DNA from: Bacteroidales bacterium
Lineage (GTDB): Bacteria; Bacteroidota; Bacteroidia; Bacteroidales; P3
Length of the DNA: 64,000 nucleotides
Reading direction: 5' to 3'
NCBI GenBank assembly: GCA_017479385.1
Contig: JAFVCE010000004.1
Span: 1-64,000 of the forward strand
The translations under genes and the position numbers were made by a program. This document shows, piece after piece, positions 1 through 64,000 of this stretch. The notes beneath the pieces were generated by a model. That model was not told the DNA's origin and did no database searches. It saw only the letters and a program-made list of their open reading frames with translations. The first letter of the stretch is position 1; each line of letters begins with the position of its first letter.

Positions 1-1
1 C

Positions 2-661
2 ACCCGCTCCTCGGCCCGCAGCGGTGGCGTGGTGCGCCCCTCCGACCGCCCCGGCGGAGCCACCTATAGCCGTCCTGGCCACGGCACCCGCTCCGTAGCC
101 CCGCACGCTCCGGCCGTCAAAGGCTCGCCCTCGAGCAGCGTAACGGCCTCTGGCCGCCCAACCAACAGCTACGCCCGCCCAGGCCGCCCCGGCGGCAGCG
201 TGCCCCCAGCCGACCGCCCCATGCGCCCGGCACCCTACTTCCACCACCCGATTCACCACCACATGGTCCACTGCCACCTCATCTACTGGGACCCCATACC
301 CCCGCGCCCCTGGTACTGGCCCGGATTCTGGGGCTACTGCAACAGCTACTGGTATGACTACCATGTGACCGATGCCGTCGCCGTCCGCGAATACGTCAAA
401 CGCACCTACAGCGTCGATATGCTCGACTACGCCATGTCTGGCGACCTCATGTATGCCCTCGTCAAAGACGGCAGCAACGTCTACATCCAAATCTACGACC
501 GCGACGACCACCTGCTGGCCGAGCAGAAAGTGCACCGCAAATACTGCAAAATAGCGGTCGACAGCGAGAACGGCGGCTGCTGGATTATGAAGAAGAAAGA
601 CAAAGACCCGCTCCTCTTTTTCTACGCCGAAGGCGAGCTCCTCATCTACGAGGCCGACTAA
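2..661 (+). CDS. Hypothetical His/Trp/Pro-rich protein, 5' truncated by window edge
   Basis: The reading frame is open from the first bases of the window, so the true start lies outside; the GTG at 29 is only the first possible internal start. Roughly the first 70 visible residues are low-complexity (Pro, Gly, Arg, Ser). They are followed by a His- and Trp-rich patch (HHPIHHHMVHCH, then WDPIPPRPWYWPGFWGY) and a better-ordered C-terminal half with alternating hydrophobic and acidic residues (VYIQIYDRDDHLLAEQKV) that looks like beta structure. I do not recognise the family. The patch could bind metal or pack against a membrane, but that is inference. A hairpin lies 22 bp after the stop. Confidence 0.6.
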   Translation, partial: TRSSARSGGVVRPSDRPGGATYSRPGHGTRSVAPHAPAVKGSPSSSVTASGRPTNSYARPGRPGGSVPPADRPMRPAPYFHHPIHHHMVHCHLIYWDPIPPRPWYWPGFWGYCNSYWYDYHVTDAVAVREYVKRTYSVDMLDYAMSGDLMYALVKDGSNVYIQIYDRDDHLLAEQKVHRKYCKIAVDSENGGCWIMKKKDKDPLLFFYAEGELLIYEAD

Positions 662-682
662 CCTCGCCCCGCAACCCCACGC

Positions 683-718
683 GCAGCCGAGCACCCACCC
701 CACAGGGCGCTCGGCTGC
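683..718 (+). terminator. Hairpin after the first gene
   Basis: Perfect 10-bp stem (GCAGCCGAGC pairing with GCTCGGCTGC) around a 16-nt loop, 22 bp after the stop. There is no clear U-tract, so it would be a weak intrinsic terminator alone. A C-rich phased array follows at 859-942. The sequence after the stem (CTTTGAGCG) recurs after the hairpin at 14272-14310. Confidence 0.5.
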
Positions 719-858
719 CGCTTTGAGCGCCCCACAAAGCTGCGGCAGAGGTGCGCCATGGGTCGCCCCGCAATCGATAAAAAAACGCTTCTCAATCGAT
801 AAAAAACCGCCCCAAGTCCGGCTTGCCCTCATCCCAAATCTGCCAAAAACCAAGTCGC

Positions 859-942
859 TAACTGCCTGAACCATAGGCTTTGTTCGACCTCAACACGACC
901 CTAACCCCTCCCTAACCCGACCTCAACCCTGAGAATGAGGCT
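859..942 (-). repeat. Dispersed ~81-bp phased repeat, copy R1
   Basis: Member of a family aligned by eye with copies at 14404-14486, 19798-19869 and 54277-54357. Read on the minus strand it contains degenerate 11-bp units (consensus near GGTCGTATTAA) and ends with TTCAGGCAGTTA. The plus strand, which is the likely read-through transcript of the preceding gene, is C-rich and G-poor. Confidence 0.75.
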
Positions 943-1183
943 CTTGTGAGACCCGTTTTTGAGCCAAAAAAGCAAAAAAAACGCCGCCGCCAACTCCGCC
1001 CCACAACGCGAAATTTATCGATAAAAAACCCAACTCGCGGCAAAATCAGCCCGACCATTGTCCAACCCCCCGCGGCGAGCCTCGGCCCGTGGCCCGGAAC
1101 CCTCTACCAGCCTGCACGCTCCCCCAGGCAAAGCCGCCCACAGTCGCCTCCGGCAAAAAAGTTCGACGCGATAATCACTTTTT

Positions 1184-1216
1184 TTTGCGCCATTACAAAA
1201 AAAATGCGTACCTTTG
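1184..1216 (+). promoter_or_regulatory. Bacteroidota-type promoter for the aminotransferase
   Basis: TTTG at 1184-1187 and TACCTTTG at 1209-1216 are separated by 21 bp, matching the -33/-7 pattern of the primary sigma factor in Bacteroidota. The start codon is about 44 bp downstream. Confidence 0.8.
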
Positions 1217-1259
1217 CATTTCGAACCAAAAACCACAACACATACAAATCTCTACAGCT

Positions 1260-2462
1260 ATGCAAATTCTTTCGCAACGCATCATCGATATGGCCGAGAG
1301 CGAGACTCTGGCCATGACAGCCAAGGCCCGCGAACTCAAGGCCCAAGGCAAAGACGTGATAAGCCTCTCGATAGGCGAACCCGACTTCGACACCCCCGAC
1401 GAGGTTAAAGAAGCCGCCAAACGCGCCATCGACCAGAACTTTACGCACTACCCGCCGGTGCCGGGCTACGCCGACCTGCGCGAAGCGGTGTGCCAAAAAT
1501 TCAAACGCGACAACGGGCTCGACTTCAAGCCCGAGCAAATCGTGGTCTCGACCGGTGCCAAACAGAGCATCTACCAGCTCGTGCAGTGCCTTGTCGACCC
1601 CGGCGACGAGGTCATCATCCCCACCCCCTTCTGGGTTAGCTACAAGGAGATAGTGCGCGTGGCAGGTGGCAAATGCGTCTACGTCAAAACCAGCATCGAC
1701 AACGACTTCAAGGTCACCGCCGCCCAACTCGAAGCCGCCATCACCCCACGCACCAAGCTCATCATGTTCTCCTCGCCCAGCAACCCCACCGGCATGCTCT
1801 ACACGCGCGACGAGCTGCGAACCATTGCCGACGTCGTTGTGCGCCACGAAAACCTCTTCGTCATGGCCGACGAAATCTACGAGCACATCAACTTCGTGGG
1901 TCGCCACGAGAGCATTGCCCAGTTTGCCGACGTCAAAGAGCGCGTCATCACCGTCAACGGTGTGGCCAAAGGCTTTGCCATGACTGGCTGGCGCATTGGT
2001 TTCATCGCCGCCCCCACGGTCATAGCCAAAGCCTGCAACAAGTTGCAGGGGCAGGTCACCAGCGCCACCTGCTCCATAGCCCAAAAGGCCGCCGTGCAGG
2101 CCATGCTGATGGACCCCACCACCTCGCACGACATCATCGATATGCGCGAAACCTTCCGCCGCCGTCGCGACATGGTCTACGAACTCCTCAGCGCCATCCC
2201 CGGCCTCAAGGTGCGTCTGCCACAGGGCGCCTTCTACTTCTTCCCCGATGTGAGTGCTTACTACGGCAAGAGCTGCAACGGCCGCAAGATTGAAAACAGC
2301 ACCGACATGGCTTTCTACCTCCTCGAAGAGGCTGGTGTGGCCACCGTGATGGGCTCGGCTTTTGGCGACGACGCCTGCATCCGCCTCAGCTACGCCACCA
2401 GCGAAGAACTCCTGCGCGAAGCCCTGCGCCGCATATCCCTCGCCCTTGCCAACCTCAAGTAA
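1260..2462 (+). CDS. aspC: Pyridoxal-phosphate aminotransferase, class I (aspartate aminotransferase-like)
   Basis: 400-residue fold type I PLP enzyme, probably transferring an amino group between aspartate or another amino acid and 2-oxoglutarate in the cytoplasm. Visible motifs are the PLP phosphate region (STGAKQSIY), SSPSNPTGM, the PLP-binding Lys237 in NGVAKGFAMTGWRIGF, and the C-terminal substrate-carboxylate Arg375 in RLSYATSEE. I start it at the ATG at 1260 because this lies just after a good promoter and gives the normal family length; a longer frame opening at 1089 would begin upstream of that promoter. The family is certain. The exact substrate (aspartate, aromatic or prephenate) cannot be fixed from the sequence. 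Confidence 0.9.
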   Translation: MQILSQRIIDMAESETLAMTAKARELKAQGKDVISLSIGEPDFDTPDEVKEAAKRAIDQNFTHYPPVPGYADLREAVCQKFKRDNGLDFKPEQIVVSTGAKQSIYQLVQCLVDPGDEVIIPTPFWVSYKEIVRVAGGKCVYVKTSIDNDFKVTAAQLEAAITPRTKLIMFSSPSNPTGMLYTRDELRTIADVVVRHENLFVMADEIYEHINFVGRHESIAQFADVKERVITVNGVAKGFAMTGWRIGFIAAPTVIAKACNKLQGQVTSATCSIAQKAAVQAMLMDPTTSHDIIDMRETFRRRRDMVYELLSAIPGLKVRLPQGAFYFFPDVSAYYGKSCNGRKIENSTDMAFYLLEEAGVATVMGSAFGDDACIRLSYATSEELLREALRRISLALANLK

Positions 2463-2487
2463 TAAACGTGCAAAATATGTAGCAATC

Positions 2488-2826
2488 ATGGATAAAACAG
2501 AGATATTGTTTCATATCATTGCGCTTCTTTTGGGTCTGGTTATTTATTTTTTTGAGTATAAACCTGTACCCAAGAACGTTAAAAAGGAAGACCTTTGGAA
2601 GTACGGGGTATTTAACGGAATTATTGGCGACTCGATTGTGGTAGTGGCTGCGATTGGTATACTGTTTAGCGACCCTGTCACTGACACACTCTGCCGTGTT
2701 AGCGATTTTTGGGCTATAGTGTTAATAATAATATTAATTGCTGCACCTTTTCTCTTATTATGGATGGTTAAGTTGCTGAAGAAAAAAGTTGTTCATAATC
2801 GCGAGGCCCGCAGAAAAATCGCGTAG
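2488..2826 (+). CDS. Small AT-rich membrane protein, unknown
   Basis: 112 residues with three hydrophobic stretches likely to span the membrane (about residues 5-22, 46-62 and 75-98) and a basic tail (KLLKKKVVHNREARRK). It starts 25 bp after the aminotransferase stop and may be read through from that promoter. Base composition and codon choice (many TTT, ATA and TTA codons) are clearly more AT-rich than either neighbour, suggesting recent acquisition or relaxed constraint. I do not recognise a family. Confidence 0.65.
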   Translation: MDKTEILFHIIALLLGLVIYFFEYKPVPKNVKKEDLWKYGVFNGIIGDSIVVVAAIGILFSDPVTDTLCRVSDFWAIVLIIILIAAPFLLLWMVKLLKKKVVHNREARRKIA

Positions 2827-2861
2827 CACACATATTTCTGTGAACAATAAATATAAAATCG

Positions 2862-2892
2862 AGGGCTGGCACCTGTGTATGGCGTCAGCCCT
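2862..2892 (+). terminator. Hairpin after the small membrane gene
   Basis: AGGGCTG pairs with CAGCCCT across a 17-nt loop, 35 bp after the stop, followed by a short T/A stretch. A weak but plausible terminator isolating recA. Confidence 0.4.
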
Positions 2893-3040
2893 TATTGAGC
2901 CCTGTGGCAATGGGGTAGCCAACCTAAACCACTGCATATAAAGCTCAATGGGCCACCAAGAACGGCGGCGCGAGAAAAAAGCGCGGCCCTCTGCGCATAA
3001 TTTTTTTTGGACGATTGGCGTTTAAATCGAAATTTTTATG

Positions 3041-3048
3041 TAATTTTG
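3041..3048 (+). promoter_or_regulatory. -7 box of the recA promoter
   Basis: TAATTTTG fits the Bacteroidota -7 consensus, 82 bp before the recA ATG. The upstream box is poor; the nearest TTG (3015-3017) is 23 bp away. Confidence 0.6.
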
Positions 3049-3129
3049 CAAAAAATATGTACCCACGTGGCTCCCCCACCATGGGCAATAATCTAAACAC
3101 AGTATCGTAACAACAACATTCATTACCAT

Positions 3130-4167
3130 ATGGCAAAGACCGACACCACCACCATCGACCCCAAAGCCGAAAAGCTCAAGATACTTCAGGCAACCATCGA
3201 AAAGATTGAGAAAAACTATGGCAAAGGCTCCATCATGAAGCTCGGCGACCGCCCCGAGGAGCAGGTCGACGTCATCCCCACCGGCTCCATCAGCCTCGAC
3301 GCCGCGTTGGGAGTGGGCGGCTTCCCTCGTGGCCGCGTGATAGAAATCTACGGTCCCGAGTCGAGCGGTAAAACCACCCTCGCCATCCATGCTATAGCCG
3401 AGTGCCAAAAGCAGGGCGGGCTGGCCGCCTTTGTCGACGCCGAGCACGCCTTCGACCCCGTCTATGCCCGCCACCTGGGCGTCGACATCGACGAGCTGCT
3501 CGTTTCGCAGCCCGACAACGGCGAGCAAGCACTCGAAATTGCCGACAACCTCATCCGCTCTGGCGCCATCGACATCATCGTCATCGACTCGGTGGCTGCC
3601 CTCACCCCAAAAGCCGAAATCGACGGCGAGATGGGCGACAGCAAAGTGGGCCTCCAGGCGCGCCTCATGAGCCAAGCCATGCGCAAACTCACCTCCGCCA
3701 TCAGCAAAACCAAGTGCTGCTGCATCTTCATCAACCAGCTGCGCGAAAAAATCGGCGTCCTCTTTGGCAACCCCGAAACCACCACCGGCGGCAACGCGCT
3801 CAAATTCTACGCTTCGGTCCGAATCGACATACGTCGCATACAGGCCATCAAAGACGGCGACCAAAACATCGGCAACCGCGTCAAAGTCAAGATAGTAAAA
3901 AACAAAGTGGCACCCCCCTTCCGCGTGTGCGAATTCGACCTCATGTTTGGCGAAGGCATCTCCAAGCTGGGCGAAATCATCGACCTCGGTGTCGGGTTCG
4001 ACATCATCCACAAATCCGGCTCATGGTTCAGCTATGGCGACGCCAAGCTCGCCCAGGGTCGCGAAGCCCTCAAGCAGCTCTTGCGCGACAACCCCGAACT
4101 CTGCGACGAAGTGGAGCAAAAAATCCGCCAACAACTCACCACCCAAGGTGCTCCCGACGAGGAATAG
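3130..4167 (+). CDS. recA: Recombinase RecA
   Basis: 345 residues, full length for RecA. It polymerises on single-stranded DNA, catalyses strand exchange and stimulates LexA-type autocleavage. Visible are the Walker A loop GPESSGKTT (about residues 75-83), Walker B ([12 protein letters not shown], about 147), the DNA-binding loop regions ([32 protein letters not shown]) and a short acidic C-terminus (GAPDEE). The ATG at 3130 gives the normal N-terminus. It is followed by a small secreted protein 47 bp downstream; no recX follows. Confidence 0.97.
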
Positions 4168-4214
4168 CCCCACCCGCCAGCCATCAACCAACAATCCAAA
4201 CACACACACCAACC

Positions 4215-4868
4215 ATGAAACGCCTCCTCGCCATCCTCGCCCTCGTGGCCGCCACCACCATCGTCCAGGCACAGGTCGACACCCTGCAACCCACCACCAC
4301 CACGCCGGCCGATACCGCCCAAAGCCTTGTGGCCGACAGCCTTGGCGCGCCACAGCACCGCCACCACCATCGCCGCCACAACCCGTCAATCGGCGAAAAC
4401 ACCATCGTCAACCAATACGAAGAACCCCAATACGGCCGCCCACGCCACAACGTTATGCGCTACTTCGGCAGCGAATACTGCACCCTCTTTGCCGAGACCG
4501 ACATCCTTATGGGCCTGCGCGACGTGGGCATGGGCTTCAGCCTCACCTACCTCCCCGAAACCTGGGGCGGCTATGGCGGCTACATCTACGGCCTGCGCTA
4601 CGACTGGTTGCGCGGAGGCGTAACCTACCGCCCCGAGTGGGACACCTTCGGCTCCACCGACTGCCAGCTCTATGCCGGCCTCAACCTCGGCCAAGGCCTC
4701 GGCGTCGAAGCCGGAGTGCGCCTCGCCACCACCCGCCAACACAACCCCGGCTCATTCTGCTGGAGCTCCGTCACCTTCGGCCTCATGCGCAACGCTGGAC
4801 ACACCTATGCCACCTTCGGCCTCAGCCTCGACCTCATCTACATCCCCGCACTCCTCCTACTACTCTAA
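4215..4868 (+). CDS. Hypothetical secreted or outer-membrane protein
   Basis: 217 residues. A signal peptide (MKRLLAILALVAATTIVQAQ) precedes a Thr/Asp/Ala-rich linker and a His-rich stretch (QHRHHHRRHN, about residues 38-47). From about residue 75 alternating aromatic and glycine residues (MRYFGSEYCTLFAETDILMGLRDVGMGFSLTYL) suggest a small beta-barrel or beta-sandwich. It ends in a run of five leucines at the stop. It lies 47 bp after recA in the same direction, with no promoter box I can see. No family recognised. Confidence 0.6.
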   Translation: MKRLLAILALVAATTIVQAQVDTLQPTTTTPADTAQSLVADSLGAPQHRHHHRRHNPSIGENTIVNQYEEPQYGRPRHNVMRYFGSEYCTLFAETDILMGLRDVGMGFSLTYLPETWGGYGGYIYGLRYDWLRGGVTYRPEWDTFGSTDCQLYAGLNLGQGLGVEAGVRLATTRQHNPGSFCWSSVTFGLMRNAGHTYATFGLSLDLIYIPALLLLL

Positions 4869-4884
4869 ACCCCACACCGGTCAA

Positions 4885-4931
4885 CACCGAGTTAAGACCC
4901 TATTAAGGTCGTATCAACATCGAGTTATCAA
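4885..4931 (+). repeat. Phased 11-bp repeat array R8
   Basis: Four consecutive 11-bp units at 4885, 4896, 4907 and 4918 (for example GACCCTATTAA and then GGTCGTATCAA), overlapping TTATCAACA repeats and ending 28 bp before the GTG start of the ppGpp synthetase gene. Confidence 0.65.
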
Positions 4932-4958
4932 CACCCAAACCACTTTATCAACACGGCC

Positions 4959-7196
4959 GTGACCACACAGCAAGACACCCTCGAACAACAAGAAATCCAA
5001 CGTCGCTACGAAGAGCTCCTGGCCGCAGCCCGCGAAGTCAAGCCCCTCACCAAGCAGGAAGAAGAAGCCATCTTCCGTGCTTTCTCCATAGCCAACAAAG
5101 CCCACGCCGGCACCCGTCGCAAAAGTGGCGAGCCCTACATCTACCACCCCCTGGCCGTAGCCCTCATAGCCGTCAAAGAGGTAGGTCTCGGCCCAATCGC
5201 CGTGGTCTGCGCCCTGCTCCACGACGTGGTCGAAGATACCGACATCACCCTCGACGAGCTGCGCTCAGTCTTTGGCGACAGAGTGGCCCGCATAGTCGAT
5301 GGCGTGACCAAAATCGAAGACGTCATCGAGCTCCAAAGCAACCGCTCCAAACAGGCCGAAAACTACCGCAAGATACTCCTCTCCATGTGCGACGACGCCT
5401 ACGTCATCTTCCTCAAACTCTGCGACCGCCTGCACAATATGCGAACCCTCGACTCGATGAAAGACATCAAAAAACTTGCCATCTCGAGCGAGACGCAATA
5501 CTTCTACATCCCCCTTGCCCACCGCTTGGGCCTCTACAACATCAAGACCGAGCTCGAAGAGCTCGTCATGAAATACACCAACCCCGAACGCTACGCCGAA
5601 ATATCGGCCAAGATAGCCAAAACCGCCGGCACCGAGCAACAACTCAAAACCTGCCTCACCGACCCTATTGCTGCCCTGCTCGACGCCGAAGACTATCACT
5701 ACACAATCAAAACCCGAGTCAAATCGGTCTACAGCTGCTGGAAGAAAATGGAAAACAAGGGGGTCGACTTCGACGAAATCTACGACCTCTACGCCATGCG
5801 TATCATCCTCGACGTGCCACCCGAGCACGAAAAAGAGGAGTGCTTCCGCGTCTACGCCCTCATCTCCAAACTCTTCCCTCCCAACCCCACCCGCTTCCGC
5901 GACTGGATAACTAACCCCAAGAGCAACGGCTACGAAAGCCTGCAAACCACCGTCATGACCCCCATCGGCCGCTGGGTCGAGATACAAATCCGCACCGTCC
6001 GCATGGACCAGATTGCCGAAAAAGGTATGGCTGCCCACTTCCTTTACAAGGAAGCCCACCCCGAAGAGGCCGTGGCCGACAGCCCTGTCGAAGAGTGGTT
6101 GCAACAAATCCGCACCTCGCTCGAAAGCCAGGACAAGAACGCCCTCGACCTGGTCGAAGAATTTAAAGAAACCCTCTATACCAAAGAGATATACCTCTTC
6201 ACCCCCCAAGGCGAGACCATCAAGCTCCCCTCGCGCAGCACGGTGCTCGACTTTGCTTTTGCCATCCACACCGACCTCGGCTTGCACTGCATCGGGGCCA
6301 AAGTCAACGCCAAGGTGGTATCGACTGGCTACCGCCTCCACTCGGGCGAGCAGGTCCAAGTGCTCACTTCGCGCAAAAGCACACCTACCGAAGAGTGGCT
6401 CAACCAAGTGCAGACCCCTCGCGCACGCGACGCCATCAAGAACTACCTCCGCGAGCAAAAGCGCCCCTACCACGACCGCGGTCTGCAAATGCTTCTCGAC
6501 TACGGTCGGCACCTCGGTATCAAAGAGTCGGCCGAAAGTTTGGGCACCCTCAAACGCTACCTCGGCATAACGAGCAGCATAGACCTCTACTACCGCGTGG
6601 CCACCGGAGTGGTGACCGAAAACGACGTGGCCCGCTGCTTCGGCAAAGCCAAGCCCGAACCCAAGATGCTATTCCTCGAGCCCTACAAGCACCTTTTCGA
6701 CGACGGCAACGGCGAGGCCTCGCCCGCAGTGCCATCGGTAGCCGAAGGCTCGAGCGGTGCCTTCCTGCTCGACCAAGAATACGAGCAGCTGCCCACAGTG
6801 TTGGCAACATGCTGCAAACCAGTGCATGGCGACCAAGTGGTGGGCATAGTCGATGGTGGCCGCATTATGGTTCACCGCACCAACTGCAAGAAAGCAATGG
6901 ACGAGATGGCCAGCCACGAAAACCGCATTGTACGCGCCAAGTGGCGCACTGGCGAGCGGCTCTCGTTCCTCACCGGCATTGCCCTCACCGCCATCGACCG
7001 CCGTGGCCTGCTGCAAGACATAACCCGCATCATTTCGAACGAAATGAACCTCAATATTCGCGCCATCACCATCGAAGCCTCCGAGGGTGTGGGCCGAGGC
7101 ATTGTCATGCTCTACGTACACGACACAGAAAACATCAAGAACCTTATCGACCAAATAGAAAAGATAGATGGAATCGAAAGCGTCAAGCGAATTTGA
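4959..7196 (+). CDS. rel: Bifunctional (p)ppGpp synthetase/hydrolase, RelA/SpoT family
   Basis: 745 residues, the usual length of a long RSH enzyme, which makes and hydrolyses (p)ppGpp in the stringent response. Domains in order: HD hydrolase (YIYHPLAVALI, then LLHDVVEDTD with the HD pair near residues 88-89 intact, so hydrolase activity is expected); synthetase (TRVKSVYSCWKKM at about 251, DLYAMRIIL, NPKSNGYESLQTTV); TGS (IYLFTPQGETIKLPSRS at about 411); a Cys-containing region (LATCCKPVHGDQVVGI, about 613); and a C-terminal ACT domain (about 673-745). The start is GTG; no ATG nearby fits the conserved N-terminus. Its 3' end overlaps mazG by 29 bp. Confidence 0.95.
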   Translation: MTTQQDTLEQQEIQRRYEELLAAAREVKPLTKQEEEAIFRAFSIANKAHAGTRRKSGEPYIYHPLAVALIAVKEVGLGPIAVVCALLHDVVEDTDITLDELRSVFGDRVARIVDGVTKIEDVIELQSNRSKQAENYRKILLSMCDDAYVIFLKLCDRLHNMRTLDSMKDIKKLAISSETQYFYIPLAHRLGLYNIKTELEELVMKYTNPERYAEISAKIAKTAGTEQQLKTCLTDPIAALLDAEDYHYTIKTRVKSVYSCWKKMENKGVDFDEIYDLYAMRIILDVPPEHEKEECFRVYALISKLFPPNPTRFRDWITNPKSNGYESLQTTVMTPIGRWVEIQIRTVRMDQIAEKGMAAHFLYKEAHPEEAVADSPVEEWLQQIRTSLESQDKNALDLVEEFKETLYTKEIYLFTPQGETIKLPSRSTVLDFAFAIHTDLGLHCIGAKVNAKVVSTGYRLHSGEQVQVLTSRKSTPTEEWLNQVQTPRARDAIKNYLREQKRPYHDRGLQMLLDYGRHLGIKESAESLGTLKRYLGITSSIDLYYRVATGVVTENDVARCFGKAKPEPKMLFLEPYKHLFDDGNGEASPAVPSVAEGSSGAFLLDQEYEQLPTVLATCCKPVHGDQVVGIVDGGRIMVHRTNCKKAMDEMASHENRIVRAKWRTGERLSFLTGIALTAIDRRGLLQDITRIISNEMNLNIRAITIEASEGVGRGIVMLYVHDTENIKNLIDQIEKIDGIESVKRI

Positions 7197-7821
7197 ACGA
7201 CTCGGCAGCATACTCGACACCCTGCGCCAGCGCTGCCCATGGGACAAAGCCCAAACCCTCGACTCGTTGCGCTACCTCACCATCGAGGAGGTCTACGAAC
7301 TGAGCGAAGCCATCCTGGCCCACAACCCAGCCGATATGTGTAAAGAACTGGGCGACATAGCGATGCACGTATACTTCTATGCCAAGATTGCAGAGGACGA
7401 AGGGCTCTTCACAATGGAGGACGTGCTGCGGTCGGTATGCCAAAAACTCATCAATCGCCACCCTTTCATCTATGGCGAAGAGTCGTGCCAGGGTCGTACC
7501 TGGGAGCAGATAAAGATGGCCGAAGGCCGCCGCTCGGTGCTCGAGGGGGTGCCACGCTCACTTCCCCCACTGGTCAAGGCCGTGCGAGTGCAAGAAAAAG
7601 CCGCCGGCATTGGCTACCCCATACCCCAAGACCTGCCCCCGCTGCCCGACAACCCCAGCGAGGAACAGTTGGGCAACTACCTTTTTGCCCTCGTTGGCTG
7701 GGCTCACGAGCGTGGCCTCAATGCCGACAACGCTTTGAGCCTCACACTGAGCCACTTCGAGGCCGACGTCCACCACTGGGAAGAGCAGCAGCGCAGTCCT
7801 GCCATAACAAAAAAATGTTAA
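7168..7821 (+). CDS. mazG: Nucleoside triphosphate pyrophosphohydrolase MazG
   Basis: 217 residues. MazG hydrolyses NTPs to NMP and PPi, cleaning damaged nucleotides and, in some bacteria, lowering ppGpp. The first domain is complete: CPWDKAQTLDSL, the metal-binding EEVYE helix, then KELGDIAMHVYFYAKIAEDEG. The second MazG repeat is shorter than in E. coli MazG (263 residues): LPPLVKAVRVQEKAAGIGYP is kept, but the second EExxE motif is missing, so only the first site should be active. It begins inside the 3' end of rel, suggesting translational coupling of two ppGpp-related functions. Confidence 0.93.
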   Translation: MESKASSEFERLGSILDTLRQRCPWDKAQTLDSLRYLTIEEVYELSEAILAHNPADMCKELGDIAMHVYFYAKIAEDEGLFTMEDVLRSVCQKLINRHPFIYGEESCQGRTWEQIKMAEGRRSVLEGVPRSLPPLVKAVRVQEKAAGIGYPIPQDLPPLPDNPSEEQLGNYLFALVGWAHERGLNADNALSLTLSHFEADVHHWEEQQRSPAITKKC

Positions 7822-7859
7822 AAAAACAGCAAATCGTTTCATAATTTATAAAAAACACG

Positions 7860-7867
7860 TATCTTTG
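7860..7867 (+). promoter_or_regulatory. -7 box for the 2,109-residue T9SS protein
   Basis: TATCTTTG matches the -7 consensus; GTTTC about 20 bp upstream (7836-7840) is an imperfect -33 element. The start codon is 42 bp downstream. Confidence 0.7.
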
Positions 7868-7909
7868 CAGTTGACCAATATTGTATAAACAAGCTGCAAG
7901 GATATGATT

Positions 7910-10900
7910 ATGAGACGTTTATTTACCTTACTGACAGCGCTGGCGGCCCTTTTTGCTACGGCCTATGGCCAGACGTTTAGTTACAGTTGCGACTTCGAGG
8001 ACGCCACCGAAAATGCTAACTGGATTTTCGTGGGCGGTTCCTACACCAACCAATGGGCCATTGGTTCAGGCACCAACAACGGTGGCAGCCATGCCCTCTA
8101 CATTAGCAACGATGGTGGCACAACCAATGCCTACACCGTGTCGACCCCCACGGCGCAGTTGGTTTTTGCTATCCGCACCTTCGCTCTCGGCGTGGGCGAG
8201 TACAACGTGAGCTACGACTGGAACTGCCGTGGCCAGAACAATAGCGACTTTATGCGCGTTGCGATGGTCCCGTCGTCCGAGGCCGAAACGTTGGAGGCTG
8301 CCGAGTCGCTGGCTGGCTTTAGCCGCAACTCTATGCCCTCGACCTGGGTTCCACTCGACGGCGAGCGCGCCCTCTGCAACGTCACCTCTTGGAACACGCA
8401 ACAGGCCACATTCTCGGTGACCGAAAGCGGCGAATATAGCCTCGTTTTTGTTTGGCTCAACAACAAAACCTCTGGCACCCAGCCCCCTGCTGCGGTCGAC
8501 AACCTGAATATTACGCTCAACGACTGCATGACTCCGGTGCAGCTCCACGTGGGCAACATTACCCCCCACGAGGCAACCCTCTCGTGGAGCGGTGCAGCTG
8601 GTTCCACCTACGAGGTGCGCTACAGCAAGGTCGACAATGTAGACTCGGCCATCGTGGCAACCCCCAACAACTACACCCAAAACACCATCACCCTCACCTC
8701 GCTCAGCCAAAGCACCACCTACTACGCCTGGGTGCGCCCTGGGTGCAATACCGAGTGGCAAACCTTCGAGGCCTTCACCACAGCCCTGTCGTGCGCCCCC
8801 GTGTCAGGGGCTCGCGTCGAGCAGGTAGACCGCCATGCAGCCTTCATACGCTGGACCACCGGCGAGGGCGCGGCCTACGAGCAGAACTCGGTAATTGTTA
8901 CCTACTCGGCCGACAGCGTTGCCCCACGCACCATTAGCACCACGAACAGTTACACCTTCATCACCGACCTGACCACCGCCAAGAGCTACACCGTAGACAT
9001 CCAGGCCATCTGCGAGCAAGACACAGCCAATCCCATTACCCTCGTCGTAGCCACCCCAGGCTGCGACTCCAAAATTGGCGACGGTAGCGATTCGGACTAT
9101 ACACATGGCCCCAGTACCAACTACCGTTACGCCGTCAACAAATGGATATACACCGCCGAAGAGCTCAACCTCCCGGCTGGCTACATTGGCAGCATAACCC
9201 TCGACTGCGCCAGAGAGCCCAGACCCTCTTTCTCGAACCTGACGCCCACCTATAAATATTATATGGCCAACACCACCAAGAGCAGCTTCTCGTCGGGCGA
9301 CGACGACATTCCTGCATCGAGCTTCACCCTTGTGGCCACCAGTACGCAGCACTACGTTCTGGGCAACAACACCATAATCTTCTCGACACCTTTCTACTAC
9401 GACGGCGTGAGCAACATAGCCATAGCTTTCTCAATCAGCGCCCCAGCGTGGGACTCGCCGTGGGATGTCTCGCCCTACTTCTTCTACACCACAACGACAA
9501 ATTACACTGGCCACTATCAGCACAACGACGATATTGCCGCGTTTGCCGATTTGGAGCGCCCAACGGGTGGCTATAGTTACCATTTCGGCACCAGCAACAA
9601 ACGCCCCAACGTCGGGTTCCCAGTATCGTGCGACGATAGCAGCAACTGTTTTGCCCCGTTGGTGGCAGTGGTCAGCGTAGACCACGAGAGCGCAACCATT
9701 GCCTGGAGCCGCATATCAAACAATGTGCCCACACGTGTTGAATACAAACTGCAATCGGCCTCCAGCTGGACCCTCCTCCGTGCTTCGACCTTCGACGACA
9801 CAGTTGCGCTCTCTGGCCTCGACCCCAACACCGCCTACGAGTTCCGCGTAACCAACCTCTGTGGCGACAGCACCCAGGCTGGCTATGCCAAAACCCGCAC
9901 TCTCTGCGGCATATACACGTTCCCCTACACCGAGCGCTTCTCGAACCCCGAAGCCCTCAACTGCTGGACGCTCTATGGGCAATCCCACAGCACCTCGTAT
10001 GGCAGCGGCAGCCTCTACCAAGGCTCTTCTGCGACGAACTACGCCATCATGCCCGAAGTCGATGTGGTGTTTGGCGGCCTGCAAGTAAACCTCGACATCT
10101 ATTCTTCGTCGCGCACCAACACCTACGTCATAATCGGCGTGGTGACCGACCCCGACAACCCCGACAGCACTTTCTACCCCTTCTCCGACACCCTGCGCAA
10201 CACCACCAACAACACCTTCGAGACCTTCGAAGTGCCCATCCGCTACGGCGGCCCCGAGGGTCGTATGGCCTTCAAGATTATTTCGCGCGGTTATTCGGTC
10301 TATATCGACAATATTCGCCTCATGAACCCGCCCACCTGCTTCAAGGTGAGCAACATTGCCGTGGCCAACATAGGCACCACCTACGCCTCGGTTAGCTGGA
10401 CCGACACCGTCAACCCAGGCATTGGCGACTGGATTGTGCAAGTGGGCGATAGCGCCTACATGGCTCTGTCGTCGCCGTTCCTCGTCACGGGGCTCGACTC
10501 GAACCGAACCTACACCCTTAGCGTGAGAGCCCTCTGTGCCGCCGACGACACTGCCGACGCCGTGCGTGGCCCCTCGTTCACCACCCTCCGCGCCTCCCCC
10601 GCCCGTGTGCCCTACACCGAGACCTTCGAAAATGCCTCTACCTATGCCGGTTGGGAAAACAGCAACTACGGCTCTAACCGTTGGTTGATAGGCAGCGCCA
10701 CCAACAACGGTGGCACGCACGCGCTCTACATCAGCAACGACAATAGCACCTATTATTATAGCACCAGCAACACCAGCAACACTTTTGCTTGGCGCGACTT
10801 CTACCTCGATGCGGGCGACTACACGGTGAGCTACGACTGGAAGGCTATGGGCGAGCGCAGCACCACGGGCACCAACTACGACTATATGCGTGTGGCCTTG

Positions 10901-13900
10901 GTGCCAGGCAGCGTGAACCTCTACGCCAGCAGCACCATTTGGTCAATACCTACGGGTGCCTTCGTTCTCGACGGCAGCGAACCCCTGCTCGACCAGAGCA
11001 GTTGGGTTACCCACAACGACCAATTCTCGATAAGCTCGGCCGACATCTACCACCTTGTGTTCTACTGGCACAATGATGGTACCAGCGGCACCCAGCCTCC
11101 CGCAGCTGTCGACAACATACAGGTGCTTATGAACACCTGCCCGGCCCCAATCAACTTGCAAATAAGCAACATCACCGCCACTACCGCCACCGCCACCTGG
11201 ACCCCCATTGGCACCGAGTCGGCCTGGATTGTGCGTGCCGGCAGCTTTGTCGATACCGCCTATGTGGCAACCTACGACTTCACGTCGCTCGAACCCTCAA
11301 CCACCTACCAGTTCAGCGTCACCGCTTTCTGCGACTCCGACGACCAGTCTATCCCCGTTAGCACCTATGCCACCACGCTCTGCCAAGCCGTGTCGCGCCT
11401 GCCCTACACCTACGGCTTCGAAGACGCATCGGCCTCTGGCTCTTCGGCCGATATTAACCCCTGCTACACTCGCCTCTCGAGTTCCTCGACCCGCTACCCC
11501 TACCCATCAACTACCGCTGCCACAGGCACCTATTCGCTCTACTTCTACGCCTCGATGTCGCAGTATAGCTGTCTCGTCCTGCCCGAATTCACCACCCCCA
11601 TCGACAGCCTCGAAATCATGGTCAGCGCTCGCCTCTCGGGCAACTACGACGACGTCAACCTCCGCATCGGCGTGATGTCTGACCCCGACGACTTCTCGAC
11701 CTTTACCGAGCTCTACTCCGAACCCGTCTCGTCGACCGATTTTAACGAATATATCTACTCCCTCAACAACTATCACGGCGACGGCGGCCGCATTGCCATC
11801 GCCCTCAAAGGCAACAGCACCTCGTCGGGCTATGCCTACATCGACGACATCTACGTCGGGCTCATCCCGTCGTGTCCGCGCGTGTCGGGCGTGTCGGTGA
11901 GTTCGATTACCACCCACGAGGCCACCGTGTCGTGGACTGGCAACGACCTGGTGTCGGCCTGGTTGGTCGAGTATTCGCGCTACCCATGGGGCGACGACGA
12001 GTCGCGCTACCAGTCGCGCATGGCCACCACCCCCACACTCGACCTCACCGACCTCGACAGCAACGCCACCTACTACCTGCGCATCCAGGCCGACTGTGGC
12101 CTCGATGGCTCCTCGCCCTACACCTACACCCAGTTCACCACCCTGCCCTATATGCCCACCCTGCCACCGTTTACCGATGGTTTCGAAGACAGCGCCTCCT
12201 ATGCTGGTTGGGTCATGGTCAACATCGATAGCAGCTATAACCACTGGAACATCGGTTCGGCTACCAGCAACGGCGGTTCGAAAGCCCTCTACGTGGCCCC
12301 GCCGCGTCGCGACACCTGCTCCTACACCCTCAACAGCGGCTCCAACGTCTACGTCTACCGCGAGTTCCTGCTCACGGCTGGGCGCTATGTGGTGAGCTAC
12401 GACTACAAAGTGGGTGGCTCCTCGTCTGACTATATGCGCGCAGCCGTGGTGCCTGTGGGTTCGCGTATTGAGGCTTCGTCGTCGTCGTATAGCTCGTGGA
12501 CCATCCCCTCGGGCGGCATTAGCATCGATAGCAACAGCACGGTCTACACCACCAACGGCTGGCACCGCCGCTACACCGCCATCAACATCCGCCAGGAGGG
12601 CCGCTACTACTTGGTGTTCTACTGGCACAACACGTCGTCTTACTACTCCACTCCCACGCCCCCAGGTGCCTGTATCGACAACGTGAGCGTCGCGCCCAGC
12701 AACTGCCAGCCTCCCACCGGCCTCAGCGTTAGCGCTGTGAGCGGCACCACCGCCACCGTGGGTTGGCTCGAAGGCGACCAGTCGCAGTGGACTGTGGGCC
12801 TCGCCAACAGCGTCAACGAATACCTCGTCAATACCAATAGCTACACCTTCAGCAACCTACGCCCGCTTTCGAACTACACCTTCAACGTGCGAGCCGTGTG
12901 CGGCCCGGCCGACACCAGCGCAGTGGCTTCGGCCTCGTTTGCCACGCCATGCCCCGTGGTTGCCGAGTCGCAACTGCCGCTCTACGAGGATTTTGAAGAC
13001 TATAGCGCCGCCACCACCGCCGAAATCGACCGCTGCTGGCATCGCTACACTTCGGGCGACCGCTACTACCCCTTTGTCACCTCCTTCTACCACTATTCGG
13101 GCCAAAAGAGCCTCAACTTCCCCAACACCTACGACTGCTTCGTCACACTGCCCGACATCGATGTCGAGTTGGCCCGCATGCAGCTCTCTTTCGTCACACG
13201 CTCGCTCTTCGACCGTGGTGTCGACATCGAGGTAGGCGTTATGACCGACCCTGACGACGTGAGCACTTTCACGCTGGTCTCCACCGTCGTCTCCGACACC
13301 GTTTGGCGCCCGGTAACCATCTACTTCAACGCCTACACAGGCCCTCACGGCCACATAGCCATACGCGGCAACCACGTGAGCGCCTATATCGACAGCGTGG
13401 TGGCCGAGATAGCCACCGGCTGCCCTGTGCCAACCAACACCCGAGCCTCCGAAATCGACGACACCTCGGCCCTCATCAGCTGGAACGGTTTGGCCGATAG
13501 CTACGTGCTGCAATACCGCACACTGGGCACCACCCAGTGGCGCGACGCTGGCACCAGCGCCAGCACCACCCACCGCCTCGGCGGCCTGCTGCCCATTACC
13601 TCATACGAGGTGAGGGTTAGTGGCGTATGCGACGGCGACCACGGCGACTGGGGTCTGCCCCACACCTTTGTCACCGCCGAAGCCGCCAATGGCTGCAACC
13701 CCGTGCAACGCTTCGAGATGGGCTCGGTGGCCAGCATTGCAGCCATGGTCACTTGGTGGTATCCCGACAGCGTTGAAGGCGCCACCTTCGAGGTGCGCTA
13801 CGGCCTCCGCGACTTCGATTTCGAATCGGGCTACATGGGCGACACCGTTGTGGCCGACACGGCCCTCATTATCGAAGGCCTCGTCACGCTTACCGACTAC

Positions 13901-14239
13901 GAGGTCTACTGCCGTGTGCTCTGCGCCGACGGCGCCACCAGCGCCTGGCTCGGCCCCATAGGCTTCCGCACCCTCGGCATCGACGCGCCGCAGTTGGGCG
14001 CCCTCGTCAGCCTCTACCCCAACCCCGCCTCGCAGAGCGTCACCATCGCCATCGAGCGCGCGCAGGGGCAGGTCAATATCGACGTGGTCGACCTCAATGG
14101 CCGCACCCTTATCAGCCACACCATGCCGGCCGCCGACAACCGCCTCAACCTCGACATCAGCAACCTGCGCCGCGGCGCCTACTTTGTACGCATCTATGGC
14201 GACGGTGTGAGCAGCGTCCGCAAACTGATAGTCAAATAG
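7910..14239 (+). CDS. Giant T9SS type A secreted protein with jelly-roll and FN3 modules
   Basis: 2,109 residues. I prefer the ATG at 7910 to that at 7904 because AAGGA at 7898-7902 is 7 nt from it. The signal peptide (MRRLFTLLTALAALFATAYG) is followed by alternating lectin-like 'choice-of-anchor J' sandwiches and fibronectin type III domains. The former open with motifs such as YTETFENASTYAGW (about residue 901), YTYGFEDAS (1164), FTDGFEDSASYAGW (1419) and YEDFEDYS (1690); the latter with CxxPxxLxVxxITxxxATLSW (205, 296, 580 and others). A region at about 384-575 is different and unassigned. The C-terminal 80 residues (LYPNPASQSV... RRGAYFVRIYGDG... RKLIVK) form a type A T9SS sorting signal, so the protein is exported and probably anchored to the surface. 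Ligand unknown; adhesion or glycan binding is inference. Confidence 0.88.
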   Translation: MRRLFTLLTALAALFATAYGQTFSYSCDFEDATENANWIFVGGSYTNQWAIGSGTNNGGSHALYISNDGGTTNAYTVSTPTAQLVFAIRTFALGVGEYNVSYDWNCRGQNNSDFMRVAMVPSSEAETLEAAESLAGFSRNSMPSTWVPLDGERALCNVTSWNTQQATFSVTESGEYSLVFVWLNNKTSGTQPPAAVDNLNITLNDCMTPVQLHVGNITPHEATLSWSGAAGSTYEVRYSKVDNVDSAIVATPNNYTQNTITLTSLSQSTTYYAWVRPGCNTEWQTFEAFTTALSCAPVSGARVEQVDRHAAFIRWTTGEGAAYEQNSVIVTYSADSVAPRTISTTNSYTFITDLTTAKSYTVDIQAICEQDTANPITLVVATPGCDSKIGDGSDSDYTHGPSTNYRYAVNKWIYTAEELNLPAGYIGSITLDCAREPRPSFSNLTPTYKYYMANTTKSSFSSGDDDIPASSFTLVATSTQHYVLGNNTIIFSTPFYYDGVSNIAIAFSISAPAWDSPWDVSPYFFYTTTTNYTGHYQHNDDIAAFADLERPTGGYSYHFGTSNKRPNVGFPVSCDDSSNCFAPLVAVVSVDHESATIAWSRISNNVPTRVEYKLQSASSWTLLRASTFDDTVALSGLDPNTAYEFRVTNLCGDSTQAGYAKTRTLCGIYTFPYTERFSNPEALNCWTLYGQSHSTSYGSGSLYQGSSATNYAIMPEVDVVFGGLQVNLDIYSSSRTNTYVIIGVVTDPDNPDSTFYPFSDTLRNTTNNTFETFEVPIRYGGPEGRMAFKIISRGYSVYIDNIRLMNPPTCFKVSNIAVANIGTTYASVSWTDTVNPGIGDWIVQVGDSAYMALSSPFLVTGLDSNRTYTLSVRALCAADDTADAVRGPSFTTLRASPARVPYTETFENASTYAGWENSNYGSNRWLIGSATNNGGTHALYISNDNSTYYYSTSNTSNTFAWRDFYLDAGDYTVSYDWKAMGERSTTGTNYDYMRVALVPGSVNLYASSTIWSIPTGAFVLDGSEPLLDQSSWVTHNDQFSISSADIYHLVFYWHNDGTSGTQPPAAVDNIQVLMNTCPAPINLQISNITATTATATWTPIGTESAWIVRAGSFVDTAYVATYDFTSLEPSTTYQFSVTAFCDSDDQSIPVSTYATTLCQAVSRLPYTYGFEDASASGSSADINPCYTRLSSSSTRYPYPSTTAATGTYSLYFYASMSQYSCLVLPEFTTPIDSLEIMVSARLSGNYDDVNLRIGVMSDPDDFSTFTELYSEPVSSTDFNEYIYSLNNYHGDGGRIAIALKGNSTSSGYAYIDDIYVGLIPSCPRVSGVSVSSITTHEATVSWTGNDLVSAWLVEYSRYPWGDDESRYQSRMATTPTLDLTDLDSNATYYLRIQADCGLDGSSPYTYTQFTTLPYMPTLPPFTDGFEDSASYAGWVMVNIDSSYNHWNIGSATSNGGSKALYVAPPRRDTCSYTLNSGSNVYVYREFLLTAGRYVVSYDYKVGGSSSDYMRAAVVPVGSRIEASSSSYSSWTIPSGGISIDSNSTVYTTNGWHRRYTAINIRQEGRYYLVFYWHNTSSYYSTPTPPGACIDNVSVAPSNCQPPTGLSVSAVSGTTATVGWLEGDQSQWTVGLANSVNEYLVNTNSYTFSNLRPLSNYTFNVRAVCGPADTSAVASASFATPCPVVAESQLPLYEDFEDYSAATTAEIDRCWHRYTSGDRYYPFVTSFYHYSGQKSLNFPNTYDCFVTLPDIDVELARMQLSFVTRSLFDRGVDIEVGVMTDPDDVSTFTLVSTVVSDTVWRPVTIYFNAYTGPHGHIAIRGNHVSAYIDSVVAEIATGCPVPTNTRASEIDDTSALISWNGLADSYVLQYRTLGTTQWRDAGTSASTTHRLGGLLPITSYEVRVSGVCDGDHGDWGLPHTFVTAEAANGCNPVQRFEMGSVASIAAMVTWWYPDSVEGATFEVRYGLRDFDFESGYMGDTVVADTALIIEGLVTLTDYEVYCRVLCADGATSAWLGPIGFRTLGIDAPQLGALVSLYPNPASQSVTIAIERAQGQVNIDVVDLNGRTLISHTMPAADNRLNLDISNLRRGAYFVRIYGDGVSSVRKLIVK

Positions 14240-14271
14240 CGTTGCCCCACCACCGGCACGCTCCATAACCA

Positions 14272-14310
14272 TAGCGGCCGAACCCCACCACCCGAGGGGT
14301 TCGGCCGCTA
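14272..14310 (+). terminator. Strong hairpin after the T9SS type A gene
   Basis: Perfect 15-bp stem (TAGCGGCCGAACCCC with its complement) around a 9-nt loop, 32 bp after the stop. The following bases (ACTTTGAGCG) are not a U-tract. A C-rich phased repeat follows at 14404-14486, as after the first gene of the window. Confidence 0.7.
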
Positions 14311-14403
14311 ACTTTGAGCGGGGTAGGCGAGGGGGCAAAGACTGCTTTGCGCCGAGTTGTGAACGGGCTTGCGAGGGGGGCGCGACGCCAAAAAATCGAC
14401 CCC

Positions 14404-14486
14404 TAACTGCCTCAACATCAAGCGTTATTCGACCTCAATACGACCTTAACCCCTCTTTAACACGACTTCAACACTGATAATCAGCC
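14404..14486 (-). repeat. Dispersed ~81-bp phased repeat, copy R2
   Basis: Aligns along its whole length with R1 (859-942) and R4 (54277-54357), sharing on the minus strand GTCGTGTTAAAGAGGGGTTA, then GGTCGTATTGAGGTCGAA, and an end GAGGCAGTTA. Units repeat every 11 bp. The plus strand is C-rich. Confidence 0.8.
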
Positions 14487-14579
14487 CGTTACGAAAGGCA
14501 AATATAACCCCTCCAGTTGCGGTACTGAGCATAAGTCTGGCGAGAGCCAACTTTTTTCCGAAATTTTGATTTTTTTTTG

Positions 14580-14587
14580 TAACTTTG
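14580..14587 (+). promoter_or_regulatory. -7 box immediately before pyrK
   Basis: TAACTTTG ends only 6 nt before the pyrK ATG at 14594. With normal Bacteroidota spacing, transcription would begin at or within a few bases of the start codon. No good TTTG lies about 20 bp upstream. Confidence 0.65.
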
Positions 14588-14593
14588 CAATCT

Positions 14594-15370
14594 ATGAAAC
14601 AGGTAACCGATTTCACTATTGTAGCCCGCGAGCAGCTTGGCAATCAGTATTTTATGCTCACGCTGCGCCACCCGTCTGCCATGCTCAATGTGGTGCCGGG
14701 CCAGTTTGTAGAGGTGCTCGTCGAGGGTTGTCGCGAGGTGATGTTGCGCCGACCCATCTCGGTTCACGACGCCGACGAGCGCACCGCAGAGCTCAAACTC
14801 CTCATCCAGATTGTGGGCAACGGCACCCGCCGGTTGGCGCAACTCGGGGTGGGCGACAAGCTCAACTTGGTCTACCCCTTAGGCAACGGTTTCGGCCTCG
14901 ACGTCGAGGCCGGCGCGAAGGTGCTTCTCGTTGGTGGCGGCGCCGGTTCGGCCCCGCTCTACCACCTGGCCCGTGTTCTGGCCAGCCGCGGCCTCGAACC
15001 CACCATACTGCTTGGCGGGCGCTCGGCCGACCTCATCCCTGTCAAAGAGCCCTTCGCCCAGTTCGGGCGCCTGCTTATAGCCACCGACGATGGCTCGCTC
15101 GGCCATCGCGGCCTGGTAACCGAGCACCCAGCCTTTGCCGAGCCCTACGACCGCATCTACACCTGCGGCCCAACCCCCATGATGCGCGCCGTGGCACAAA
15201 GTGCCGCCCAGCGTGGCATCGACTGCCAGGTGAGCCTCGAAAACATGATGGCCTGCGGCGTCGGAGCCTGCCTCTGCTGCGTGGCTGGTACCGACGAGGG
15301 CAACCTGCGCGTCTGCAAAGAGGGCCCTGTATTTAACGCCAAAATCTTGAAAAAATTGTGGAATCTCTAA
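14594..15370 (+). CDS. pyrK: Dihydroorotate dehydrogenase electron-transfer subunit PyrK
   Basis: 258 residues, full length. PyrK carries FAD and a [2Fe-2S] cluster and passes electrons from PyrD to NAD+ in pyrimidine synthesis. The ferredoxin-reductase-like FAD motif ([12 protein letters not shown]) and nucleotide-binding region ([17 protein letters not shown]) are present, and the cluster cysteines are Cys221, Cys226, Cys229 and Cys241 (CGVGACLCC, then RVCKEGPVF). The ATG at 14594 matches the family N-terminus; a TTG 9 bp upstream lies inside the promoter box and is not a start. pyrD follows 16 bp downstream. Confidence 0.95.
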
Positions 15371-15386
15371 AAAATATTTGCACGCT

Positions 15387-16286
15387 ATGCTCGAAGTGAA
15401 GATACACAACCTGCAACTTGCCAACCCCGTGATGACGGCCTCGGGCACCTTCGGCTATGGGCCCGAATTTGCCGACTTTGTCGACCTCGGCCGCCTCGGC
15501 GCCATCGTCGTCAAAGGCACCACTGGCACTCGTCGCCAGGGCAACGACTATCCGCGTATGGCCGAAACCCCGTCGGGTATGCTCAACGCCGTGGGCCTGC
15601 AAAACGTGGGCGTCGAAGCCTTCTGCAAAGAGATTTACCCAACCATCAAAGACCTCAAAACCAACATCATAGTCAATGTCGGCGGCTCCTCCATCGACGA
15701 GTATTGCGCCGTGGCCGAGCAGGTGGCCGAACTCGACAAGGTGCCTGCCATCGAGCTCAACATCAGCTGCCCCAACGTCAAGAAGGGCGGCATGGGTTTC
15801 GGCACCGACCCGCAGATGGCTGCCCAAGCTGTGGCCGCCGTGCGCAAGGTCTATCACAAAACCCTCATCGTCAAGCTAACCCCCAACGTCACGAGCGTGG
15901 TCGATATTGCCAAAGCCGTCGAGGGGGCAGGTGCCGACGCCGTGAGCCTCATCAACACGCTGCTCGGCATGGCCATCGACGTGGAGCGTCAGCGCCCCGT
16001 GTTGAGCACCATCACTGGCGGTTTGAGCGGCCCTGCGGTCAAACCCATAGCGGTGCGCATGGTGTGGCAGGTGGCCCACGCGGTGGGCATACCCGTCATC
16101 GGGCTGGGTGGCATCAGCACCGCGGCCGACGCCCTCGAGTTCCTCATGGCTGGCGCACGCGCTATCGAGGTGGGAACGGCCAACTTTGTCGACCCCGCCG
16201 TCACCATGAAGATTGTAGACGGACTTGAAGACTATTGTCGGCGCCATGGCGTGGCCGACATCAACGATATTGTTGGCATCGTATGA
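15387..16286 (+). CDS. pyrD: Dihydroorotate dehydrogenase, class 1B catalytic subunit PyrD
   Basis: 299 residues. FMN enzyme oxidising dihydroorotate to orotate; with PyrK it forms the NAD-dependent class 1B complex. Visible are the N-terminal [13 protein letters not shown], the catalytic-base Cys128 in [12 protein letters not shown], substrate and FMN contacts VKLTPNV and [10 protein letters not shown], and the phosphate-binding GLGGIST and AIEVGTANF. The ATG at 15387 is preferred over an in-frame TTG 9 bp upstream because it fits the family N-terminus. Its stop overlaps the start of the next gene (ATGA). Confidence 0.96.
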
Positions 16287-17170
16287 CCCTCGTGGTGGCC
16301 GATAGCGGCGGCAGCAAGACCGACTGGCTCGCGTCCGACGGGCGGCGAGCAACTACCTGTGGGCTCAATCCGCGCGTTGTCAGCGCCGACGTCATTGCAG
16401 GCGCTGCGCGTCAGGCTTTGGCCGACCTCGGCCTCGGCTCGGGTTGTGGCGAATGTGCCAAGCCTGGGGTCGAGCTCCATTTCTACGGCGCTGGTTGCGG
16501 AACCGAGGCCATGCAAGCCAAAGTTGCGGCCGCCCTGCGGGCGGCCTGCCCCGAGGCTGCAGTCGTGGTCGAAGGCGATATGCTCGGTGCCTGTCGCGCC
16601 CTTTGTGGCGACACAGCGGGCTCGGTGGCCATTCTCGGTACGGGTAGCAACATCTGCCGCTACGACGGCCAACGGCTCGTCGATGTGCCCCTCTCGGGGG
16701 GGTACCTGCTGGCCGACGAGGGTTCGGGCTGCCACATAGGGCGGCGCTTGGTGGCCGACTTCGTGGCCGGACTCATGCCTCAATCGCTGGCCGAACGGTT
16801 CGAACAGCAGTTCGGCATGGCACCAGCGCAGTGGGTAGAACACCTCTACCAGTCTCCGACACCCAACCGCGCTATGGCTTCGGCGGCGCAGTTTGCTGGC
16901 TGTTGGGTCGAACATCAGTATGTCAAAGAACTGCTGGCCGAGTGCTTCGGCCTCTTCTTCGTCCGCCATCGGGCTTTCTTTGCCCGTTGGGGCGGCGAGG
17001 TAGGCTTTGTTGGCGGAGTGGTGCAGGCCTTTGCCGAGCCACTTGCCGCGGCTGCGCGCCAGGCGGGCGTGAACATCGTGGCCACCCTGGGCCGGCCGGC
17101 CGACCGCATACTCGCCTACCACTTAAAAAAAACGCAGCAAGACCAAAAATATTGCGCAGCCACGCAATAA
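16283..17170 (+). CDS. BadF/BadG/BcrA/BcrD-type ATPase, putative N-acetylglucosamine kinase
   Basis: 295 residues of the actin-like ATPase/sugar kinase fold: phosphate-1 loop [12 protein letters not shown] at the N-terminus, phosphate-2 loop [12 protein letters not shown], and [12 protein letters not shown]. This resembles the GlcNAc kinase-like proteins of Bacteroidota, which probably phosphorylate amino sugars during cell-wall recycling; the substrate is inferred. It overlaps pyrD by 4 bp (ATGA), so translation is probably coupled. Alternative products are generic BadF ATPases. Confidence 0.8.
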
Positions 17171-17234
17171 AATTACGAATTCAACGTTATAAGAACATTA
17201 ACATAATAAGTCACAACCACTTGTCAAACAAAAA

Positions 17235-17660
17235 ATGGACTTTTCTAACATCTTGGTAGTAGCCGGCAAGCCGGAACTGAACGAACTCGTGTCGCAAACC
17301 AAAGGCGGCGCCATTGTAAAGAATTTAGTCAGCGGGCAAAAGTTCCCCGTCTTCAAAAACGACCGCATCAGCGCTTTGGGCGAGATACGCCTCTTCACCA
17401 CCGAAGGCGACACCCCCCTCGAGGAGGTGATGGCCGCCGTGAAGAAACACCTCGAGGGTCAACCCACCTCTTTCGACCCCAAGAAAGCCACCTCCGACAC
17501 CCTCTTCGCCCTTTTGGCCGAGGCCGTCCCCACCTACGACCGTGACCGCGTTCACGCCTCCGACGCCAAAAAGCTCTTTGCTTGGTACAACATCCTCCTT
17601 GCCGCCGGCAAGCTCGAAGAGGAGCCCGAAGCCCCTGCCGAACAAACCGAGCAGGCCTAA
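17235..17660 (+). CDS. DUF5606 domain protein
   Basis: 141 residues beginning MDFSNILVVAGKPELNELVSQTKGG, the typical opening of DUF5606 proteins widespread in Bacteroidota. The function is unknown. The C-terminus is acidic and Ala/Pro-rich (EEEPEAPAEQTEQA). It sits 30 bp before metG in the same direction, after a 64-bp gap without a recognisable promoter, so the run pyrK to metG may be co-transcribed. Confidence 0.85.
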   Translation: MDFSNILVVAGKPELNELVSQTKGGAIVKNLVSGQKFPVFKNDRISALGEIRLFTTEGDTPLEEVMAAVKKHLEGQPTSFDPKKATSDTLFALLAEAVPTYDRDRVHASDAKKLFAWYNILLAAGKLEEEPEAPAEQTEQA

Positions 17661-17690
17661 CTATTACCCACCTCAACCCTAAAAACAACC

Positions 17691-19754
17691 ATGCTCTACA
17701 CCACGAACGACCGCAAATATAAGCGTTTCACCATCACTTCGGCGCTGCCCTACGCCAACGGCCCCGTCCACATTGGCCACATGGCCGGCGTTTACCTGCC
17801 GGCCGACATCTACGCCCGCTACCTGCGCTCGCAGGGCGAGGAGGTCATCTTTATCGGCGGCAGCGACGAACACGGTGTGCCCATCACCATCAAAGCCCGC
17901 AAAGAGGGCTGCACACCGCAAGACATCGTGGACCGCTACCACAAGATAATCAAAGACAGCTTTGCCGACTTCGGGGTCTCGTTCGACGTATACAGCCGCA
18001 CCTCCAGCCCCGAACACCACCACACCGCCGCCGAGTACTTCAAAAAACTCTACGACGAAGGCAAATTTGTCGAAAAAACGTCGGAACAATACTACGACGA
18101 AGAGGCCCACCAGTACCTCGCCGACCGCTACATAACCGGCACCTGCCCCCACTGCGGCAACGACCACGCCTATGGCGACCAGTGCGAAGCCTGTGGCACC
18201 AGCCTCAACGCCACCGACCTCATCAACCCACGCAGCGCCCTAAGCGGCTCTAAACCAGTGCTGAAGGAAACCAAGCACTGGTTCCTCCCCCTCGACAAAG
18301 ACGAGCCCTGGCTGCGCCAATGGATACTCGAAGGCCACAAGGACGACTGGAAGACCAACGTCTACGGCCAATGCAAGTCGTGGATAGACGCCGGGTTGCA
18401 ACCCCGCGCCGTTACCCGCGACCTCGACTGGGGCGTCAAGGTGCCCATCGAGGGCGCCGACGGCAAGGTGCTCTACGTCTGGTTCGACGCGCCGATTGGC
18501 TACATCTCATTCACCAAAGAAATTAAAGGCAACGACTGGGAGCGCTGGTGGAAAGCCGACGACACCAAGCTCGTCCACTTCATCGGCAAAGACAACATCG
18601 TCTTCCACTGCATCATCTTCCCCTCCATGCTCCACGCCGACGGCTCCTACATCCTGCCAGCCAACGTGCCAGCCAACGAATTCCTCAACCTCGAGGGCGA
18701 CAAAATCAGCACCAGCCGCAACTGGGCCGTCTGGCTCCATGAGTACCTGCACGACTTCCCTGGCAAGCAAGACGTGCTGCGCTACACCCTCTGCGCCAAC
18801 GCACCCGAAACCAAAGACAACGACTTCACCTGGAAAGACTTCCAACTCAAGAACAACTCCGAACTGGTAGCCATCCTGGGCAACTTCGTAAACCGCACCC
18901 TCGTCCTCACCCACAAGTTCTATGGCGGCCGCATACCAGCCTGTGGCCCCCTCACCGAGGCCGAGAAAGAGGTCGTTAGCCAGCTCGCCGCCTTCCCCGA
19001 ACGCGTCGGACACTCCATAGAGCTCTACCGCTTCCGCGAAGCACTGGCCGAGATGATGAACCTTGCCCGCCTCGGCAACAAATACCTCACCGACACCGAG
19101 CCCTGGAAACTTGTCAAAACCGACCCCGAGCGCACCGCAACAGTGCTCAACCTCTCGCTCCAAATCTGCGCCAACCTCGCCATCCTGGCCGAACCGTTCC
19201 TCCCCTTCACGGCCGAGAAAATGCGTCGCATAATGAACCTCCCCATCCTCGGCTGGGCCCAAGCCGGACGCGCCGACCTGCTTGCCGAAGGCCACCAAAC
19301 GGCACAGCCCGAACTCCTCTTCGAGCAGATTGCCGACGAGACAATCCAGGCCCAAGTCGACCGCCTGCTGCGCACCAAAGAGCAAAACGCCCTCAACGCC
19401 TGGCAGCCCGCCGAAGTCAAACCCAACGTCACCATCGACGACTTCGGCCGCCTCGACCTCCGCGTTGCCACCGTCCTCCAATGCTCCAAAGTGCCCAAGG
19501 CCGACAAGCTGCTCCAGTTCAGCCTCGACGACGGCACCGGCACGCCCCGCACCATTGTCAGCGGCATTGCCAAATTCTACCCCGAGCCCGAAAAACTCGT
19601 CGGTAGGCAGGTCTGCTTCATCGCCAACTTCCCACCGCGCAAACTCAAAGGCGTCGAGAGCCAAGGCATGATACTCAGCGCCGAAGATAAAGACGGTCGC
19701 CTCGTCCTCCTCCAACCCAGCGACCTTGTAAGCCCAGGCTGCAATGTTGGTTGA
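17691..19754 (+). CDS. metG: Methionyl-tRNA synthetase with C-terminal tRNA-binding domain
   Basis: 687 residues. Charges tRNA-Met with methionine. The HIGH signature appears as HIGH in [10 protein letters not shown] (about residues 25-28) and the KMSKS loop as KISTS (about 338-342), a common variant. A zinc-binding knuckle [18 protein letters not shown] lies at about residue 150. The C-terminal 110 residues ([14 protein letters not shown] ... [10 protein letters not shown]) are a Trbp111-like dimerisation and tRNA-binding domain. The ATG at 17691 gives the normal N-terminus. Confidence 0.97.
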
Positions 19755-19797
19755 CATTATAACACACATAGAACCAGACATTTAACCACAACAAAAC

Positions 19798-19869
19798 AAG
19801 GTCAAAGATAGGTCAAAGAGGGGTTAGGGTCGTATTGAGGTCGAACAAGCCTTGACAATCAGCCACTTA
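19798..19869 (+). repeat. Dispersed phased repeat, copy R3
   Basis: Contains GTCAAAGAGGGGTTA, then GGTCGTATTGAGGTCGAA and a right end with AATCAGCCACTTA, aligning with R4. It lies 43 bp after metG. Here the C-rich strand is antisense to metG, opposite to R1 and R2. Confidence 0.7.
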
Positions 19870-19982
19870 CCAGAGCATATCTCTGCAACTGAATTTCATA
19901 ACAAAAACGACACCTAAAACACAGTAGATTAGAGAAATAAAAAATATAACATAAGCATTGACTACCATTTCGCGTTCAAAAT

Positions 19983-20148
19983 AAGCCTAGGAAACTGATT
20001 TTGACAAATCGGGATAGTTAGTTCAAGGTGAAGCCTAATTAGGTAAGCCTAGTAAGACCTATGGTAGCGCCCAGAGGGCGTGAGTTCGGTCTTACAGGGG
20101 TTTCTTCCTAGGCTTTCCCTGAACGCATATAGAGGCTCACGCCTTTTT
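19983..20148 (+). ncRNA. Candidate structured regulatory RNA upstream of the R-M genes
   Basis: By eye: GTAAGACC (20052-20059) pairs perfectly with GGTCTTAC (20088-20095), enclosing CGCCC-AGA-GGGCG (20068-20080). Outside it, about 14 of 17 positions pair between 20021-20037 (GTTCAAGGTGAAGCCTA) and 20109-20124 (TAGGCTTTCCCTGAAC). The 3' arm has competing partners: AAGCCTAGGAA at 19983-19993 pairs perfectly with TTCCTAGGCTT at 20105-20115, and AAGCCTAG recurs at 20045. GGCGTGAG (20077-20084) can also pair with CTCACGCC (20136-20143), which is followed by TTTTT, so a terminator-like stem may compete with the inner hairpin. I recognise no known RNA class. Confidence 0.5.
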
Positions 20149-20162
20149 CTATTGCCGAGAGT

Positions 20163-20193
20163 GTGATTGATAGCAGTGCAAAATATCAATCAC
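20163..20193. promoter_or_regulatory. Inverted repeat abutting the methyltransferase start codon
   Basis: GTGATTGATA (20163-20172) and its exact complement TATCAATCAC (20184-20193) are separated by 11 bp; the ATG is at 20195. The position suggests an operator for autorepression, or an RNA hairpin hiding the ribosome-binding site. Confidence 0.55.
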
Positions 20194-20194
20194 A

Positions 20195-21628
20195 ATGGCA
20201 AATTCTGTAAAACAACACGGCAGAGTTTACACTCCGGACTATCTTGTTCGGCAGATACTCGATTTTGGAGGCTATACTGACCATGACATTATTGGAAAGC
20301 ATGTCATCGACAATAGTTGTGGCGATGGTGCTTTCTTGCGAGAGATCGTTACCCGATATTGCGAAGCATACCACGGTGATAATCTCAAAAATCACTTGCA
20401 AACGTATATTCACGGCATAGAACTAAATCAGGGAGAGCGTGATAAGTGCGTGCATAGTTTAGAAGAGATAACAAGCCGATATGGAGTAGACGACGTTGAG
20501 TGGGATGTGGTGTGTGCCGATGCATTGACCGTGGATGCGTATGATGGAAAGATGGATTTTGTGTTTGGCAATCCGCCATACGTGCGAGTGCATAATCTTG
20601 ACGCGAGTTATGAAGCTGTCAAGAAATTCAGCTTTGCTCAGCAAGGGATGACAGACCTGTTTATTGTATTCTTCGAGGTCGGGTTCCGAATGATGAAAGT
20701 CGATGGCAAAATGTGCCTTATCGCGCCAAGTTCGTGGTTCAGCAGCAAGGCTGGGGCAGTGTTACGGGAGTATATCATTAGGCACGGAAATCTTTCTGGC
20801 ATAGTGGATTTAGGGCATTTCCAGCCTTTCAACGCCACGACGTACACTGCAATATCGCGCTTTGAAAGCAACGCCCAAGCAGTTGAACTATTTCGATATG
20901 TGAACAATAGCGAATCGCCGACACCGATTGACTCATTACAACTGCAAGAGATTACAATTACGGGCAACTTCTACATAGCAAATAAACAGCGACTGTCAGA
21001 GTTGCGAGCAATAAGAACAGGCAAGGCCTATAAGTATGTAGAAGTTAAAAATGGCTTTGCAACATTGGCTGATAAGGTTTTTATTGGCGATTTCGATTTT
21101 GCAGATGGCACTATCGATGTTCTCAAGGCATCGACTGGGAAATGGAGCAAGTGTATATTCCCATACGACACAAAAGGACGTCCGCTTCCGCCATCTGTTA
21201 TTGAACAAAATGTGCCACTCTACAAGTACCTGCAAGAACACAAGGACTTGCTATCAACAGAACGTGATGCAGAGAATAAAGAGATGTGGTATCTCTTCGG
21301 CAGGTCGCAAGCGATAAAAGATGTGTTTAGGGACAAATACGCCATCAATACCATTATCCGAGACAAACAGAGCGTGAGGTTCGAGAAAGTAGAAGCAGGG
21401 AAAGGGATATATAGTGGACTTTACATACTGACGGAGATTGGCGAGGATGAGATCCGTGAACTGATAGTAAATGATGATTTTGTGGCATATATCGCCATGT
21501 TGGCAAACTATAAGAGTGGCGGCTATTACACATTCGCCTCAAAGGATGTGGAGCAATATTTGAATTATAAACTATCACAAAGATATGGACAATCAAGAAT
21601 TCTTAAAGGTAATCTCGAACTCTTTTAG
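20195..21628 (+). CDS. Adenine-specific DNA methyltransferase (type II-like, gamma class)
   Basis: 477 residues. Transfers a methyl group from S-adenosylmethionine to the N6 of adenine in a specific DNA site. Motif I (DNSCGDGAF, from about residue 39) binds SAM, and motif IV NPPY (residues 126-129) is catalytic for adenine N6. The motif order I then IV with a long C-terminal part, probably the target-recognition region, fits the TaqI/Eco57I-like group. The gene is markedly more AT-rich than its neighbours, pointing to horizontal acquisition. It overlaps the next gene by 44 bp. The recognition site cannot be read from the sequence. Confidence 0.88.
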   Translation: MANSVKQHGRVYTPDYLVRQILDFGGYTDHDIIGKHVIDNSCGDGAFLREIVTRYCEAYHGDNLKNHLQTYIHGIELNQGERDKCVHSLEEITSRYGVDDVEWDVVCADALTVDAYDGKMDFVFGNPPYVRVHNLDASYEAVKKFSFAQQGMTDLFIVFFEVGFRMMKVDGKMCLIAPSSWFSSKAGAVLREYIIRHGNLSGIVDLGHFQPFNATTYTAISRFESNAQAVELFRYVNNSESPTPIDSLQLQEITITGNFYIANKQRLSELRAIRTGKAYKYVEVKNGFATLADKVFIGDFDFADGTIDVLKASTGKWSKCIFPYDTKGRPLPPSVIEQNVPLYKYLQEHKDLLSTERDAENKEMWYLFGRSQAIKDVFRDKYAINTIIRDKQSVRFEKVEAGKGIYSGLYILTEIGEDEIRELIVNDDFVAYIAMLANYKSGGYYTFASKDVEQYLNYKLSQRYGQSRILKGNLELF

Positions 21629-22292
21629 TACATTCCTTGAAACTGGTTCGAGAAGCAATGAAAAGCTGAAAATACTGCACGGAGCCATTGCCCACGATTT
21701 GAAACAACGGTTAGGGTCGAAGTATGAAGTGAATTCGCTTGGTGTGGGCGATGGTCGAGAGGGAAATATAGAAGGACGGTATATCGATAAGAAAGTAGAT
21801 ATCACCATACTGCATAATGGTGAGGTTGTAGCAGGTATTGGCGTAAAATTCGTGATGCAAAACTATTCGCAGAACTCAAACAACTACTTCGAGAATATGC
21901 TTGGTGAGACCGCCAACATACGTTGCTCAAACGTACCGTACTTTCAGATATTCATCATTCCAGAGGCCATGCCTTACTACAAAAAGAATGGCGAATTCTC
22001 GAAGTGGGAGACATTTACACAGCACAATGCGTTCAAGTATCTCAAACTGTCAGAAGATAATGCCGAGGTAATGGTGCATACACCTACCAAGACATTGCTG
22101 TTTGTCATAAGCCTGCCACAGATGCCAGGCGACCCAGCAGACCGCAATGAATACAACAGATATTACCGCAAGATGCGCTCTGTTTCAGTATCATTATCCA
22201 AGAACTCTTTCGGCAGATTTCAGCGTGCTGTCGTTTTCAACGACTACGATGACTTTGCCGACAAGGTGGTGCATTATGTTCGGTCAATGTAG
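21585..22292 (+). CDS. Putative restriction endonuclease partner of the methyltransferase
   Basis: 235 residues. I do not recognise a named endonuclease family, but the position, the 44-bp overlap with an adenine methyltransferase and the shared AT-rich composition suggest its cognate nuclease. A PD-(D/E)XK-like core may be DKKVDITILHNGEVVAGIGVKF: Asp72 followed by a strand ending in Lys88 after 15 residues. The usual Glu or Asp two residues before the lysine is Gly here, so the acid may come from elsewhere (for example Glu79) or the enzyme may be altered or inactive. The C-terminal half contains an aromatic-rich segment (YYKKNGEFSKWETFTQHNAFKYL). Confidence 0.6.
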   Translation: MDNQEFLKVISNSFSTFLETGSRSNEKLKILHGAIAHDLKQRLGSKYEVNSLGVGDGREGNIEGRYIDKKVDITILHNGEVVAGIGVKFVMQNYSQNSNNYFENMLGETANIRCSNVPYFQIFIIPEAMPYYKKNGEFSKWETFTQHNAFKYLKLSEDNAEVMVHTPTKTLLFVISLPQMPGDPADRNEYNRYYRKMRSVSVSLSKNSFGRFQRAVVFNDYDDFADKVVHYVRSM

Positions 22293-22342
22293 CGCTGGCA
22301 GTAAGTGGGTGGTACATAATATTTTCTGCGATTGGCGATTTT

Positions 22343-22376
22343 TTTGTGGCTTGTTCGAGAAAAAGTTGTAACTTTG
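22343..22376 (+). promoter_or_regulatory. Promoter for the Cthe_2159-like lipoprotein
   Basis: TTTG at 22343-22346 and TAACTTTG at 22369-22376, spaced 22 bp; the ATG is at 22404. Typical Bacteroidota signals resume here, marking the end of the R-M island. Confidence 0.75.
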
Positions 22377-22403
22377 CAAAATATAGTTAAAAGTAAAAAA
22401 TCT

Positions 22404-23978
22404 ATGAAAAGACCTATTTTTTTGACAGTTGCAACAGCTTTGGTGCTGGCTGGATGTGGCAAAGATAGCATTCAGACCACTGCACCGGGGTCTGCGACCG
22501 ATTATTCGGAAGCCGAATTTGACCGCACTGTTGCGGTTGTTTTCTCGCCGTCGGGCGACGCCACCGTAACCGGCACTGGTTCGGGGCAGACCGTCACCGT
22601 GAGCGGCAATGGCGTGACCATCGTTAATTCGGGCAGCGAAGCCGTGCGATACCGCCTCAGCGGAACGACGACTAACGGCTATCTAAAAATCTATAGTCCA
22701 TCGGTTCAAGCGATTGAACTGCAAGGTGTTAGTCTGACCAATCCAACCGGTGCTGCCATCAACCTTCAAGGACCCGAGAGCAAGCCCTCGCAGGGCGTTA
22801 CCACTTGGCTCGTATTGGGCGGTTCAAGCAGTGTGGCCGACGGCGCCACCTATACAGCGCCTGCCAATGCCGACGAGGACCAGAAAGGAACTATCTTTGC
22901 CGAGGGCCCCATCGTGATTAGTGGCGACGGCTCCCTAACCGTCACCTCACAGGGTCGTTGCGGACTTGCGTCGGACGACTACGTTTGCCTCAACAGCGGC
23001 ACAGTCGTGATTGCTTCGTCAGCTTCGACCTCCGTCAGCGGAACCGATACCATAAAGATTTCGGCCCTAAAGTCGAAAGACAACTTTGAAGTTAATGGTG
23101 GAAGCCTTACCATAACGGCCACTGGCACAGGCGCTAAAGGCATAAGCGGCGACGGTACAGCCCACTTCAACGGTGGCAAGGTGAGCGTTGTGGTGAGTGG
23201 CTCGAACTTCGGCTCCAGTTCGCACCAAGGCGGCAACCCGTGGTGGCAGAGCAGTAGCGACGGGGTGTCGGCCAAAGGCATAAAGTTCGACGGCGATATA
23301 ACCTTCGACGGAGCCGTCGTGAGCGCCTCGAGCACGAACCACGAAGCCATAGAGTCGAAAAGCAATATCACCGTGAACAGCGGCGAAATTTACGCCTACT
23401 CTACGGCAGACGACGCCATTAACGCATCGCAAAACATCACCATAACCGGCGGCAACGTCTGTGCCCACTCTACGGCCAACGACGGCCTCGACGCCAATGC
23501 CAACATCTATATCCAAGGTGGCCTAATCTACGCAATCGGCGCCTCTGCGCCAGAGGAGGCTATAGATGTCAACATCAACGAAACGCCCGGCGTTGAGCTC
23601 GTGGTCTCGGGCGGCGTGATAATAGCCATAGGTGGCCTTTCGAGGGGCGCCACGCTCGACCAAGCCTGCTACCAAGCCAGTTCGTGGTCGACCAACACGT
23701 GGTATGCCCTCACGGTGGGCGGTACCGTCTACGCCTTCAAGACCCCCACGAGCGGCGGCTCGCCTCTCGTTGTATCGGGGGCGAACACACTGAGTTCGGG
23801 CGTGAGCGTGAGCGGTGGAACCACCCTCTTTGGCGGCAACATGAACGTGGGCGGAACCCTCTCGGCGTCCGGCACTGCGGTCACCCTCTCGGCTTATAGC
23901 GGTGGCAACAGTGGTGGCGGTCCTGGCGGCGGTGGGCACGGCCCATGGGGTCACAAAACGAAACCTACGGGCCGTTAA
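22404..23978 (+). CDS. Carbohydrate-binding Cthe_2159-like lipoprotein
   Basis: 524 residues. The lipoprotein signal MKRPIFLTVATALVLAGCGKD has its lipobox ending at Cys18, followed by a flexible Ser/Thr-rich linker. The body is a series of short beta-strand repeats (ITVNSGEIYAYSTADDAINA, then NITITGGNVCAHSTANDGLDA), typical of the Cthe_2159 family, a calcium-binding beta-helix reported to bind polygalacturonate and cellulose. The C-terminus is a Gly-rich tail (GGGPGGGGHGPWGH). The family often occurs near VTC and DUF4956 genes, as here. The start is set by the promoter and the lipobox; an upstream in-frame opening at 22332 would precede the promoter. Confidence 0.85.
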   Translation: MKRPIFLTVATALVLAGCGKDSIQTTAPGSATDYSEAEFDRTVAVVFSPSGDATVTGTGSGQTVTVSGNGVTIVNSGSEAVRYRLSGTTTNGYLKIYSPSVQAIELQGVSLTNPTGAAINLQGPESKPSQGVTTWLVLGGSSSVADGATYTAPANADEDQKGTIFAEGPIVISGDGSLTVTSQGRCGLASDDYVCLNSGTVVIASSASTSVSGTDTIKISALKSKDNFEVNGGSLTITATGTGAKGISGDGTAHFNGGKVSVVVSGSNFGSSSHQGGNPWWQSSSDGVSAKGIKFDGDITFDGAVVSASSTNHEAIESKSNITVNSGEIYAYSTADDAINASQNITITGGNVCAHSTANDGLDANANIYIQGGLIYAIGASAPEEAIDVNINETPGVELVVSGGVIIAIGGLSRGATLDQACYQASSWSTNTWYALTVGGTVYAFKTPTSGGSPLVVSGANTLSSGVSVSGGTTLFGGNMNVGGTLSASGTAVTLSAYSGGNSGGGPGGGGHGPWGHKTKPTGR

Positions 23979-24014
23979 CTACTCATACTATCAGTAACTT
24001 ACAAAACCGCAATC

Positions 24015-24839
24015 ATGAAGAAGACAATAGCCATAATCCTACTCGCCATAGCCGCTCTGCCCACAACGTGGGCTCAGACCGACGTAGCCCTCGACACCGA
24101 ATTGGGGGGCCGGCTCTCGTTCCAGGCAGACAAAAAAGTAGCCCCACATCTGCGCCTCGGCCTGGCCGAAGAACTGCGGTTCGACAACAATTTTGCGGCC
24201 TTCGACCGCTCGCAAACCACTCTCTCCCTTGCTTACAAACCTAACAAGCAGTTCAAATTCGGCGTCGGCTACGCCTTGATTCTGCCCTACAGCCAGTCGA
24301 ATACGGCCTTCAAAAGCACCCGCCACCGCCTCATGGCCGACGCTGCGGGCAACCTGCGCTTTGGTCTTTGGCGCCTCTCGCTCAAAGAACGACTGCAAGC
24401 CACCCTGCGCGCTGGCGACATGAACCTCTATCAAAATCCGCGCGTGGTCGTTGCTCTCAAAAGCCGTTTGAAACTGGAATACAAAGGCTTGCGTCGCTGG
24501 ACGCCCTACATCTCGACCGAGATGCGCCACCGCCTCAACGCCCCATCGGTCAGCGCCATCTACGACGGCACCTATTACCTCACCCCTGCTCTGTCGCAGT
24601 ACGGCTCGGCCGGTTGGTTTCTCGGCGGATACAACAAGGTGCGGCTCGACCGCCTGCGCAGTACCATAGGCGCTACCTACCGCCTGAACCAAAACAGCAG
24701 CCTCGACATCTGCTTCATGGCAGACTGGGTTAGCGACATGGTGATAGACGCCAACGCGGCTGGTACCAGGCTCAAAAACTACACACGCGAGCAAGGCACC
24801 CGAATGTGGCTCGTGGTAGGTTACGATTGCTCCCTCTGA
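24015..24839 (+). CDS. DUF2490 outer-membrane barrel protein
   Basis: 274 residues. The signal peptide MKKTIAIILLAIAALPTTWAQ is followed by repeated amphipathic strands (RLSFQADKKVAPHLRLGLAEELRF; FKFGVGYALILPYSQ; FGLWRLSLKERLQATLR), the DUF2490 pattern, probably a small outer-membrane beta-barrel. It starts 36 bp after the lipoprotein gene and is likely in the same transcript. Function unknown; genomic association suggests a role with the polyphosphate/VTC set. Confidence 0.8.
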   Translation: MKKTIAIILLAIAALPTTWAQTDVALDTELGGRLSFQADKKVAPHLRLGLAEELRFDNNFAAFDRSQTTLSLAYKPNKQFKFGVGYALILPYSQSNTAFKSTRHRLMADAAGNLRFGLWRLSLKERLQATLRAGDMNLYQNPRVVVALKSRLKLEYKGLRRWTPYISTEMRHRLNAPSVSAIYDGTYYLTPALSQYGSAGWFLGGYNKVRLDRLRSTIGATYRLNQNSSLDICFMADWVSDMVIDANAAGTRLKNYTREQGTRMWLVVGYDCSL

Positions 24840-24852
24840 AAGGTATAAATAT

Positions 24853-24901
24853 CATAGAATCAGGCAGTTATGTTGTTTTTATATAACTGCCTGATTCTAT
24901 G
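24853..24901. terminator. Perfect 19-bp palindrome between convergent genes
   Basis: CATAGAATCAGGCAGTTAT and its exact complement flank an 11-nt T-rich loop, 13 bp after the DUF2490 stop. It could terminate transcription from either side. The arm contains AACTGCCTGATT, identical to 54271-54282 beside repeat R4, linking it to the dispersed repeat family. Confidence 0.65.
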
Positions 24902-24911
24902 GTGTTTAGAT

Positions 24912-24956
24912 GGGTTAGGGTCGTGTTGAGGTCGTATTAACATCGGGTAGACATCG
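24912..24956 (+). repeat. Phased 11-bp repeat array R5
   Basis: Consecutive units GGTCGTGTTGA, then GGTCGTATTAA, then CATCGGGTAGA, in exact 11-bp phase, directly after the palindrome and 37 bp beyond the DUF4956 stop. The minus strand, the read-through transcript of DUF4956, is the C-rich one. Confidence 0.75.
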
Positions 24957-24992
24957 ACTGCCCTTCGGTCCCACCTCGACGGTGTGGCGAAT

Positions 24993-25706
24993 CTACTTGC
25001 TTTTGAACTTGGTAATCAGGTCTATATCGTTGGGCAGGGGGTCGGTGGTGCGGTAGGTTACCTTGAGCCATGCGGCGTCTTTCAGAAAGTCTATGGAACC
25101 CACTTGGACGTTGGTTATTTCGAGTCCGGTGCGGCGTTCGATGTCGGCAATGAGTTCGGCGCGGCGTTCGGGCACGATGAGTTCTATTTTCTCGTAGTTT
25201 ATTATTTTGGTAGCTTGGCGGTTGCTGAAGCCAAACTTTTCGAGCAACCAGACTATGAGTATGAACAGCAGGTTGGTGACTATGAAGGCGGTGTAGCTCG
25301 AGGTGAGGCCTGCTCCGTTGATTATGCTGATGGCTATGAGGACGAACAGGTAGGTCATTTCGCGAATGGGAAGCTGCTCGGTGCGGTAGCGTATCATGCT
25401 GAATATGCCGAAGAGGCCGAGGGCTATGCCGACTTCAATCTTCATGTTCTGTAACTGATAGAGTATGAAGAAGATAGCTGTGCTGAAGAGGATGTAGGTG
25501 AAGTAGTAGTCGCGGCGGCGGCTTTTGGGGTAGTAGAAGAAGTGGGTTATGGCCCAGCACACGAGCAGGTTGATGCCAAAGCGGATGAGCATTTCCCACA
25601 GTCCGGGACCGTCGAAGAGGGGCACGCCAAGCACATCGAGAGATTGGTCGCCAACGGCAAATTCGTTGGCAATCTCAGGGTCGAAATCTAATTGTAGAAG
25701 CTTCAT
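24993..25706 (-). CDS. DUF4956 membrane protein
   Basis: 237 residues with about four membrane segments in the middle (GLWEMLIRFGINLLVCWAI; YYFTYILFSTAIFFILYQL; YLFVLIAISIINGAG; TAFIVTNLLFILIVWLL) and a soluble C-terminal domain (IELIVPERRAELIADIERRTG). This is DUF4956, commonly encoded beside VTC-type polyphosphate polymerases and Cthe_2159 or CotH proteins; its biochemical role is unknown. It begins 5 bp after the VTC gene, so co-translation is likely. Confidence 0.87.
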   Translation of the reverse strand: MKLLQLDFDPEIANEFAVGDQSLDVLGVPLFDGPGLWEMLIRFGINLLVCWAITHFFYYPKSRRRDYYFTYILFSTAIFFILYQLQNMKIEVGIALGLFGIFSMIRYRTEQLPIREMTYLFVLIAISIINGAGLTSSYTAFIVTNLLFILIVWLLEKFGFSNRQATKIINYEKIELIVPERRAELIADIERRTGLEITNVQVGSIDFLKDAAWLKVTYRTTDPLPNDIDLITKFKSK

Positions 25707-25711
25707 GGTGA

Positions 25712-26482
25712 TTATAGGTTTCTAATTTTATCGATATATAACAATTTGGGTTTAAAGCGGTTGTGTTTGGCCATAGGGTTGGTCAGTGCGGTGCCAATGC
25801 AGTATTTGCTCATGCGCCGTGGCTGTATGTGGAGCTGGTGTAGGGCGCGCTCGATGGTGCTCATTGTGGAGCTGGCCTCGTGCTTTACCTCGATAACGAG
25901 CAGGTGCGCAATGTCGGCTTCGAGGCCTGTGTCGCGGTTGTAGAAGCGTATGTCGCTGTCTATGGTAATGCGTTCGCTCATACCTTTGTCGACCAAGGTT
26001 ATGCGCTCAAACTGGTTTTCGAGACAGGGCACCAGGTGGTCGATAGGGTAGGGGGTGTTTGTGCCGACAAAGGAGGCTACCTCTGCCACCTTGAGGCAGC
26101 GGTCGAACTGCTCTGGGGCAATGGGTATGCGCACCTTGCGAGTCTTCTTTTTGTTGTCTTTGTTCTTGATTTCGAAGAAGGTGGTGTTTGTGGAACGGTA
26201 GCGGCGCACGCGCAACTTTTGGCGGTTGAGTTTTTGGTTGTGGTGGGCGGTATACATTGATAGGTCGGCAGTGTCGAAGTAGAGGGTGCGGTAGGGGGCA
26301 ATGGGGTTGCCTTCGATTTGCTGAACGTAGTACGAATTGGCTACAAGTTGCAGCAGCAGTGGTAGTTGCGATGCTGGTGCCATGTATTTTTGGTCCACGC
26401 GGTTCATCAGTCGAACGGCTTTCATGTCGTCGAGGCCGATGGGGTCCATCTGGCAGAGTATGGGCTGAGCGGTGGCGAGCAT
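25712..26482 (-). CDS. VTC-domain protein, putative polyphosphate polymerase
   Basis: 256 residues of the CYTH/VTC tunnel fold. In yeast the VTC domain polymerises polyphosphate from ATP. Basic and acidic tunnel residues are visible: NRVDQKYMAP, YRTLYFDT, QKLRVRRYRST, TTFFEIKNKDNKKKTRKVR, ERITIDSDIRF and VIEVKHEASS. It lies between a small secreted protein (6 bp gap) and DUF4956 (5 bp gap). No CotH kinase-like gene, a frequent partner, is seen in this window. The family call is firm; the bacterial reaction is inferred. Confidence 0.87.
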   Translation of the reverse strand: MLATAQPILCQMDPIGLDDMKAVRLMNRVDQKYMAPASQLPLLLQLVANSYYVQQIEGNPIAPYRTLYFDTADLSMYTAHHNQKLNRQKLRVRRYRSTNTTFFEIKNKDNKKKTRKVRIPIAPEQFDRCLKVAEVASFVGTNTPYPIDHLVPCLENQFERITLVDKGMSERITIDSDIRFYNRDTGLEADIAHLLVIEVKHEASSTMSTIERALHQLHIQPRRMSKYCIGTALTNPMAKHNRFKPKLLYIDKIRNL

Positions 26483-26488
26483 GGTGGG

Positions 26489-26893
26489 TTATTTGTAGCT
26501 GTATTCGAATTCTTTTACGCTTTCGAGTTTGCCGTCGGGCTTGTAGTTATACTGCTTGCTGCGGGTGCCGTCGGTGTTGTATTCGAATTTCTTGATGCGG
26601 CTAATGCGGTTCTTGTCGTCGTATTCCAGTTGTCGCGAGCATTTAGTAGATTGGCCTTCGTATTCGTATACGGTGCGCTTTTTTTGGCCATACGAGGCAT
26701 ATTCTATCTCTTCGGTTTTGCGGCCCAGTTCGTCGTAGGTGGCAATGTTGTCGAGATAAGGGGTCTTGGCGCCGTTTTTCAGGTTCCACTCTTTTACAAC
26801 GAGGTTTTTCTTGCGTTCACGCTTCGGGCTTTGAGCCGTGGCCATGCCGCCTAAGATGCATAGAATGAGGAGTATAGCGAGTCGTTTTCTCAT
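26489..26893 (-). CDS. Small secreted protein with YD-like repeats
   Basis: 134 residues. The signal peptide MRKRLAILLILCILGGMATAQ is followed by a basic stretch (KRERKKN) and imperfect repeats of the type 'YDxxGRxxxIEYA..Y' (ATYDELGRKTEEIEY; LEYDDKNRISRIKKFEY; YKPDGKLESVKEFEY), reminiscent of YD or MORN-like antiparallel strands. I chose the ATG at 26893 because the signal peptide begins there and a -7 box lies 25 bp upstream; an in-frame opening at 26920 overlaps that box. First gene of the VTC-DUF4956 operon. Confidence 0.75.
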   Translation of the reverse strand: MRKRLAILLILCILGGMATAQSPKRERKKNLVVKEWNLKNGAKTPYLDNIATYDELGRKTEEIEYASYGQKKRTVYEYEGQSTKCSRQLEYDDKNRISRIKKFEYNTDGTRSKQYNYKPDGKLESVKEFEYSYK

Positions 26894-26917
26894 GTTGCTT
26901 GAAAGTTTTTCTCGGTG

Positions 26918-26925
26918 CAAAATTA
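26918..26925 (-). promoter_or_regulatory. -7 box for the small secreted protein/VTC/DUF4956 operon
   Basis: TAATTTTG on the minus strand, 25 bp before the ATG at 26893. An A/T-rich tract lies at the -33 position without an exact TTTG. Confidence 0.65.
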
Positions 26926-26962
26926 CGAAAAAAAAGTTGATGGAACTGTTTTATTCGCTACT

Positions 26963-27364
26963 TTATTCGCTTGCCAAAAACACGCGAGGCAGGTAGACGT
27001 TGGGCAGTTGAGCGGCTTGGTCGAAGAGGGGTGCAACTTCGGCTGGCGAGTAGCCGGCAATGCCACAGCCCACGGCGGTGACGAGGAAGGTTAGTTCGGG
27101 GTGTTTGCGGGCGCAGTCGGTGAAGTTGGCCACGGCTTTTTGCAGCGAGGCGTAACCCTCCATGGTGGGCAGGGCATAGCAGCGACCAGTAAGTCCCTCG
27201 CCCACGCCCCATTGGGCGCCGAAATTGCGCGAGGCAAACCAGGCGGCTCCGCCACCATGCATGCCCTGGATGTTGCTGCCAAAAACGAAGATTTCGCCCT
27301 CGGCGAGTTGGGTGATGTTGCTGTTGGCCACGCGGTGACCGTTGGGTGTGATGCTGGTATTCAT
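26963..27364 (-). CDS. Macro-domain-like protein of the A1S_2505 (phage non-structural) family
   Basis: 133 residues. The core EIFVFGSNIQGMHGGGAAWFA, followed by FGAQWGVGEGLTGRCYALPT and LTFLVTAVGCGIAGYSPAEVAPLF, is the hallmark of this macro-domain-like group, named from a protein first annotated as a phage non-structural protein. Macro domains bind ADP-ribose or related nucleotides; a catalytic role here is inference. No phage genes lie nearby. A 48-codon frame with its own promoter ends 38 bp upstream and may be a leader. Confidence 0.75.
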   Translation of the reverse strand: MNTSITPNGHRVANSNITQLAEGEIFVFGSNIQGMHGGGAAWFASRNFGAQWGVGEGLTGRCYALPTMEGYASLQKAVANFTDCARKHPELTFLVTAVGCGIAGYSPAEVAPLFDQAAQLPNVYLPRVFLASE

Positions 27365-27402
27365 GGTGTTGTGTGTTTTTGGGTGTTTGGTTTTTTGTTG
27401 GT

Positions 27403-27549
27403 TTAAGAGGTTGTTAAAATCTGGCAGGTGGGTTTTATTATGCAGAAAGCCGTGCAGGTTTTCTCTCCTTTCAGAGGGTGCAATGGGCTGGTTCCATCGT
27501 ACCTGAAAAGGGGAGTGTGCGATACCGTCTGTCTGCCTTCAAAGTCCAT
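27403..27549 (-). CDS. Possible 48-residue peptide upstream of the macro-domain gene
   Basis: Short frame starting MDFEGRQTVSHTPLFRYDGT and ending PTCQILTTS, with two clustered cysteines (CTAFC) and a third near the end. A promoter (CAAAGTTA on plus at 27586-27593, i.e. TAACTTTG on minus, with TTG 20 bp further) sits 37 bp before the ATG, and the macro-domain gene starts 38 bp after the stop. It may be a real small protein, a regulatory leader, or chance. No known family. Confidence 0.35.
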   Translation of the reverse strand: MDFEGRQTVSHTPLFRYDGTSPLHPLKGEKTCTAFCIIKPTCQILTTS

Positions 27550-27585
27550 CGTGCCATATTTAAAAGCCTCTAAATTTTCAGCCTG

Positions 27586-27616
27586 CAAAGTTAGCAACTT
27601 TTTTCGAATTATGCAA
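27586..27616 (-). promoter_or_regulatory. Promoter for the macro-domain gene region
   Basis: On the minus strand TAACTTTG (27593 to 27586) with TTG (27616 to 27614) 20 bp upstream. It would give a leader of about 220 nt before the macro-domain gene, containing the 48-codon frame. Confidence 0.65.
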
Positions 27617-27666
27617 CTTTTTTCTTCATTTTTTGTAATTGGTCGTAGAATCACTGGTGTAAATCG

Positions 27667-27697
27667 TTAACAGGCCCGCCGCAGGCGGGCCTGTTAA
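27667..27697 (-). terminator. 14-bp GC-rich palindrome after the acyl-CoA synthetase gene
   Basis: TTAACAGGCCCGCC and its exact complement enclose a 3-nt loop (GCA on the plus strand), 26 bp beyond the synthetase stop. It is very stable but lacks a U-tract. The same tight loop design occurs at 42893-42927. Confidence 0.7.
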
Positions 27698-27722
27698 CTC
27701 AACAAAAAGTATGCGCTCCACG

Positions 27723-29366
27723 TCAACTGTAAAGGAAGCGTTTTATGCTCATTTTCGGTGTCTTCTCGAATGGTTTGTCGCGCAGTTCCACGCGCGCAAG
27801 TTGGCTGTAGGCAGGCAGTGTGCGGTTGGCGGCTGAGAGCACCTGCTCGCCAATTTTGGCAACCCCGTCGCCCTCAATGCCGTGGGCGGCCAGCGTGTCG
27901 GGGTTGAGGTAGACCAGGGCCACCAACTTGTTGTCGCGTTCCACTACTAAGTTTTCGGCCACATAGCTCTCTCCGGCCACCACTGCCTCTATCTCTTCGG
28001 GATAGATATTCTGCCCATTAGGGCTGAGAATCATGTTCTTACTACGCCCTTTAATAAAAATGTTCCCGTCTGAATCGATGGTCCCGAGGTCGCCCGTGTG
28101 CAGAAAACCGTCGGCAGTGAAAGCGGCAGCCGTGGCGGCTTCGTTCTTGTAGTAGCCCAAACAAATGTTGTCGCCTTTGGCCTGAATTTCGCCTACGCCG
28201 GTGGTTGGGTCGGGGTTGGCAATGCGCACATCGGCGCAGTCTACCGCGCGTCCACACGAGCCCTGGCGGTAGTCTCGCCAGTCAATATAGGCCAGCAGCG
28301 GGGCGGCTTCGGTCATGCCGTAACCCACGGTGTAGTGCAGTCCCAAGCGGCCAAACCAGTGGTCGACCTCGTGGTTCAAGGCGGCCCCACCCATAATGTA
28401 GTGTCGCACCTGTCCACCGAAGGCTTCGTCGAGTTTGGCTCGTATCTTATTGCGTATCATGTTGCTAATACCAGGCAGGGTTAGCAGGATTTTCATTACG
28501 GGTCGACTCACAACGGGTTTGATAGCCGAGCGGTAGATTTTTTCCATCACCAGCGGCACGGTGCAAATCATGTAGGGGCGTACCTCGCGCATAGCTTTGA
28601 GCAGCAGAGTGGGGGCGGGGGTTCGGCCGAGGAAGTAGACGGTGCAACCGCCGGTGAGGGGGTATATAAATTCGAACACCAAGCCGTAGATGTGGGCTTG
28701 GGGGAGCATAGAGACAATGGTGTCGGTGGGGTATACGTCGACGTGGCGGTGAGCGTAGTCGACCGAGGCACTGATGTTACCGTAGCTGAGCATAACACCT
28801 TTCGGTTCGCTCGAAGTGCCAGAGGTGTAGTTTATTATGGCTAACTCGTTTAGGTCGCGAATGTTGAAATGCAGGTCGTTAGATTTCAAGCCGTCAGGGT
28901 AGTTGGCTGCGAAACACTCGTTGCGTTTGTTGTAGCAGGTTGCCAGTTCGGGCGAAGCCGAGTAGAGAAGGCAAAAGTCGTCGGTGCTCACTATGGCTCT
29001 GATTTTGGGCATGAGCGATAGGTCGAGGTGTTCAAAGTGCTCGTTGTCAGTGAATAGCAGTGCCGAGTCGGAGTGGTCGACCAGCTTCATGATTCCTTCG
29101 GGAGTGAAGTCAGACAAAATCGGCACCACCACGGCTCCACTGGTGTTGATGGCCAAAAACGAAATGGCCCAGCGAGCAGTGTTCTTTGCACAGAGAGCAA
29201 TATGGTCGCCAGAGCCTATGCCAGCAGCTTTGAAAAACAGTTGCAACGAAGCTATATGGGCTGCCATTTGGCCAAAGGTGAAGCTGTCGCCACCATAGGT
29301 TACCACGCCTGGTTCGCTCCAGTGGTTGCGAAAAGTTTCTTCGAGGTGTTCAAGGTAGTGTCGCAT
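27723..29366 (-). CDS. AMP-dependent long-chain acyl-CoA synthetase
   Basis: 547 residues. Activates a fatty acid as acyl-AMP, then acyl-CoA. ANL-superfamily motifs are all present: the P-loop NYTSGTSSEPKGVML, the central VGYGMTEAAPLLAY, LHTGDLGTIDSDG, the hinge FIKGRSKNMILSPNGQNIYPEEIE, and the adenylating lysine region near the C-terminus (FEKTPKMSIKRF). The ATG at 29366 is preferred: the in-frame TTG at 29387 lies within a TATTTTTG box. It is divergent from manA across a regulatory-looking region. The chain length of the substrate cannot be told. Confidence 0.9.
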   Translation of the reverse strand: MRHYLEHLEETFRNHWSEPGVVTYGGDSFTFGQMAAHIASLQLFFKAAGIGSGDHIALCAKNTARWAISFLAINTSGAVVVPILSDFTPEGIMKLVDHSDSALLFTDNEHFEHLDLSLMPKIRAIVSTDDFCLLYSASPELATCYNKRNECFAANYPDGLKSNDLHFNIRDLNELAIINYTSGTSSEPKGVMLSYGNISASVDYAHRHVDVYPTDTIVSMLPQAHIYGLVFEFIYPLTGGCTVYFLGRTPAPTLLLKAMREVRPYMICTVPLVMEKIYRSAIKPVVSRPVMKILLTLPGISNMIRNKIRAKLDEAFGGQVRHYIMGGAALNHEVDHWFGRLGLHYTVGYGMTEAAPLLAYIDWRDYRQGSCGRAVDCADVRIANPDPTTGVGEIQAKGDNICLGYYKNEAATAAAFTADGFLHTGDLGTIDSDGNIFIKGRSKNMILSPNGQNIYPEEIEAVVAGESYVAENLVVERDNKLVALVYLNPDTLAAHGIEGDGVAKIGEQVLSAANRTLPAYSQLARVELRDKPFEKTPKMSIKRFLYS

Positions 29367-29533
29367 AGTGTGTCGTTCTATTTTCAAAAATATGTTGTTT
29401 TGTCATTGTTCTTTTGGGTTGGGTTCGTGGCGCTATGTAAGTGCTCCTCTGGGTTATTTTCGGGTAGAATTCAATCGCATTCTCGGTGGCGATTTGGTGG
29501 CGAGCGTCGCTGTCCAATCCAGTTTTGCAGTTG

Positions 29534-29567
29534 CAAAATTAGTGCCATTTCTCGGCTTACAGACAAA
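29534..29567 (-). promoter_or_regulatory. Promoter candidate for the acyl-CoA synthetase gene
   Basis: On the minus strand TAATTTTG (29541 to 29534) and TTTG (29567 to 29564), spaced 22 bp, giving a leader of about 160 nt. A second -7-like box, TATTTTTG at 29392-29385, is nearer the gene but lacks a -33 match. GGGACGAAA sites lie directly upstream. Confidence 0.6.
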
Positions 29568-29579
29568 ATGTCACGAAGT

Positions 29580-29683
29580 GGGACGAAAAAGTGACAAAAA
29601 TGCTGTTTTAGGGACGAAATGCCCGATTTTAGGGACGAAATTCGGTTTTTTGGCATTTTGTCCCATACTTTTAGGGACGAAAT
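29580..29683. promoter_or_regulatory. Phased array of GGGACGAAA sites, operator-like
   Basis: GGGACGAAA occurs at 29580, 29611, 29632 and 29674. The last three sit in the longer identical word TTTTAGGGACGAAAT (starts 29606, 29627 and 29669), spaced 21 and 42 bp, i.e. multiples of two helical turns. An inverted near-copy, GGCATTTTGTCCC, is at 29652. The array lies just upstream of the minus-strand promoter at 29534-29567. Confidence 0.65.
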
Positions 29684-29775
29684 CCGGCCAAAATCGGGTC
29701 AAAAATTATGTCCAAACACAATAAATCAGCCCCCGCTGCGTTATTGTCTATATCAAAAACAGCAAGTACCACATT

Positions 29776-30843
29776 ATGGAAAATAAACTCTACCCTATGA
29801 AATTCATGCCGCTCTACAAAAACGTGGTTTGGGGTGGCAACCGCATAAAGGACCTCGGATTCGATTATAGCCCTCTGCCCAACTGCGGCGAATTGTGGGC
29901 ACTCTCGTCGGTCGAGGGGCGCGAGTCGGTGGTGGCCAATGGCTTTTTGGCCGAAAACACCATCAACGAGGTGCTCGAAGTCTACATGGGCGAACTCGTA
30001 GGCGAGCGCAACTACGAGCACTTTGGCAACACCTTCCCTGTTCTGATTAAGATTATCGATTCTGCCGACCGCCTCTCGGTTCAGGTTCACCCCGACGACA
30101 AGCTTGCCCGCGAGCGTGGCATGGAGTGTGGCAAGACAGAGATGTGGTATGTTATGCAGACCGACGAGGATAGCACCATTGTCGATGGATTTGCCACCTC
30201 GCTCACTCCCGACGAGTATGGCAAAGCGTTGGAACTCGGCAAGTTAGAACACCTGCTCAACACTGTCGTGCCCCAGCCTGGCGATTGTTACTTCATTCCA
30301 GCCGGTCGCGTTCACGCCCTCGGCAAAGGGCTGATGGTGGCCGAGGTGCAGCAAACTTCGGATTGTACCTATCGAATCTACGACTACAACCGTCCCGACG
30401 CTAATGGCCGTCTGCGCCAACTACATACCGCCGAAGCTCTTGCTGCCCTCGATTTTGGCGCCGCCAAAAATGTGAAAACTGACTATAATTACCGCATTAA
30501 CAGCACCGTGGAGTTGGTCAACGACCCACATTTCGTTACCAGCCTCATCGCCCTCGACAAGCCCATGCGCAAAGATTTTTCGCAGCTCGACTCGTTTGTG
30601 GCCTATCTTTGCGTCGAGGGATTGGCTGCCGTCAAGACGCTCGACGAGATTGTCCCGGTCCATGCCGGCGAGTGCGTGCTTGTGCCGGCTGTGGCCAACA
30701 CGGTCGAACTCTATCAAGATGGCCCCGCCAAGCTGCTCGAAATTTATGTCGACCCAGCCCAGTGGGACGGCGTCGAAGGCTCGCACGCACACGATTTTGA
30801 CTGGTTGGCCGAGTTTACGTCTGCACCCTCCGGTCGCAACTAA
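29776..30843 (+). CDS. manA: Type I mannose-6-phosphate isomerase
   Basis: 355 residues. Zinc enzyme interconverting mannose-6-phosphate and fructose-6-phosphate, feeding GDP-mannose for surface polysaccharides. Visible are NCGELWALSS, the metal-binding pair in SVQVHPDDKLA and KTEMWYVM, the second cupin strand FIPAGRVHALGKGLMVAEVQQ, and the C-terminal HAGECVLVPA. The ATG at 29776 is used; an ATG at 29797 (MKFMPLY) is an alternative close to the family N-terminus. A hairpin with T-tract follows. Confidence 0.93.
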   Translation: MENKLYPMKFMPLYKNVVWGGNRIKDLGFDYSPLPNCGELWALSSVEGRESVVANGFLAENTINEVLEVYMGELVGERNYEHFGNTFPVLIKIIDSADRLSVQVHPDDKLARERGMECGKTEMWYVMQTDEDSTIVDGFATSLTPDEYGKALELGKLEHLLNTVVPQPGDCYFIPAGRVHALGKGLMVAEVQQTSDCTYRIYDYNRPDANGRLRQLHTAEALAALDFGAAKNVKTDYNYRINSTVELVNDPHFVTSLIALDKPMRKDFSQLDSFVAYLCVEGLAAVKTLDEIVPVHAGECVLVPAVANTVELYQDGPAKLLEIYVDPAQWDGVEGSHAHDFDWLAEFTSAPSGRN

Positions 30844-30888
30844 AAAGCCTGCATTATTCAGCATTTGCAGCGGTTTATTCCTGTCCTC

Positions 30889-30912
30889 CCTATCGAAGGA
30901 TAGGATTTTTTT
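30889..30912 (+). terminator. Rho-independent terminator after manA
   Basis: CCTATC-GAAG-GATAGG followed by A and seven T: a compact stem with a GNRA-like loop and a proper T-tract, 45 bp after manA. Confidence 0.8.
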
Positions 30913-30934
30913 GCGCGCGCGAGCGCAAATATTT

Positions 30935-30964
30935 TTTGTAATATAAAATATTTATTTATCTTTG
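30935..30964 (+). promoter_or_regulatory. Promoter for the 3,912-residue T9SS protein
   Basis: TTTG (30935-30938) and TATCTTTG (30957-30964) spaced 18 bp in a strongly AT-rich stretch; the ATG is 31 bp downstream. Confidence 0.8.
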
Positions 30965-30995
30965 CAAAATATTTGTACAAAAGTATTTGCCGAAA

Positions 30996-33900
30996 ATGAA
31001 ACGCTTTTCGATATACATAACACTCTGTTTATTAGTGGCTTGCCACTCGCTTGTGCTGGCACAAGGTGGCTGTTCCCCGGCCTTAGCCCATCTGAATGAG
31101 GGCTTCGAAGACTGGGGTTCGGGACTCGATTCCTGGCCTTCGTGCTGGTTCCGCTTCAACAATTTCGACGGGCAGTATCCACGCCTCTCTGCCGAGAATG
31201 CCTCGTCGGGTTCGACGTCGTTGATGCTCTCGTCGGGCACTGCCACCAACCATTTCACCCTCGCAGCCAGCCCCGAGATGCAGCCAACAGTTTTCGCCGG
31301 TACAACGCTGAGTTTCAAGGCTTACTCTACTTCGGTCGACGCTGTGCTCGAGGTGGGCTACTGTGCCGACACCGACTACACATCGCCAAACTTTTTTGTG
31401 CCACTGACAGAGGTAAGAGTCGACGAATCGGGCGTTTGGCAGACCTTTACCATTTCAATCACAGAGGGTTCGGGCCGCGTGGCATGGCGCATGAGACGTA
31501 GCCAGCAAAGTGGTACTCGCTTTTTCTATATTGACGATATAAAAGTTGCCCAGTGTGGCCTTGTCGATGCCACGATAAGCAATGTGGGCTCGGACCGTGC
31601 AACACTAATTTTCAACACTTTCGGGTCGCCAACCATGAGCCTCGACTACCGCGTAGAGGGAGCCTCGCAATGGACCCAATCTACAGGCCCAATAGTGTCG
31701 CCCTACCAGCTTGCGAACCTCACCCCCAGCAGCAACTACGAGGTACGTGTAGTGGCTTCGTGTTCGGGAGAGAATGACACTGCCCTGCTTTCGCTACACA
31801 CCTTTGCCAGTGGCAGTCTTGTGGTGCCTTATTGCGAGTCGTTCGAAGGGGCCGCTACGCTCCCAGCGGGATGGTTACGCCCAGAATATTCGTCGTCGCA
31901 ACTGGCCGATGGCACCAATATGGCTCCGGTAATGCACTATGGCAACAACTCGTTGAGACTCAAAGGTTCATCCATAGCCGACAGCTGCTCAACGCTGTTG
32001 CTACCGGCCTTGTCGCCCTCGGTTTCGGATGCCATATTCCACCAACTCAAACTCACTTTCTGGGCCTATTGTCTCACTGGAACCAACGTCCAACTCACTG
32101 TAGGCGTTGTCGAGTTTCCCGACGAGCCGTCGAGCTTTGTTCCGGTCCAGACCGTGAGCCTCGACGAAGTGGCTGTGTGGCAGCAATTTGTGGTCGACTT
32201 CTCCTCCTACACAGGCAGTGGCCGCTACGTGGCGTTGCGTGCCAGTTCGCCCATGGCTTTTCGCGAATGGATTTATGTGGACGACTTGCTCCTCTCGACA
32301 GTTGTGGCTCATAGCCAGCAGGTTGCTGCACGCACCAACACACAGGTCACTATCGAGTGGCAACTTTCGGGCACTGCTACCGGTATTCATATCGAATACG
32401 ACAGTGCTGGATTCGTCCGCGGAACGGGACACAGTGTCGACCTCCCCGCCAGTGCCACCTCCTACACAGCCTTAGGCATAGGTTCCAACTCGACTATCCA
32501 TTTTTGGATAGAGCCTGTCTACGCAGCCTCTAATCGCTGTGTCCCGGCGCCATTGGTGGCCGAGAGCAGCGACATGAACGTCGCCCCCTCATGGTGCGAA
32601 ACGTTCAGCCTCTACCACACCGGTGTTTACCCCGACCAGTGGGGGCGCCCGCTCATGGTCGATGGTTACCCAATAATCAGCAGCACAGCAGGCCTCGACG
32701 AGCAAAGCCTCGAGATGTACGCTTCGGCCCAGTCGGGTACGGCCACCATGGCCGTTCTGCCGAGACTGGATTACACCCCTGTCAACGACCTTTACCTCAA
32801 CTTTTGGGTCCGGTCAGGGTCGGGTCAAGGTCGTATTGTCATCGGTATGTTGCCCTCCAAAGACAACTATGTAGGCTTTACTGGGGTCGACACCGTAGTC
32901 TTTACCCAAACCGACGATTTCGAGTTCCACAGCATACCCCTCGCTTCCTACTCTGGCTCATATAGATACGTAGCTTTCAAGTTCGAAGAAACGGTGGGTA
33001 CTGGCACCCATTGTTGGATTGATGGAGTGAGCGTAACCACCTGCCAGGTGACCAACGTCCATCTTTACGACATAACCAACACCACCGTGACTCTTGTTTG
33101 GGATACAGCTGGTTCCGTTTACGACGGCAGTGGCGTGTGGGTTGAATATGCCCACAAAGGCACCCCCTTTGGTAATGGTACACGCGTCTTGGCCGACGAA
33201 GTCCCCTTTGTTGTGCCTGGCCTCACACCCAACACCGAGTATTCTTTCTACGTGTGGGGCAACTGCAACGCCACCAGTAACGACTGTACCCCCAACCGCT
33301 ACGACTGCCGAACCCTGCCCGAGCGCATACAGAATAGCTATTGCCAAAGTTTCGACCTGCCAGAAGGCTCTATGCCACCAGCCTGGCAACGCCCCGTGCG
33401 CTTCTATGGAGACCCTGTGGTTAATGCTACATCGTGCACCACACCAGGCTCGTTGCGAATGCACGCCACCAACGTCAACGGTGTGTGCTACGCGGTGTCG
33501 CCCATGATTGAGACCACCTCTGGCGTAACCATGCGAGACCTCAAGGTCACCTTCCGCGCATACAGCGACCTCTACGAGTGTCGCACTGCCACAGTCGATG
33601 TGGGCGTGATGACCCTCCCGTGGGACACCTCTACCTTTACCCTTATCGACACCTTTCGCCTGCTCTACCCCGGCTATTGGGAAGAGTGTGCCGTCGACCT
33701 CGCTCCCTATACCGGCACAGGCCGCTATGTGGCCCTGCGCTATCGCGAAACGGTAAACGACTCATACATCTACATCGACGAGTTCAAGGTTGCCCCCGAA
33801 ATGGCGAGCAACGTCCACGCCATAGGCATTACCAACCGTTCGTTCCAAGTGAGGTGGGATACCCTCGGCACCTTTTCGCCACAGGCCAAAGTCTATATCG

Positions 33901-36900
33901 AATACGGCCCTGCTGGGTTTGCCGATGGTAGTGGAACGCGTCTGCGTGCCACCTCGAACCCGATGACAATCAGCGGCCTATCGGCCAATACCAACTACGA
34001 GTTCTGCCTCACAGTTGAGGAGGGGCGCAACCATGCCGTCTGCCACCTCGACCACATTACCCTCCATACCTTGGCCAACAAGATGGAACCCACTTGGTGC
34101 TACGATTTTGGTAGTGACGATGTGGGTAGCAAAGCCATTGACTTCTACTACCCGGTCTATTACTACAACTTCCCACAGGTAACCGATAACGATATGCCAT
34201 ACAGTGGCAAAGGCATTTCGCTCTACTGTAATGCCCCAAAACATGAGGGCAACGACACACTTGGCCCAATCGAGCGAACAGTTGTTGTGGCCCCAATGCT
34301 CGAAACCGACGTTCACCAAGTGGCTATGGACTATCGCGTTTACGCCTACAACAGCTACACCAACCTCAGGGTAGGAGTGATGACAGACCCCTACGACCTC
34401 AGCTCGTTCGAGGAAGTAGATGTGCTCCGTAATACCTATGCTTACAATAACTACGATTGGTCTCAGTGGGGCTATACAGACCGCACCGTCACCTTTCAAA
34501 ACTACACTGGCAATGGCCGATACATAGCTTTTATACTCGAGCCATATTATCTGGATGGTTATGAGCGTGGCTCTTCCGCTTCAATCGATGCCATAGCCAT
34601 TCGCAATTGCCACCTCTACGAGCCCCGTGTGCACCACGTAACCCAAACCACAGCCACCGTCAGCTGGGACGAACCCACAGGGATACTCGCTGCCCCGACT
34701 GAGGTATGGTGCGAATACAAGAAGGTTAGCTATATGGGCGACCGCTTCGCGCCAGGCACCGGCACTCGTGTCAAGCTCGACTCGAACAACTACCTCATCA
34801 CTGGTCTCGAGCCGTCCTCGTTCTACTCGTTCCACCTCATTCCCAAGTGCGCCACCTCCGACCCCGAGTGCCAATTCACGGTAATACCTATATACACCCT
34901 CGACCCTCCTTTCACCGTGCCTATGCACGAAACGTTCGATACCGTGCCACGTGCCACTTGGCCACTCTATGGCTGGCGCCCAACAGTCAACGGGTGGTCA
35001 ACATACTACCTAATCGACTCGGCTCAGTACCACTCTGCCACCCACAGCCTCTTTACCTATACCAACAGTGCCAACTATGTGTTGCCCGACTTTATTGGCG
35101 AGAATCCAGACCCATGCACCTCGCTGAAGAACCTCGCCCTCAGTTTCTGGACCTACGACGAATATGGAAACAACAATCCACTGCTCGAAGTGGGCATTAT
35201 GGAAGATGCCTACGACACAACCACCTTCACCCGTGTGGCTACCATCAAATCTTGGCGTCAGCGCCAATGGGAGCGCCACAGCGTAGACTTCAGCAACTAC
35301 ACTGGCACGGGCAAGTATATCTGTCTGCGGTCGCTCACAAGTTGGTGGTTCCTCGACGACCTCAGTGTCGAGCACTGCATAGCCGACTCAATGCGCGTTG
35401 AGTGTATAACACCTTCGCAAGTGTCTATTTCGTGGGCATCGAGGGCGGTAGATTCTATGCTCGTGGTTTATGGCACCTCTCTTACAAACACAGACACGCT
35501 GCATTTGACCGAAAACCCCTATGTTATCAGCAACATCGTGCCAGATACGCGCTACTACTATCAGCTCTCGCCTCAGTGTGGTTGCGACAGCATTGGACTG
35601 GTCTATGCCGTCGACGACGACACCATCACACCATCGCCCTACATCGACTCTACACTCTGCGAGAACAACTATGCCGACTACCCATACTGCGAAAACTTCG
35701 ACTCATACGACATCTATGGCCGCGACCTGATGCCACGAAAATGGCACCGCTTTACAGGCTCCGACCTCGATTACCCTGCCCTCACAACCAGCTACTCCGA
35801 AACCTACTACCACTCCATAAAGTTCCACAGCTACACCTCGAGAGACAACCGAGCCAAGATGTCGATGGTGGTGCTTCCCGCACTCGACAGTGGCCTCATA
35901 AGCCAGTCGCACTTAATGCTGGACTATAACGTCCACGTCCTATACGGCCTTGCCCCAAACACCAGCCTCGAGGTGGGTGTGATGACCAACCCCAACGACT
36001 CCAACTCGTTCGAGCTCGTAGGCGAAATTCCATTCACCTACGCCACACAGGACTGGTATCAGGCAGTGGTCGACCTCTCGTCATACAGCGGTGAAGGGCA
36101 ATACATAGCCTTGCGTCTCGCACCACAAAACGCCCTCTACTACGGCTCCCATGAAGTAGAACTCTATATAGACAACCTGCAGGTAGCCCCCTGTGTGGTG
36201 AGCAACATCTACCACAATTTTAGTGCCGACAGTCTGCTCACCCTAACTTGGAGTGGGCAGGGCGCAGTCGCCCCCTACCAAGTAGAATACGGTCCACGCC
36301 ATTTTGCGCAAGGTTCTGGCACCGCCATAACCACTGCCGACACTTCTACCACCATTGCGGGCCTCGACCCGGTCATGTCATACGATTTCTACATCAGCCC
36401 CGCCTGCTCTACCTCGGCTCCATGCAAGCCATACAACATCAACCACGAGATAGACCTGCCCTACTGCCAGGACTTTGAGCACGACCTCTACTACCTGCCA
36501 CAGAACTGGCATGAAATCAACAGCTACTCATACATCAGCTATGTCAACGACCGCTTCGACAACCAAACCATTGCCTTGGTAAGCTATAGGGGTATAGCGC
36601 AACTGCCCACGCTGGCTGTCAGCGACATAGAAAACGTTTACCTCTACCTCGACACCAAGTACGATGGCTACGACACGCTCCCAATATATGTCGTAACAAT
36701 GGGCTACAACAACGAGGTGCTCGACACTTTGGCCACCTTGAACCGACATGGCAACCACTGGTTCGATACCTGCTTCCGCCTCAGCTCCTACCACGACACC
36801 ACTCGTCGCATTGCCTTCGCGCGTCCTAACGGCTCCGCCTGCAGCTTCGACAACGTTAGCCTCAGCCGTTATCCAACCCCATACAACGTGCATTGGACCA

Positions 36901-39900
36901 CCCAAAGCCTCGACTATAGAGACATCTACTGGGACAGTCCTGCCCCACTTACTGGCTTCAGCCTCGAGATAGGCCCTCAGGGGTTCTACCCGGGCGAGGG
37001 CGCCGGCACGGTTATCCCCATATCAGAGTCGGGTCACCTTCGTATTAACATCGACTTTAAGACCGATTCGGTCTACGATTTCTACTTCATCGACCCCGAC
37101 GGGCACTACACCTGCCAGCGCTTCACCTTCACCGCACCCTCGCGCCGCACCCTCCCCTACTGCAACAACTTCAACCTCAGCACCGACCCTCGCGAGTTCG
37201 TACACGAAATCGAGTGGCATTACATTCGTTCTGCCGACTGCTACGCCCCTTTCCAGGGAAGTGTATACGACGGCTGGTACAGGCGTAACATTGACAATGG
37301 CATTGTGTTCGGTTCAAGCAATGCCTTGTGCCCCACACAGTGGGCCGTACTGCCAGAACCCGATAGGAACTACAACGTGAGCGACCTATACCTGCACTTC
37401 GACCTTTACTCGCAGTACACCACCGTCCAACGCCTCGTTGTTGGAGTGCTCACCGACCGCGACGACACCAACACCTTTATCCCCATCGACACCGTTTTCA
37501 ACACCTCGCCCAACAACTGGCGACACCACTCTATAAAGTTTGCCTCCTATGCCGACACTGGTCGCTTCGTAGCCCTGCGCTGGCTGCCAGATTCTACAGG
37601 CGGCAACATCATTTCGATAAGTAACGTGCTCTACGACCACTGTCCGCACCCAGAGTTTCGCCACATTGGCGCAACTACGATAGAGGCCTATGTCAAAACC
37701 GATTCGGTAGCCGACTACTATATAGAACACACCAAATTGTATGGCGACATCAACTACATCCACGCCACATCGAATTCGTACATAATCAGCGACCTCGAGC
37801 CCTACTGGCGCCACTACTTCTCGTCGACCTGCGATTCGGGTTCCAGCAGCTGCGTCTCATCCCAGTCTCTATACCCCTACCCAGCCTGGCCGCTGCCCTA
37901 TTGCGAGGACTTCAGCTATGGCAACGCCGCATGGCAGTTCAAGCATAATTATAATAATGGCAACGAGAGCAACTACCCTCGCCTCGTCGACTTTCCAAAT
38001 GATGGAAACACCGTGCTCGACTTCTACGCCCCCGACGAGCGTAACCTGCCCGTAATGGCCACCCTGCCCGACTTCGAGGTGGACTCGGCCAAGCGGCTCT
38101 ACCTCGATTTCGACCTCTACTCCGATTTCGATACTAACAACGCCATCGTTGTCGGCATGGTCTACGACCGCTTCGACACCACTTCGTTCCGTCCACTCGA
38201 CACCCTGCGAGTCGAGGCCGATAACCTGTGGCGACACAAGAGCGTGAGCTTTACAAACTACGACGGACGCAGCCGATGGGTCACCCTCAGCCTGCTCTCG
38301 CCCGACTATGGACACCACATCTATGTAGATAACCTCTATGTGCAAACTTGCCCCTATCCCGACCTAACCATTGCCAACCACAACACCGTCAAGGCCTTTG
38401 TCCCCACCGGCGAAACCGATGTCGACTACTATGTGGAATACGGACGCCGGGGCTACCGCCGTGGTGTTAACTACGACGCCATTGTGCACGTAACAACCAA
38501 CCCCTTCTACATCACCGACCTGCTCGACACTACCGACTACGACTTCTACCCCATGTGCGACAGCCTCGGCTCGACCTGCCGCTTGCCACAGCAGCTGCGC
38601 ACCTCGTTAGAGCTGCCGTTACCCTACTGCCAGAACTTCGACCAAGAACAGCAAAACACCATGCCCCAATACTGGAACCAGCGCAGCAACAACCCCGCCT
38701 ACCCCTCGGTGGGCACTGGCCTGGCTGCGAGCGAACCACAGCAGTTCACCTTCTTCTCCGACTATGCCTACCAGTTGCCCGAAATCGCCATCCTGCCAGG
38801 CTTCATAGTCTCTGAACTAAGCCAACTCAACTTCACAGGCAACATCTATTCGGCCGACATCGACAACCTCAACGCCATAATCTTCGGCATAATGCCCGAC
38901 ACGCGCGACGCCCTATCCTTCGTCGCTCTCGACACTGTTTGGCCCGACACCTCCTTCCAGTGGTCGTCGTTCCACGCCTCGTTGCGCAACACCACGCTCA
39001 CCGACGGTTTCCCCGCCATCAAGTTCCACTGCCCCACGCTCCATGCGCAGATGGTGTTAGACAACCTTGCCGTCGACTCGTGCCAAACCGCCGACCTCTC
39101 GCTCGTGGGCTACAATGTGGCGCGGCTCACCACCGTCGATAGCCTCTTTGTGGACTACTATGTCGAGTACGGCCCACAGGGATTTGTCCAAGGCAGTGGC
39201 ACGACCCTCCATGTCGACGCCTCGCCCTACCTCATCACCCTCGACGCCAACGACAGTGCTGCAACCCCCTACGACTTCTACTTCAAGTGCGACCCCACCA
39301 CCACCTCGTGCCGCGCAGCAGCTACGTTGGTGGCCTCGCCACGACCGGTGCCTATGGGTTTCTGCGAGAACTTCGACTCGGCCTCTTCGCCCAACACCCC
39401 CTTCTCGCAACACTGGCACTCACTGGTGCGGTCGGCCGAACTGGAGCAGACCTACGTCCGCCCCGTGGCCCACGCCTCGCACAGCCCGCAGCGCTCGGTC
39501 GAGCTTGCGGCAGCCGCTCAAAGTTCGGCCTGCCTCGTCATGCCGCAGCCCGACATCGACACCATTCCCCACCTCTTGCTCTCGTTCTACCTTATGGCCG
39601 AACAGGCCGACGACGCCGAACTCGAAGTGGGTGTGCTCACCGACCGCTACGATATGCGCACCTTCATCCCTGTCAAACTAATCAACGCTGCCGCGTTCGA
39701 TACCTGGCAGCACGTGCTGGTTGGCTTCGATTCGTACACCGAGCAGGGCCTCTTCCCCGCCTTGCGCCTCTCGGCCAATAGCAGCCCTGTGGCCGTGGTG
39801 GTAGACGATATTCACTACTCCGACTGCGGCATTGCCGACTATGGTGTGACCCAAATTGCAGCAGACTCCATCACCATTGGCTGGCACAACTATGGCAACC

Positions 39901-42734
39901 CCACCGTAAGCCTCTACCTGCGCGAGAAAGACCTCACCTTCTACCCCACACTGCCGAACAAGATTACCTTCGCCGGCTTAGTGGCAGGCAACACCTACAC
40001 TTTCGACCTCATATTTGGATGCGACACGGCCGAGCCTCATGACTACTGCTCGACGGCCGACACGGCCACCTTTACCATCGTCACCCCAGCCATTAGTGGT
40101 GGGTGTATAGACTTTACCAATCTCTCCTCGCCCTCGGTGGTGGCCACAACGGGCACCTACAACAACCCCTATGCCCACTATGGCCTCGACCCCGACCGCC
40201 ACGTCGTTCTCTACGACGCACAGCAAACCGACCCCAACACCGGCGGCCTGCTACACGTCACCCCACCCAACGGCGGCCTCTCGGTGCGCCTCGGCAACTG
40301 GAAATCGGGGGCCCAAGCCGAGAGCATTAGCTACACTCTCGATGTAGACACGTCGAACTTCTCGGTGCTGTTGTTCAACTATGCTGCCGTGCTTCAAAAC
40401 CCAGCACACACTGAAGACGAACAACCCAAGTTGCGTATCGAGGTGCTCGACACCACGCTCCATGTAATCGATTCGCAGTGCGTCATTGCCGAGTTTGCGG
40501 CCAGCACGTCGCTGGGTTGGAACAGTAGTGCGAACTACGTTCTTTGGAAAGACTGGACCACCGTAGGCCTCAACGTGGCCCCCTACCACGGCCAACCTGT
40601 CATTGTGCGCATAACCACCTACGACTGCGCCCCCGGCGACCACTATGGCTACGCCTACTTCAGCCTCGAGTGTGCCAAGGGGTACATTGCCTCGTCGGCC
40701 TGTGGCTCGTCGTCGACCGCCACGCTCTACGGCATCGACGGTTTTAGCTACCGTTGGTACTCGGCCGACTCGCCAGCCACCATTGCCACCACCCAAGCCA
40801 TCGACGTGAATACCGACCAGGTGCGCACCTACTATTGCGAGCACCACTTCTTGGGCAACCCCAACTGCTACTTCACCCTGGCAGTCGATAACCGTCGCTT
40901 CTATCCCGTGGCACGCTATAATTATAATGTAACGCCCGACGATTGCCGCTACGTTGTCGACGTGCACAGCACGAGCTTCATGACCTTCGACGGCACCACA
41001 CCTGCCCCTGAGGTCGACCCGCTCGAACTGACGTTGTGGGACTTCGGCAACGGCCTGCAGTCGAGCAACCCCGACGATACCCTCGCCCTCGAGCCAGGCA
41101 ACTACGACGTGAGCCTCATTGTCTCGACACGCCACCAGTGTGCCGACACCGCCCACTTTACCCTCAGCCTGCCGGCCTACGTGCCCGACACCAACTACCT
41201 GGCCGATACATCCTGCCAGTTCACTCCCTACAGCCGCTATGGCTTCGCCCTGACGCCCGACAGCACCGACTACCGCACCTCGCACACCTACACCACAGCT
41301 GTGAGCAAAACCAATGGCTGCCCCATAATAAACAAGCTCCACCTCGCCCTCAGCCCCTACTACCACCTGCATCGCTACGACACCATAGAGATGGGTAACT
41401 ACTTTACTTTCGAGGATACAACGCTCACTTTGCCAGGTGTTTACGAAAGGCTCTACACAACTGTTGCCGCCGGCTGCGACTCGCTCATCACGCAACACCT
41501 CTCCATCGTCGCCCCCAAGTCGAGCTACACCGACTCGTGCCAGACCCACATCAACATTGTGCGTGGCGATACCCTTGTCGTTACCCCCGTGCCCTACGAG
41601 TTTGAACTCAGTGCCGACCGCCCTGCCCACGAGTACACTTGGCACCCAGGCCAGGGCCTCGACACCACCACGGCGCGCACCGTGAGGCTCACCCTCAAGC
41701 CCGATACCGTGGCCACACTCGTGCTGCACGTACTTTATAGCGACACCAACAACATTGTGCCCAACGGCGGCTTCGAACTTGGCGACACCCTCTTCTCGTC
41801 AGACTACACGCCTCTGCCAGCGCCCCACGTAGCCCCATCGGTGGCTACCCATAGTGGCACCTACGCTGTTGTCGGCTCGGCGTTCCTGCCTGCCTGCCTC
41901 GCCAGCGCGCCGGCCGCCCTGCTCACCTATCCGGTGGCCGATACGGCGCTGCGCCTCTACCACACCACGCTGGCCGTAGACCCCTACACCGACTACCGTC
42001 TGGCCTACCGTGTGGCCTCGCTGGCTCAGCCCGACACCGTGGCCCACCTCTGGACCGTGGGCGACCAAGAACTCGCCACGCCGCCCCTGCTGCCCGACAG
42101 CTGCGAGTGGACCACCGTCGTGGCCGACTTTGCCACTCAGGCCGACACACTGCTCCACATTGTTTTGCACGACACCTCCTACCTGCTCGGCAGCCGCGCA
42201 CCCTACGCCATCGGCCAACTGGCCATCTATCGCCTCTGTATGGCCGACGACACTGTGAGCCTACGCACCGAGTGCCCCGACTATGTCGACACCATAGAGG
42301 TTCAGCTCTGCCACGACTCGGTTTATACCTGCGACGATGGTTCAACCATCTCTGAACCAGGTGTATACACCTATTCCTTCACCACCGAATGGGGCTGCGA
42401 CTCTATCGTTACCATTCGCGCGCTCTATAACCCCTGCTGCTCCGACTACCTGCAGTTCCCCAACGCCGTGACACCCAACGGCGACGGGGTGAACGACCGC
42501 TTTGTGGTCGTCGGGCTGCTCGAAGAGTGGTGCTACCCGTTCAACGAGTTGGCAATCTACAACAAGTGGGGCGAGCGCGTCTACTACCGCAAAAACATAC
42601 GCTCCGACGCCGACTTCTGGGACCCCAACGCCACCAACAGCCCGACAGGTACCTACTACTTCCACTTCGACGCCACCGACCCCGACGGCTCGCGCCACGT
42701 GCAGCGCCGCGGCGTAATCGAGGTGATACGCTAA
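30996..42734 (+). CDS. Giant T9SS type B (CHU_C-type) modular surface protein
   Basis: 3,912 residues. The signal peptide (MKRFSIYITLCLLVACHSLVLAQ) is followed by about twelve tandem modules of 230-275 residues. Each opens with a motif like PYCExFD or PWCxxF (near residues 27, 277, 529, 782, 1030, 1306, 1562, 1819, 2052, 2299, 2539 and 2786), contains a jelly-roll strand pattern ending 'LEVGVMTDPxDxxxF', and closes with an FN3-like segment. A variant module starts near 3034, a PKD-like stretch (LWDFGNGLQSSNPDDTLALEPG) near 3346, and the end (FPNAVTPNGDGVNDRF... IYNKWGERVYYRKN... TGTYYFHF) is the gliding-motility-associated type B T9SS sorting domain. Exported and probably cell-surface or released; adhesin or glycan binding is inference. 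The start is set by promoter and signal peptide; a TTG 9 bp upstream is not used. Confidence 0.9.
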   Translation: MKRFSIYITLCLLVACHSLVLAQGGCSPALAHLNEGFEDWGSGLDSWPSCWFRFNNFDGQYPRLSAENASSGSTSLMLSSGTATNHFTLAASPEMQPTVFAGTTLSFKAYSTSVDAVLEVGYCADTDYTSPNFFVPLTEVRVDESGVWQTFTISITEGSGRVAWRMRRSQQSGTRFFYIDDIKVAQCGLVDATISNVGSDRATLIFNTFGSPTMSLDYRVEGASQWTQSTGPIVSPYQLANLTPSSNYEVRVVASCSGENDTALLSLHTFASGSLVVPYCESFEGAATLPAGWLRPEYSSSQLADGTNMAPVMHYGNNSLRLKGSSIADSCSTLLLPALSPSVSDAIFHQLKLTFWAYCLTGTNVQLTVGVVEFPDEPSSFVPVQTVSLDEVAVWQQFVVDFSSYTGSGRYVALRASSPMAFREWIYVDDLLLSTVVAHSQQVAARTNTQVTIEWQLSGTATGIHIEYDSAGFVRGTGHSVDLPASATSYTALGIGSNSTIHFWIEPVYAASNRCVPAPLVAESSDMNVAPSWCETFSLYHTGVYPDQWGRPLMVDGYPIISSTAGLDEQSLEMYASAQSGTATMAVLPRLDYTPVNDLYLNFWVRSGSGQGRIVIGMLPSKDNYVGFTGVDTVVFTQTDDFEFHSIPLASYSGSYRYVAFKFEETVGTGTHCWIDGVSVTTCQVTNVHLYDITNTTVTLVWDTAGSVYDGSGVWVEYAHKGTPFGNGTRVLADEVPFVVPGLTPNTEYSFYVWGNCNATSNDCTPNRYDCRTLPERIQNSYCQSFDLPEGSMPPAWQRPVRFYGDPVVNATSCTTPGSLRMHATNVNGVCYAVSPMIETTSGVTMRDLKVTFRAYSDLYECRTATVDVGVMTLPWDTSTFTLIDTFRLLYPGYWEECAVDLAPYTGTGRYVALRYRETVNDSYIYIDEFKVAPEMASNVHAIGITNRSFQVRWDTLGTFSPQAKVYIEYGPAGFADGSGTRLRATSNPMTISGLSANTNYEFCLTVEEGRNHAVCHLDHITLHTLANKMEPTWCYDFGSDDVGSKAIDFYYPVYYYNFPQVTDNDMPYSGKGISLYCNAPKHEGNDTLGPIERTVVVAPMLETDVHQVAMDYRVYAYNSYTNLRVGVMTDPYDLSSFEEVDVLRNTYAYNNYDWSQWGYTDRTVTFQNYTGNGRYIAFILEPYYLDGYERGSSASIDAIAIRNCHLYEPRVHHVTQTTATVSWDEPTGILAAPTEVWCEYKKVSYMGDRFAPGTGTRVKLDSNNYLITGLEPSSFYSFHLIPKCATSDPECQFTVIPIYTLDPPFTVPMHETFDTVPRATWPLYGWRPTVNGWSTYYLIDSAQYHSATHSLFTYTNSANYVLPDFIGENPDPCTSLKNLALSFWTYDEYGNNNPLLEVGIMEDAYDTTTFTRVATIKSWRQRQWERHSVDFSNYTGTGKYICLRSLTSWWFLDDLSVEHCIADSMRVECITPSQVSISWASRAVDSMLVVYGTSLTNTDTLHLTENPYVISNIVPDTRYYYQLSPQCGCDSIGLVYAVDDDTITPSPYIDSTLCENNYADYPYCENFDSYDIYGRDLMPRKWHRFTGSDLDYPALTTSYSETYYHSIKFHSYTSRDNRAKMSMVVLPALDSGLISQSHLMLDYNVHVLYGLAPNTSLEVGVMTNPNDSNSFELVGEIPFTYATQDWYQAVVDLSSYSGEGQYIALRLAPQNALYYGSHEVELYIDNLQVAPCVVSNIYHNFSADSLLTLTWSGQGAVAPYQVEYGPRHFAQGSGTAITTADTSTTIAGLDPVMSYDFYISPACSTSAPCKPYNINHEIDLPYCQDFEHDLYYLPQNWHEINSYSYISYVNDRFDNQTIALVSYRGIAQLPTLAVSDIENVYLYLDTKYDGYDTLPIYVVTMGYNNEVLDTLATLNRHGNHWFDTCFRLSSYHDTTRRIAFARPNGSACSFDNVSLSRYPTPYNVHWTTQSLDYRDIYWDSPAPLTGFSLEIGPQGFYPGEGAGTVIPISESGHLRINIDFKTDSVYDFYFIDPDGHYTCQRFTFTAPSRRTLPYCNNFNLSTDPREFVHEIEWHYIRSADCYAPFQGSVYDGWYRRNIDNGIVFGSSNALCPTQWAVLPEPDRNYNVSDLYLHFDLYSQYTTVQRLVVGVLTDRDDTNTFIPIDTVFNTSPNNWRHHSIKFASYADTGRFVALRWLPDSTGGNIISISNVLYDHCPHPEFRHIGATTIEAYVKTDSVADYYIEHTKLYGDINYIHATSNSYIISDLEPYWRHYFSSTCDSGSSSCVSSQSLYPYPAWPLPYCEDFSYGNAAWQFKHNYNNGNESNYPRLVDFPNDGNTVLDFYAPDERNLPVMATLPDFEVDSAKRLYLDFDLYSDFDTNNAIVVGMVYDRFDTTSFRPLDTLRVEADNLWRHKSVSFTNYDGRSRWVTLSLLSPDYGHHIYVDNLYVQTCPYPDLTIANHNTVKAFVPTGETDVDYYVEYGRRGYRRGVNYDAIVHVTTNPFYITDLLDTTDYDFYPMCDSLGSTCRLPQQLRTSLELPLPYCQNFDQEQQNTMPQYWNQRSNNPAYPSVGTGLAASEPQQFTFFSDYAYQLPEIAILPGFIVSELSQLNFTGNIYSADIDNLNAIIFGIMPDTRDALSFVALDTVWPDTSFQWSSFHASLRNTTLTDGFPAIKFHCPTLHAQMVLDNLAVDSCQTADLSLVGYNVARLTTVDSLFVDYYVEYGPQGFVQGSGTTLHVDASPYLITLDANDSAATPYDFYFKCDPTTTSCRAAATLVASPRPVPMGFCENFDSASSPNTPFSQHWHSLVRSAELEQTYVRPVAHASHSPQRSVELAAAAQSSACLVMPQPDIDTIPHLLLSFYLMAEQADDAELEVGVLTDRYDMRTFIPVKLINAAAFDTWQHVLVGFDSYTEQGLFPALRLSANSSPVAVVVDDIHYSDCGIADYGVTQIAADSITIGWHNYGNPTVSLYLREKDLTFYPTLPNKITFAGLVAGNTYTFDLIFGCDTAEPHDYCSTADTATFTIVTPAISGGCIDFTNLSSPSVVATTGTYNNPYAHYGLDPDRHVVLYDAQQTDPNTGGLLHVTPPNGGLSVRLGNWKSGAQAESISYTLDVDTSNFSVLLFNYAAVLQNPAHTEDEQPKLRIEVLDTTLHVIDSQCVIAEFAASTSLGWNSSANYVLWKDWTTVGLNVAPYHGQPVIVRITTYDCAPGDHYGYAYFSLECAKGYIASSACGSSSTATLYGIDGFSYRWYSADSPATIATTQAIDVNTDQVRTYYCEHHFLGNPNCYFTLAVDNRRFYPVARYNYNVTPDDCRYVVDVHSTSFMTFDGTTPAPEVDPLELTLWDFGNGLQSSNPDDTLALEPGNYDVSLIVSTRHQCADTAHFTLSLPAYVPDTNYLADTSCQFTPYSRYGFALTPDSTDYRTSHTYTTAVSKTNGCPIINKLHLALSPYYHLHRYDTIEMGNYFTFEDTTLTLPGVYERLYTTVAAGCDSLITQHLSIVAPKSSYTDSCQTHINIVRGDTLVVTPVPYEFELSADRPAHEYTWHPGQGLDTTTARTVRLTLKPDTVATLVLHVLYSDTNNIVPNGGFELGDTLFSSDYTPLPAPHVAPSVATHSGTYAVVGSAFLPACLASAPAALLTYPVADTALRLYHTTLAVDPYTDYRLAYRVASLAQPDTVAHLWTVGDQELATPPLLPDSCEWTTVVADFATQADTLLHIVLHDTSYLLGSRAPYAIGQLAIYRLCMADDTVSLRTECPDYVDTIEVQLCHDSVYTCDDGSTISEPGVYTYSFTTEWGCDSIVTIRALYNPCCSDYLQFPNAVTPNGDGVNDRFVVVGLLEEWCYPFNELAIYNKWGERVYYRKNIRSDADFWDPNATNSPTGTYYFHFDATDPDGSRHVQRRGVIEVIR

Positions 42735-42766
42735 CCCTCGCCCCCCGACATTCGCCCCATGCGTGT

Positions 42767-42812
42767 GGGTTGGGGTCGGGTTAAGGAGGGGTTAAGGTCG
42801 TATTAACATCGG
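42767..42812 (+). repeat. Phased 11-bp repeat array R6
   Basis: Units GGTCGGGTTAA, then GGAGGGGTTAA, then GGTCGTATTAA in exact 11-bp phase between convergent genes. The C-rich strand is downstream of the minus-strand porin-like gene, beyond its hairpin. Confidence 0.75.
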
Positions 42813-42892
42813 AGTTTGAACAAGTTTTCAACAGCGTTAAGCCCTTTTTGAACCGCCCGCCTCTCGACCCCGATACGAACACAATAATATGA

Positions 42893-42927
42893 GCTGGCGA
42901 GGCGCCCCGCAGGGGCGCCTCGCCAGC
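42893..42927. terminator. 16-bp GC-rich palindrome between convergent genes
   Basis: GCTGGCGAGGCGCCCC and its exact complement enclose a 3-nt loop (GCA). It lies 29 bp beyond the porin-like stop and 158 bp beyond the giant gene, probably serving both directions. Confidence 0.75.
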
Positions 42928-42956
42928 CTTAGTTATTAGTCAGATGTTGGCTCCAC

Positions 42957-44150
42957 CTACTTGCGTGCCGACTTGAAGGCGTAGTTGGCGCTAACAATAA
43001 AGCGTGTGCCCGAAACCCCACCGCTGCGGTAGGCGGCAAAGGTGTGCTCCACCTCGGCGTAGAGGCTCAAGCCTCCGCCTGCCATATAGCCAATGCGGGG
43101 TTGAATGCGGTAGAGGTAGTCTATGTCGAGTCCGCGGCCATAAACGTGGTCGGTCGTAGCCGCCACTTGGCCCGCGTTGTTGTTGGCGGCATAGCCCAGC
43201 AGCAGGCCAGGACGCCAGCGCCCAGTGGTGCGACCCAGGTCGAGCCACACGGTGTTGTAGGTATAGGTGTCGTAGCTGTAGACTGGTTGGTTGTTGGCGT
43301 CGAGCGCGGTGTGCTCTATGTAGCCGCCCATCGAGCTGTACTCGTAGAGGTTGCTGTTGAGCAGGCTTTGTGCTTTGAGGCTCCACTGCCCGAGGTCGAG
43401 CCGGCCGTAGACGGCAAACGAAACATGGCTCACGTTGTTGCCCATCAGGCGTGGCTTGATGCTTATGAGGTGGGCCGCGGCGCCGAGCATGAACTTCTCG
43501 GTCGAGTAGCGCAGCTGGCCGTTGAGTTCGGGCACAAGGCTGTGTTTCAGGTAGGTGGTGCTGCGGCCGTTAGGGCCCTGGCTGGTGTTGTCGCGCTGAA
43601 ATCCGGCTACCACGATGGCTTGTAGCGGGCCCACAAATTGCTCGAGGCGCACTTGGTTGTAGCGCGAGTAGGGGTGGAACGGGGCTCCCATATTGAGTGG
43701 GCGCGTGCCGGGCATTATTTCGTGAACCACCATTGGGTGCCAGTAGTGGCCCACGAGCAGGGTGGTGTGGGCCCAGTCGAGGTTGATGTAGCCATGTCGT
43801 AGGCGCAGGCCGTTGATTCCGGCGTCGCTCGAGCCGGTGAAATCGGTCTCGATATAGCCTCGTGTTTTGGCGCCCAGCACGTCGGGCCCCCACACGGCCA
43901 CCGCCAAGCGGTTGGTAATGGCCAGCATGTTGAGCATTGGGGCGGCGTTGGTGTCGCGGTTGAGGGCGTCGCGGGCTATGGGCTTGGGGTAGAAGTCGAG
44001 CATATCCTCGCGCGCACCTTCCATTTGGCGGGTGTCGACCCACATCTGCGGCCCTATGGTGCCGCTAAACTGGAAGTGGAAGTCTTGCGCTGTGGCCGAA
44101 CCAGCCAAGGCAAGAGCGAGTAGGAGAGGGGCAAAAGGTGAGTGTTTCAT
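42957..44150 (-). CDS. Porin-like outer-membrane beta-barrel protein
   Basis: 397 residues. The signal peptide MKHSPFAPLLLALALAGSATAQ is followed by amphipathic strands typical of outer-membrane barrels (FHFQFSGTIGPQMWVDTRQ; RLRHGYINLDWAHTTLLVGHYWHPM; FSVSANYAFKS-like end RFIVSANYAF), resembling DcaP- or porin-like proteins of Bacteroidota. An in-frame opening at 44195 was rejected because the signal peptide begins at 44150. Last gene of the minus-strand surface operon, 16 bp after the LTA-synthase-like gene. Substrate unknown. Confidence 0.75.
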   Translation of the reverse strand: MKHSPFAPLLLALALAGSATAQDFHFQFSGTIGPQMWVDTRQMEGAREDMLDFYPKPIARDALNRDTNAAPMLNMLAITNRLAVAVWGPDVLGAKTRGYIETDFTGSSDAGINGLRLRHGYINLDWAHTTLLVGHYWHPMVVHEIMPGTRPLNMGAPFHPYSRYNQVRLEQFVGPLQAIVVAGFQRDNTSQGPNGRSTTYLKHSLVPELNGQLRYSTEKFMLGAAAHLISIKPRLMGNNVSHVSFAVYGRLDLGQWSLKAQSLLNSNLYEYSSMGGYIEHTALDANNQPVYSYDTYTYNTVWLDLGRTTGRWRPGLLLGYAANNNAGQVAATTDHVYGRGLDIDYLYRIQPRIGYMAGGGLSLYAEVEHTFAAYRSGGVSGTRFIVSANYAFKSARK

Positions 44151-44166
44151 TGTCGTCTGGGTAGTT

Positions 44167-46098
44167 TTAGAGGGGTAATGTGAGGCTGTCGCCAATCATG
44201 CGCTGCATGTATTGCTGAATTATGGCCTTGAGCAGTCGTGTGCGGTCGGGTGGCAGGGTGTCGAGCGGGTGTTGCAGCAACGGGTCGGCCCCGAGGTCGT
44301 AGGCCGCCACTTGGCGTTGGCCGTCGAAGCGCACCAACGTGTCGGCTCGCAGCAGTTGGTAGGTTCCGGCCGAGTAGTTCACGGCCCAAGTGCTGTCGGG
44401 CTGGGTGGCAAGCAGGTTCTGCCCAAAGGCTATGTAGGGGTTTGGGTAGCCCAGCAGCGCGAGCAGGGTGGGCATTATGTCGATTTGTTGCGCGGTGCCT
44501 GGCAGTAGGCCGGTGGGCAGCTGGCCCGAGGGGTCGTAGATTAGTATCGGCGCGCTAAACGAGCCTATCGAGGTCTTGTATTCGGCGTGGTTGGTGAGGT
44601 TGGTGTGGTCCGAAGTCAGCACGAAGATTTTGTTCTCGAACCAGGGTTGCTGTTTGGCGGTAGCAAAGAAGCGGCGCAGGGCGTGGTCGGTGTAGCGAAT
44701 ACACTTGTGTATCACCAGTTCCTCTTCGGGAAAGGTGTCGCGATATTGCTGCGGTATGGCGAAGGGGTGGTGGCTCGAGGCGGTGAATACGGCTGTTACG
44801 AACGGTTGCTGCATCTCGCTCATCTTGAGGGCGTAGAATTGCAGGAAAGGCTCGTCCCAGATGGCCCACGTCCCGTCGAAGTCGGCCTCGCCGCCAAAGC
44901 GCTTGTCGGCATCGTATTCTGTCCGGCCATAGTAGTTCTGAAAGCCCGTGGTGCGGGCAAAGGCTTGGAAACCCATCGAGCCGTTCTCGGCCCCATGAAA
45001 GAAGGCCGAACTGTAGCCCACGCGACCCAACTCGCCGGCAATGCCGCTAACGCGGTTGAGCGAGTAGTTGGTCACAAAGAATGGCTCTACAAACATCGGC
45101 ACCGACGAGAGCACCGAGGGCATGGCGTCTATGCTTTTGCGGCCGTTGGCAAAGGTTTGCTCGAAGGTGAGCGAGTGGGCCAGCAGCGAGTCTACGAAAG
45201 GGGTATAGCCGTTGTAGGTGCCGTTTTCGAGCTGGTGGTTGTAGTAGCCAATATATTCGCGGCCAAAACTTTCGACTATGAGTATCGCCACGTTGCGCCC
45301 CTCGAACGGCGAGGGATTGGCAGCAGGGTGGTGGGGGGTGTAGATTGTGGCCAGTTCGGAGGGCGAGAACCAGGCGGGGTCTTCGAATGTGGTTTTACCT
45401 ATGGTGCGCAACATCGAGAAGGGGGTGTTGAGCACGATGGCGGCCTCTGAGGGTTGGTTAACATACTGGTTGGCGTTGCTGTTGGCAATGGGGCGCACAG
45501 CGCGCGAGGTTCCGCCGCGAATGCCAATTACCGAGAGCGGCACGACGGCGACAAAACACAGGGCGCCGAGCAGCCAGTGGTGGCGCCGGCCGTCGTCCTC
45601 AACGCGCACGTAGAGCAACCACAGGGCGGCAATCAGTGCGACACCGAGCAGCACAAAGTACCAGTGTCCGGCCAGTTCGGTAAAAAAAATGGTGCCCAAG
45701 TTGCCCTCGTTGCTAAACTCGCGGAAGAAGGTAGAGGTGGTGCGTCGGCCAGTGAACTGCGAATAAACGGCGTCGGCCAAGTTGGTGGCGGCTGCCAGCG
45801 AGTTGACTACCACGAAGAGCCATCTGCACATCTGCTGCCACCAGTGGCGGCTGGCAAAGCGCGCGGGCAGCAGCATGAGCAGCGCCCAAAGGGTGTTGGT
45901 ATAGGCTATGGCCGAAGTGTCGAACCGCAGGCTGCCTCGCAGCAGGGCCCATTTGTCGAGGGCTCCCCACCCGTCGGCAAAAAGTGGCCAATTCTCCCAC
46001 ACGTAGGCCACGCGCGTAATCATATATACGGCGTAGGCTATCAGCAGGTTAATAACCACCGCGAGCGGTGCAGAGTATGTCGAATTCTTCAAGGTCAT
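44167..46098 (-). CDS. LTA-synthase-like phosphatase/sulfatase-fold membrane enzyme
   Basis: 643 residues. About five N-terminal membrane segments (to about residue 200) precede an extracytoplasmic alkaline-phosphatase-superfamily domain: NVAILIVESFGREYIGYYN (metal ligand Glu), ANGRKSIDAMPSVLSSVP at the nucleophile position (Ser here, Thr in LtaS), FHGAENGSMGF, and FVLTSDHTNL with the metal-binding Asp-His. Such enzymes move phosphoglycerol or phosphoethanolamine onto glycans or lipids. In a Gram-negative, a phosphoethanolamine or phosphoglycerol transferase for surface glycan is plausible; the exact donor is not readable. Confidence 0.85.
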   Translation of the reverse strand: MTLKNSTYSAPLAVVINLLIAYAVYMITRVAYVWENWPLFADGWGALDKWALLRGSLRFDTSAIAYTNTLWALLMLLPARFASRHWWQQMCRWLFVVVNSLAAATNLADAVYSQFTGRRTTSTFFREFSNEGNLGTIFFTELAGHWYFVLLGVALIAALWLLYVRVEDDGRRHHWLLGALCFVAVVPLSVIGIRGGTSRAVRPIANSNANQYVNQPSEAAIVLNTPFSMLRTIGKTTFEDPAWFSPSELATIYTPHHPAANPSPFEGRNVAILIVESFGREYIGYYNHQLENGTYNGYTPFVDSLLAHSLTFEQTFANGRKSIDAMPSVLSSVPMFVEPFFVTNYSLNRVSGIAGELGRVGYSSAFFHGAENGSMGFQAFARTTGFQNYYGRTEYDADKRFGGEADFDGTWAIWDEPFLQFYALKMSEMQQPFVTAVFTASSHHPFAIPQQYRDTFPEEELVIHKCIRYTDHALRRFFATAKQQPWFENKIFVLTSDHTNLTNHAEYKTSIGSFSAPILIYDPSGQLPTGLLPGTAQQIDIMPTLLALLGYPNPYIAFGQNLLATQPDSTWAVNYSAGTYQLLRADTLVRFDGQRQVAAYDLGADPLLQHPLDTLPPDRTRLLKAIIQQYMQRMIGDSLTLPL

Positions 46099-46135
46099 AG
46101 GTTAATATAACGTCGAAACCGAAGTTTTATTGTGC

Positions 46136-48040
46136 TCAAAACTGAAAATAGATGAAAGGTTGCAGGTCGGCAGTAACAAATTGGTAAATCACCATCACGG
46201 CCACCACCACCACTATCAGCATGAGCCACAGCGGCATAGAGGCAAACCACAGGCGGTAGCGACGTTTGAAGTGTTCGGGCAGCCAATGGATGACCATTCC
46301 AGCCACGAAGAGTGCAAAAACGCCGCGGTAGGCCCACAAGATGTCGGGCACTTGAGCCCAGTTCCACTTGCTCCCAATTTGGCCCACCATTTGCGTAGCT
46401 GTGCGCCAAGCCACCTCGTTGGCTTCGGCCGGATTGAGGTTAGAACCCGAGCGGAAGAAGAGTCGCGTAAAGCTGATAAAGACAAAGGTTAGTGCGGTGT
46501 TCCAGACGGTGGTCAGGCCCTGTTTGAACGCCGATGTCTTGTAGTCGGCTCCGCGCCACGTGGGCAGCAGGTTGAGCAGCAGCAGTGCCACCGCCACAAT
46601 GGTGCCTGCTGTGGCCAGCATATTGCTCAGTGGCCCAGGAGCTACGCGCGGCAGCAACCCTGCCACACAGGCCAGCGCCGCGGCCACAGCCATGCGCTGA
46701 GGGGGCAAGAGTTTCTTCCACCATTTGTAGACCAGTATGCCCAAGCCGTTGAGGCCACCCCAAGTAACGAAGTTCATCGACGCCCCATGCCACAGGCCTC
46801 CCAGCAGCATGGTGTCCATATTGTTGACGTTGGTGCCCATCTCTTTGCGGTGGTTGGGCAGCAGCAAGTAGGCAGCCACCATGGCCGAAGCCACTACGCC
46901 GAGCACTATCCACACCACAGTGCTTTTGGCCATGAGGGCAAAGACAGTGAGAGTGAGCGCCAGTATGAAGTAGGAGAGCCAGCCAGCCGAGCGGTTGCCA
47001 CCAAGGGGTATGTAGAGGTAGTCTTTGAGCCAGTTGCTGAGCGAGATGTGCCACCGTTTCCAAAAGCCGGCAGGGTTGGTGGCTTTGTAGGGCGAACGAA
47101 AGTTGACTGGCAGGTAGAAGCCCATGAGCATGGCAACTCCGATGGCGATGTCGGTATAGCCCGAGAAGTCGGCGTAGACCTGCAACGAGTATACCATCAG
47201 GGCCATGAAGTTCTCGAATGCGGTGTAGAGTGTTGGGTTGTCGAACACACGGTCTACAAAGTTAACCGCCAAGTAGTCGGAGAGCAATATTTTCTTGAAA
47301 AGGCCGTTAATTATCCAGAACAGGGCGATGCCGAATTGGCGACGCGAGAGGAAGAATGGGCGGTAGAGTTGTGGCACAAACTGGTCGGCCCTGATTATAG
47401 GACCTGCCACCAATTGGGGGAAGAACGAGGTGTAGAACCCAAAGTCGAGCACGTTGGCCACGTGGCGTACCTTGCGCCGATAGACGTCGACAATGTAGCT
47501 TATGTTCTGGAAGGTGAAGAACGATATGCCCACAGGCAGCATGATAACCGAGGCGTCGAACCGTGCCGTGGCGGTGAAGTGGTTGCTCCATTGCGCAAAG
47601 AGGTTAACCACTTGCAGGTCAGAGTGGGTAATGGTGTTGTAGATGTCGGTGAAGAAGTAGGCGTATTTGAAGTAGCACAACACGGCCAGGTTCAGCACCA
47701 CGCCGGTGACCATCAGCGCTTTGCGTCGCCCTTGGGTCTGAGGGCGGTCGGCCAGAGCGTCCATTCGCCACCCAAGCAGGTAGCCCAAAAAAGTTGAGAA
47801 GATGAGCAATAAAACGAATAGTCCCGACGTTTTATAGTAAAAGAAGAGGCTCACCACAAAGAGATAGCCGTTGCGCAGCACGCGCCGTGTGGCATTCCAC
47901 TGCCGCCCCGATGCCACAAGGCAAAACAGGGCGTAGACCAGCAGGAAGAAGGCCCAGAAGTGGAACTGGGTGAAGAGCAACGGGTGGGCGCTGTCGAACG
48001 CCAGCAGGTTGTCAGTAAGATATGTAGCGATAGCGTTCAT
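46136..48040 (-). CDS. MBOAT-family membrane O-acyltransferase (AlgI-like)
   Basis: 634 residues with about 11-12 membrane segments. Motifs include YFKYAYFF, LPVGISFFTFQNISYIVDVYR, FFPQLVAGPI, QVYADFSGYTDIAIG, NFRSPYKATNPAGFWKRWHISLSNWLKDYLYIPLGGNR, and the catalytic His in GGLWHGASMNFVTWGG. It moves acyl, probably acetyl, groups across the inner membrane, to be placed on a glycan by an SGNH partner. It overlaps the upstream SGNH gene by 29 bp. Confidence 0.92.
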   Translation of the reverse strand: MNAIATYLTDNLLAFDSAHPLLFTQFHFWAFFLLVYALFCLVASGRQWNATRRVLRNGYLFVVSLFFYYKTSGLFVLLLIFSTFLGYLLGWRMDALADRPQTQGRRKALMVTGVVLNLAVLCYFKYAYFFTDIYNTITHSDLQVVNLFAQWSNHFTATARFDASVIMLPVGISFFTFQNISYIVDVYRRKVRHVANVLDFGFYTSFFPQLVAGPIIRADQFVPQLYRPFFLSRRQFGIALFWIINGLFKKILLSDYLAVNFVDRVFDNPTLYTAFENFMALMVYSLQVYADFSGYTDIAIGVAMLMGFYLPVNFRSPYKATNPAGFWKRWHISLSNWLKDYLYIPLGGNRSAGWLSYFILALTLTVFALMAKSTVVWIVLGVVASAMVAAYLLLPNHRKEMGTNVNNMDTMLLGGLWHGASMNFVTWGGLNGLGILVYKWWKKLLPPQRMAVAAALACVAGLLPRVAPGPLSNMLATAGTIVAVALLLLNLLPTWRGADYKTSAFKQGLTTVWNTALTFVFISFTRLFFRSGSNLNPAEANEVAWRTATQMVGQIGSKWNWAQVPDILWAYRGVFALFVAGMVIHWLPEHFKRRYRLWFASMPLWLMLIVVVVAVMVIYQFVTADLQPFIYFQF

Positions 48041-49319
48041 CGTCGTTGCGTGGTGTGGTGTTGTGGGTTGGACGGTTCAGGTGGTTGTTATACGACTGCA
48101 GAATGGCGTTCGAGAGCAGGTCGGCCACCAGTTCGTAGCCAGCGCGAGTGAAGTGGACGCGGTCGTATTGTGCCAGTTTGGCCAATCGCCACTGTTCCAT
48201 CGACTTCAGACCGCCCATAACTTCGAACTGGTCCCACACCACGCCATCGGTTTCGATTGCCAGGCGGTGCATGGTTTGCTGAACGAGCAGCCCGTTGCGG
48301 TTGACGTTGTAAGTGCGGCGTTTGACGCGTCGATACGAGTCGTTGTTGGTAACAAAAATGAAGGCGCAATCGGGGTTGACCGAGCGTATAGAGTCGACCA
48401 GCCGAATGTAGTTTTGGCGAAACTGGGCGGTGTCGAAATTTTGCCCGTAGGCGTCGTTAATGCCAATGCCGAATATGACCAAGTCGGGGCGCATAAGGCG
48501 CAGGTCTTGGGTAAAGTGTGGGCATTTTTCCAGATAGTCGGGCAAGGCAGCCCCGTTCACACCTATCGAGTGGTAGGTCAGGCCCGCGCGGCGGTTGCCC
48601 AAGTAGAGGCCTGTGAGGGTGAAGTCTTCGCCTTGGCCACAGGGAAGGACCACGGTGAACGAGTCGACGGGGTGAGCCAGATTGAAGATGAAGCGCCTCG
48701 TGGCTGGGTCGGTGTAGGAGGGGGCCGAGGTGCGTTGCTCGCCGGCTGGCGAGGTTACCACAAGGTGTGGCACCACGCCGGTGGTCGAGTAGCCAAAGAC
48801 TATGATGTGCTGTGTGGCGTAGTCTATATCGGTGTCGCACAGGGTGATAGCAATGTTGCTCTCGGTGTCGCGCGCGGTGACGGCAATGCCACAAATGCCC
48901 AACTGCTGGGCCGGCTCTTTGTAGACGTTGCGGGTCAGTTCCATCTTCTCTCGGCACACCACTCGGTAGTCGGGTGGATTGTTACATTTGGCGGCTGCCG
49001 AGTAGGGGAAAATCATGCCTCGGCTGGCTTTGAGAGAGGGGAAGGCCCCGAGCAGGTTGCGCCTCACTCGGTTGGGCAGCGTGCCGGCCTGCACGTGCGA
49101 CCCTCCGATGTGCAAAATATTGATATTCCCAACTCCCGTAGAATCAATGCGTTGAAGGCGGTCGAGTAATTGTTGATACGACCTTGATAGGGTGTCATAC
49201 CGAAGTTGGTTGGCCGAATAGTCTATAAACGAGTAGGTTGGCAGTGGTTTGAGGGGCACTTGTGCAAGGGTGGTCATGGCTGCTGCCAGTAGTACTGCGA
49301 GGAGGGCTGTGCGTTTCAT
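48012..49319 (-). CDS. SGNH/GDSL-fold hydrolase or acyltransferase, partner of MBOAT
   Basis: 435 residues with signal peptide MKRTALLAVLLAAAMTTLAQ, so periplasmic. The nucleophile block reads NILHIGGSHVQAG (Ser74), with Gly where most family members have Asp (GDS). Further blocks are DLVIFGIGINDAYG (Asn of the oxyanion hole) and the C-terminal DRVHFTRAGYELVADLL (Asp-x-x-His dyad). With the MBOAT it overlaps by 29 bp and with the preceding SGNH gene by 4 bp. Probably transfers the acyl group to a surface glycan, as AlgX or PatB do; the glycan is unknown. Confidence 0.87.
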   Translation of the reverse strand: MKRTALLAVLLAAAMTTLAQVPLKPLPTYSFIDYSANQLRYDTLSRSYQQLLDRLQRIDSTGVGNINILHIGGSHVQAGTLPNRVRRNLLGAFPSLKASRGMIFPYSAAAKCNNPPDYRVVCREKMELTRNVYKEPAQQLGICGIAVTARDTESNIAITLCDTDIDYATQHIIVFGYSTTGVVPHLVVTSPAGEQRTSAPSYTDPATRRFIFNLAHPVDSFTVVLPCGQGEDFTLTGLYLGNRRAGLTYHSIGVNGAALPDYLEKCPHFTQDLRLMRPDLVIFGIGINDAYGQNFDTAQFRQNYIRLVDSIRSVNPDCAFIFVTNNDSYRRVKRRTYNVNRNGLLVQQTMHRLAIETDGVVWDQFEVMGGLKSMEQWRLAKLAQYDRVHFTRAGYELVADLLSNAILQSYNNHLNRPTHNTTPRNDDERYRYISY

Positions 49320-50737
49320 TGGATGGTGTTTTTTTGTTCTTCAGCCACAATGCGTTGGCGCAGGCCGTAAAGTGTGTAGAGGTCCATGAAGGCTTGTCCG
49401 AGGCGGTCGCCCATGATGTCGGCGCCGCGTTGCGAGAAGTGTATGTGGTCTTGGCTGCCGAGTCCGTTCTCGACCCAAGCCACCATTGTGTTGTGTCCCC
49501 CCATGGCGTGGTAGATGCTCCAGTAGGCGGCGCCGTGTTCGAGTGCGGTGAGGCGCAGGGCTTCGACCACCGAGTCGAGGTAGGGGTAGCTCTGGTAGCG
49601 CCCCTCGACCGATGTCGACATATCGCTTGGGCCAACAAATAGGATTTTGGCCCTGGGGCAGCAGGCGCGAACGCGCTCTATCTGTCGGCCTATAGAGCGG
49701 CAGTAGGTCTCGACTGGTTTGCGGCTGCGGAGGTAGGGCACCGAGTTGCCGCCAAACTGCATGATTATCAGCCCTATATCCATCATGGCGTAGGCTTGGG
49801 CCAGTTCGGTCGAGTCGACCATGGTGAATTGCTGGCCCGAGCAGCCACGCATGGGTATATTGTCTACGGCCACGCCCCCCATACCGTCGACCAACAGGCC
49901 GTAGAGGTCGCCCTGGCCGTTGGCGCTGACGCGAATGGCGGTAGTTGCCGAGTCGAGCCTTAGGCCGAAGGCCACGGGTCCGGTGCTGTCGGTGGCAAAG
50001 GTTGTGTCGAGTCCCAGTTGGCGGTTGCCGAAGCCTGCCGAGAAGCGTCCGCCGCGATTGTTGGCCAGGAGGGTGACCTGTTGGAACGAGCCGAGCAGCG
50101 AGTCGACCCTCGAGCTGCGGGCTGCCGAGATGGTGGTTTGGGCTTGGCCGGCAAGGTGGAAGTCTTGCATCATGGGGCCGTAGTGGCCTTGACGCGAGCG
50201 GTGCACGGTGCTGTCGCCAAAGGGGGCATATCGCGAGAGGTCGCCGCTGGCCGAAATGTTTACGGCTGGCGAGGAAATGATGGTGCGGAATGGTATCAGG
50301 CCAGGGCCAGAGCCACCAAAGCGGTGTTGAAGTATGGCGCGGAGGCGGGCCGACATACGGTCCATTTCGATTTGCGAGTCGCCGTAGTGGAGCACTCTCA
50401 CCGTGCGCCCCTCGGCTTGCGCCCGCTCGAAGAGGGCAAAAAGCGAGTCGAAGTAGTCGTCGGTTGGCAGGTAGAAGCGCGTGTCGGCGCTGTCGGCCGC
50501 GCGTTGCAGGTATTCTACCGAATCGCGCAAACCTTGCAGTTCGGGGCTCTCCTCGGCTGCGAGGTATGCTTCGACGTCGAAAGTTGCCGTCGAATCTTGC
50601 CCCATCACGCGTGCCAAGGTGGGCATACGCAGGGTAATGCCAGCGGCCTCGACCCCACTGGTGGGGAAGAACCAGCACAAAACGCCCAGTAGCGCAATGC
50701 TCAACGCGATGAATATGAGTACTTTATACGGTTTCAT
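49316..50737 (-). CDS. Second SGNH/GDSL-fold protein of the acylation operon
   Basis: 473 residues. N-terminal membrane anchor or signal (KVLIFIALSIALLGVLCWFF), a helical linker to about residue 110, then RVLHYGDSQIEMDR with nucleophile Ser121, GLIIMQFGGNSVPYL, and the C-terminal DHIHFSQRGADIMGDRL. The middle (about 150-300) is beta-rich and could be a carbohydrate-binding insert. It is first in the operon, with a -7 box at 50764-50757, and its stop overlaps the next start (ATGA). Two SGNH enzymes may give acetylation and editing, or two target positions. Confidence 0.87.
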   Translation of the reverse strand: MKPYKVLIFIALSIALLGVLCWFFPTSGVEAAGITLRMPTLARVMGQDSTATFDVEAYLAAEESPELQGLRDSVEYLQRAADSADTRFYLPTDDYFDSLFALFERAQAEGRTVRVLHYGDSQIEMDRMSARLRAILQHRFGGSGPGLIPFRTIISSPAVNISASGDLSRYAPFGDSTVHRSRQGHYGPMMQDFHLAGQAQTTISAARSSRVDSLLGSFQQVTLLANNRGGRFSAGFGNRQLGLDTTFATDSTGPVAFGLRLDSATTAIRVSANGQGDLYGLLVDGMGGVAVDNIPMRGCSGQQFTMVDSTELAQAYAMMDIGLIIMQFGGNSVPYLRSRKPVETYCRSIGRQIERVRACCPRAKILFVGPSDMSTSVEGRYQSYPYLDSVVEALRLTALEHGAAYWSIYHAMGGHNTMVAWVENGLGSQDHIHFSQRGADIMGDRLGQAFMDLYTLYGLRQRIVAEEQKNTIQ

Positions 50738-50756
50738 TGGTCGGTTATCTGGGGTG

Positions 50757-50764
50757 CAAATTTA
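50757..50764 (-). promoter_or_regulatory. -7 box for the SGNH/MBOAT operon
   Basis: TAAATTTG on the minus strand, 19 bp before the ATG of the first SGNH gene. It shares a 127-bp divergent region with the VWA gene promoter. Confidence 0.7.
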
Positions 50765-50816
50765 CGCTTTTTTTCTGATATTTTAAACAATGGTCATCAA
50801 AATCAAAATTTTTTTG

Positions 50817-50824
50817 TAATTTTG
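50817..50824 (+). promoter_or_regulatory. -7 box for the VWA/flippase operon
   Basis: TAATTTTG, 40 bp before the ATG at 50865, in an A/T-rich tract; no exact TTTG at the -33 spacing. Confidence 0.65.
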
Positions 50825-50864
50825 CACCCGTTTTGGCAGCGTCAAAAAAGCCTGTAACTGCACT

Positions 50865-52907
50865 ATGAAGATTGTTCTCGACACCGAATGGTACTACCTC
50901 CTGCTTTGCATAGCGCTCGGCGTGGTCTATGCCGTGGTGCTCTATTTGTGGAAAGGGCGTCGCGAGGGGCTCAACGTGCGCTCGTCGCGCCTGGCCGTGG
51001 TGCTTGCTGCGGTGCGCTTCGCGACGGTGACGGTTATTGCCTTCCTACTGCTCTCGCCCATGGTGAAAAGCGAGCGCCACAACCGCGAAAAACCTGTGGT
51101 AGCCCTACTCGAAGACCAGTCGCAGTCGCTCTTCATGACGGCCGATTCTGCCCGTATGCGCACCTCTCTCGCCCCAACGCTCGACTCGTTGGCCAAGGCC
51201 CTGCAGACCGACTACGAGGTGGTGCGAATGCCATTCGGCGGAGCCTCGACCGACATTGCCGCGGCCTTATCCGAAGCCAACGAGCGCTACGCCGGTCGCA
51301 ACCTCGGCGCCGTGGTGCTTGTGAGCGACGGCATATATAACCAGGGCTCTAACCCCACAACCGTACAACTCTCGGCACCAGTCTATTGCGTGGCTTTGGG
51401 CGACACCGCCGTGCGCCGCGACGCCGCCGTAGCCGCCGTCCGCGTTAATCGCACCGCCTATCTCGGCAACCGTTTCCCGATGGAGATAACCGTCCGCGCC
51501 ACCCGTATGGCTGGCCAAAGCCGCACCCTCAGCGTGGAGCATGGTGACCACACCCTCTTGTCGAGAAAGATAGCCATCGACTCGCCCGACCTACTCGTTA
51601 CCGAGCAGCTGACACTCGACGCCAACGAGGCTGGTTTGCAGACCTATACCATCCGCCTCGACCCGACCGAGGGCGAAGCCATAGCCTCAAACAACCGCCG
51701 CACGGTGACAGTCGATGTGGTCGATGGCCGCCAAAAGGTTGCCATCGTTGCCGCCGCCCCTCACCCCGACCTTGCCGCCATAGCCGCCGCCATTGGCAGC
51801 AATGCGGCCTACGAAGCCAAGATATTGAAAATAGGCGAGATAAGCAACCTCTCGCAGCTAAAATCGGAGGGCTATAACCTTGTGGTGTTCCACAATCTGC
51901 CCTCGACTCAGCACGACCTTCGGGGCTTGCCCGACGACCTGCCGGCACTCTTCGTCATAGGGTCGCAAACCGATTTGCCACGCTTCAATGCGCTGCACGC
52001 TGGCCTCGAGATTGTTACCAAACTGACCAAAACCACCGAGGCCCAGGCCGTGGTGAACGACGCTTTTTCGCTCTTCACGCTCGGCAACGGCGAGGGCGCA
52101 GCCGCCGAGCAGTGGCCTCCGCTCACCGCCCCCTTTGGCGACTACCGCACTGGCGCTGCCACCCAAACCCTATTCAGCGCACGCTTGGGCCAGGTAACTA
52201 CCCACCAGCCGCTCATCGCCTTCGTGTCGCAAGGGGCCGCTCGCCGAGGCTTTGTGGCCGGCGAAGGCCTATGGCGTTGGCGCTTGGCCGACTACAGGCT
52301 CAACGGCTCGCACGAGGCTTTCAACTCGCTGATTTCGAAAATGATAGGCTTCACGGCGCTGCAAGCACGTCGCGACCAATTCAACATCGACGTCCGTCCG
52401 CTCTATCGCACCGACGAGGACGTGGTTGTCGAGGCCGAACTCTACAACGACCTTTACGAGCCCATTAACACCCCCGACGTGACCCTCACCCTGCGCGGCG
52501 AGCGAGAGGGCGAATATGCCATGAACCGCACCGCCACAGGCTACCAGCTCAATCTCGGGCCGCTGCCCGAAGGGCGATACAGCTATGAAGGGGTCACCAC
52601 CTACGACGGACGTCGCCTCTCGGCCCACGGCCTCTTTGCCGTCGAGCACCTTTCGCTCGAAGAACTTTCGCTCACGGCCGACCACTCTCTGCTCACCACC
52701 ATCGCCTCGCAGAGCGGCGGCCAAATGCTGCCTTTGGCCGAGGTGGCCTCGCTCCCCACGCTGCTCAAGGAACGCAGCGACCTGAAACCAATTGTCTACA
52801 CCCAACGCCGCCACACCGAGCTCGTGGGCCTGCCCTGGTTGCTGGTTGCCCTCGTGCTGCTGATGGGCACCGAATGGGTGGCGCGCAAACGCAACGGGGA
52901 GGTCTAA
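50865..52907 (+). CDS. VWA-like membrane protein
   Basis: 680 residues. Two N-terminal membrane segments (YYLLLCIALGVVYAVVLYLW; LAAVRFATVTVIAFLLLSP), a von Willebrand A-like domain with the MIDAS sequence Asp84-Gln-Ser86-Gln-Ser88 and GAVVLVSDGIYNQGSNP, a long beta-rich periplasmic middle part, and a C-terminal membrane segment (LPWLLVALVLLMGTEWVARKR) with a basic tail. This is a typical Bacteroidota architecture of unknown function, related to BatA-like proteins. The flippase gene follows 3 bp after the stop. Confidence 0.8.
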   Translation: MKIVLDTEWYYLLLCIALGVVYAVVLYLWKGRREGLNVRSSRLAVVLAAVRFATVTVIAFLLLSPMVKSERHNREKPVVALLEDQSQSLFMTADSARMRTSLAPTLDSLAKALQTDYEVVRMPFGGASTDIAAALSEANERYAGRNLGAVVLVSDGIYNQGSNPTTVQLSAPVYCVALGDTAVRRDAAVAAVRVNRTAYLGNRFPMEITVRATRMAGQSRTLSVEHGDHTLLSRKIAIDSPDLLVTEQLTLDANEAGLQTYTIRLDPTEGEAIASNNRRTVTVDVVDGRQKVAIVAAAPHPDLAAIAAAIGSNAAYEAKILKIGEISNLSQLKSEGYNLVVFHNLPSTQHDLRGLPDDLPALFVIGSQTDLPRFNALHAGLEIVTKLTKTTEAQAVVNDAFSLFTLGNGEGAAAEQWPPLTAPFGDYRTGAATQTLFSARLGQVTTHQPLIAFVSQGAARRGFVAGEGLWRWRLADYRLNGSHEAFNSLISKMIGFTALQARRDQFNIDVRPLYRTDEDVVVEAELYNDLYEPINTPDVTLTLRGEREGEYAMNRTATGYQLNLGPLPEGRYSYEGVTTYDGRRLSAHGLFAVEHLSLEELSLTADHSLLTTIASQSGGQMLPLAEVASLPTLLKERSDLKPIVYTQRRHTELVGLPWLLVALVLLMGTEWVARKRNGEV

Positions 52908-52910
52908 ACC

Positions 52911-54197
52911 ATGGCTGCAACGAGGCTCCGAGCCCTATTCACAGGCTGGGTGCGCGAAGCTGCCACCCTGCTCACCGGCACCGCCGGCGCGCAAGTTATC
53001 ACGGTGGCCGCCTACTTCCTGCTAACACGCCTCTACACGTCCGACGACTTTGGCCTATTCGGCATTTTTTGCAGTTATATTGAGGTGCTAACCATAGCCT
53101 CGACGTGCAAATACGAGCTCTCTATCGTGGCTTCGGCCGACGAGCGGCAGGCCTCGGCCGTGGCAGGCTTTGCCCTGAGGCTCAACGCCGCCTTCTCGGT
53201 GGTGCTGCTGGCTGCGGTGGGGGCAATGGTAGCCCTCGGAGCCCTCCCGGGCAAGACCGCACAACTCGGCGCGCTGGTGCTGCTCATACCGCCGCTCATC
53301 TACTTCAACGGCACCTCGCGGGTCTACGAAAACCTCTTCAACCGCCGCCGCCGATACGCCAAAATAGGCCTTTCCGAGACTGTCAACGCCTCGTCTACCG
53401 TGCTCGTCAAGGCCGGTATGGGCTGGCTCGGAGCTGCGCCTGCTGGCCTGCCGGTTGGCACCGTTGTGGGGCGTATGGCAGGCAACATCGTCTACCGTCT
53501 TGGGCTGCGCCGCCTCGAGCTGCCACGAACCACGGCCGCCGAGCGCCGCCAAGCAGCTGTCAACAATCGCAACTACCCACTCTATGTTGCACCTAAAGAC
53601 CTGGCTAACAGCCTCTCCTATAATCTCCCCATGCTCTGGATGGCCCACTATTTCGACCTCACCGAGGCCGGCCTCTTCACCCTGGCCCTCACTTTCACCT
53701 TCCGCCCCATCAACGTTGTCAACGTGGCCATAGAGAAGGTGCTCTACGCCCGCGCCGTCGAGCACCGCACCCACGGCACGCCCATGTGGCCCGAGGTGCG
53801 CCAATTTCTCGCCACAGCCCTCGCCATAGCCCTGCCGGTTGGGCTGCTGCTCTTCCTCTTTGCCGACCCACTGTTTGCCTTCTTCTTTGGTGCCAAATGG
53901 GGCGCTTGCGGCTACTACGTGCGCTGCCTGTTGCCATGGGTGCTGGTGATGCTGCTGACCAACTCGTTGATGTATGTCAGCAATGTCTTCTCGACCCAGC
54001 GGGTCGAATTCGTTTTCTGCCTCGTCCTGCTCGGACTGCGAGCCGCCGCCGTGGTGGCGGGCATAGCGCTGGGCAGTTTCCGCACCGGCATACTGCTCTT
54101 CTGTGTCGTCTCCACGGCCGTAAGCGCCGCCCTGCTCTGGTGGTACATCCACCAAATAGCTCGCCACGACCGCTCCCTCCACAAAACAACAGAGTAG
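52911..54197 (+). CDS. Polysaccharide flippase-like protein (Wzx/oligosaccharide exporter type)
   Basis: 428 residues with about 12 hydrophobic segments. The N-terminus (REAATLLTGTAGAQVITVAAYFLLTRLYTSDDFGLFGIF) is characteristic of MATE-like polysaccharide flippases that move undecaprenyl-linked glycans across the inner membrane. Other conserved-looking parts are ALTFTFRPINVVNVAIEKVLY and LPVGLLLFLFADPLFAFFFGAKW. Isolated from any glycosyltransferase cluster here. It sits next to an acylation operon that may modify the same surface glycan. Confidence 0.85.
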   Translation: MAATRLRALFTGWVREAATLLTGTAGAQVITVAAYFLLTRLYTSDDFGLFGIFCSYIEVLTIASTCKYELSIVASADERQASAVAGFALRLNAAFSVVLLAAVGAMVALGALPGKTAQLGALVLLIPPLIYFNGTSRVYENLFNRRRRYAKIGLSETVNASSTVLVKAGMGWLGAAPAGLPVGTVVGRMAGNIVYRLGLRRLELPRTTAAERRQAAVNNRNYPLYVAPKDLANSLSYNLPMLWMAHYFDLTEAGLFTLALTFTFRPINVVNVAIEKVLYARAVEHRTHGTPMWPEVRQFLATALAIALPVGLLLFLFADPLFAFFFGAKWGACGYYVRCLLPWVLVMLLTNSLMYVSNVFSTQRVEFVFCLVLLGLRAAAVVAGIALGSFRTGILLFCVVSTAVSAALLWWYIHQIARHDRSLHKTTE

Positions 54198-54276
54198 AAA
54201 TCGGCCCACTCCGAACCTCAACAAAACGACTTGGCTCGTGGTCTCTGATTCTTACTCCAAGAGCTTCTGCAACTGC

Positions 54277-54357
54277 CTGATTTACAGGGTTACAGTCGTG
54301 TTAAAGAGGGGTTAAGGTCGTATTGAGGTCGAATAAGCCTTATGGTTCAATCAGTTA
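54277..54357 (+). repeat. Dispersed ~81-bp phased repeat, copy R4
   Basis: The clearest copy: GTCGTGTTAAAGAGGGGTTA, then AGGTCGTATTGAGGTCGAA, then GCCTTATGGTTCAATCAGTTA at the right end. Left end CTGATT and right end AATCAG form short inverted ends, and AACTGCCTGATT (54271-54282) repeats an arm of the palindrome at 24853-24901. The C-rich strand lies downstream of rpoC. Confidence 0.8.
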
Positions 54358-54592
54358 CATCTCGAATTTTGGCCCTTTTTGCCCCCCTCCAAGTCCCGAT
54401 TTTTGCCCCTCCGAACTTCGTTTCCTCACCCTCCTAACAACGGCACTTGTTCCATGCGAACTCGACTTCATCCCCTCCAAACCAAGAATTCGCTCCATTC
54501 GTATTGTGATTTTAGGACCTCTCGTTCCCATAGTTAGCCCGTTCTTGCCCCTCCTCATACCTCTCTTTGCTGCAACTCCATGGCGAGGCAAA

Positions 54593-54634
54593 AAGCCGAG
54601 GGTGCCCTTGCTGTTGCGTGGGCACCCTCGGCTT
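54593..54634 (-). terminator. Rho-independent terminator of rpoC
   Basis: Perfect 15-bp stem AAGCCGAGGGTGCCC with complement, 12-nt loop, followed on the minus strand by a T-run (CTTTTTG), 22 bp after the rpoC stop. Confidence 0.9.
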
Positions 54635-54655
54635 GGGGGTTGCTTAGGCCGGCGG

Positions 54656-59161
<4,506 letters not shown>

Positions 59162-59213
59162 TTTCTTTGATTCACTTATATATTTTGGGTGTGAACTTTA
59201 TGGTGTGGAGGTA

Positions 59214-63017
<3,804 letters not shown>

Positions 63018-63127
63018 GGGTTTTGTGGTTTTGATGTATTAAAGCGAACTGTGCGAATGTCTTCAAAATTGAGAGCTTCAATATGGTGTGCAGCCGCTGA
63101 ATGGCTGGGGAAGGGAGCTTGCAAGCA

Positions 63128-63173
63128 ACAAGGAATAGGCACTCTGGTACCAGCCAGAGGCCCTATTCCTTGT
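63128..63173 (-). terminator. Long interrupted hairpin between rplL and rpoB (attenuator candidate)
   Basis: ACAAGGAATAGG pairs with CCTATTCCTTGT, enclosing a second stem CTCTGG/CCAGAG with a 6-nt loop. It lies 20 bp after the rplL stop and 111 bp before rpoB. The lack of a T-run suggests partial termination or RNA processing, balancing L12 and polymerase synthesis as known in other bacteria. Confidence 0.65.
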
Positions 63174-63192
63174 GAAATCGGGTTGGGTCAAA

Positions 63193-63576
63193 CTACTTGA
63201 TTTCGATTTCGGCGCCGGCCTCTTCGAGGGCTTTCTTCAGAGATTCGGCTTCGTCTTTCGAAACACCTTCCTTGACGGTCTTGGGAGCGTTGTCGACGAG
63301 TTCTTTCGACTCTTTCAGACCCAGGCTGGCCATATCTTTAACGGCTTTGACAACGGCCAGTTTCTTGGTCATGTCGGGCACACCCTTCAGGATGACGTCG
63401 AACGAGGTCTTCTCTTCGGCGGCAGCGGCGGCGCCACCAGCGGCGGGAGCGGCAACTGCAACAGCAGCGGCGGCGGGTTCGATACCGTATTCCTCTTTGA
63501 GGAGGTCAGCGAGTTCTTTAACTTCTTTAACGGTTAAGTTAACCAGTTCTTCAGCGATAGCTTTGATGTCTGCCAT
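63193..63576 (-). CDS. rplL: Ribosomal protein L7/L12
   Basis: 127 residues. The N-terminal dimerisation helix ([34 protein letters not shown]), an Ala/Gly-rich hinge ([21 protein letters not shown]), and the C-terminal factor-binding domain ([34 protein letters not shown]). It recruits translation GTPases to the ribosome. It lies between rplJ and rpoB in the usual order. Confidence 0.98.
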
Positions 63577-63617
63577 GACTATTTTATTTTTTTAAGTTTT
63601 ACAATTTTTGTTTTGTT

Positions 63618-63632
63618 GCGGAGTATCTCCGC
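63618..63632 (-). promoter_or_regulatory. Short stem-loop in the rplL leader
   Basis: GCGGAG-TAT-CTCCGC, a 6-bp stem 42 bp before the rplL ATG, in an A-rich minus-strand context. It may help processing or translation of L12; function is inference. Confidence 0.4.
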
Positions 63633-63699
63633 TTGGTTTTGTTTTTGTTGGGCAGTTTTTGAGAGGCTTGCCCGGGTCTCGGTTCGGCTCGGCCAGAGC

Positions 63700-63747
63700 C
63701 GGGTTGGGGTCGGGTTAAGGTCGGGTTGAGGTCGGGTTGAGGTCGGC
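63700..63747 (+). repeat. Phased 11-bp repeat array R7 between rplJ and rplL
   Basis: The most regular array: GGTCGGGTTAA and then copies of GGTCGGGTTGA in 11-bp steps. On the minus (transcribed) strand it is C-rich and is followed directly by a hairpin (CGGCTC/GAGCCG, 63685-63701). Confidence 0.8.
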
Positions 63748-63760
63748 CTCAGGGCGACTT

Positions 63761-64000
63761 TTATTCGGCCTTCTTTTCTTCTAATGTTTTCAGTACACCA
63801 GTAATCGTGTTGCCTGCCGACTGCAGCTGCGAGACCACGTTCTTGATTGGCGATTGCAGCATGGCGACGACGTCGGCGATAAGCTCGTTCTTCGACTTGA
63901 TGTTGACCAGTGCTTCGAGGTGTTCTTCTCCAACGTAGAAGCATTCTTCAACATAAGCTCCTTTGAGGACGGGTTTGGTCGCATTTTTGTCGTTGGCGCG
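63761..64000 (-). CDS. rplJ: Ribosomal protein L10, C-terminal part (cut by window edge)
   Basis: The last 79 codons are visible, ending in TAA at 63763-63761, and the frame stays open to the window edge. The translation contains KPVLKGAYVEECFYVGEEHL, then LVNIKSKNELIADVVAMLQS and NTITGVLKTLEEKKAE, the typical C-terminal half of L10, which anchors L7/L12 dimers on the ribosome. The order rplJ-rplL-rpoB-rpoC confirms it. Confidence 0.93.
   Translation of the reverse strand, partial: RANDKNATKPVLKGAYVEECFYVGEEHLEALVNIKSKNELIADVVAMLQSPIKNVVSQLQSAGNTITGVLKTLEEKKAE

Follow-up and report, generated by a model that had tools for sequence, protein, structure and literature searches.

Evenly spaced, helically phased intergenic repeats in a Bacteroidales bacterium: possible wrapping sites for DNA gyrase at convergent gene ends

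Elements of the repeat family in the analysed DNA

The window, as we denote the entire 64,000-nucleotide stretch of Bacteroidales DNA that was analysed, contains at 54277..54357, on the plus strand, an element that separates two converging genes (52950-54197 on the plus strand and 54656-59161 on the minus strand). The profile match to this element covers 54286-54357 and its core, GAGGGGTTAAGGTCGTATTGAGGTCGAA, occupies 54305-54332; the stretch matching the phased arms described below (-100 to +160 of the core) is 54216..54476 on the plus strand, the phasing being an average over copies. Three further elements of the same kind, here called type A, are located between co-directional genes, namely, at 859..942 (minus strand, profile match 859-930), 14404..14486 (minus strand, profile match 14404-14475) and 19798..19869 (plus strand, profile match 19800-19869). 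These are the four long copies described in the initial annotation, and they lie where it placed them, with the sequence blocks that it quoted and the internal 11-bp period common to all. The repeat is real, but the count of four was too low: a profile derived from these copies finds nine places in the window. In particular, a type B element, GTATTAACATCG ... GAACAAGTTTTCAACAG, is present at 42768..42846 (plus strand) and a type C element, a longer 11-bp array adjoining a hairpin-like inverted repeat, at 24907..24958 (plus strand), both in convergent regions; another type C array, at 63703..63757, and a weak member of 19.7 bits, at 4888..4927 (both on the plus strand), lie between co-directional genes. 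The statement of the annotation that all copies are intergenic holds for the four strong ones but not for a weak match (27.2 bits) at 32803..32845 on the plus strand, which falls within the ORF 30996-42734 and may be coincidental. This ORF and the ORF 7904-14239 are very long, contain repeated motifs of ~50 nt and probably encode repetitive surface proteins. Genes were called throughout with our own script rather than with a curated caller.

Copies in the genome

The repeat is not restricted to a few copies: a genome search yields 174 matches of the 26-bp core pattern and, with at most 3 mismatches allowed, 113 of GTCGTGTTAAAGAGGGGTTA (0 in the reversed control). The profile built from the four copies gave 56 matches, nine of them in the window, when applied to the window together with contigs C1 and C14 (456 kb); iterated with C5, it gave 104 matches, corresponding to 97 places, in 841 kb, and 0 matches in either a Markov-1 shuffled or a reversed version of these 841 kb. 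Applied unchanged to held-out contigs (400 kb), the profile found 32 places, for a total of 129 in the 1.24 Mb examined out of a genome of 2.28 Mb. Extrapolation from 129 places in 1.14 Mb (with the region C3:1-98,000 excluded) gives ~240-250 elements for the whole genome. A model search of the whole genome, with a model made from 28 copies (out of 48 listed among 126, with coding-like and out-of-register copies excluded), produced at least 151 matches; 150 of 1218 candidates were scored, so this figure is not a copy count.

Among 119 other genomes of the genus, the core pattern was found in two, with one match each. One of these matches (L072, in G073 C34) has the flanks of the window's copy at 19798 and so probably belongs to a misplaced contig of the same species as the window; the other (L073), as read by eye, is inside a gene of the sister species considered below. 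Judging by eye, the match at C14:35421 and L073 appear to encode one protein motif, which suggests that some of the coding matches are coincidental; taken as a set, the 19 coding matches include 0 within 3 kb of other elements, with 10.0 expected. An exact 33-mer of the repeat had no match in a genome-contig collection that may omit this genome itself.

Strict core and phased arms

Most of the strong copies are of type A, with a variable left part, a strict core and a right part that is fairly conserved up to ~+79; types B and C have GGTCGTATT in common, followed by AACATCG, and differ in the outer parts. In 87 type A copies, which were chosen for matching at least 23 of the 26 core letters, 20 core positions are at least 97% identical; the copies were detected by similarity, so this conservation is partly a product of selection. 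Intergenic self-similarity in the genome stands out at lag 11 (41 arrays) and lag 22 (11 arrays), with 0-2 arrays at every remaining lag between 6 and 25.

When the copies are aligned on the core, their A/T content oscillates with a period of ~11 bp well beyond the conserved letters. Measured on 59 intergenic type A copies, this phasing has an amplitude of 0.128 on the left (-120..-45) and 0.137 on the right (+65..+140), the null maxima over 300 jitters being 0.067 and 0.065, respectively. The pairwise letter identity of the left arm (-110..-60) is 0.259 vs 0.257 with letters shuffled inside the A/T and G/C classes, and that of the right arm (+80..+110) is 0.323 vs 0.301, a slight increase suggestive of some letter preference there, chiefly for C. 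The phasing extends into flanks whose letters hardly agree between copies, which supports the interpretation of the 11-bp period as a protein-binding array that was put forward in the initial annotation. On the right side, the phasing fades out by ~+200, and on the left it is weak past ~-80 (0.040 at -108..-64, for a fixed period of 11.0 bp in the 87 copies); in types B and C it is weaker, and in the coding matches it is seen near the core only. On the top strand of the convergent copies, the left arm has phased A and the right arm phased T (bootstrap intervals exclude zero), that is, the arms are arranged with two-fold symmetry; in 25 co-directional copies, the corresponding difference is not significant, so that the symmetry may follow transcription.

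The two strands are not equivalent. The dinucleotide YC is present on the top strand at +10, +32, +43, +76, +87 and +98 in 43-100% of the 87 copies, against a background of 14%, and on the opposite strand at these positions in at most 10%. The core has a G content of 0.34-0.41 and a C content of 0.07-0.11 overall (0.39 and 0.09 in convergent copies), and the C/G contents of the right part are 0.25/0.22 in convergent, 0.35/0.15 in same-strand co-directional and 0.22/0.27 in opposite-strand co-directional copies.

An RNA-binding array, also suggested in the initial annotation, finds no support in the folding energies, which are ordinary (mean z of -0.31 and -0.66 for the two strands, against mononucleotide shuffles, in 40 of the 87 copies), or in the orientation of elements in convergent regions, which is independent of operon length (29 of 56). 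Pairing between the arms of the same copy (10.06 of 22 positions) is indistinguishable from that between arms of different copies (9.98 of 22, sd 0.17); by arm pairing and folding, no stem-loop palindromes of the BIME/REP type were found, and neither were sharp-ended terminal inverted repeats, the complementarity of the consensus ends being weak. The window contains 0 Rfam matches above the gathering score.

Gene context and spacing

Among the intergenic regions of at least 60 bp (C3:1-98,000 is excluded from these counts and from the spacing nulls), an element occupies 67 of the 89 convergent, 34 of the 284 co-directional and 5 of the 90 divergent ones. By class, the 129 places comprise 68 convergent, 35 co-directional, 19 coding, 5 divergent and 2 contig-end ones. 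The co-directional gaps that harbor an element have a median length of 365 bp vs 126.5 bp for the empty ones, which makes available space one of the factors. In 24 of the 35 co-directional elements, the YC strand is the sense strand, and in 11 it is the opposite one; for strict type A co-directional elements, 9 of 25 are in the opposite orientation (P 0.23 vs even odds).

The elements are spaced along the chromosome evenly, beyond what the gene layout yields. The 123 spacings have a median of 8.3 kb and a coefficient of variation (CV) of 0.475, whereas regions drawn at random within each class have a CV of 0.883, with a minimum of 0.683 in 2000 runs; two spacings are under 3 kb, where this null expects 27.3 (minimum 17). 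The discovery set alone has a CV of 0.486 vs 0.969 under uniform placement, and the held-out set has a CV of 0.438 vs 0.966 (minimum 0.598). Moreover, the median distance to the nearest element is 2.4 kb for empty convergent regions and 7.5 kb for occupied ones, and both the co-directional elements (6.3 kb to the nearest element of another class; 3.6 kb for random ones, P 1.5e-4) and the coding elements (5.6 kb; random 2.8 kb, P 3e-4) keep away from the others. Against a strict spacing rule, eleven gaps exceed 15 kb (two of these begin a contig), and the longest one apart from C3:1-98,000, 31 kb in C14, contains five convergent regions. The region C3:1-98,000 itself (L049-L053) is a ~98-kb stretch of low GC content with 0 elements. 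The possibility of an acquired island was considered and rejected, because housekeeping genes are present, along with a second PheT that has 69% identity to the one on C5; the stretch is probably DNA from another congener that was merged into this contig.

The same build with other letters in a sister species

Among 98 genomes of the genus, including the present one, the closest full-length GyrA is that of G089 (89% identical; the next closest is 79%). This sister species has elements of the same build but with other letters, for example, GGATGGGTTCGGGTCGGGTTTGGTTCGGCCTTACATCGG, 29 of them in 240 kb, of which 16 are convergent, 8 co-directional, 2 coding, 3 at contig ends and 0 divergent, in a search whose profile was seeded from convergent regions and so may favor that class; one pair of elements is only 237 bp apart. 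In 27 of the 29 elements, the right flanks are phased (0.108 at +50..+130, null maximum 0.073), and the left flanks show an amplitude of 0.081 at -120..-40 (null maximum 0.059), the value at -100..-20 not being significant (P 0.07). Thus, the sister species matches the present one in the build, density and gene context of the elements, with other letters. The data on orthologous sites are weak and partly against positional conservation: among 92 reciprocal best hits, an element on the 3' side was found in both species for 5, in the sister only for 6, in the present genome only for 12 and in neither for 63 (P 0.037), and at 45 gene adjacencies conserved in the sampled parts of the two sisters, an element is present in both in 0 cases and in the present genome only in 2.

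A site for wrapping by gyrase and its rivals

The strict core, the phased arms, the ordinary RNA folding, the lack of covariation between the arms, the orientation independent of operon length, the location at convergent ends and the even spacing all point to DNA topology. Our leading, albeit tentative, interpretation is that the element is a site in double-stranded DNA that is wrapped or bent by a protein, most likely a strong gyrase site absorbing supercoils between converging genes. Each element would consist of a letter-specific core of ~36 bp flanked on both sides by helically phased, bendable arms; the complex that wraps or bends it would most likely be DNA gyrase, which the site would hold where positive supercoils collect, that is, between converging genes, sites elsewhere being frequent enough that few long stretches stay without one. 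The role of the family would then be the control of supercoiling domains. That gyrase is what acts on these phased, convergent-end sites is our inference. The genome encodes a GyrA with a C-terminal domain that carries a putative GyrA-box motif.

In E. coli, the gyrase motif is described (PMC6379681) as a 36-bp centre with two 47-bp arms and a G/C periodicity of 10.75 bp, and gyrase cleavage is found preferentially downstream of operons with high transcription; gyrase is described as wrapping DNA with a 10-11 bp periodic preference on either side of the 36-bp centre (PMC6379681, PMC12393610), and E. coli Topo IV as lacking such periodic arms (PMC10117906). Phased A/T-G/C arms around a ~36-bp centre, as in a strong gyrase site, are found in type A elements, and the two-fold symmetry of the arms in convergent copies is likewise in favor of such a site. 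The element resembles the Mu SGS and the E. coli Topo-Seq gyrase motif in the ~36-bp centre, the ~11-bp A/T-G/C periodicity of the arms and the location of sites downstream of transcription units, and differs from them in its hundreds of copies, strict letters and even spacing; its right-side phasing reaches ~+200, further than the 66 bp given for the E. coli motif. By eye, the cleavage determinants -4G, -2A, -1T / +5A, +6T, +8C (PMC10117906) agree at 4 of 6 positions in type A (GTAT/TGAG/GTCG) and at 5 of 6 in types B and C (GTAT/TAAC/ATCG), possibly through a chance match among core windows. Several observations speak against gyrase. The E. coli motif is described as depleted in AT-rich intergenic regions (PMC10117906); the core letters are stricter than the degenerate preference of gyrase suggests, although the copies were selected on the core; and the YC in 11-nt steps on one strand counts against a purely bending signal, which would not predict a strand bias. 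The same direction is taken by the lack of a significant A/T symmetry in co-directional copies, by gaps of up to 31 kb, one of them spanning five convergent regions, and by the convergent regions of further congeners, viewed below, in which no clear array was seen.

On account of the strict letters and the one-strand YC, a dedicated binder is the main competing interpretation, to be taken seriously, and a Rho site should not be dismissed. A letter-specific protein lining one face of the helix in 11-bp footprints, which would anchor the nucleoid, insulate converging genes or act as a roadblock between them, is on the whole unlikely, but it would fit the strictness of the core (in copies selected for it), the strand-specific YC every 11 nt and the change of letters in the sister species, as might occur with a co-evolving binder and site; 11-bp arrays in other settings in other Bacteroidales also fit. 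ParR and CarH occupy 11-bp footprints along one helix face. Like the element, parC of ParR and the CarH operators consist of 11-bp direct repeats, but they are single operators or partition sites, whereas the element forms a chromosome-wide set at gene ends; furthermore, such a binder does not account for A/T phasing that extends into flanks without letter identity or for the two-fold symmetric arms of the convergent copies. A transcription terminator for converging genes, either Rho-dependent, with C spaced 11-13 nt, or intrinsic, appears improbable. The location at gene ends, the regular top-strand YC in 11-nt steps, its sense orientation in 24 of the 35 co-directional elements and the hairpin-like repeats that adjoin type C and sister elements are all compatible with termination, but 11 of the 35 face the wrong way, 250 of the 284 co-directional gaps have no element, the folding is ordinary and a terminator would have no need to avoid neighbouring copies. 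Rho utilisation sites share C every 11 nt on one strand with the right part of the element; however, they are described as C-rich and G-poor (PMC6407284), the opposite of the G-rich, C-poor core, and differ from the element also in its mixed orientation and even spacing.

The mobilised miniature element envisaged in the initial annotation finds no support in the analysis. The dispersion of the copies and the rough complementarity of the consensus left end, TAACTGCCTGA, to the right end, TCAGNCANTTA, could indicate a small transposon whose ends are short inverted repeats, yet the arms pair at background level and do not covary, identity decays gradually without sharp ends, the copies strictly avoid each other and prefer convergent ends, and the sister species fills the role with other letters, all of which makes this origin very improbable. 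Hardly any probability attaches to a DNA-uptake or packaging signal: species-specific letters and an even spread would be expected of it, but it gives no reason for the preference for convergent ends, and the element is far longer and sparser than known uptake sequences. The BIME/REP repeats of enterobacteria similarly have many dispersed intergenic copies, and some BIME-2 are gyrase targets (PMC6379681); the element differs from them in having no paired palindrome, an 11-bp phased array and even spacing. Altogether, the terminator or Rho site, the miniature transposon and the uptake signal fit worse than a gyrase site or a helix-aligned binder.

Neither gyrase sites with phasing nor intergenic repeats in dispersed copies are new as kinds of element. 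In our literature searches, we found no description of this repeat, no report of an even set of sites at convergent ends with strict letters that change between sisters and, in the open-access literature, no paper on evenly spaced gyrase sites. Conceivably, although the odds are against it, the elements make up a chromosome-wide topology system, in which species-specific, jointly evolving wrapping sites divide the chromosome into units of ~8-9 kb, occurring at most convergent ends and, apart from these, far from the nearest other site, which would make supercoiling domains readable from sequence. If so, bacterial supercoiling domains would be marked by DNA sites open to counting, comparison across species and single deletion, and the sister species, which keeps the role with changed letters, would be a natural experiment in the joint evolution of sites and binder.

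Arrays in other Bacteroidales

In the genus, 68 of 119 genomes (the present one included) match a general pattern for 11-bp arrays, many of them with a distinct unit, and among Bacteroidales 52 of 247 genomes match at least once, few of them many times; this pattern presupposes TCG, and in some genomes its reversed control scores too (43 in G003, 29 in G010 and 25 in G031). In G321, from another Bacteroidales family, there are 33 matches of a GTCGTATTTGC array, and the 21 distinct loci are distributed as 11 co-directional, 8 divergent, 1 convergent and 1 coding. In five further congeners, no clear 11-bp array was seen in any of the 22 convergent regions viewed, out of 26, so such sites are not a requirement of the genus. 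Given that the G321 arrays sit elsewhere and that no clear array was seen in these regions, the convergent role is established for the two sister species only. The interpretation is not extended to every 11-bp array on account of the TCG built into the pattern, the scoring reversed control, the different context in G321 and the presence of 7- and 8-bp arrays in congeners.

Other tandem arrays were noticed in the course of this survey. In the congeners G079, G040, G014 and G093 (L106-L114, L121-L128, L133-L140), intergenic tandem arrays with periods of 7 and 8 are common, and those with periods of 9, 10, 12 and 13 are rare. Seven 11-bp arrays, mostly with different units, lie ~10 kb apart in co-directional and divergent settings in G078 C68:1-80000 (L129-L132). 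In G081, many 11-bp arrays are located at most ~75 bases from a contig start, as if the assembly broke there.
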